Virus record (IMG/VR): IMGVR_UViG_3300029258_005760
Span: 1 to 24,549 of that record
DNA: 24,549 nt
Strand: one strand, 5' to 3'
Source: a virus
In this document: one piece after another, positions 1 to 24,549 of the stretch
Position numbering within the stretch: the first letter of the stretch is position 1
How the letters are laid out: every line of letters begins with the position of its first letter
Made by a program: the position numbers and the translations under genes
Notes under the pieces: model-generated
Told to the model about the DNA's origin: nothing
The model's database searches: none
What the model saw: the letters and a program-made list of their open reading frames with translations, nothing else

Positions 1-1
1 G

Positions 2-82
2 CGAGAGTTCGGCGGCTCGGCGTTCGGCGTCCGCGCCGTGGAGGCTCAGGACGGGCCCATCGCAAGGGAGTGCGAGCGATGA
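2..82 (+). CDS. 3' end of an upstream gene (partial, unknown product)
   Basis: The frame starting at base 2 is open from the window edge and ends at a TGA at 80-82, giving a 26-residue C-terminal tail with charged residues near the end (ends ...IARECER). Its stop overlaps the ATG at 79 of the next gene in an ATGA arrangement, the same coupling used throughout this phage. That coupling is the main reason to call it a real gene end. Nothing in the short tail identifies a function. Confidence 0.5.
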   Translation, partial: REFGGSAFGVRAVEAQDGPIARECER

Positions 83-1101
83 GGTCCGTCCTGACCTTCT
101 CGGCCATCAACTGCTTCCGCAACTGCCCGCGGAAGTTCAAGCACCGCTACATCGACCTCCTGCGGCCGGTGGAGAAAGCCGAGGCGCTGGCCTTCGGCGA
201 CGTGATCCACCAGGCGCTGGAGCGGTGGCACACCCGCCCGGCCGACAACCGGCGGATGCTGGAGGTGCTGGCGCTGCTCGACGCCAAGTACCCCGGCCGG
301 GACACCAAGGCCACGCAGAAGTCGGCCTGGCACCTGGCGCGGGCGATGATGATGGGTTACGTCGAGCGGTACGCCCAGGAGGAATTCGAGGTCCTCCACG
401 CCGAAAAGCAGTTCGAGGCCGAAATCCGCAACCCCGACACCGGCCGGCTCAGCCAGACGTTCACCATCGCCGGCAAGGTCGACGGGATTGTCCGAGTGGG
501 CGACGAACTGTACCTGCTGGAGCACAAGACGGCCTCATCGCTCACATCGGACTACCTCGACCGGCTGTGGACCGACACGCAGATCGCCCTGTACTGCTTC
601 TACCTCCGGCAGCAGGGCTTCCCCATCGTCGGCGTCATCTACAACGTCCTGTTGAAGTCCCGCCTTCAGCAGCGCGCCGGCGAGACGGACGCCGAATTCG
701 AGGCCCGACGCACGGCGCTGGCGGCCAAGAACAAGAGCGGCAAGTCCACGGCCAAACGCCAGGAGCCCGAGTCTGACGAGCAGTTCGCCGCCCGCCTCCA
801 CGAGTGGTATACCCGGTCGGAGGCCTTCCACCGCGAGCGCATCTACCTCTCCGAGGACCGCCTGGCGATGCTCCAGGAGGAGGTCTGGGAGATCACGCAG
901 CAGTACCTGGACGCCAAGGGCCGCGGCAAGTGGCTGATGAACACGTCCAACTGCTTCAGCTACCAGCGGCCCTGCGAATACCTGCCGTACTGCCAGAGCA
1001 GCTTCAACCCCAACGTCCGCGACAACCTCTACCAGATCGTCCCTGCGCACGAGGAGCTGGCGACCGCCGCCGTCGCGGAATCCACCGACAGCGACTTCTA
1101 A
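79..1101 (+). CDS. RecB/Cas4-like PD-(D/E)XK nuclease with Fe-S cysteines
   Basis: Predicted DNA exonuclease of the PD-(D/E)XK superfamily (PDDEXK_1, RecB/Cas4-like), acting in phage DNA recombination or processing. The catalytic set is visible: H44 in GDVIHQAL, D135 in AGKVDGIV, and E148-x-K150 in LLEHKTAS. Cysteines near the N-terminus (C12, C16) and three at the C-terminus (C292, C299, C305) match the split four-cysteine iron-sulfur pattern of Cas4/AddB-type nucleases. I chose ATG 79 over the in-frame GTG at 70 because AAGGGAG (64-70) sits about 8 nt before ATG 79, and because ATG 79 overlaps the previous stop as ATGA. The product is 340 aa. It is followed by a Sak4-like ATPase and a DUF669 protein, a common phage recombination set. 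No CRISPR array or other cas gene is near, so it is not called Cas4. Confidence 0.85.
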   Translation: MRSVLTFSAINCFRNCPRKFKHRYIDLLRPVEKAEALAFGDVIHQALERWHTRPADNRRMLEVLALLDAKYPGRDTKATQKSAWHLARAMMMGYVERYAQEEFEVLHAEKQFEAEIRNPDTGRLSQTFTIAGKVDGIVRVGDELYLLEHKTASSLTSDYLDRLWTDTQIALYCFYLRQQGFPIVGVIYNVLLKSRLQQRAGETDAEFEARRTALAAKNKSGKSTAKRQEPESDEQFAARLHEWYTRSEAFHRERIYLSEDRLAMLQEEVWEITQQYLDAKGRGKWLMNTSNCFSYQRPCEYLPYCQSSFNPNVRDNLYQIVPAHEELATAAVAESTDSDF

Positions 1102-1113
1102 GGAGCAATCCTC

Positions 1114-1863
1114 ATGGCCATCGCGCTACCCAAGGAAAAGACCAAGCTCTCGCTGGACCTGTCCAGAAAGACCATCTTGGTGTACGGCCCGCCGAAGATC
1201 GGCAAGTCGACCTTCGCCAGCCGGTTCCCCCACGCCTTGTTCTTCGAGTGCGAGCCGGGGCTGAACGAGCTGGAGGTCTTCAAGGTCCCCACGTACTCGT
1301 GGGCGGACTTCCTGGCTGCCTGCAAGCTCGTCGCCACCGGCGATCACCCGTTCAAGACCATCGTCGTCGATACGGTGGACAATGCCTTCAAGCTCTGCAG
1401 CGAGCACATCTGCGCCCAGCAGAAGATCGACTACGAGGGCGACCTGGAGCACGGCAAGGGCTGGGCGTTCGTGAAGAACGAGTGGCACCGCGTCCTGACG
1501 CGGCTGGCCAGCCTGCCGTACGGGCTGGTCCTGATCAGCCACGCCACCGACAAGCAGATCAAGACGCGGACGGAGGAGTACACCAAGACCCAGCCCAGTC
1601 TGCCCGACCGGGCCCGCAACGTCGTGCTGGGGCTGGTGGACATCATCCTGTATTGCGACACGATTACCCGCAAGGGCAAGGACGGCGGCGCCACCATCGA
1701 GCGGGTGATTCGCACCAAGCCCAACCCCGCCTACGAGGCCGGCGACCGCACCGGGCGGCTGCCGGAGACCCTCGCTTTGGACTTCACCGCGTTCTGCAAG
1801 GCCTTCGCGGAAGGCCGGCAGGCTGCCCAGACTGCCGCCCCCAACGGCAAGGAGACCAAGTAA
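1114..1863 (+). CDS. Sak4-like RecA-fold ATPase (AAA_24)
   Basis: A 249-aa P-loop NTPase of the phage nucleotide-binding family (AAA_24, Sak4-like), predicted to act as a single-strand annealing or RecA-like recombinase in the cytoplasm. Walker A is YGPPKIGKST at residues 24-33 (K31). Walker B is TIVVDTVD at residues 82-89 (D86). A later segment, LVLISHATDKQIKTR, fits the strand and sensor region of RecA-like cores. The ATG at 1114 follows AAGGAG (1100-1105) by about 8 nt. The stop overlaps the next ATG as TAATG. The neighbours, a Cas4-like nuclease upstream and a DUF669 protein downstream, form the usual Sak4-SSB-exonuclease trio of phages, which supports the role by context. A generic P-loop ATPase without annealing activity remains possible. 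Confidence 0.85.
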   Translation: MAIALPKEKTKLSLDLSRKTILVYGPPKIGKSTFASRFPHALFFECEPGLNELEVFKVPTYSWADFLAACKLVATGDHPFKTIVVDTVDNAFKLCSEHICAQQKIDYEGDLEHGKGWAFVKNEWHRVLTRLASLPYGLVLISHATDKQIKTRTEEYTKTQPSLPDRARNVVLGLVDIILYCDTITRKGKDGGATIERVIRTKPNPAYEAGDRTGRLPETLALDFTAFCKAFAEGRQAAQTAAPNGKETK

Positions 1864-2351
1864 TGACCCCCGAAACGAATGCCTTCGATCAGCCCGAGTA
1901 TGACCCCAACGCTCCCGACCAGGTCGGCGGCGGCGTGGACCTCGCGGCCTTTGACGAGGAGTACGAGCAGGCCGAGGCCCCGGCCTTCGACGAGGTGCCC
2001 GACGGCAAGTACCAGGTCCGCATCGAGTCCGTGAGGATGGCCGAGAGCCAGAAGCACGACCCGATGATCAAGTGGGACTTGATCGTCATCTCCGGCCAGT
2101 TCGAGGGCCGGCACATCTTCAAGAACTCGGTGATCACGCAGGCGTCGCTGCCCTTCGTCAAGGGCGACCTGAAGACCTTGGGCCTGCAGCTGCCCAAGTT
2201 CAGCGACCTGCCCAACCACCTGGAGGAGCTGCTGGACAAGCGGCTCCAGGTCACCAAGCGGACCAAGGACGAGTTCACCAACGTGTACTTCAACAAGCTC
2301 CTGGCCATCCCTGACGGCGGCGGGCTGCAGGGCGAACCCGCGCCCTTCTAG
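1863..2351 (+). CDS. DUF669 family protein, probable ssDNA-binding partner
   Basis: A 162-aa acidic protein matching the DUF669 family found beside Sak4/Sak3-type recombinases in phages; members are thought to be OB-fold, SSB-like proteins. Visible family features are VPDGKYQVRIESV after an acidic N-terminal stretch, IKWDLIVISGQFEGRHIFKN, LPFVKGDLKTLGLQLP, and VTKRTKDEFTNVYFNKLL near the C-terminus. The start ATG overlaps the stop of the ATPase gene (TAATG), implying translational coupling. A longer in-frame reading exists upstream, but it runs through the nuclease and ATPase genes in another frame and is not credible. The tRNA-like gene starts 9 nt after the stop. The single-strand binding role is inferred from family and context. 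Confidence 0.8.
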   Translation: MTPETNAFDQPEYDPNAPDQVGGGVDLAAFDEEYEQAEAPAFDEVPDGKYQVRIESVRMAESQKHDPMIKWDLIVISGQFEGRHIFKNSVITQASLPFVKGDLKTLGLQLPKFSDLPNHLEELLDKRLQVTKRTKDEFTNVYFNKLLAIPDGGGLQGEPAPF

Positions 2352-2359
2352 GCGGGCGA

Positions 2360-2432
2360 GGCGGGGCTGGGCGTTGGCGTACCCGCGAGGCTCATAACCT
2401 CGAGCTCGTCGGTCCGAATCCGACCCCCGCCT
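2360..2432 (+). tRNA. tRNA-Met/Ile2-like gene, anticodon CAT, with unusual conserved positions
   Basis: A 73-nt cloverleaf can be drawn by hand. The acceptor stem GGCGGGG (2360-2366) pairs fully with CCCCGCC (2425-2431), with discriminator T2432 and no encoded CCA. The D-stem is only GGG/CCC (2369-2371/2382-2384). The anticodon stem CGAGG/CCTCG (2386-2390/2398-2402) is perfect with loop CTCATAA, anticodon CAT at 2393-2395. The T-stem GTCGG/CCGAC (2408-2412/2420-2424) is perfect with loop TCCGAAT. Several near-invariant residues differ: C at position 8 instead of U, G instead of A14, and C at position 55 in the T-loop. It could be a working phage tRNA, a tRNA-Ile2 whose C34 is modified, or a decaying copy. 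Confidence 0.6.
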
Positions 2433-2440
2433 GTAGGGAC

Positions 2441-2493
2441 GCGCGTGGGATGGCGTGCCGAACGGACCGGCCAGACTCCCCGCGCCCACGCGC
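2441..2493 (+). repeat. Inverted repeat between the tRNA and the ERCC4 nuclease gene
   Basis: GCGCGTGGG at 2441-2449 is the exact reverse complement of CCCACGCGC at 2485-2493, with a 35-nt loop. It starts 9 nt after the tRNA-like gene and ends 30 nt before the nuclease start. It could form a leader hairpin or help tRNA processing. In GC-rich sequence a 9-bp match can arise by chance, and no U-tract follows, so it is not a terminator. Confidence 0.3.
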
Positions 2494-2523
2494 GCCCCTC
2501 CAACATCCGCAAGGACCGGTGGA

Positions 2524-2970
2524 ATGGACTTCCGAATCGTCATCGATACGCGAGAGCAGGAACCCTACGACTTCGACTGCGCAACGCAGCGCCGCAAGCT
2601 CGAGGCCGGGGACTACTCCGTGGCCGGCCTGGAGGACGCGGTGGCTGTGGAGCGTAAGAGTCTCCGGGACTTCGTCTCCACGGTGATCCACGACTTCACG
2701 CGGTTCGCGGTCGAGCTACAGAAGCTCTCGAAGCTCGGCGCCGCGTGCGTGGTGGTCGAGGCCGACCTGGACCAGGTCCTGCGCGGCCTGGCCGCCGGCG
2801 CGTGCGGCAACGTCGCGCCCGAGTCGCTGTTGGGGGCGACGGCGCACATCTCGCTGCACTTCGGTGTGCCCGTCTTCTGGTGCGGCAGCCGCCAGGCGGC
2901 GCGGGCCTTCACGGACGCCTTCCTGCGGATGTTCGTGCGCCTGCGGGCGCGGGGGGGCGAGCGGCCATGA
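2524..2970 (+). CDS. ERCC4-domain (XPF/Mus81-type) nuclease
   Basis: A 148-aa stand-alone ERCC4 nuclease domain, predicted to cut branched or flap DNA during recombination or replication. The catalytic signature is present in order: IDTREQ (residues 7-12), LEAGDYSV (residues 26-33, D30), then ERKSLRDF (residues 43-50), matching the GDY...ERKxxxD motif of XPF/Mus81 and archaeal Hef. No helicase domain or HhH repeat is attached, as is usual for phage and archaeal-virus versions. ATG 2524 follows AAGGA at 2511-2515. An upstream in-frame ATG at 2455 would run through the inverted repeat and gives a Pro/Arg-rich tail unlike the family, so it was rejected. The stop overlaps the next ATG as ATGA. 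Confidence 0.85.
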   Translation: MDFRIVIDTREQEPYDFDCATQRRKLEAGDYSVAGLEDAVAVERKSLRDFVSTVIHDFTRFAVELQKLSKLGAACVVVEADLDQVLRGLAAGACGNVAPESLLGATAHISLHFGVPVFWCGSRQAARAFTDAFLRMFVRLRARGGERP

Positions 2971-3137
2971 TCCGCATGAACTTCTACGACTACCTGAAGG
3001 AGGAACTGGCCCACGGCGGCCTGTGGGAGTGGGCCAAGGACCGGCCGTACCGGGAGGTCATCGCCAAGCCCGAGATCATCTTCGCCCACGAGCGGGCGTG
3101 GAAGCGGCTCCGGGAGGCGGAGGCCAGACATGACTGA
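2967..3137 (+). CDS. Small hypothetical protein (56 aa)
   Basis: A 56-residue protein coupled to both neighbours: its ATG overlaps the nuclease stop (ATGA) and its stop lies inside the start of the next gene. It is rich in aromatic and charged residues (NFYDYLKEEL, GGLWEWAKDRPYREVI) and looks mostly helical. There are no cysteines, signal peptide or membrane segment. I do not recognise a family. Placement suggests an accessory in the recombination module. The tight overlap and lack of a better frame support it being real. Confidence 0.6.
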   Translation: MIRMNFYDYLKEELAHGGLWEWAKDRPYREVIAKPEIIFAHERAWKRLREAEARHD

Positions 3138-3435
3138 CACGCTGTGCCTCCGCAACACGCTGCACAGCCACCAGGAGCGCGACCGCCGCCGGCCGAGCAC
3201 CGACAGCAACCGCTATCCCGGCCACGAGCAGCGGATGGCCTGGCACATGATGCAGGTCCGCAACCACGCCTGCCCGTGCGGCAGCAAGGAGCGCTTCGGC
3301 GCCTGCTGCTTGGGCAAGTGCCGCTGCAAGCGGTGCGGCAAGGTCTTCCTGCTTCCCGACGGCGGCCCGGAGGCCTGCCCCGCCTGCGGTTCGGACGAGG
3401 TGGCGGTCGTGCATCTGAAGGAGGTGTGCGGATGA
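3130..3435 (+). CDS. SEC-C motif plus zinc-ribbon protein
   Basis: A 101-aa protein with two metal-binding parts. The middle (about residues 48-61) reads ACPCGSKERFGACC, a SEC-C motif (CxC...CC) as seen at the SecA C-terminus and in many small zinc proteins. It is followed directly by a zinc ribbon: CRCKRCGKVF, then EACPACGSDEV. The first 45 residues are Arg/His-rich without a recognised fold. It probably binds nucleic acid or protein through zinc; the target is unknown. Start and stop overlap the neighbouring genes (ATG inside the previous gene end, stop inside GGATGA before the next), so it belongs to the same translationally coupled operon. Confidence 0.7.
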   Translation: MTDTLCLRNTLHSHQERDRRRPSTDSNRYPGHEQRMAWHMMQVRNHACPCGSKERFGACCLGKCRCKRCGKVFLLPDGGPEACPACGSDEVAVVHLKEVCG

Positions 3436-3632
3436 GGACCTGCGAGGCATGCGGGCGGGAGTTCACGCTCGTCCATAGGGACCCGACCTGCCCGTACTGC
3501 GGCTACAACACCGACCCCCGGAGCCCTCTTCCGCGAAGCAAGGCGTCGCTGGCGCGGATGGAGCAGGACCGTCAGGAACAGGAAGAGAGGGAGCGGGAAC
3601 TGAATGAGTATCTCGGCGCCGCCACAGACTGA
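3432..3632 (+). CDS. Small zinc-ribbon protein with charged helical tail
   Basis: A 66-aa protein. The first 25 residues form a CxxC...CxxC zinc ribbon (RTCEACGREF ... DPTCPYCGYN). The rest is a highly charged helix (MEQDRQEQEERERELNEYL), likely coiled coil. It may be a nucleic-acid-binding or adaptor protein, but the partner is unknown. The ATG at 3432 overlaps the previous stop, and its last codons overlap the start of the RecD2-like helicase at 3604, so it may be translated together with the helicase. Confidence 0.65.
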   Translation: MRTCEACGREFTLVHRDPTCPYCGYNTDPRSPLPRSKASLARMEQDRQEQEERERELNEYLGAATD

Positions 3633-5796
3633 ATCCCCGGCGATCCGGGGCGTGGTGCACCGCGCCTTCTTCTCCAGCCCGTCGTTCTCGGCGGGGCTGC
3701 TGAGGACGGAGGACGGCAGCTTCGTCCGCTTCCGCGGGAGCTTTCATGCGACCGAGGGCGACAGCGTCGCGCTGATCGGCCGGTGGGTCAAGGACGCCAA
3801 GTTCGGCCGCCAGTTCGAGGTCGAGCAGCTCTGCTATGACCTGCCCGACACGCACGACGGGCTGGTTCAGTACCTGGCGTCGCATCCGGCCTTCAAGGGC
3901 ATCGGCCTGAAGACCGCCGAGAAGCTCGTGGCGCACGCCGGGGACGGCGAGTCTCTGGACCGGCTCCTGCGCGGCGACCTGGAGGATCTGCACCGGCGGC
4001 TGCGGATTCCGCTGCCGGTGCTCCGGACGCTCCGCGACGCATGGATCGCCAGTGCCGCCGAGAACGAAATCCGCGCCTTCCTGGCGGGCTTCGGCCTGAC
4101 TGGCCAGCAGACCACCACGCTGCTGGAGACCTACGGCAACGCCGTGGTCGGCATCCTGCGGAACGACCCCTACGTGCTCATCAAGCACCTCGACGGCTAC
4201 GGCTTCAGACGGGTGGACAAGATCGCCCGCAGGATGGGCGTGCCCAAGAACCACCCCGGACGCATTGAGGCGGCGATCACATACTGCCTCACCGAGGAGC
4301 TGGCCGGCGGTCATACCTGGACGGCTGGCAGCGACCTGCTGGACAAGGCCAACGAGGTCCTGTTCCTGGACGGCCTCGACAGCCGCGACACCATCCGCAA
4401 ATCCGCCGACTCCCTACTGGAAGAAGGGCGTATCGTCGCCGACGGCAGCGCCGTCAGCACGTCTTGGATCAGGGACGCCGAGAGGCTAATCTTCGACACC
4501 CTTCGGACGCACGCCCGGGCCGTGAGCCCCATTCCGCACGCAGCCGATCCGCGCCTCAATGCCCGCCAGCAGGTTGCCTTCGACAACGCGCTGAGCCACA
4601 GCATTTCCGTCATCTCCGGGGGGGCCGGCACAGGCAAGACGTTCGTCGTGTCGCGCCTGGCCGAGACGTTCCGCACCCGTGGCATCTCGGCCGCTCTCTG
4701 CGCACCGACGGGCAAGGCCGCCAAGCGGATCGAGGAGCTGATGCGCCTTCACGGCGTGGACCTCGAGGCCGCCACAATCCACCGCCTGCTGCGGTATGAC
4801 GGCCGCCGCTTCAATCTCGTCAGCCTCTCCGACGGGATCATCGACACCCCTCAGCCGGGCCGAACCGGCGAATCCCATCCCGGCTACGACGCCGTCATCG
4901 CCGACGAGGTGTCGATGGTCGACGTCCCGCTGCTGGCCGAGCTGCTCAGGCGGATCGACTTCGCCAGGACGCGCCTGGTCCTGGTGGGCGACCACAACCA
5001 ACTGCCGCCGGTTGGCCCGGGCAACGTCCTGCGGGACGTCATCCACCACAACCTCGCGCCGACGACCGTGCTGACAGAGGTGGTCCGCCAGGCGGGAATC
5101 CTCAAGGCCAACAGCACGAGGATTCTCTCGGGCGCCGTCGCGCCCACGGCCGTCAACGACCCGGCGTGGGCCGTGATCGACTCGTTTCGCGAGGCCGGGC
5201 ACATCGCGGCCTACTTGCGCGAGCTGATCCTGAGGATGATCCCCGAACGGCTGGGCTACGACCCGGTCTGGGGCGTCCAGATCATCACACCCACGCACAA
5301 GGGGCCGCTGGGCACGAAGGCCATCAACGAGATGATGCAGTTCCTGCTGCACGGGCGCGCCGAGCGGAGGTTCGCCGTCGGCGACAAGGTCATTCAGACG
5401 GCCAACGACTATGAGATGGGCGTGATGAACGGCACCATCGGCCGGGTCGTGGACTGCGGCCGCGACGGCTGCCACGTGGATTTCGACGGGCGAATCCACG
5501 AGATCGGCCGGGATCGGTTGGGCAACCTCCAACTCGCCTACGCGCTGACCGCCCACAAGGCCCAGGGCAGCGAGTTCCCCTGCGCCGTCGTCATCTGCCA
5601 CAGATCCCACTACTTCGCCGACCGCAACTGGCTCTACACCGCGGTGACGCGGGCCGCGAAGACCTGCATCCTCGTGGGCGACCGCTGGGGCCTGCAGCAC
5701 GCCGCCGACAAGAACAACACCATCGCCAGGCGCACGTTCCTGGGGCTGTGGTCGGCGCGGGCGGCCCGGACGCCGGGCACGGAGGGAACTCCATGA
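3604..5796 (+). CDS. recD2-like: RecD2-like SF1B DNA helicase
   Basis: A 730-aa superfamily 1B helicase of the RecD/TraA type, expected to unwind DNA 5'-3' in phage replication or recombination. The N-terminal part has the OB-like segment and helix-hairpin-helix region typical of RecD2 (for example FKGIGLKTAEKLVAHAGDG). The motor follows: Walker A GGAGTGKT at residues 339-346 (K345), CAPTGKAAKRIEEL, Walker B/DExx ADEVSMVD around residues 433-440 (D434, E435), VGDHNQLPPVGPGNVL, and near the C-terminus TAHKAQGSEFPCAVV (UvrD_C_2, residues about 646-660) and YTAVTRAAK. Length is close to bacterial RecD2. It is RecD2-like because no RecB/RecC partner is present; the Cas4-like nuclease upstream could cooperate with it. 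Confidence 0.92.
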   Translation: MSISAPPQTESPAIRGVVHRAFFSSPSFSAGLLRTEDGSFVRFRGSFHATEGDSVALIGRWVKDAKFGRQFEVEQLCYDLPDTHDGLVQYLASHPAFKGIGLKTAEKLVAHAGDGESLDRLLRGDLEDLHRRLRIPLPVLRTLRDAWIASAAENEIRAFLAGFGLTGQQTTTLLETYGNAVVGILRNDPYVLIKHLDGYGFRRVDKIARRMGVPKNHPGRIEAAITYCLTEELAGGHTWTAGSDLLDKANEVLFLDGLDSRDTIRKSADSLLEEGRIVADGSAVSTSWIRDAERLIFDTLRTHARAVSPIPHAADPRLNARQQVAFDNALSHSISVISGGAGTGKTFVVSRLAETFRTRGISAALCAPTGKAAKRIEELMRLHGVDLEAATIHRLLRYDGRRFNLVSLSDGIIDTPQPGRTGESHPGYDAVIADEVSMVDVPLLAELLRRIDFARTRLVLVGDHNQLPPVGPGNVLRDVIHHNLAPTTVLTEVVRQAGILKANSTRILSGAVAPTAVNDPAWAVIDSFREAGHIAAYLRELILRMIPERLGYDPVWGVQIITPTHKGPLGTKAINEMMQFLLHGRAERRFAVGDKVIQTANDYEMGVMNGTIGRVVDCGRDGCHVDFDGRIHEIGRDRLGNLQLAYALTAHKAQGSEFPCAVVICHRSHYFADRNWLYTAVTRAAKTCILVGDRWGLQHAADKNNTIARRTFLGLWSARAARTPGTEGTP

Positions 5797-6662
5797 ACCG
5801 GCTGGCCATCGAGCGCGTCGCCCACGAGGGTATCCACGCCGCCACGGCGCGAAGCGGGCCCTTGCCCGCGAACTTCTCGGACCTGATCACGCGGATGCTC
5901 CGCCGCGCCACATTCGTGGACGCCCGGGCAATCCGGGACATGGTGGACGGCCAGGGCATCAGTGAGATCGTTGACGGCCCCGAGCCGAGAATGCCGTGGC
6001 CGGCCGTGTGGGCAGACTTCGCATGCTCCGTTGATGACCGCGACGCCGGGGCGGTGCTCGCGGGTCAGACCCCGGGCGGCATGGTGGTCGCGTACCTGAT
6101 CGTCGCGATTGCCGGCCGGCCCCCGTGCCTGATCGGTTATGCCGAGTGGGACGAGCACCTGCCGATCAAGGGCTGCCGCCAGGACGGGCGGGATCTGCAG
6201 GTATACCAGCCCGTTGAGGTCGTCGAGGAAGGCTTCGCCAGGAACACCGCCGACATCGCCATTTCCCAGCTCGTCGGGTTCTTCCACCTGCTGAGGCTCC
6301 TGCAGTGCAGGAATATCAGCTCGCGGCCCGCCCCGGCGGCGCTACGGCCGGTCGTTTCCGAGCGGCTCAGCCGCCGGTACGGCCCCGCCGAGGGCGGATA
6401 CCGGATGCACACCGTCACGATCAGGATCGGGCGGGAAAGAACCGTTCCCCTCGCGTCCGTTGCCGCTCAGAACCGAGACTTGCCCCTGCACTTGGTTCGC
6501 GGGCACTTCAAGCACTATTCCCCCGACGCGCCGCTCTTCGGCAGGTACGCGGGCTGGTGGTGGTGGGCGCCCCAGCTTCGCGGCAGCGGCCGCAACGGCG
6601 TCGTGGACAAGAACTACAGGATCGCCGCCGATCAGCCTGTGGAAGCGGGAGCTGCGCTATGA
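5793..6662 (+). CDS. Conserved phage protein of unknown function (tetra-Trp motif)
   Basis: A 289-aa protein without a signal peptide or clear catalytic motif. The most striking part is near the C-terminus: LVRGHFKHYSPDAPLFGRY, a run of four tryptophans, and PQLRGSGRNGVVDKNY. I recall this HxxRGHFxxY...LFGxYxGxWWW...RG pattern in small phage and prophage proteins annotated only as hypothetical. The His, Arg and Trp residues may form a nucleic-acid or base-binding surface (inference). ATG 5793 overlaps the helicase stop (ATGA) and follows GGAGGG. Its stop overlaps the start of the primase-helicase gene (ATGA), so it is made in step with the replication enzymes. Confidence 0.7.
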   Translation: MNRLAIERVAHEGIHAATARSGPLPANFSDLITRMLRRATFVDARAIRDMVDGQGISEIVDGPEPRMPWPAVWADFACSVDDRDAGAVLAGQTPGGMVVAYLIVAIAGRPPCLIGYAEWDEHLPIKGCRQDGRDLQVYQPVEVVEEGFARNTADIAISQLVGFFHLLRLLQCRNISSRPAPAALRPVVSERLSRRYGPAEGGYRMHTVTIRIGRERTVPLASVAAQNRDLPLHLVRGHFKHYSPDAPLFGRYAGWWWWAPQLRGSGRNGVVDKNYRIAADQPVEAGAAL

Positions 6663-9133
6663 GCGACTCGCCGCGCGATCCCGCAACAGAAACACCGCCT
6701 CGGCAATCGCCGGCCGTGGAGAACATCCCGCCGGCCCTGCGCGCCCTGCCCCAGTGGGTTGGGTGGAAGTACATCGAGCGCGACGGCAAGCCCACCAAGT
6801 GCCCCGTCAACGTCAGGACCGGGGCGATGGCGGATTCCACCGATCCCTCGACATGGGCGCCCTTCGACGAGGCGCTGGCCGCTTACGGGCAGTCGTCGGA
6901 CCTCGCGGGCGTGGGGTTCGTCTTCGCCGCCGGGGGCGGCTTCTGCGGCGTCGACTTGGACGACAGCATCGATCCGTCCACCGGGCAGCTCAAGCCCTGG
7001 GCCGCTGAGATCGCCGGGAAGCTGAACTCCTACACGGAGATCTCCCCGTCTGGCCGGGGCGTGAAGGTATTCCTCCGCGCCGCCAAGCCGGGGGCGCGCT
7101 GCCGCAGGGGCTACGAGGACGGCGAGATCGAAATCTACGACTCCGGCCGCTTCTTCACCGTCACGGCCCTGCGGATGGACGCCTTCAGCCCCGACGTGGA
7201 AGAGCGTCAGGCGCAGCTTGAAGAGCTGTACGCTGCGGTGTTCGGCGGGTCCGATCCGCCTTCACCGCCGGCAGCCCCGGCACCCGTGCCGGCAGCGTCC
7301 GCCCCGGCTCCCGCCCTCGATGACGACGAGGTCATCCGCCTGGCCAGCCGCGCCCGCAGGAACGGCCGGAAGTTCGCCGCCCTGTGGGAAGGGCGATGGA
7401 ACGACTACTTCAACTCGGCCAGCGAAGCCGACTCGTCGGTGATCTTCACGCTGGCCTTCTACACCAAGGACGCCCCGCAGATCGACCGCGTGTTCCGGCG
7501 CAGCGGCCTCATGCGGGACAAGTGGGATGAGCCGCGAGGCGAGAGTACCTACGGCCGGGAGACTATCGCCAAGGCGCTGGCGAAGGTCACGGGGCAATAC
7601 CAGCCCCGCGGCAGGCGGGTTGCGAAGACCGCAGCCGCTAAGCCGGGCCCACCCGATGCACCGGTGCCCGCTGAACCAACAATGCTCTTGCCCCTCGGCT
7701 CGCGCGACCCGGACACCGGCAGGCTGGTTCTGTCCATGTCGCGGACGCTGCCGACGGCCGAGGCCTATGTGCGGGAGTTCCGCACCCACGCCGACGGCCG
7801 CACGCTCCACAGCTACGCCGGCATCCTAATGGGCTGGCAGGGCAACCGCTACGCCGAGGTCGAGGATGAGACGATCAAGAACCAGATCCAGCCCTGGCTG
7901 CATGATGCCGTCCACTACGTCTGCAACCGCCGGACAAAGGAGATGGAACTCAAGCCCTTCCCGGCCAACCCGGGCACAATCAAAGCCGCCCTGGACTCGG
8001 CCCGCACGCTGACGCACCTGCCGGCCAGCCTGACGCCCCCGTTCTGGCTGGGCGATCCGGCCGGCAGGACCGACCCGCGGGAAGTCCTCTCCTGCAGGAC
8101 GCTGAACCTGCACATCCCGGCCGGGCGGGTCTTCCCGGCCACGCCGGCGCTGTTCAACACCAACTCGCTGGAGTTCGACTACGATCCCGATGCCGAAGTG
8201 CCTGAGAAGTGGCTGCGATTCCTGGATGAGCTGTGGGGAAGCGACGCCGAGTCCGTCGGGCTCCTGCAGGAATGGTTCGGGTATTGCCTGACCGCCGACA
8301 CCAGCCAGCAGAAGATGCTCCTGCTGCTGGGGCCCAAGCGCTGCGGCAAGGGCACCATCGGCCGCGTGCTGACCCGCCTGGTGGGCGCCGGCAACGTGGC
8401 GGGGCCGACCACATCCAGCCTGGCCGGCCCGTTCGGGCTCCAGCCGCTCATCGGAAAGTCGCTGGCCATCGTCTCGGACGCCCGCTTCAGCGGCAACGAC
8501 ATCGCCATCGTAACCGAGCGGCTGCTGTGCATCAGCGGTGAGGACGCCCTGACCATCGACCGCAAGCATATCGGGTCGGTGACGATGAAGCTGCCCACCC
8601 GGTTCATGTTCCTGACCAACGAGCTGCCCAGGGCCAACGACGCCTCCGGCGCGCTAGCCGGGAGATTCCTGGTGCTGCGCTTCACCAGGAGCTTCTTCGG
8701 GCGGGAGGACAAGGAGCTGACGAACAAGCTGCTGACCGAGCTGCCCGGCGTCCTGCTCTGGGCGCTGCAGGGCTGGCAGCGCCTGCGCGAGAGGGGGCGG
8801 TTCGTCCAACCGGCGGGGGTCGAGGACGCCATCGGCGATCTGGAAGACCTCTTCAGTCCTGTCGGGGCGTTCGTGCGCGACCTCTGCGTCGTGGGGATGG
8901 GCAGGTCGGTGGAGGCAAGCGAGCTCTTCGCGTCGTGGCGGGAATACTGCCAGACCATCGGGCGGACGAACATGGGGACGATCCAGACCTTCGCCCGCGA
9001 CCTGCGCGCCGTCGTTCCGGGCCTGCGAGTCAGCCAGCCTCGGATGGCCGGGGGACGGATGCGCTGGTACGAGGGCATTGCGCTGGCCGGTGCGCAGGAT
9101 GATGCGCAAGGGGGTGCGCGCGATGGTGAATAG
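6659..9133 (+). CDS. Primase (AEP, NrS-1-like) fused to SF3 replicative helicase
   Basis: An 824-aa replication initiator. The N-terminal region (about residues 20-190) resembles archaeo-eukaryotic primase/primase-polymerase domains of NrS-1 type: IPPALRALPQWVGWKY, then FCGVDLDD with candidate metal-binding D99 and D101, then SPSGRGVKVFLRA and GEIEIYDSGRFF. The middle is an Ala/Pro linker (residues about 200-225) and a helical region. The C-terminal half is a D5_N/SF3 helicase: Walker A GPKRCGKGT at residues 558-566 (K564), SLAIVSDARFSGND as Walker B region, PTRFMFLTNELPR as motif C, and an Arg-finger region AGRFLVLRF. It would both prime and unwind at the phage origin. The ATG overlaps the previous stop. 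The iteron-like region begins 26 nt after its stop, as expected for an initiator next to its origin. Confidence 0.9.
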   Translation: MSDSPRDPATETPPRQSPAVENIPPALRALPQWVGWKYIERDGKPTKCPVNVRTGAMADSTDPSTWAPFDEALAAYGQSSDLAGVGFVFAAGGGFCGVDLDDSIDPSTGQLKPWAAEIAGKLNSYTEISPSGRGVKVFLRAAKPGARCRRGYEDGEIEIYDSGRFFTVTALRMDAFSPDVEERQAQLEELYAAVFGGSDPPSPPAAPAPVPAASAPAPALDDDEVIRLASRARRNGRKFAALWEGRWNDYFNSASEADSSVIFTLAFYTKDAPQIDRVFRRSGLMRDKWDEPRGESTYGRETIAKALAKVTGQYQPRGRRVAKTAAAKPGPPDAPVPAEPTMLLPLGSRDPDTGRLVLSMSRTLPTAEAYVREFRTHADGRTLHSYAGILMGWQGNRYAEVEDETIKNQIQPWLHDAVHYVCNRRTKEMELKPFPANPGTIKAALDSARTLTHLPASLTPPFWLGDPAGRTDPREVLSCRTLNLHIPAGRVFPATPALFNTNSLEFDYDPDAEVPEKWLRFLDELWGSDAESVGLLQEWFGYCLTADTSQQKMLLLLGPKRCGKGTIGRVLTRLVGAGNVAGPTTSSLAGPFGLQPLIGKSLAIVSDARFSGNDIAIVTERLLCISGEDALTIDRKHIGSVTMKLPTRFMFLTNELPRANDASGALAGRFLVLRFTRSFFGREDKELTNKLLTELPGVLLWALQGWQRLRERGRFVQPAGVEDAIGDLEDLFSPVGAFVRDLCVVGMGRSVEASELFASWREYCQTIGRTNMGTIQTFARDLRAVVPGLRVSQPRMAGGRMRWYEGIALAGAQDDAQGGARDGE

Positions 9134-9159
9134 CCCCTGCAAAGCATGTTACGCTGCCT

Positions 9160-9179
9160 TGGCACGCGGTGGCACGCGT
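9160..9179 (+). repeat. Iteron-like repeat copy 1
   Basis: TGGCACGCGGTGGCACGCGT. The unit is itself two GGCACGCG octamers 10 bp apart (9161-9168 and 9171-9178). A third, partial octamer, GGCACGCA, follows at 9183-9190. The preceding T (9159) is also shared with copy 2. Confidence 0.85.
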
Positions 9180-9238
9180 GCCGGCACGCAGTCCTTCGTA
9201 AACCTGAAGACCAATGCAAACAAGCATTTAGATGCTGT

Positions 9239-9258
9239 TGGCACGCGGTGGCACGCGT
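9239..9258 (+). repeat. Iteron-like repeat copy 2
   Basis: Identical 20-bp direct copy of the repeat at 9160-9179, 79 bp downstream, again preceded by T (9238). Octamers lie at 9240-9247 and 9250-9257. Confidence 0.85.
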
Positions 9259-9271
9259 ATTTCCCAAAAAT

Positions 9272-9315
9272 CACGCACGCGTACGGGCGCGCATGCGCGC
9301 ACACGCGCACGCGCG
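9272..9315. other. Alternating purine-pyrimidine tract (Z-DNA-prone)
   Basis: Bases 9287-9315 alternate purine and pyrimidine without a break for 29 nt, almost all GC or CA steps. Bases 9272-9285 alternate for a further 14 nt; the phase is broken only around 9286. Long (GC/CA)n alternation is the classical Z-DNA-forming sequence under negative supercoiling. It is centred between the two inverted iteron copies. Whether it forms Z-DNA in the cell cannot be seen from sequence. Confidence 0.7.
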
Positions 9316-9343
9316 AGAAGGCGGATAGCTGCAAGCGCACGGA

Positions 9344-9363
9344 ACGCGTGCCACCGCGTGCCA
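9344..9363 (-). repeat. Iteron-like repeat copy 3 (inverted)
   Basis: ACGCGTGCCACCGCGTGCCA is the exact reverse complement of copies 1 and 2. Together with copy 2 it brackets the alternating purine-pyrimidine tract, giving an overall inverted arrangement with an 85-bp centre (9259-9343). Confidence 0.85.
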
Positions 9364-9423
9364 GGACGAACCAGGCTTCTATCGCCAGCGCTGACGTTGG
9401 CGGCCCTGTCGGGAGGTCCACGC

Positions 9424-9627
9424 ATGTACGAGTTCCGCAGACCGGCGCGGACCACTGCGCCTTCACGTTCCCTCGCGAGCCTCACGGAGGACGAGCGCTG
9501 CGCATGGGAGGAGCGGGTGGCCATCTGCACCATCGACGGCGGGCTGCCGGAGGAGCGGGCGAAAGAGATCGCATGGGCGCAGATCAAGGCCGGTCGAATG
9601 GCGCGGTCAGTATCGCATTCGGCGTAG
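9424..9627 (+). CDS. Small hypothetical phage protein (67 aa)
   Basis: A 67-aa protein with a good start: GGGAGG at 9411-9416 precedes ATG 9424 by 7 nt. The central part, TEDERCAWEERVAICTIDGGLPEERAKEIAWAQI (seen here as two short helices), resembles a motif of the form W-x-ER-x(5)-GG-x-x-x-x-x-A common in small prophage proteins and in tails of primases or zinc-finger proteins. No enzyme activity can be proposed. It is the first gene after the candidate origin and could be controlled by the iterons. The longer in-frame start at 9232 lies in the repeat region and is unlikely. Confidence 0.6.
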   Translation: MYEFRRPARTTAPSRSLASLTEDERCAWEERVAICTIDGGLPEERAKEIAWAQIKAGRMARSVSHSA

Positions 9628-9892
9628 CGGGGTCGCGCCACGTTGGCGCAGGTTCGACGATCTCCCTCCGAGCCGAGCAAGGATACGGCCCGCCAGCGGC
9701 GCGCCGCGGTGGCGCGGCATGGCAAAGAGGGCAAGGTGGGCAAGATCGCATAGGTACTCCGCCGGCTTCTGTTGCGGAAGACGGCGGCGGGAACAGTCGG
9801 GAATGGAGTTTCTGTTGGTTGCCGGTGAAAGAACACGGATGAACCGGGCCCGGCCAGACGCCGGGCTGGTACGGAAAGGACTGGAGACAGCC
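9628..9892 (+). other. Intergenic region without a convincing gene
   Basis: This stretch of about 265 bases separates the small gene from the methyltransferase gene. I see a perfect 7-bp hairpin GCCCGGC/GCCGGGC at 9848-9866, but no U-tract terminator and no clear promoter. A 36-codon reading frame from TTG 9643 to TAG 9751-9753 encodes a basic, Lys/Arg-rich peptide but has no ribosome site. The methyltransferase frame also runs open upstream to ATG 9719, but the Shine-Dalgarno fits ATG 9893. Confidence 0.4.
9848..9866 (+). repeat. Hairpin GCCCGGC-CAGAC-GCCGGGC
   Basis: A perfect 7-bp stem with a 5-nt loop, 27 nt before the methyltransferase start. The same stem sequence recurs at 13447-13465 in the leftward operon. 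No T-run follows, so it is not a standard terminator; it may be a shared regulatory or mRNA-stability hairpin. Confidence 0.4.
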
Positions 9893-11203
9893 ATGCAAGT
9901 CAGACTGGTGAACATCGACAACGTGAAGCCCTACGAATCCAACCCCCGCGTCAACGAAGGCGCGGTGGATGCCGTGGCGGCGAGCCTGCGGGAGTTCGGA
10001 TTCAGACAGCCCATCGTGGTGGATGAGCAGAACGTCATCATCGTCGGCCACACGCGGTGGAAGGCGGCGAAGAAACTGGGGCTGGCCAAGGTACCCGTCC
10101 ACGTCGCCAGAGACCTGACTCCGGAGCAAGCGAAGGCCTATCGGCTGGCAGATAACCAGACGAACACGCTGGCCGAGTGGAACTACGAGCTTCTGCCCAT
10201 CGAGCTGAAGGACCTCCAGGCGGCGGACTTCAACCTGGACCTGTTGGGCTTCGACGCCGAGGAACTGTCCAGGCTTCTCGATCCGGGCGTCCAGGAAGGA
10301 CAGGCCGACCCGGACGAGGTGCCCGCGCCGCCGGATGAGGCCGTCACCCGCCCCGGCGACCTGTGGCTGCTGGGCAACCACCGCCTTCTGTGCGGCGACA
10401 GCAGTAAGGCCGAGGACGTCGACCGGCTGCTGGACGGCGCGGCGGTCCAGTTGGTCAATACCGACCCTCCGTATAATGTCGGCGTCGCCAGCCGCAGCAA
10501 CAACGCCATCGCCGCCTCCGGCGACCGGCCCATCGGCCAGCAGGGCATGGACATCGCCATCCGCAAGGGCGAGCACAAGGTGGACAAGAAGCTGCGGGCC
10601 AAGGACCGCGCGCTGGTCAACGACTTCATCTCCGACGAGGAGTTCGCCCGCTTGCTCCGCGCGTGGTTCAGCAACATCCAACGCGTGCTGGAGCCCGGGC
10701 GGTCCTTCTACATCTGGGGCGGCTACTCCAACATCTGGAACTACCCCAACGCGCTGAAGGAGTGCGGGCTCTATTTCAGCCAGATGATCATCTGGGTCAA
10801 AGAGCACCCGGTCCTGACGCGCAAAGATTTCATGGGGAACCACGAATGGTCGTTCTATGGGTGGCGCGAGGGGGCGGCGCACAAGTTCTTCGGGCCCGCC
10901 AACGTCACCGACGTCTGGTCGGTGAAGAAGGTCAACCCGCAGTCGATGGTGCACCTTACCGAAAAGCCCGTCGAACTGGCCGTCCGCGCCATCTCGTACT
11001 CCTCGCTGGCGGGCGAGAACGTCCTGGACCTGTTCGGCGGCTCGGGCAGCACGTTGATCGGCTGCGAGCAGACTCACCGCAAGGCCTTCCTGATGGAGAT
11101 CGACCCGCTGTACTGCGACGTGATCGTGCAGCGATGGGAACAGTTCACCGGCAAGAAGGCCGAGCGGATCACCGCCCGGGAAGCCGTGGAGGTGGGCGCA
11201 TGA
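9893..11203 (+). CDS. ParB-domain N6-adenine (or N4-cytosine) DNA methyltransferase
   Basis: A 436-aa fusion. Residues 1-90 form a ParB/Srx-like nuclease-fold domain (LVNIDNVKPYESNPRVN, QPIVVDEQNVIIVGHTRWKAAKKLG, ADNQTN). After a linker rich in Asp/Pro comes a beta-class amino methyltransferase. Catalytic motif IV is NTDPPYN with D191, and the SAM-binding motif I near the C-terminus is LDLFGGSGS (F381) followed by KAFLMEIDPLYCDVIVQRW. The order, catalytic motif before SAM motif, defines the beta group. It would methylate phage DNA, probably to protect it from host restriction or to mark it; no partner restriction enzyme is present. ATG 9893 follows GGAG by 6 nt. The stop overlaps the next ATG (ATGA). 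Whether adenine or cytosine is modified cannot be fixed; DPPY favours adenine. Confidence 0.9.
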   Translation: MQVRLVNIDNVKPYESNPRVNEGAVDAVAASLREFGFRQPIVVDEQNVIIVGHTRWKAAKKLGLAKVPVHVARDLTPEQAKAYRLADNQTNTLAEWNYELLPIELKDLQAADFNLDLLGFDAEELSRLLDPGVQEGQADPDEVPAPPDEAVTRPGDLWLLGNHRLLCGDSSKAEDVDRLLDGAAVQLVNTDPPYNVGVASRSNNAIAASGDRPIGQQGMDIAIRKGEHKVDKKLRAKDRALVNDFISDEEFARLLRAWFSNIQRVLEPGRSFYIWGGYSNIWNYPNALKECGLYFSQMIIWVKEHPVLTRKDFMGNHEWSFYGWREGAAHKFFGPANVTDVWSVKKVNPQSMVHLTEKPVELAVRAISYSSLAGENVLDLFGGSGSTLIGCEQTHRKAFLMEIDPLYCDVIVQRWEQFTGKKAERITAREAVEVGA

Positions 11204-11580
11204 TCTACCTGGCGTCGCCATTCAGCCACCCCGACCCGGCCGTCCGCCGCCGGCGCTTCAAGGCGGCGGCCCGGGCAACGGCCAGGCTACTCCTTGCCGG
11301 CGTCGACGCCTTCTCGCCGGTGGTGCACTCGGCCCCCGTCGCGGCATGCGGCCTGGACGACATGGACCACACGTTCTGGATGCGGGTGGACCGGCCGTAC
11401 CTGGAATGGTGTCACATGGTCATGGTCCTGACGCTCGACGGCTGGCGCGAGAGCCGGGGCGTGCATGTGGAGATCGCCCAAGCACGGGGCATGAACAAGC
11501 CGATCTGCTTCATCGCCCCCGGCGACCTAGGCGTGCGCGACGTGCCCGCCGGGCCGCACTTGAGGGTGGTGAGGACATGA
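11200..11580 (+). CDS. DUF1937 / nucleoside 2-deoxyribosyltransferase-like protein
   Basis: A 126-aa protein matching the DUF1937 family, related in fold to nucleoside 2-deoxyribosyltransferases. Visible marks are the start MIYLASPFSHPDP, the segment DAFSPVVHS, and the C-terminal active-site-like stretch TLDGWRESRGVHVEIAQA, where the Glu of VEIAQA matches the catalytic Glu of the transferase family. It could act on nucleotides or on modified bases, consistent with lying between a DNA methyltransferase and a radical SAM enzyme; this is inference. Both ends overlap neighbours by ATGA, so the three genes form one coupled block. Many DUF1937 members are uncharacterised, so the reaction is not assigned. 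Confidence 0.75.
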   Translation: MIYLASPFSHPDPAVRRRRFKAAARATARLLLAGVDAFSPVVHSAPVAACGLDDMDHTFWMRVDRPYLEWCHMVMVLTLDGWRESRGVHVEIAQARGMNKPICFIAPGDLGVRDVPAGPHLRVVRT

Positions 11581-12464
11581 AGGTCGCCCGCGTATTCCCG
11601 CGCCGCACCAGCGCCACGCCGGATGACGAACTGGCGTTCGTCGGCGACCCGCCGCTGTTCCTCCCGGCGGTCGATGAGGTGCATGTGTCCTGCACCTTCA
11701 CCTGGGACAGGCCCGAGGCCGAGCGGCTTGCCCGGGCGTGGGCCAACCAGGGCTACAAGGTGCTCCTGGGCGGGCCGGCGTATGACGCGCCGGGTGGCGA
11801 GTTTACGCCCGGCATGTACGTCAAGACCGGCATGACATTCACCAGCCGGGGCTGCATTCGCCGCTGCCCGTTCTGCTTCGTGCCCCGGCGCGAGGGCAGG
11901 CTCCGGTTGCTGGACATCAAGCCGGGATGGGACATCCTGGACAACAACCTGCTGGCCTGCCCGCGCGGGCACATCGAGGCCGTCCTGGACATGGTGGAAG
12001 CACAGCCCCGGGCGGCGCGGTTCACCGGCGGCATCGACGCGCGGCTGTGCCGGCCGTGGTTCGCCAGGCGGCTCGGGCGGATGCGCGTGCGGATTCTCTA
12101 CACAGCCTATGACGTGCCTGGGGCCAGGCCCGCCGTGGAACGGACTATCAAAATGCTGCGGGACGAAGGCCTCACCCAGCGGCAGGTCGGCTGCTACGTC
12201 CTGGTGGGCCAGGACGGGGACTGCATGGAGCACGCCGAGGCCCGGCTGGAGTGGGTCTTCCAGACCGGCGGGACGCCGTTCGCCATGTTCTACCGGCCTG
12301 CGGACGACCTGCGATTCACGATTCCCCCGACGTGGCGTTCGTTCGTGCGGAAGTGGAACCGCCCGGCCTGCATCTTCGCCAGCCACGATGGCGCTGCGGG
12401 GAGTGACATGACCGAGAGCGCCCCGGCCGCCGGGGCCAGGGCGCTGGAGGAGGTGATGGCGTGA
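11577..12464 (+). CDS. Phage radical SAM protein
   Basis: A 295-aa radical SAM enzyme. The iron-sulfur motif CIRRCPFC gives C93, C97 and C100 in the CxxxCxxC pattern, preceded by TFTSRG. The first 80 residues (HVSCTFTWDRPEAERLARAW, YKVLLGGPAYD) resemble the cobalamin-binding-like domain seen before the core in several radical SAM families, though no DxHxxG cobalamin motif is visible. A GG(I)DARL segment and VLVGQDGDCMEHAEARL fit the later strands of the barrel. The substrate is unknown; linkage to the methyltransferase and DUF1937 genes suggests nucleic acid or nucleotide modification. It ends only 2 nt before the end of the converging leftward operon, with no terminator between. Confidence 0.85.
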   Translation: MKVARVFPRRTSATPDDELAFVGDPPLFLPAVDEVHVSCTFTWDRPEAERLARAWANQGYKVLLGGPAYDAPGGEFTPGMYVKTGMTFTSRGCIRRCPFCFVPRREGRLRLLDIKPGWDILDNNLLACPRGHIEAVLDMVEAQPRAARFTGGIDARLCRPWFARRLGRMRVRILYTAYDVPGARPAVERTIKMLRDEGLTQRQVGCYVLVGQDGDCMEHAEARLEWVFQTGGTPFAMFYRPADDLRFTIPPTWRSFVRKWNRPACIFASHDGAAGSDMTESAPAAGARALEEVMA

Positions 12465-12466
12465 TG

Positions 12467-12871
12467 CTACACGGGAAGCGGCTTGACCTCGAAGGCGCAC
12501 ACCCAAAGCTCGCCGTCGGCTGTGCGGTGCTCGTCGCACTGATCGCCGCTGGTGACGTCCACGCGATAGGCGGTTCCGGTGTCGTCGGTCTCGACCTCGC
12601 GGACGATTGCCTGTGCCTTCTGAAGGCCCTGGTCGATGCTGACGGCCACGCGCGTCCCGACGCCGATGGCGGCGCGGCCCGCCTGCCGGACGGGCAGGTC
12701 CAGCCGACGGCGAAGGCGAGCCGCCGACCGAACGCGGACGGTTCGCTTGGTCTGCTCGTTCACCGCGTCCCACCCGCCGTAGGGACTCTCGCCCGTGATG
12801 CGGACGGGGACGACCTTGCCGCTGACCTTCGCCGCGTAGACACCGCCGATGATGACCTCGTTCTTCTTCAT
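12467..12871 (-). CDS. Hypothetical protein, paralogous N-terminal domain of neighbour
   Basis: A 134-aa protein, last gene of the leftward operon. Residues 6-50 (IIGGVYAAKVSGKVVPVRIT ... KRTVRVRS) align by eye with the first 45 residues of the upstream neighbour (IQIGLVYSAKVGGTFLPVRI ... GKTVKTC). The pattern G-x-VY-x-AKV-x-G-x-x-x-PVRI looks like a small beta-barrel (SH3/KOW-like); this is a guess from the strand pattern. The remainder has more beta-like segments and no catalytic motif. The start (reverse strand, CAT 12869-12871) follows GAAGGAGG placed inside the end of the upstream gene. It probably arose by duplication of that domain. Confidence 0.65.
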   Translation of the reverse strand: MKKNEVIIGGVYAAKVSGKVVPVRITGESPYGGWDAVNEQTKRTVRVRSAARLRRRLDLPVRQAGRAAIGVGTRVAVSIDQGLQKAQAIVREVETDDTGTAYRVDVTSGDQCDEHRTADGELWVCAFEVKPLPV

Positions 12872-12874
12872 GGT

Positions 12875-13426
12875 CTACTTTGCCTCCTTCCCGGCGGCGG
12901 TGCGAGCGGCGATGCCCGCGGCCGTCAACTCAAAGTGGCCCCGGTCGATCTTGCGGAACCGGCTGGCGTCGCCCTTGACGGCGATCTCGCGGATGATGGC
13001 CGCGTAGATGGTCGCCGCCGGCGTCTTGCCGTTGGTCTTCCACAGGCCCGTCTCCAGCATCCGCTTGACCATGTCCGCCGTGTTCATCGGCTTGCCCGCT
13101 TCGGCCAGCACGGCGACCGCCGCGTCCAACCCGCTGGGCTTGCGCTCCTTCTTCGTCTTGGGCGTGGCGGCAGCCCTGGGCTTCTTGGTCTTGGGCTCGG
13201 CCGCTGCCACAGGAGCGTCCTTCGGCTTGCGCCGGGCCTGCCACTGCTCGACCGTCTCGCCAGCGCCCTTGACGGCGTCCGTGCAGGTCTTGACCGTCTT
13301 GCCGCTGGACATGCAGACGCCCTCGTAGCGCCCGTGCCCCAGCGACTTGTCGATCCGCACTGGCAGGAACGTCCCGCCGACCTTCGCGCTGTACACCAAC
13401 CCGATCTGAATCTGCTTCTTCGCCAT
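12875..13426 (-). CDS. HARE-HTH domain protein with basic linker
   Basis: A 183-aa protein with three parts. Residues 1-50 are the same VY-AKV-G-PVRI domain as the next gene. Residues about 66-100 are a Lys/Ala/Pro-rich linker (EPKTKKPRAAATPKTKKERK). Residues about 101-168 match the HARE-HTH winged-helix fold: LDAAVAVLAEAGKPMNTADM, MLETGLWKTNGKTPAATIYA, and the final RFRKIDRGHFELT. HARE-HTH domains occur in ASXL, RNA polymerase delta subunit and restriction/modification proteins and are proposed to read modified or structured DNA. It likely acts as a DNA- or RNA-polymerase-associated regulator. ATG at 13424-13426 follows AGGAG on the reverse strand; an in-frame start at 13456 has no ribosome site. 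Confidence 0.75.
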   Translation of the reverse strand: MAKKQIQIGLVYSAKVGGTFLPVRIDKSLGHGRYEGVCMSSGKTVKTCTDAVKGAGETVEQWQARRKPKDAPVAAAEPKTKKPRAAATPKTKKERKPSGLDAAVAVLAEAGKPMNTADMVKRMLETGLWKTNGKTPAATIYAAIIREIAVKGDASRFRKIDRGHFELTAAGIAARTAAGKEAK

Positions 13427-13446
13427 GGTACTGCTCCTTATGTTGG

Positions 13447-13465
13447 GCCCGGCCACGCGCCGGGC
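13447..13465 (-). repeat. Hairpin GCCCGGC-CACGC-GCCGGGC in the leftward operon
   Basis: A perfect 7-bp stem with a 5-nt loop between the 13472-13846 gene and the HARE-HTH gene. Its stem sequence is identical to that at 9848-9866. On the reverse strand it lies about 20 nt upstream of the HARE-HTH start, where it could influence translation or mark an RNA-processing site. Confidence 0.4.
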
Positions 13466-13471
13466 GGTTGC

Positions 13472-13846
13472 TCAAAGTCCGACTTCCTCGCTGAGGGCGT
13501 TGTACTGCTCGCCCAGCATGTCCAGCAGTTGCGCGGTGAACCACGCGACCTCGCCGTTGACCTTCTCGTCCTTGGTGTTCACCAGGCCGTGGAGATGGGC
13601 CGCGATGGCGGCGACCGCCTGCGGCGAGAGGTTGTCCCGCATGACCTCCTGGACGACCTCGCGGGGCGAGCCGGTGTAGGTGAAGCGGTGCTCGCACGGC
13701 TTGCACCCGAGCTCGTGGTCGCGGTCCCAGAAGGCGAGGATTTCCGCGTGGCTGTAGCCCTTGCCCCGCAGGTACTTCAGGTCGGTGGGCGAGTACATGG
13801 GGTGCCTGGCGATGCGGTCGGCCGTGCTCTCGTTGTTCTTGCTCAT
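13472..13846 (-). CDS. Hypothetical protein (124 aa), leftward operon
   Basis: A 124-aa, mostly helical protein. Notable segments are DLKYLRGKGYSHAEILAFWDRD, reminiscent of a short helix-turn-helix, then CKPCEHRF with a CxxCxH arrangement that could bind metal only if another ligand exists. The C-terminal half (SPQAVAAIAAHLHGLV, AWFTAQLLDMLGEQY) is amphipathic helix. I do not recognise a family. The start follows TAGGAGACCACC on the reverse strand. It lies 9 nt downstream of the previous gene in the same operon. Confidence 0.6.
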   Translation of the reverse strand: MSKNNESTADRIARHPMYSPTDLKYLRGKGYSHAEILAFWDRDHELGCKPCEHRFTYTGSPREVVQEVMRDNLSPQAVAAIAAHLHGLVNTKDEKVNGEVAWFTAQLLDMLGEQYNALSEEVGL

Positions 13847-13855
13847 GGTGGTCTC

Positions 13856-14083
13856 CTACCGGCTGCGGACGATGGTCAGTTGCCACTCGGTGCTGTCGGC
13901 CATCGTGATGACCAGCCCGGCGTTGTTGGTCAGTACGCCTTCCTCTTCGAACGTGCGGACGCGCTGCACGTCGGCCAGGGCGCTGGCGCTGTCCAGCCCG
14001 GCGTCGGCGCGGTCCTCGTCGTCCATGAAGGCGAGCTCTTCCAGCAGGCTCTTGATGGCGTCTTGGAGTTCGTTCTCGTTCAC
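13856..14083 (-). CDS. Small acidic hypothetical protein (75 aa)
   Basis: A 75-aa acidic protein starting with GTG (reverse strand, 14081-14083) behind AAAGGA. The first half is an acidic helix (LQDAIKSLLEELAFMDDEDRAD); the second half has two likely beta-strands (GLVITMAD, EWQLTIVRS). No cysteine, membrane segment or known motif is visible. Small acidic proteins of early phage operons are sometimes inhibitors of host enzymes or DNA mimics; nothing here proves that. Confidence 0.55.
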   Translation of the reverse strand: MNENELQDAIKSLLEELAFMDDEDRADAGLDSASALADVQRVRTFEEEGVLTNNAGLVITMADSTEWQLTIVRSR

Positions 14084-14095
14084 GGTCGTGTCCTT

Positions 14096-14278
14096 TCAGT
14101 TGGTGCGTGCGGCCCGGATGCACTCGTCGCGGTGGGCGCGGGCCTCGTCCACCAGCGCGGCCAGTTCGGGGTCGCTGCAGTCGATGCCGCGCTCGCGGAC
14201 TTCCTTCACGAGGGCGTCGAGGCAGTCGGCGGCGTCGAGCAGGACCTTTCTCACGTGCTTCTTCTTGGCGGGCGTCAT
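14096..14278 (-). CDS. Small helical hypothetical protein (60 aa)
   Basis: A 60-aa protein with a basic start (MTPAKKKHVRKVLL) followed by helices containing two separated cysteines (ADCLDALV, DCSDPELAALVDEARAH). The reading frame is tightly packed between its neighbours, with AAAGGAG on the reverse strand before the ATG at 14276-14278. I do not recognise it. It may be a small helical-hairpin protein. Confidence 0.5.
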   Translation of the reverse strand: MTPAKKKHVRKVLLDAADCLDALVKEVRERGIDCSDPELAALVDEARAHRDECIRAARTN

Positions 14279-14305
14279 GATGCTTCGCTCCTTTCTCGCG
14301 GCTGG

Positions 14306-14581
14306 TCAGTCGGCGAGCTGCTGAATCAGCCGGTAGTAGTCGTGGATCATCGAGTTCGTCCCGCGGCAGCCGTCCAGCGCCTCCTGGAGCGCGGTGGCCA
14401 CGGCGAACTGCTCGTTCTCGGACCGGGCGCTGGCGGTCAGCTTGCGGATGCGGCTGTGGACGCCGAACCGCCCGCATCGCGGCGTGGAGATGGTCACCTC
14501 GATGACGTTCTCGCCGCTGGCGCGCTGGATGGTGCCGGTGGCGCCGCTGTCGCCCTGGATGTCGATTCGCGTGATCTTCAT
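14306..14581 (-). CDS. Hypothetical protein (91 aa), leftward operon
   Basis: A 91-aa protein whose first half looks beta-rich (MKITRIDIQGDSGATGTIQR, NVIEVTISTPRCGRFGVHSR) and whose second half is helical (ENEQFAVATALQEALDGC, IHDYYRLIQQLAD). Start ATG at 14579-14581 on the reverse strand follows GAAGGAAG. No family recognised. Strand-then-helix order fits a small alpha/beta fold. Coding potential is supported by a clean start and the conserved operon spacing of 12-30 nt to its neighbours. Confidence 0.55.
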   Translation of the reverse strand: MKITRIDIQGDSGATGTIQRASGENVIEVTISTPRCGRFGVHSRIRKLTASARSENEQFAVATALQEALDGCRGTNSMIHDYYRLIQQLAD

Positions 14582-14593
14582 GGTCGTCTTCCT

Positions 14594-14836
14594 TCACTCG
14601 GCGTTCAGCGCCAGGATGGTGCTGGGCGTGTAGCCGCACCGGCGGGCCTCGGCGTTGATGGCCTTGCGGACGGCGCTGCCGGGGGCGTGGGACTCGTAGA
14701 TGGCGGCCAGGCGCTTCCAGCCGAGCGTCTCGATCCGCCGCCGGCCGTTGCGGCCCCGGGAAAGCAGCCAGTCGAGGTCCACCGTGGCCGGGTCGCGGTC
14801 GCGTCCGGCGAGCTTGATGGTCGTGTTCTTCTTCAT
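14594..14836 (-). CDS. Hypothetical protein (80 aa), first gene of the leftward operon
   Basis: An 80-aa basic protein: MKKNTTIKLAGRDRDPATVD, then GRNGRRRIETLGWKRLAAI and a C-terminal helix with CGYTPSTILALN. I chose the ATG at 14834-14836 because AAAGGAAA lies about 7 nt upstream on the reverse strand. The alternative start at 14866 would put the 12-bp palindrome 14854-14865 inside the gene. As the first gene after the palindromic sites it may be the most tightly controlled. It could bind nucleic acid, given its charge, but no motif proves it. Confidence 0.55.
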   Translation of the reverse strand: MKKNTTIKLAGRDRDPATVDLDWLLSRGRNGRRRIETLGWKRLAAIYESHAPGSAVRKAINAEARRCGYTPSTILALNAE

Positions 14837-14853
14837 CGCGGTTTCCTTTCGCA

Positions 14854-14865
14854 TGTTCATGAACA
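14854..14865. promoter_or_regulatory. Operator-like palindrome TGTTCATGAACA
   Basis: A perfect 12-bp palindrome 17 nt upstream of the first leftward gene and within the divergent intergenic region. Perfect twofold symmetry of this size next to a transcription start region is typical of a repressor or activator site. No matching regulator is assigned, and no -10/-35 pair is convincing. Confidence 0.5.
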
Positions 14866-14912
14866 CATCAGGCCGTGGCTTTCGCGCCCCGCCAAGGGGA
14901 TTCGGCCCGGAT

Positions 14913-14930
14913 CATGCAGATTTCTGCATG
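14913..14930. promoter_or_regulatory. Operator-like inverted repeat CATGCAGA-TT-TCTGCATG
   Basis: Two perfect 8-bp arms (14913-14920 and 14923-14930) with a 2-bp spacer, 27 nt before the late gene at 14958. It is flanked by GATCATG and CATGATT, giving a wider imperfect symmetry. Together with the palindrome at 14854 it makes a two-site control region between the leftward operon and the packaging genes. Confidence 0.55.
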
Positions 14931-14957
14931 CCACATGATTCGCAAAGGCAAAGACTT

Positions 14958-15251
14958 ATGGCAACCCGCAAAGATTCCGGCATGATTCCCAGGCCCCCGG
15001 CCGATAACCCGCCCGCCCCCGGCGGCCCCGGGGCGGACGGCCCGGCCGCCGGGGCGGTGAACCCCCTGGCGCTGACCGTCGCCCAGGCGGCGAAGGTGCT
15101 GTCGGCCGCCGGCGTCGGGGCGGTGACGGAGGAGATGATCTGTCGGCACATCGACGCCGGCGCCCCGGTGACGGCAGACGGGCGGATCAACCTGGTGCAT
15201 TACGCCGCGTGGCTCAACCAGCGCATGAACCGGGAGGACCATGGCGCGTGA
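14958..15251 (+). CDS. Probable small terminase subunit / Nu1-like DNA-binding protein
   Basis: A 97-aa protein directly before the large terminase gene. The first 35 residues are Pro/Gly/Ala-rich and disordered. Residues about 38-90 (LTVAQAAKVLSAAGVGAVTEEMI, then HIDAGAPVTADGRINLVHYAAWL) look like a small helix-turn-helix domain and align by eye with residues 8-58 of the large terminase. Position and DNA-binding look suggest the small terminase subunit that recognises the packaging site; the family is not recognised with certainty. ATG 14958 follows AAAGG. Its end overlaps the start of the large terminase at 15241 by 11 nt. Confidence 0.6.
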   Translation: MATRKDSGMIPRPPADNPPAPGGPGADGPAAGAVNPLALTVAQAAKVLSAAGVGAVTEEMICRHIDAGAPVTADGRINLVHYAAWLNQRMNREDHGA

Positions 15252-17541
15252 CGTGAAACAACTCTCCCCGACGGACCTGGTGCGGCTGGTGAACTCCACG
15301 CCGCTGGGGACCGTGCTGTCGGCGCCGCGGCTGCACCGGCAGATGAACCAGGCGGGCCTGCGGATCGGCGACGGCCGGACGGTCCACCTGGTCAAGTACG
15401 TCGCGTGGCTGGCGCTGGAGGCCGAGCGCCCCCGGCCCGCGCCGATGAGCTACGAGGAAAAGAAGCGCCGGGAGGCCGAGCGGAACCGCCTCAAGGCCCT
15501 GGCCGGGCAGGACATCGGCCCGCTGCCCGACGTGGCCGACTGGCGCCGCCGGCAGGAGGCCAGCGCCAGCTTCCAGGTCTTCTGCAGGACATACTTCCCG
15601 CGCGTGTTCTACCGGCCGTGGTCGCAGGACCATCTGCGCGTCCTGGCGAAGATCGAGCGGTGTGTCCTGAAGGGCGGGCTGTTCGCCTTCGCCATGCCGC
15701 GCGGCAGCGGCAAGACGGCCATGGCCAGCCTGGGCGGCCTGTGGGCGGTGCTGATCGGCGCCCGGCCGTTCGTGTGCCTGATCGGCGGCGCGAAGGACGC
15801 CGCCCAGAAGCTGCTGGCCAACATCCGCGCCACGATCCTCTCGCCGGAGCACGAGGCGTTCCGCGCGGACTTCCCCGAGGCGCTGCACCCGCTGTGGATG
15901 CTCCGCAACAACGCCCGGCGCCAAGGCGGCCAGCACATCGACGGCGAGCTGACCTTCTGCACGTGGGGCCACGACCGGCTGGTGTTTCCGACCGTCGCCG
16001 CCGAGCAGCTACCCGAGACGCTGCGCGAGGCGGGCTTCGAGCAGTCGCCCTCCGGCGGCTCGATCATCACCGTCACGAGTCTGGACTCGAACATGCGCGG
16101 CCAGCAGCACACTCGCGCCGACGGCACCATCATCCGCCCGTCGCTGGTGCTCCTGGACGACCCGCAGACGCGCGAATCGGCCCGCTCGGCCGACCTGACG
16201 GCCTACCGGCTTGCGCTGCTGAACGGTGACGTGCTGGGCATGGCCGGTCCCGGCGAGAAGATCGCCGCCTTCCTGGCCTGCACCAAGATGTATGAGGGCG
16301 ACCTCGCCGACCGCGTGCTGGACCGGCGCAAGAGCCCCCAGTGGCAGGGCGAATGCACGAGGCTGGTCAACTCCTGGCCGACGGATGAGAAGCTCTGGGA
16401 CGAATACCGCCGCATCCGTGACGAGTCGATGCGCCAAGGCAACGAGGGCCGCGAGGCGACGGAGTTTTACGGCAAGCACCGCGAAGCGATGGACGCCGGG
16501 TCGGACGTCGCCTGGCCCCAGCGGTACAACGAGGACGAACTGTCCGCGCTTCAGCACGCGATGAACTGGAGATTCGACATGGGCGACGAGGCCTTTAGCG
16601 CGGAATTCCAGAACGAGCCGGCCAGCCGGCAGGCGACCGCCGGCGTCCTGATGCCCGCCCAGGTGACCGAGCGGTTCAACGGGCGGCCCAGGGGCGAGGC
16701 ACCGCTGGCGTGCAACAGGCTCACCGGCTTCATCGACATCCACAAGGAGCTGCTGTACTGGTGCGTCTGCGCCTGGCAGGACGACTTCACGGGCTTCGTG
16801 ATCGACTACGGCACGCTGCCCGACCAGCGCAGGAGCTTCTTCTCGCAGAAGGACCCGCCCAGCCCGCTGGGCAAGGCGTTTTCCGGTATGGGCGACGACG
16901 GGGCGATCCAGGCGGGGCTGGAGAAGCTCGTGGAGAACCTGCTTCAGCGGCAGTGGCCCCGTGCCGGTGGCGGCGGCGTCCTGCGAATCGAGCGGCTGCT
17001 GGTGGACATGGGCTACAAGGGCGGGATCGCCGCCGCCGTCAAGCACAAGGCCGGCGGCGCGGCGATGGTCCTGTCCAGAGGCGTGGGCATCAAGGCCGGC
17101 AATCGGCCCATCAGCATGTACCAGCGCAAGCCCGGCTGGACGCTGGGGCACTACTGGTACTCGCCGAGCGTCACCGGCACACGCGAATTCCCGCATGTCT
17201 GCGTGGATGTGAACTACTGGAAGGCCTTCGTCCACGACCGGCTGGCCGCGGCGCCCGGTGAACCGGGTGCGATGACGCTGTTCGGCAAGTCGGCGGGCGA
17301 GCACGCACTGTTCGCCGAGCACGTGGCCGGCTCGGAGACCTGGACGCTGACCCACGGCCACGGCCGGGACGTGCGGGAATGGAAGCCCCGGCCCACGCGC
17401 CCGGATAACCACTGGCTGGACTGCCTCGTCGGCTGTGCCGCGGCGGCCTCGATGATCGGCGTGCAGCAGCCGGGCATGCAGGCCCCGCCGCGCCGCCAGC
17501 GGAAGCGGTACACACAGAAAGACCTGAGGAGGAAGTGGTGA
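15241..17541 (+). CDS. Terminase large subunit (GpA-like) with N-terminal DNA-binding-like domain
   Basis: A 766-aa DNA packaging motor. The ATPase has Walker A MPRGSGKTA at residues 152-160 (K158) and Walker B SLVLLDDPQT with D306/D307, followed by LACTKMYEGDLADRVL as a coupling region. The C-terminal nuclease has metal-ligand candidates in GFIDIHKELLYW, LLVDMGYKGG and PDNHWLDCLVG, the GpA-type pattern. The tail is basic (RRQRKRYTQKDLRRKW). The first 60 residues (LSPTDLVRLVNS ... LRIGDGRTVHLVKYVAWL) repeat the domain of the preceding small gene. The enzyme cuts concatemeric phage DNA and pumps it into the prohead through the portal at 18542. Length is somewhat above lambda GpA (641 aa), largely from the extra N-terminal part. 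Confidence 0.92.
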   Translation: MARDVKQLSPTDLVRLVNSTPLGTVLSAPRLHRQMNQAGLRIGDGRTVHLVKYVAWLALEAERPRPAPMSYEEKKRREAERNRLKALAGQDIGPLPDVADWRRRQEASASFQVFCRTYFPRVFYRPWSQDHLRVLAKIERCVLKGGLFAFAMPRGSGKTAMASLGGLWAVLIGARPFVCLIGGAKDAAQKLLANIRATILSPEHEAFRADFPEALHPLWMLRNNARRQGGQHIDGELTFCTWGHDRLVFPTVAAEQLPETLREAGFEQSPSGGSIITVTSLDSNMRGQQHTRADGTIIRPSLVLLDDPQTRESARSADLTAYRLALLNGDVLGMAGPGEKIAAFLACTKMYEGDLADRVLDRRKSPQWQGECTRLVNSWPTDEKLWDEYRRIRDESMRQGNEGREATEFYGKHREAMDAGSDVAWPQRYNEDELSALQHAMNWRFDMGDEAFSAEFQNEPASRQATAGVLMPAQVTERFNGRPRGEAPLACNRLTGFIDIHKELLYWCVCAWQDDFTGFVIDYGTLPDQRRSFFSQKDPPSPLGKAFSGMGDDGAIQAGLEKLVENLLQRQWPRAGGGGVLRIERLLVDMGYKGGIAAAVKHKAGGAAMVLSRGVGIKAGNRPISMYQRKPGWTLGHYWYSPSVTGTREFPHVCVDVNYWKAFVHDRLAAAPGEPGAMTLFGKSAGEHALFAEHVAGSETWTLTHGHGRDVREWKPRPTRPDNHWLDCLVGCAAAASMIGVQQPGMQAPPRRQRKRYTQKDLRRKW

Positions 17542-17750
17542 CCGGCGCCGCCATCAACCAGCGCAAGAGCTGGCCGCCCAACGCCGGGGCGGTCGGGCTG
17601 GAATGCCGCCGCTGCGGCTGCCGGCACTTCTACGTCATCTACACCCGCCGCGGGCCGGGCTCGTCGCTCGTCCGCCGGCGGGAGTGCAGGAACTGCGGGA
17701 AACGGATCACCACCGTGGAAAGGGAACTGGATCATGGAAGGTCTGACTGA
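17538..17750 (+). CDS. NrdR-type zinc-ribbon protein
   Basis: A 70-aa protein with a single four-cysteine zinc ribbon: LECRRCGCRHFYVIYT, then SLVRRRECRNCGKRITTVERE. The second half closely resembles the N-terminal ribbon of the ribonucleotide-reductase repressor NrdR (RRRxCxxCxxRFTTxER), but the ATP-cone domain is absent. Such stand-alone ribbons in phages (as in Ogr/Delta-like activators) bind DNA or RNA polymerase; the role is inferred. I chose GTG 17538, which overlaps the terminase stop as GTGA and lies 5 nt from GAGGAGG; GTG 17535 is too close to that site. Its end overlaps the next gene by 17 nt. Confidence 0.7.
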   Translation: MTGAAINQRKSWPPNAGAVGLECRRCGCRHFYVIYTRRGPGSSLVRRRECRNCGKRITTVERELDHGRSD

Positions 17751-18024
17751 GTTCGAGCTGGAAGTGCTGGAGAACCTGCCCGTCGAGCCGACGGGGCTGT
17801 CGCTGGCGGAACTGGCTGACGGGCTATTGGACGACCGCAGCCCCGCGGCGCGGGGCAAGGTGCGGCGCGCGCTGGAGCGGATCGCCGAGGCCCTGAACGG
17901 CCTGCACGTGCAGACCGGCAACGATGACCTCGGCGGCTTCGGCGTGAAGATGTACGGCATCCCGCTGCCAACGATGCCCCGTGTAAGGGTGTTCTTTGAG
18001 GAAAAGGCCCTCGTGAATGTCTAG
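17734..18024 (+). CDS. Possible winged-helix protein (96 aa)
   Basis: A 96-aa protein whose first 65 residues look like a winged helix: TEFELEVLENLPVEP, LSLAELADGLL, ARGKVRRALERIAEAL, then a short wing-like GLHVQTG. The C-terminus (GIPLPTMPRVRVFFEEK) is a likely strand. It may be a late regulator acting with the zinc ribbon gene it overlaps. ATG 17734 follows AAGGGA. Its stop lies inside a perfect hairpin, ATGTCTA-GCGG-TAGACAT (18017-18034), so 3' mRNA structure begins at the end of this gene. Family assignment is by predicted helices only. Confidence 0.6.
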   Translation: MEGLTEFELEVLENLPVEPTGLSLAELADGLLDDRSPAARGKVRRALERIAEALNGLHVQTGNDDLGGFGVKMYGIPLPTMPRVRVFFEEKALVNV

Positions 18025-18226
18025 CGGTAGACATCCGGCGGGATTGCGCTTCGCGCGCTTCTTACGGCGTGGGAAAATGGATGCACCATCGAAGTGAGTG
18101 TTTCGATGGCTGCGCGTGACAAGCGAATACCGCCCAAGGAACAGGGCCGGCCAGCCCTGGGCCTTCGGAGACGAAGCCGAAGCCCCACCTTCACCTGATC
18201 AGGTGTGGAGGTGGGGCTTTTTCTTT
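18017..18226 (+). ncRNA. Candidate structured non-coding RNA or 3' UTR ending in a terminator
   Basis: About 200 bases without a gene but with a chain of perfect hairpins: ATGTCTA-GCGG-TAGACAT (18017-18034), GCGC-TTC-GCGC (18046-18056), CCATCGAA-(8 nt)-TTCGATGG (18086-18109), and an intrinsic terminator (18181-18226). The 70 bases between the third hairpin and the terminator also contain GC-rich complementary pieces. It does not match tmRNA, RNase P, 6S or a riboswitch that I can recognise. It may be an independent phage small RNA or a structured 3' end of the packaging transcript. No promoter is visible, so the 5' end is unknown. Confidence 0.35.
18181..18226 (+). terminator. Strong intrinsic terminator
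   Basis: AGCCCCACCT (18181-18190) pairs perfectly with AGGTGGGGCT (18209-18218). The inside contains a second palindrome, CACCTGATCAGGTG (18192-18205), giving a long nearly continuous stem, followed by TTTTTCTTT (18218-18226). It would end transcription of the packaging block, separating it from the tRNA-like gene and head genes. Confidence 0.88.
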
Positions 18227-18234
18227 GGGCACAC

Positions 18235-18312
18235 AGCGGGATGGAGCAGCGGCAGCTCGCGTGGCTCATAACCACGAGGCCTGCCTGCCGGCAGGCAGGT
18301 CCGGCTCCCGCG
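18235..18312 (+). tRNA. tRNA-Met-like gene (CAT) with T-arm region replaced by a palindrome
   Basis: The 5' two-thirds is a canonical tRNA: acceptor GCGGGA/TCCCGC (18236-18241/18306-18311), U8, D-stem GAGC/GCTC with A14 and GG, anticodon stem CGTGG/CCACG (18260-18264/18272-18276) and loop CTCATAA, anticodon CAT at 18267-18269. It resembles bacterial initiator tRNA in its D-arm and in a mismatched first pair (A18235/G18312), but lacks the three consecutive G-C pairs of initiators. The T-loop TTCRA is missing; in its place lies a 20-bp palindrome (18280-18299). A five-pair T-stem GCCGG/CCGGC (18287-18291/18301-18305) is still possible with a 9-nt loop. Probably a disrupted tRNA or tRNA-like relic; function as a tRNA is doubtful. 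Confidence 0.45.
18280..18299. repeat. 20-bp perfect palindrome inside the tRNA-like gene
   Basis: CCTGCCTGCCGGCAGGCAGG is its own reverse complement. From memory, palindromes built on TGCCTGCCGGCAGGCA are dispersed in many copies in some uncultivated bacterial genomes, so this may be a host-derived mobile repeat. It is followed by TTCGACAGGCTCACCACGG (18314-18332), a second sequence that looks like a dispersed repeat. Confidence 0.75.
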
Positions 18313-18339
18313 ATTCGACAGGCTCACCACGGAGCAAGC

Positions 18340-18537
18340 ATGGCAGACGAACTGGACAGCACGATTCGCGAGAACGCCACGGGGCCCAAGCGCGCCCGGG
18401 GCGACGCGGGCGAGATGGAGCAGCACCCGCTGAAGGACCAGATCGCCGCCGACAAGTACCTGGCCGAGAAGCGCGCCGGCCAGAACCCCGCCAAGGGATT
18501 CACGCGGGTCAAGATCGTCCCGCCCGGAACGGTGTAG
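18340..18537 (+). CDS. Small head-tail connector-like phage protein (65 aa)
   Basis: A 65-aa protein between the terminase block and the portal. It has the pattern DSTIRENATGPKRARGDAGE followed by DQIAADKYLAEKRA and ends FTRVKIVPPGTV. I recall this DxxI...A..GDxG...LxxxIxADRYLA...PPG signature from small genes that sit just before lambda-type portal genes, the place of gpW-like joining proteins. The exact role is unproven; it may bridge head and tail or help portal assembly. ATG 18340 follows GGAG. It starts 27 nt after the tRNA-like gene, which could serve as its leader. Confidence 0.65.
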   Translation: MADELDSTIRENATGPKRARGDAGEMEQHPLKDQIAADKYLAEKRAGQNPAKGFTRVKIVPPGTV

Positions 18538-18541
18538 GCAC

Positions 18542-19984
18542 ATGGGCTGGTGGCCATTCACAAGACGAAGCAGGCGCACGTCCGTCGGGCGAACGCTGAT
18601 CGTCCGCGCCAAGTTCGACTCGGCCCAGACCAACGCCGACAATCGGCGGCACTGGGCCAACGCCGACCACCTGTCGGCGGATGCCGCCGCCAACCCCGAG
18701 GTTCGGCGCATCCTCCGCAACCGGTCCCGCTACGAGGTGGCCAACAACTCCTACGCCCGCGGGATCGTGCTGACGCTGGCCAACGACGTGGTCGGAACGG
18801 GGCCCAAGCTGCAGATGCTCACCGAGGATGGCCAGACGAACCGGCAGGTCGAGGCGGCCTTCGCCGCTTGGGCGAGGGCCGTGGACCTGCCCGGCAAGCT
18901 GCGCACCATGCGAATGGCCCGGGCCCAGGACGGTGAGGCCTTTGCCGTACTGTTCTCGAACGATGAGCTCGACTCCCCCGTGAAACTGGACCTGAAGCTG
19001 ATCGAGGCCGACCAGGTTGCCACGCCGTCGGCACAGATCCGCCCGGCGCCCAACGTCGTGGATGGGATCGTCTTCGACGCGTTCGGCAACCCCTTGGAAT
19101 ACCACCTGCTGAAATCCCATCCGGGCGCGGGGGGAGGCGCCGGTTCGCTGGCCTTTGAACGCGTCCCGGCTCACAGCGTGATTCACTGGTTCCGCACGGA
19201 CCGCCCCGGCCAGCGCCGGGGCCTGCCCGACCTTCTGCCGGCGCTGCCGCTGTTCGGGCACCTGCGCCGGTACACGCTGGCGGTCATCCTGGCGGCCGAG
19301 TCGGCAGCGAACGTCGCCGTGCTGATGAAGACCGGCGCCCCGGCCGGGGGCGAAGCGGCCGAGGTCGAGCCCATGACGGAGATGGAGTTCGCTCCGAACA
19401 TGGCCGTCTTCACGCCCGAGGGCTGGGAGCCCAGCCAGATCAAGGCCGAGCAGCCGGCGACCACCTACGACATGTTCAAGCGGGAGATCCTCAACGAGAT
19501 CGCCCGCTGCCTGAACATGCCGTACAACATCGCCGCCTGCAACTCCTCGGGCTACAACTACGCCTCGGGGCGCCTGGATCACCAGACGTACTTCAAGTCC
19601 ATCCGCGTCGAGCAGTCCCACCTGGAGGCGGTGGTCCTGGACCGCATTCTGGACGCCTGGCTTGCAGAGGCCCTGAGAGTCCTCGGCGCCACATCGGAGG
19701 ACGGCTTTGCCGCTGCCCACCAGTGGTTCTGGGACGGGCACGAACACGTCGACCCGGCCAAGGAGGCGACCGCCCAGGAGAAGCGCCTCCGCAACAACAC
19801 CACCACGCTGGCCGCGGAGTATGCCCGCCAGGGCAAGGACTGGGAGACGGAGCTTCGCCAGCGGGCCAAGGAAACCGCCCTCATGAACGAGCTGGGCCTC
19901 TCCGCCGCACAGGCGGCGCCGAAGGCTCCGGCGAGCAAGGATGGCAACCGCAAGGATGAGGAGAACGACCGTGCCGCTGCCTAA
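18542..19984 (+). CDS. Portal protein, lambda GpB type
   Basis: A 480-aa portal (Phage_portal_2, lambda family). The N-terminus is basic (MGWWPFTRRSRRTS). Typical segments are ADHLSADAAANPEVRRILRNR, YARGIVLTLANDVVGTGPKL, GEAFAVLF, VDGIVFDAFGNPLEYHLL, VIHWFRTDRPGQRRGLPDL, and NIAACNSSGYNYASGRLDHQ. The protein forms the ring at one prohead vertex through which the terminase loads DNA. Length is close to lambda GpB (533 aa). The last 14 nt overlap the capsid gene, whose GTG start at 19971 sits within the portal coding sequence behind AGGAG. The C-terminus is Lys/Asp-rich. Confidence 0.93.
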   Translation: MGWWPFTRRSRRTSVGRTLIVRAKFDSAQTNADNRRHWANADHLSADAAANPEVRRILRNRSRYEVANNSYARGIVLTLANDVVGTGPKLQMLTEDGQTNRQVEAAFAAWARAVDLPGKLRTMRMARAQDGEAFAVLFSNDELDSPVKLDLKLIEADQVATPSAQIRPAPNVVDGIVFDAFGNPLEYHLLKSHPGAGGGAGSLAFERVPAHSVIHWFRTDRPGQRRGLPDLLPALPLFGHLRRYTLAVILAAESAANVAVLMKTGAPAGGEAAEVEPMTEMEFAPNMAVFTPEGWEPSQIKAEQPATTYDMFKREILNEIARCLNMPYNIAACNSSGYNYASGRLDHQTYFKSIRVEQSHLEAVVLDRILDAWLAEALRVLGATSEDGFAAAHQWFWDGHEHVDPAKEATAQEKRLRNNTTTLAAEYARQGKDWETELRQRAKETALMNELGLSAAQAAPKAPASKDGNRKDEENDRAAA

Positions 19985-22211
19985 GCGAAAGACCGGCGAG
20001 AGCGCCGAGAAGTTCATCGACCGCTGCATGGGCGACCCCGCGATGGTGCAGGAGTTCCCCGACGCCGCCCAGCGCCGGGCCGTGTGCCAGAGGCAGGTGG
20101 AAGGGAAATCGGCCGTCCCCGCCCCGGCGGAAGCTGTCGGGCCGATCACGCTGGTCAGCGAGCCAGGCGCCCTGAGCATCCGGGCAGGCATCGTCGAGGC
20201 CGGGGACGACCGTCCCAAGCTCCCGCGTTTCAGCATGGTCGCCTACACGGGCGGTCCCATGCGGATCGCCGGGTGGCGTCACCCGGTGGTCATGGACCTG
20301 GCCGGGCTGGCTATCCCCTCGCAGTCCAGGCCCATCCGGTTCGGGCACGACGCCGGCAACGGCGTGGGCCACACCGACTCCATCCGCGTGACCGACGGGC
20401 AGCTGATCGCCACGGGCGTGGTCTCCCGCGACACGCCCGCCGCGCGGGAGGTGGTCGTCTCGGCCGGCAACGGCTTCCCCTGGCAGGTGTCCATCGGGGC
20501 GGCCGTGGAGCAGTTTGAGTTCGTACGCGAATCCCAGACCGTGATCGTCAACGGTCGGGAGTTCCCCGGGCCCATCAACGTCGTGCGGAAGGCGACGCTG
20601 GGCGAGATCTCGTTCGTCGACCTCGGGGCCGACGCCAATACTTCGGCCCGTGTGGCCGCATCCGCAGAGGAGAACAGAGCCATGGACGGCACGGAAAACA
20701 CTCAGACCCAAGAGCAAAAGCAGGACGCCGAAGGCAAGGAGGCCCCAAGCGTCCAGGCGCAGGCGTCCCAACGGGACGTCCCTCACGGGGCGACGGCCGG
20801 CACGGAGGCCGGCGCGCCTGCCGCCGAGGGCTCGGTCGCACCTCCGGTCAAGGCTGCGGACGGCGACGGGCCCGTCGACCTCGTCGATGACATGCGCAGC
20901 CGCGCGGCCGCCGAGCAGGAACGGATCGCGGCCGTGCGGAAGGTTTGTGGCAGCGGGGATTCCCACGCCGAGATCGCGGCGCGGGCGATCCGCGAAGGCT
21001 GGGACGTCACCCGTACGGAGTTGGAGGTCCTCCGCGCCGACCGCCCGAAGGCCCCGGCCGCCCACGTGCCCGACAGCACGATGACCGGTGGCGTCCTGGA
21101 GGCCGCGTGCATGCTGACCGGAGGCATCAAGGGCGACGACGTCGCCCGAGCCTACGGGGAGAAGGCCCTCGATGCCGCCGACAAGCGCTTCCGAGGCGGG
21201 ATCGGCCTGCAAGAACTGCTGCTCGAGGCGGCGTGGGCCAACGGCTACGACGGGCGCAACTTCCGCGACAGCCGCTCGGTCCTGCGTTTCGCCTTCGGGC
21301 ATGGCATCCAGGCCCAGGGCTTCAGCACCATCGACATCGGTGGGATCCTGTCGAACGTCGCCAACAAGTTCCTGCTCGAGGGCTTCTTCAGCGTCGAGCG
21401 CGTATGGCGGAACATCTGCGCAATCCGCAACGTCCAGGACTTCAAGACGGTCACCAGCTACCGGCTGATCGGCAAGGACCAGTACGAGCTGGTGGCCCCC
21501 GGCGGTGAGATCAAGCACGGGACGCTGGGAGAGGAGTCCTACACCAATAAGGCCGACACGTACGGCCTGCTGCTGGCCATCGACCGGCGGGACATCATCA
21601 ACGACGACCTGGGCGCCATCACCACCGTCCCGCGGAAGCTGGGGCGGGGCAGCGGGCTGAAGATCAATGACATCTTCTGGGCCGTGTTCCTGAGCAACAG
21701 CGCGTTCTTCAAGACGGCCAACAGAAACTACATTACGGGGGCCGACACGGTCCTGAGCATTGACGGGCTGACGAAGGCCGAGATCGCCTTCATGGACCAG
21801 ACCGACTCGGACGGCAAGCCCATCGGCGTCATGCCGGCCATCGTGCTGGTGCCCACGGCCCTCAGCGCGATCGGCACGCAATTGTGGAAGTCGCTGGAGA
21901 TCCGCGACACCACCTCCAGCACGAAGTACCCCATCGCCAACCCGCACCAGGGCAAGTTCCGCGTCGAGGTCAGCCGGTACCTGTCCAACAGCGCCTACAC
22001 GGGCAACTCCTCGAAGGCCTGGTACCTCCTGGCCGACCCGGCGGACCTGCCGGTGATCGAGGTGGCGTTCCTCAACGGGCAGGAGTCGCCCACCATCGAG
22101 ACGGCCGAGGCGGACTTCAATGTCCTCGGCGTGCAGATGAGGGGTTACCACGATTTCGGGTGTGCTTTGCAGGATCCCAAGGGCGGCGTGAAGGCCAAGG
22201 GCGAGGCGTAA
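19971..22211 (+). CDS. Prohead protease fused to major capsid protein
   Basis: A 746-aa fusion. Residues about 65-235 form a prohead protease: FGHDAG with H126 and PWQVSIGA with S174 are the catalytic candidates, then LGEISFVDLGAD. Residues about 238-330 are a Gln/Glu/Ala-rich linker that may act as scaffold. Residues about 360-746 form the HK97-fold capsid: GGVLEAACMLTGG, STIDIGGILSNVANKFLLEG, DFKTVTSYRL, GEESYTNKADTYGLLLAIDR. I chose GTG 19971 because AGGAG is 7 nt upstream and MPLPKRKTGESAEKFIDRCM is a typical protease start; ATG 19941 lies in the portal gene without a site. A second ribosome site precedes in-frame ATG 20682. Confidence 0.9.
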   Translation: MPLPKRKTGESAEKFIDRCMGDPAMVQEFPDAAQRRAVCQRQVEGKSAVPAPAEAVGPITLVSEPGALSIRAGIVEAGDDRPKLPRFSMVAYTGGPMRIAGWRHPVVMDLAGLAIPSQSRPIRFGHDAGNGVGHTDSIRVTDGQLIATGVVSRDTPAAREVVVSAGNGFPWQVSIGAAVEQFEFVRESQTVIVNGREFPGPINVVRKATLGEISFVDLGADANTSARVAASAEENRAMDGTENTQTQEQKQDAEGKEAPSVQAQASQRDVPHGATAGTEAGAPAAEGSVAPPVKAADGDGPVDLVDDMRSRAAAEQERIAAVRKVCGSGDSHAEIAARAIREGWDVTRTELEVLRADRPKAPAAHVPDSTMTGGVLEAACMLTGGIKGDDVARAYGEKALDAADKRFRGGIGLQELLLEAAWANGYDGRNFRDSRSVLRFAFGHGIQAQGFSTIDIGGILSNVANKFLLEGFFSVERVWRNICAIRNVQDFKTVTSYRLIGKDQYELVAPGGEIKHGTLGEESYTNKADTYGLLLAIDRRDIINDDLGAITTVPRKLGRGSGLKINDIFWAVFLSNSAFFKTANRNYITGADTVLSIDGLTKAEIAFMDQTDSDGKPIGVMPAIVLVPTALSAIGTQLWKSLEIRDTTSSTKYPIANPHQGKFRVEVSRYLSNSAYTGNSSKAWYLLADPADLPVIEVAFLNGQESPTIETAEADFNVLGVQMRGYHDFGCALQDPKGGVKAKGEA
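20666..20684 (+). promoter_or_regulatory. Internal ribosome binding site and start within the protease-capsid gene
   Basis: AGAGGAGA at 20666-20673 lies 8 nt before an in-frame ATG at 20682, codon 238 of the fusion. Starting here would give a 509-aa scaffold-capsid protein without the protease, as lambda does with Nu3 inside gene C. The sequence is plain; use in the cell is inferred. Confidence 0.5.
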
Positions 22212-22241
22212 GCCCGCCCTCAGATACAGGAGATTCGGACC

Positions 22242-22685
22242 ATGGCACACAAGGTCAACTTCATTCACGACGGCGACGCCATCGACTTCACGCCCACCGA
22301 GGCCGTAGCGGCCGGCCAGGTGGTGGCGCGTAACGACCTGCTCGGGGTCGCCAAGCGGCCCATCGCGGCCGGGACGCTCGGTGCTCTGGCGGTGGTCGGC
22401 GTGTTCGACTTCCCCAAGGCTTCCGGCGCCGGCTCGGCCATCGAGTTCGGCGAGTCGGTGTTCTGGGACGAGGCGGAAGAGGTCGCCAAGCTCGACGACG
22501 AGTCGGGCGCGAACCCGCTGATCGGCCAGGCCGTCGCTCGCGCCGCGGACGACGACGAGACCGTCCGCGCCCGCCTCAGCCAGGGCTACGTCGGGAACAT
22601 CAACGACGATGCCGAGAGCGAGTCGGCGTCGGCGAGCGAGTCGGCATCGGCCGGCGAGTCGGCTAGCGCCTCGGCCAGCGTGTAG
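22242..22685 (+). CDS. DUF2190 capsid-associated protein with Ser/Ala repeat tail
   Basis: A 147-aa protein of the DUF2190 family, found right after major capsid genes and thought to be capsid decoration or fibre-base proteins. The core shows INFIHDGD-like start (VNFIHDGDAIDFTPTEAV), AAGQVVARNDLLGVAKRPIA, VGVFDFPKASGAG, and GESVFWDE. The last 25 residues are a low-complexity tail of repeating Ser-Ala-Ser-Glu units encoded at about 22614-22682, probably exposed on the capsid surface. ATG 22242 follows AGGAGA. The alternative is a minor head protein without a surface role. Confidence 0.8.
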   Translation: MAHKVNFIHDGDAIDFTPTEAVAAGQVVARNDLLGVAKRPIAAGTLGALAVVGVFDFPKASGAGSAIEFGESVFWDEAEEVAKLDDESGANPLIGQAVARAADDDETVRARLSQGYVGNINDDAESESASASESASAGESASASASV

Positions 22686-22703
22686 CGACGGGAGCGGCGA
22701 ACC

Positions 22704-23090
22704 GTGGCGGACCTGCTCGAACAAGGCTTGGCCTGGCTGGACGGCATGCGCGTCAAGCACGCGTCGCGCACCGTCGCCTACAGCCGTGGCGCCGAGTCGG
22801 TCGAGGTGTCCGCCACCCTCGGCGAGACGACCTATGAGGTCGCCGACGAATTCGGAACGACCGTCCAGGCCAAGGCCACGGACTTCCTCGTCAGCGCCGC
22901 CGAGCTCGTTCTGGCCGGCGAGAAGGTCCTGCCCGAGCCGGGCGACCAGGTGCGCGTCACCGTCGGCGACGAGGTGCACGTGTTCGAGGTGATGGACCTG
23001 GGCGGCGCGGGCCACTGGCGGCCGAGCGACCCGCACGGCCACACGCTGCGGATTCACGCCAAGCTCGTAGGCACGGAGGCGGCGACATGA
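22704..23090 (+). CDS. Head-tail joining protein
   Basis: A 128-aa protein that matches the pattern of phage head-tail joining proteins found after DUF2190 genes: MADLLEQGLAWLDGMRVKH, ASRTVAYSRGAESVEVSATLG, DFLVSAAELVLAGEKVLPEPGD, and HTLRIHAKLVG. It is mostly beta-strand, as expected for the stopper or adaptor ring. The GTG start at 22704 is preceded by GGGAG. The stop overlaps the next ATG (ATGA). It would seal the portal vertex and receive the tail. Confidence 0.75.
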   Translation: MADLLEQGLAWLDGMRVKHASRTVAYSRGAESVEVSATLGETTYEVADEFGTTVQAKATDFLVSAAELVLAGEKVLPEPGDQVRVTVGDEVHVFEVMDLGGAGHWRPSDPHGHTLRIHAKLVGTEAAT

Positions 23091-23368
23091 CGACCGGTCA
23101 GATTCTGCTGTCAATTGCTGCGATCCTCCTGGGCGGCGGCGTGCTGACCGGCGCGGTGTGGTGGGTCGTCTCGGGAATGTTCGGCCTGCGGGCGCGTATG
23201 GCCCTGGTCGAGGGCGAGATCGTGCACCTGAAGGCCGAGATCGCGGCGATCCACTCGACCTGCCATGGCCGTGAGATGTGGTTGCGGGAGACGTGCGAAA
23301 CGATGGGCCGGATCGACAAGAACGTGGTCAAGATCGCGGCGAAGCTGGACATCGAGATCGAGGAGTAG
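23087..23368 (+). CDS. Small membrane-anchored coiled-coil protein
   Basis: A 93-aa protein with one N-terminal membrane helix (residues 5-30: ILLSIAAILLGGGVLTGAVW) followed by a long charged helix with heptad-like spacing (RMALVEGEIVHLKAEIAAIH, GRIDKNVVKIAAKLDIEIEE) and two cysteines (STCHGR, ETCETM). It resembles in plan XhlA-like or spanin-like small phage proteins, but lies inside the head-tail connector block rather than a lysis cassette. Start ATG overlaps the previous stop. Its role is unknown; a minor structural or membrane-active part is possible. Confidence 0.6.
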   Translation: MTTGQILLSIAAILLGGGVLTGAVWWVVSGMFGLRARMALVEGEIVHLKAEIAAIHSTCHGREMWLRETCETMGRIDKNVVKIAAKLDIEIEE

Positions 23369-23372
23369 GGAC

Positions 23373-23798
23373 GTGTCGGTAGCCGTGGACATTGCCGAGG
23401 CCGTCAAGGACGCAATGAACGGCCACAGCTTCAGCCAGCCGTTCACGGCCACGCGCCAGTACCGGCCTACCTTCGAGCTCAAGGACATGGCCGTCCTGCA
23501 CGTGACGGTCGTGCCCCACGCGGTCGAGCTCGCGTCCCTATCCCGCACGAAGCAGCAGTACGACGTGCAGGTCCACGTGGCGGTGCAGAAGAAGTTCAAG
23601 GAAGACAGCCCGGCCGAACTCGACCCGCTGATGGACCTGGCGGAAGAGGTCATGGACTTCTGGCGGATGCGGCGGCTCGAAAACGCCGGCGCGACGTGCG
23701 TGGCGGTGGCGAATGCCCCGATCTACTCGACCGAGCACATGGCCGAGCTCCGCCAGTTCACGAGCCTTATCACGCTGACGTTCCGGCTGTTCCGGTGA
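23373..23798 (+). CDS. Tail completion / tail terminator-like protein
   Basis: A 141-aa protein placed where siphophages encode the tail terminator or minor tail completion protein. Segments: VDIAEAVKDAMNG, FTATRQYRPTFELKDM, LHVTVVPHAVELASLSRTKQ, YDVQVHVAVQKKF, DLAEEVMDFWRM, and a final strand LRQFTSLITLTFRLF. The alpha/beta alternation fits lambda gpU-like folds. The GTG start at 23373 follows AGGAG by 7 nt. No exact family can be named, so the label rests on position and fold pattern. Confidence 0.65.
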   Translation: MSVAVDIAEAVKDAMNGHSFSQPFTATRQYRPTFELKDMAVLHVTVVPHAVELASLSRTKQQYDVQVHVAVQKKFKEDSPAELDPLMDLAEEVMDFWRMRRLENAGATCVAVANAPIYSTEHMAELRQFTSLITLTFRLFR

Positions 23799-23817
23799 GA
23801 CCTTTTGGCGGCAAGAA

Positions 23818-24258
23818 ATGTTCGCAATGGACTTCAAGATGGCCAAGCAGGCGTTCTTCACGTCGCCCGCGGTGACGGGCGCCGTGGACCGCGCCACGCG
23901 CAAGGTGCTGTCGAAGTTCGGCGCGTTCGTCCGCCGGGGCGCCAAGAGCAGCATCCGCAGGCGCAAGCGCGTCTCGGACCCCGGCAAGCCTCCCAGCAGC
24001 CACACCGGCCTGCTGAAGCGCTTCATCTTCTTCGGCTACGACCGGGCCGACCGCACGGTCGTGATCGGCCCCGTCGCGCTGCGGAGCAAGCCGGAGGCGC
24101 CGGAGCTCTTGGAATACGGCGGGCAGGTGCAGCGCCGCGTGGGGCGGCGCCGGCCCAAGCTCAAGACGATGCGGTACCGGCCGCGGCCGTTCATGCAGCC
24201 GGCCTTCGAGACAGAGAAGCCCAAGCTTCCGGCCATGTGGAAGGATTCCGTGGCCTGA
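23818..24258 (+). CDS. HK97 gp10-like tail component
   Basis: A 146-aa basic protein with features of the HK97 gp10/lambda gpZ-like tail completion group: KVLSKFGAFVRRGAKSSIRR, DPGKPPSSHTGLLKRFIFFGYD, VVIGPVALRSK, PELLEYGGQVQRRVG, and the C-terminal RYRPRPFMQPAFE, which is a family hallmark. It joins the tail end to the head. A second in-frame ATG four codons in (23827) is possible, since the site upstream of 23818 is weak. The tail tube gene follows within 19 nt. Confidence 0.8.
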   Translation: MFAMDFKMAKQAFFTSPAVTGAVDRATRKVLSKFGAFVRRGAKSSIRRRKRVSDPGKPPSSHTGLLKRFIFFGYDRADRTVVIGPVALRSKPEAPELLEYGGQVQRRVGRRRPKLKTMRYRPRPFMQPAFETEKPKLPAMWKDSVA

Positions 24259-24277
24259 GGCGGGAAGGAGCACAACG

Positions 24278-24549
24278 ATGTCCAACGTACTGGGAATGGA
24301 TGCCCATCTCTACTTCTGCGTCGATGGCGCGGGCGGAAGCCCCACCTGGACGGAGATCACCAACGTCAAGGACCTGACGCTGAACCTGGAGAAGGGCGAG
24401 GCAGACGTGACCACCCGCGGCAACAACGGCTGGCGGGCAACGGTCGGCACGCTGAAGGAGGCCAGCGTCGAATGGGAGATGGTCTGGGACACCGACGACC
24501 CCGGCTTCGCGGCCATCAAGGACGCCTACTTCGACAACCTCCTGATCGG
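24278..24549 (+). CDS. Major tail tube protein (5' part, runs off the window)
   Basis: The first 90 residues of a tail tube protein, cut by the window edge. Pattern: MSNVLGMDAHLYF, TWTEITNVKDLTLNLEKGEADVTTRGNNGW, and EASVEWEMVWDTDDPGFAAIKDAY, the conserved first half of siphophage major tail proteins. GGAAGGAG (24263-24270) precedes ATG 24278 by 7 nt. The protein would polymerise into the tail tube. Its presence after gp10-like and terminator genes shows a long-tailed (siphovirus-like or myovirus-like) virion; a sheath gene would be needed to tell them apart. Confidence 0.85.
   Translation, partial: MSNVLGMDAHLYFCVDGAGGSPTWTEITNVKDLTLNLEKGEADVTTRGNNGWRATVGTLKEASVEWEMVWDTDDPGFAAIKDAYFDNLLI

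Follow-up and report, generated by a model that had tools for sequence, protein, structure and literature searches.

A candidate replication origin of the PICI/SaPI type with a Z-DNA-prone spacer, located 3' of a phage primase-helicase gene

The initiator gene and the adjoining intergenic region

The window, which is the whole stretch of 24,549 nt that was analysed, encodes a large terminase, a portal and a capsid protein of its own, as identified by Pfam, and is therefore part of a phage and not of a satellite; a PICI satellite was ruled out on the same grounds. The putative initiator gene (Table 1) matches the Pfam domains PF22763, PF19263 and PF08706 and, among PDB sequences, 7ola and the NrS-1 entries 6a9w and 6k9a. 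The combination of PrimPol and helix-bundle domain (HBD) that marks NrS-1-type replicases is present, with E values of 1.9e-24 for PF22763 and 1.9e-38 for 6a9w. In an AlphaFold model of the last 112 residues (pLDDT 78), the C-terminal domain is an RFX-like winged helix, which Foldseek matches with a probability of 1.0 to the DNA-binding domains of RFX5 and RFX1. The profile match of this domain to the winged helix of phage P4 (1ka8) is weak (E 0.28), and the RFX fold matches far better. A 471-residue model of the helicase together with the winged helix (pLDDT 90) has the SaPI5 primase-helicase 7ola as its best match, followed by African swine fever virus PrimPol, NrS-1 and mpox E5.

The gap between the initiator gene and the next open reading frame contains three exact copies of the 20-mer TGGCACGCGGTGGCACGCGT, two of them direct and one inverted, and the record holds no other copy. 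The first begins 26 nt past the initiator stop. Each copy is composed of two 10-bp units and carries two GGCACGCG octamers 10 bp apart; a seventh octamer is created by the palindrome ACGCGTGCC at 9175-9182, and all seven octamers of the window lie within this region. The inverted-repeat score of the region is 21.5, compared with a maximum of 14.5 in shuffled sequence. The second and third copies face each other across an unbroken purine-pyrimidine alternation of 29 nt, which together with a shorter run makes 9272-9315 nearly continuous in alternation. Besides the AT-richer patch between copies 1 and 2, there is a second one at 9259-9272. The small ORF that bounds the gap on its 3' side is conserved and has relatives in L091 and L093. 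The preliminary description of this DNA had reported the three repeats, their paired octamers, the facing arrangement around the alternating tract, the first AT-richer patch and the position directly after the primase-SF3 helicase gene, and each of these is present to the base or at the place described.

Table 1. Features of the initiator gene and of the candidate origin (positions in the window)
Feature	Position	Strand	Basis
Initiator gene: NrS-1-type PrimPol, helix-bundle domain (HBD), D5_N/SF3 helicase (DUF5906), C-terminal RFX-type winged helix	6659..9133	+	Pfam, PDB sequence matches, start codon
Codons of the C-terminal winged helix, predicted iteron reader	8885..9085	+	AF2 model, Foldseek, coevolution with iteron sequence
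Recognition helix of the winged helix	~8981-9013	+	
Wing of the winged helix	~9026-9085	+	
Whole intergenic candidate origin, 290 nt	9134..9423	.	Limits: initiator stop, small ORF 9424-9627
Iteron pair 1, accessory copy; 10-bp units TGGCACGCGG/TGGCACGCGT	9160..9179	+	
Degenerate extra half-site GGCACGCA	9183..9190	+	Sequence
AT-richer patch separating iteron pairs 1 and 2	9191..9238	.	Sequence
Iteron pair 2, left arm of the core inverted pair	9239..9258	+	Layout kept in relatives
14-nt purine-pyrimidine alternation in a different phase from the main tract	9272..9285	.	Sequence
29-nt unbroken purine-pyrimidine alternation, Z-DNA-prone, partly palindromic	9287..9315	.	Longest in window; clade-wide at same place
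Iteron pair 3, right arm of the core inverted pair	9344..9363	-	

Conservation of the element

Relatives of the helicase were gathered both from viral contigs and from the genomes of bacteria, mainly Planctomycetota; many of the loci, denoted here by L numbers, come from MAGs. The 300 nt past each helicase stop were examined, with an inverted-repeat score of at least 16 as the threshold. Among relatives of at least 38% identity, 29 of 40 reach this score, as against none of the 1179 other gene ends at the same loci. Eight relatives score below 14. Five of these (L013, L018, L109, L111 and L115) gain the element when the search is untied from the first called stop, and two (L010 and L114, score 12) have arrays that are still recognisable; L015 alone of the eight yielded no element 3' of the helicase. 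At the score threshold used, most relatives below 38% identity have no element. An out-of-sample search of 392 genomes from the phylum added ten new, non-duplicate relatives with 54% identity or more, and every one of them carries it. The preliminary description had made its case depend on the repeats recurring at this place in related phages, and inverted tandem iterons are indeed found there.

The arms in the relatives, like those of the window, are built of tandem units of about 9-10 bp. The gene downstream of the element differs between relatives while the element stays with the helicase, and the element therefore belongs to the helicase gene. The layout is shared by proteins with three types of N-terminal primase, namely NrS-1 PrimPol-HBD, PF09250 Prim-Pol and TOPRIM.

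In many relatives, among them L010, L011, L012, L091, L093 and L104, a second conserved motif, CATTGC...GCAATGG, also inverted, borders the iteron arms on their inner side. Its GCAAT side is the commoner one, and the window has a decayed form, GCTGCAAGCG, near 9331. The motif is possibly a site for a host protein or for the initiator.

Searches by nucleotide sequence and by single protein were less informative: blastn of the gap against phage records gave no match, and a single-protein scan gave no close viral relative. A search of viral contigs for the exact 20-mer returned two loci. One, L005, is genuine, with paired copies 3' of a related helicase. The other, a lone copy at L004:4341-4360 in a 64.8-kb viral contig where the helicase was not detected, was rejected as probably a chance, stray or unrelated copy. 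Four loci found with a relaxed repeat pattern (L006-L009) were likewise set aside, being single matches with no helicase match at the locus and in several cases situated in apparently coding sequence.

Correspondence between repeat and winged helix

The sequence of the repeat is lineage-specific. Repeats of the GTGGCACGCG type are found in the window, L090, L091, L105 and L017, TGGAACGCG in L116 and L153, ACTGTCGCG or ACCGTCACG in L010, L011, L095 and L100, AACCAGCGCG in L102 and AACAAGCGCG in L099; others include ACYGTCRCG and AACMAGCGCG. Similarity between iterons was compared with similarity between the proteins in a sample of about 41 phylogenetically related sequences. Once helicase-core similarity has been removed, the likeness of iterons is correlated with that of winged helices (partial r 0.40, a value that none of 2000 permutations matched), although permutation p values are optimistic because the relatives share kinship. 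The reverse test, of iterons against the helicase core, gave nil (partial r -0.07). A sliding-window scan for coevolution peaks at residues 752-811, the last 60 residues of the protein.

The clearest case of the repeat following the winged helix is the locus L005/L017, a natural domain swap. Its N-terminus is unrelated (TOPRIM-type by a weak Pfam match), its portal is unrelated and its helicase is only 48% identical. It carries the window's 20-mer and an inverted copy just 3' of the helicase, and its winged helix has the signature of the window, GT-x-x-TF-x-RDLRA...TQPR. Closer relatives with other repeats have a shortened wing, ending RRR or similar. The later-found L153 and L170 conform to the same rule, with TGG-type repeats and an LRA-type recognition helix. 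Since the same layout occurs with three primase N-termini, it is the C-terminal domain that the repeats follow, not the primase. Most likely, the iterons are bound by the initiator's own C-terminal winged helix.

The alternating tract

The longest alternation in 200 dinucleotide shuffles of the window was 22 nt (mean 15.3), 7 nt shorter than the real tract. Among the 20 relatives of at least 54% identity, a set that includes the window itself and loci of 3-24 kb, the spacer of less than 200 nt holds the longest alternation of the locus in 15 and one of the three longest in 18. The binomial p against random placement is ~1e-26, and the result would be far from chance even if such runs were confined to non-coding DNA. 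Among less similar relatives the count was one of 23. In a later test on ten new relatives the longest run fell in the spacer in seven. The spacer of L150 has an unbroken alternation of 36 nt 3' of the helicase and that of L173 one of 33 nt; as the helicase of L173 is only 28% identical, Z-prone spacers extend beyond the main clade. The predicted Z-prone centre is a clade-wide feature and not a curiosity of one sequence.

The tracts vary in sequence (GCGC-rich, GTGTGTG, ACACAC) and have alternation as their common trait; their step composition is mixed. Substitutions inside them are 32 transitions to 7 transversions, compared with 197 to 222 outside, a bias that is partly circular because transitions are the sole differences possible between two alternating tracts in phase. 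A rough two-state estimate places the B-Z threshold of the window tract at a sigma of about -0.037.

The base composition of the spacer separates the clade from other relatives. The mean of spacer GC minus locus GC is -0.001 in the Z-prone clade and -0.15 in the others; the AT content of the spacers in the less similar relatives is thus raised by 15 percentage points, a trait also described for PICI origins. The window spacer has 59% GC and differs in this respect from the AT-rich spacer of an origin of the PICI/SaPI type.

Relation to known origins and proposed mode of action

SaPI Rep proteins bind iterons 3' of their own gene through a C-terminal domain (PMC7581432), and in PICIs two sets of iterons flank a melting region (PMC6092414), a 3' layout said to be common to no known bacterial replicon but PICIs (PMC6092414). 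The SaPI/PICI module, i.e. Rep or Pri-Rep with the 3' ori, resembles the present locus in combining a primase, an SF3 helicase and a C-terminal DNA-binding domain (PMC6092414, PMC7581432), as well as in structure (7ola). In both, the origin or candidate origin lies immediately 3' of the gene, with two facing iteron sets around a spacer. The present elements, however, belong to phages that encode a terminase, a portal and a capsid of their own and, in this clade, have a Z-prone tract in a spacer that is not AT-rich. The 3' iteron origin of PICIs and SaPIs is already known, and the locus appears to be a variant of it in which a conserved Z-prone tract stands in place of the AT-rich spacer.

Other systems are more distant. 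In the archaeal plasmid pRN1 the origin lies 3' of the gene for ORF904, a PrimPol-SF3-winged-helix protein (PMC4234260), and an initiator of this kind with an origin just 3' of its gene is also part of the proposal for BIP-1-type phages (PMC4234260). The pRN1 origin is, however, described as a stem-loop of ~100 bp without iterons, whereas clear arrays of 10-bp iterons are found here. The primase-polymerase of phage NrS-1 has a homologous N-terminal PrimPol and HBD (PF22763), but recognition there is described as involving an 8-nt template site, present twice in the middle of the genome (PMC7102993), and no 3' iteron origin. The alpha protein of phage P4 is a multifunctional primase-helicase whose C-terminal winged helix binds iterons (PMC4234260); unlike the window's initiator, it has a primase of the TOPRIM type.

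The preliminary description had proposed a phage replication origin, and the comparison with relatives, both in the frequency of the element and in the coevolution of repeat and winged helix, strongly supports this reading, with an origin of the PICI/SaPI 3' type in tailed phages, chiefly those of Planctomycetota. We infer its function as follows, and consider it very probable that the phage replicates from this gap. The RFX-like winged helix of the initiator would bind the inverted, 10-bp-spaced iterons, and the facing arrays would seed a pair of helicase rings around the spacer. With its Z-prone alternation instead of the usual AT-rich sequence, the spacer would be the first site of duplex distortion or opening, and the PrimPol domain would prime on the exposed strands. 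This assessment covers the 24.5-kb record, and the rest of the phage genome may hold other origins. The cumulative GC skew of the record, which had been suggested as a check, bears the proposal out in part: its minimum, at 8647, is ~0.5 kb from the element and speaks weakly for it, but it is confounded by gene direction, and among the relatives examined only about one third have a minimum near the element.

A tentative further proposal concerns the tract itself. The clade may have exchanged the AT-rich melting spacer of the SaPI type for a conserved Z-DNA switch, as a selected part of a prokaryotic origin. Negative supercoiling would flip the tract to the Z form, and the B-Z junctions, or the twist freed when the rings bind, would provide the entry point for the SF3 helicase. 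A literature search, in which subscription journals were mostly outside coverage, returned no paper uniting Z-DNA, iterons and a replication origin. If the proposal is true, selection has made Z-DNA a functional component of a prokaryotic origin. The conserved alternation allows the role of Z-DNA in opening an origin to be tested directly in small, cloneable systems. The two-iteron-set layout of PICIs is now seen in tailed phages and in prophages, combined with any of three N-terminal primase types, and the matching of winged helix to iteron within each lineage amounts to a natural recognition code amenable to swaps.

Alternative explanations

The tract could work as a hairpin or cruciform, in the manner of the pRN1 stem-loop, and not as Z-DNA, which is possible but doubtful. 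The pRN1 origin requires its stem-loop at the equivalent place relative to the PrimPol-helicase (PMC4234260), several tracts are palindromic, and hairpin energies in the clade are slightly better than those of alternation-preserving shuffles (mean z -0.74, n=20; L090 -2.9). The window tract, however, is no better than such shuffles and, with a z of only -0.29, its foldability is explained by alternation alone. L014, L104 and L106 have little hairpin but have kept alternation or a low Z energy, and the tracts differ in sequence yet remain alternating. A stem-loop origin of the pRN1 type as such was rejected, given the iterons and the hairpin potential of the window.

It is rather unlikely that the tract is a sequence-specific site for a protein, such as a host factor or the primase starting at GTG/CAC, with the alternation incidental. 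NrS-1 Pol and ORF904 do prime at GTG-type sites (PMC8718748), and CAC or GTG is present in most tracts. The tract sequence is nevertheless not conserved, and the runs of L099 and L020 have neither triplet. A tie between the tract and one PrimPol type was also rejected, as the tract accompanies PF09250 PrimPol and TOPRIM N-termini as well.

In phage P4 the arrangement is split, with iterons both at ori and at crr. By analogy, the present element might be a cis-acting site for copy control or incompatibility, or an enhancer of late replication like crr, with the true origin elsewhere. This is improbable: the repeat pattern occurs once in the window record, and the 3' iteron region of PICIs sustains autonomous replication (PMC6092414).

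Still less probable is a neutral origin of the tract as a microsatellite or as the product of methyl-CpG decay. Such decay (CG to CA/TG) does keep alternation, but the run occupies the same short slot across genomes, in most cases as the longest of its locus, and its steps are not those of a single repeat unit.

That the element is a transcription terminator, an operator of the downstream gene or a structured RNA, as its intergenic position and inverted arms might suggest, is hardly credible: a scan of the element gave no plus-strand terminator and no promoter match, Rfam gave no match near the gathering score (matches far below threshold were driven by the inverted symmetry), the downstream gene varies, and the repeat sequence tracks the winged helix of the helicase. 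The candidate origin is the reading retained for the element.

Neighbouring genes

Upstream of the initiator gene, positions 70-5796 contain a recombination cluster of a Cas4/PDDEXK-like exonuclease, AAA_24, a small unnamed protein, an ERCC4 nuclease and a RecD2 helicase, the order of which is identical in L012, L090, L091, L096 and L099. Downstream of the candidate origin, positions 9719-11203 encode a ParB_N domain fused to an N6/N4 DNA methyltransferase, and related genes follow the element in L011, L012, L090, L096, L099 and L103. The genome is otherwise plus-strand, and a block at 12467-14866 has several small genes on the minus strand and a strongly negative AT skew. The capsid domain is found only in the C-terminal 300 residues of a single ORF of 756 aa (19941-22211), the N-terminal half of which is probably a fused head-maturation protease.
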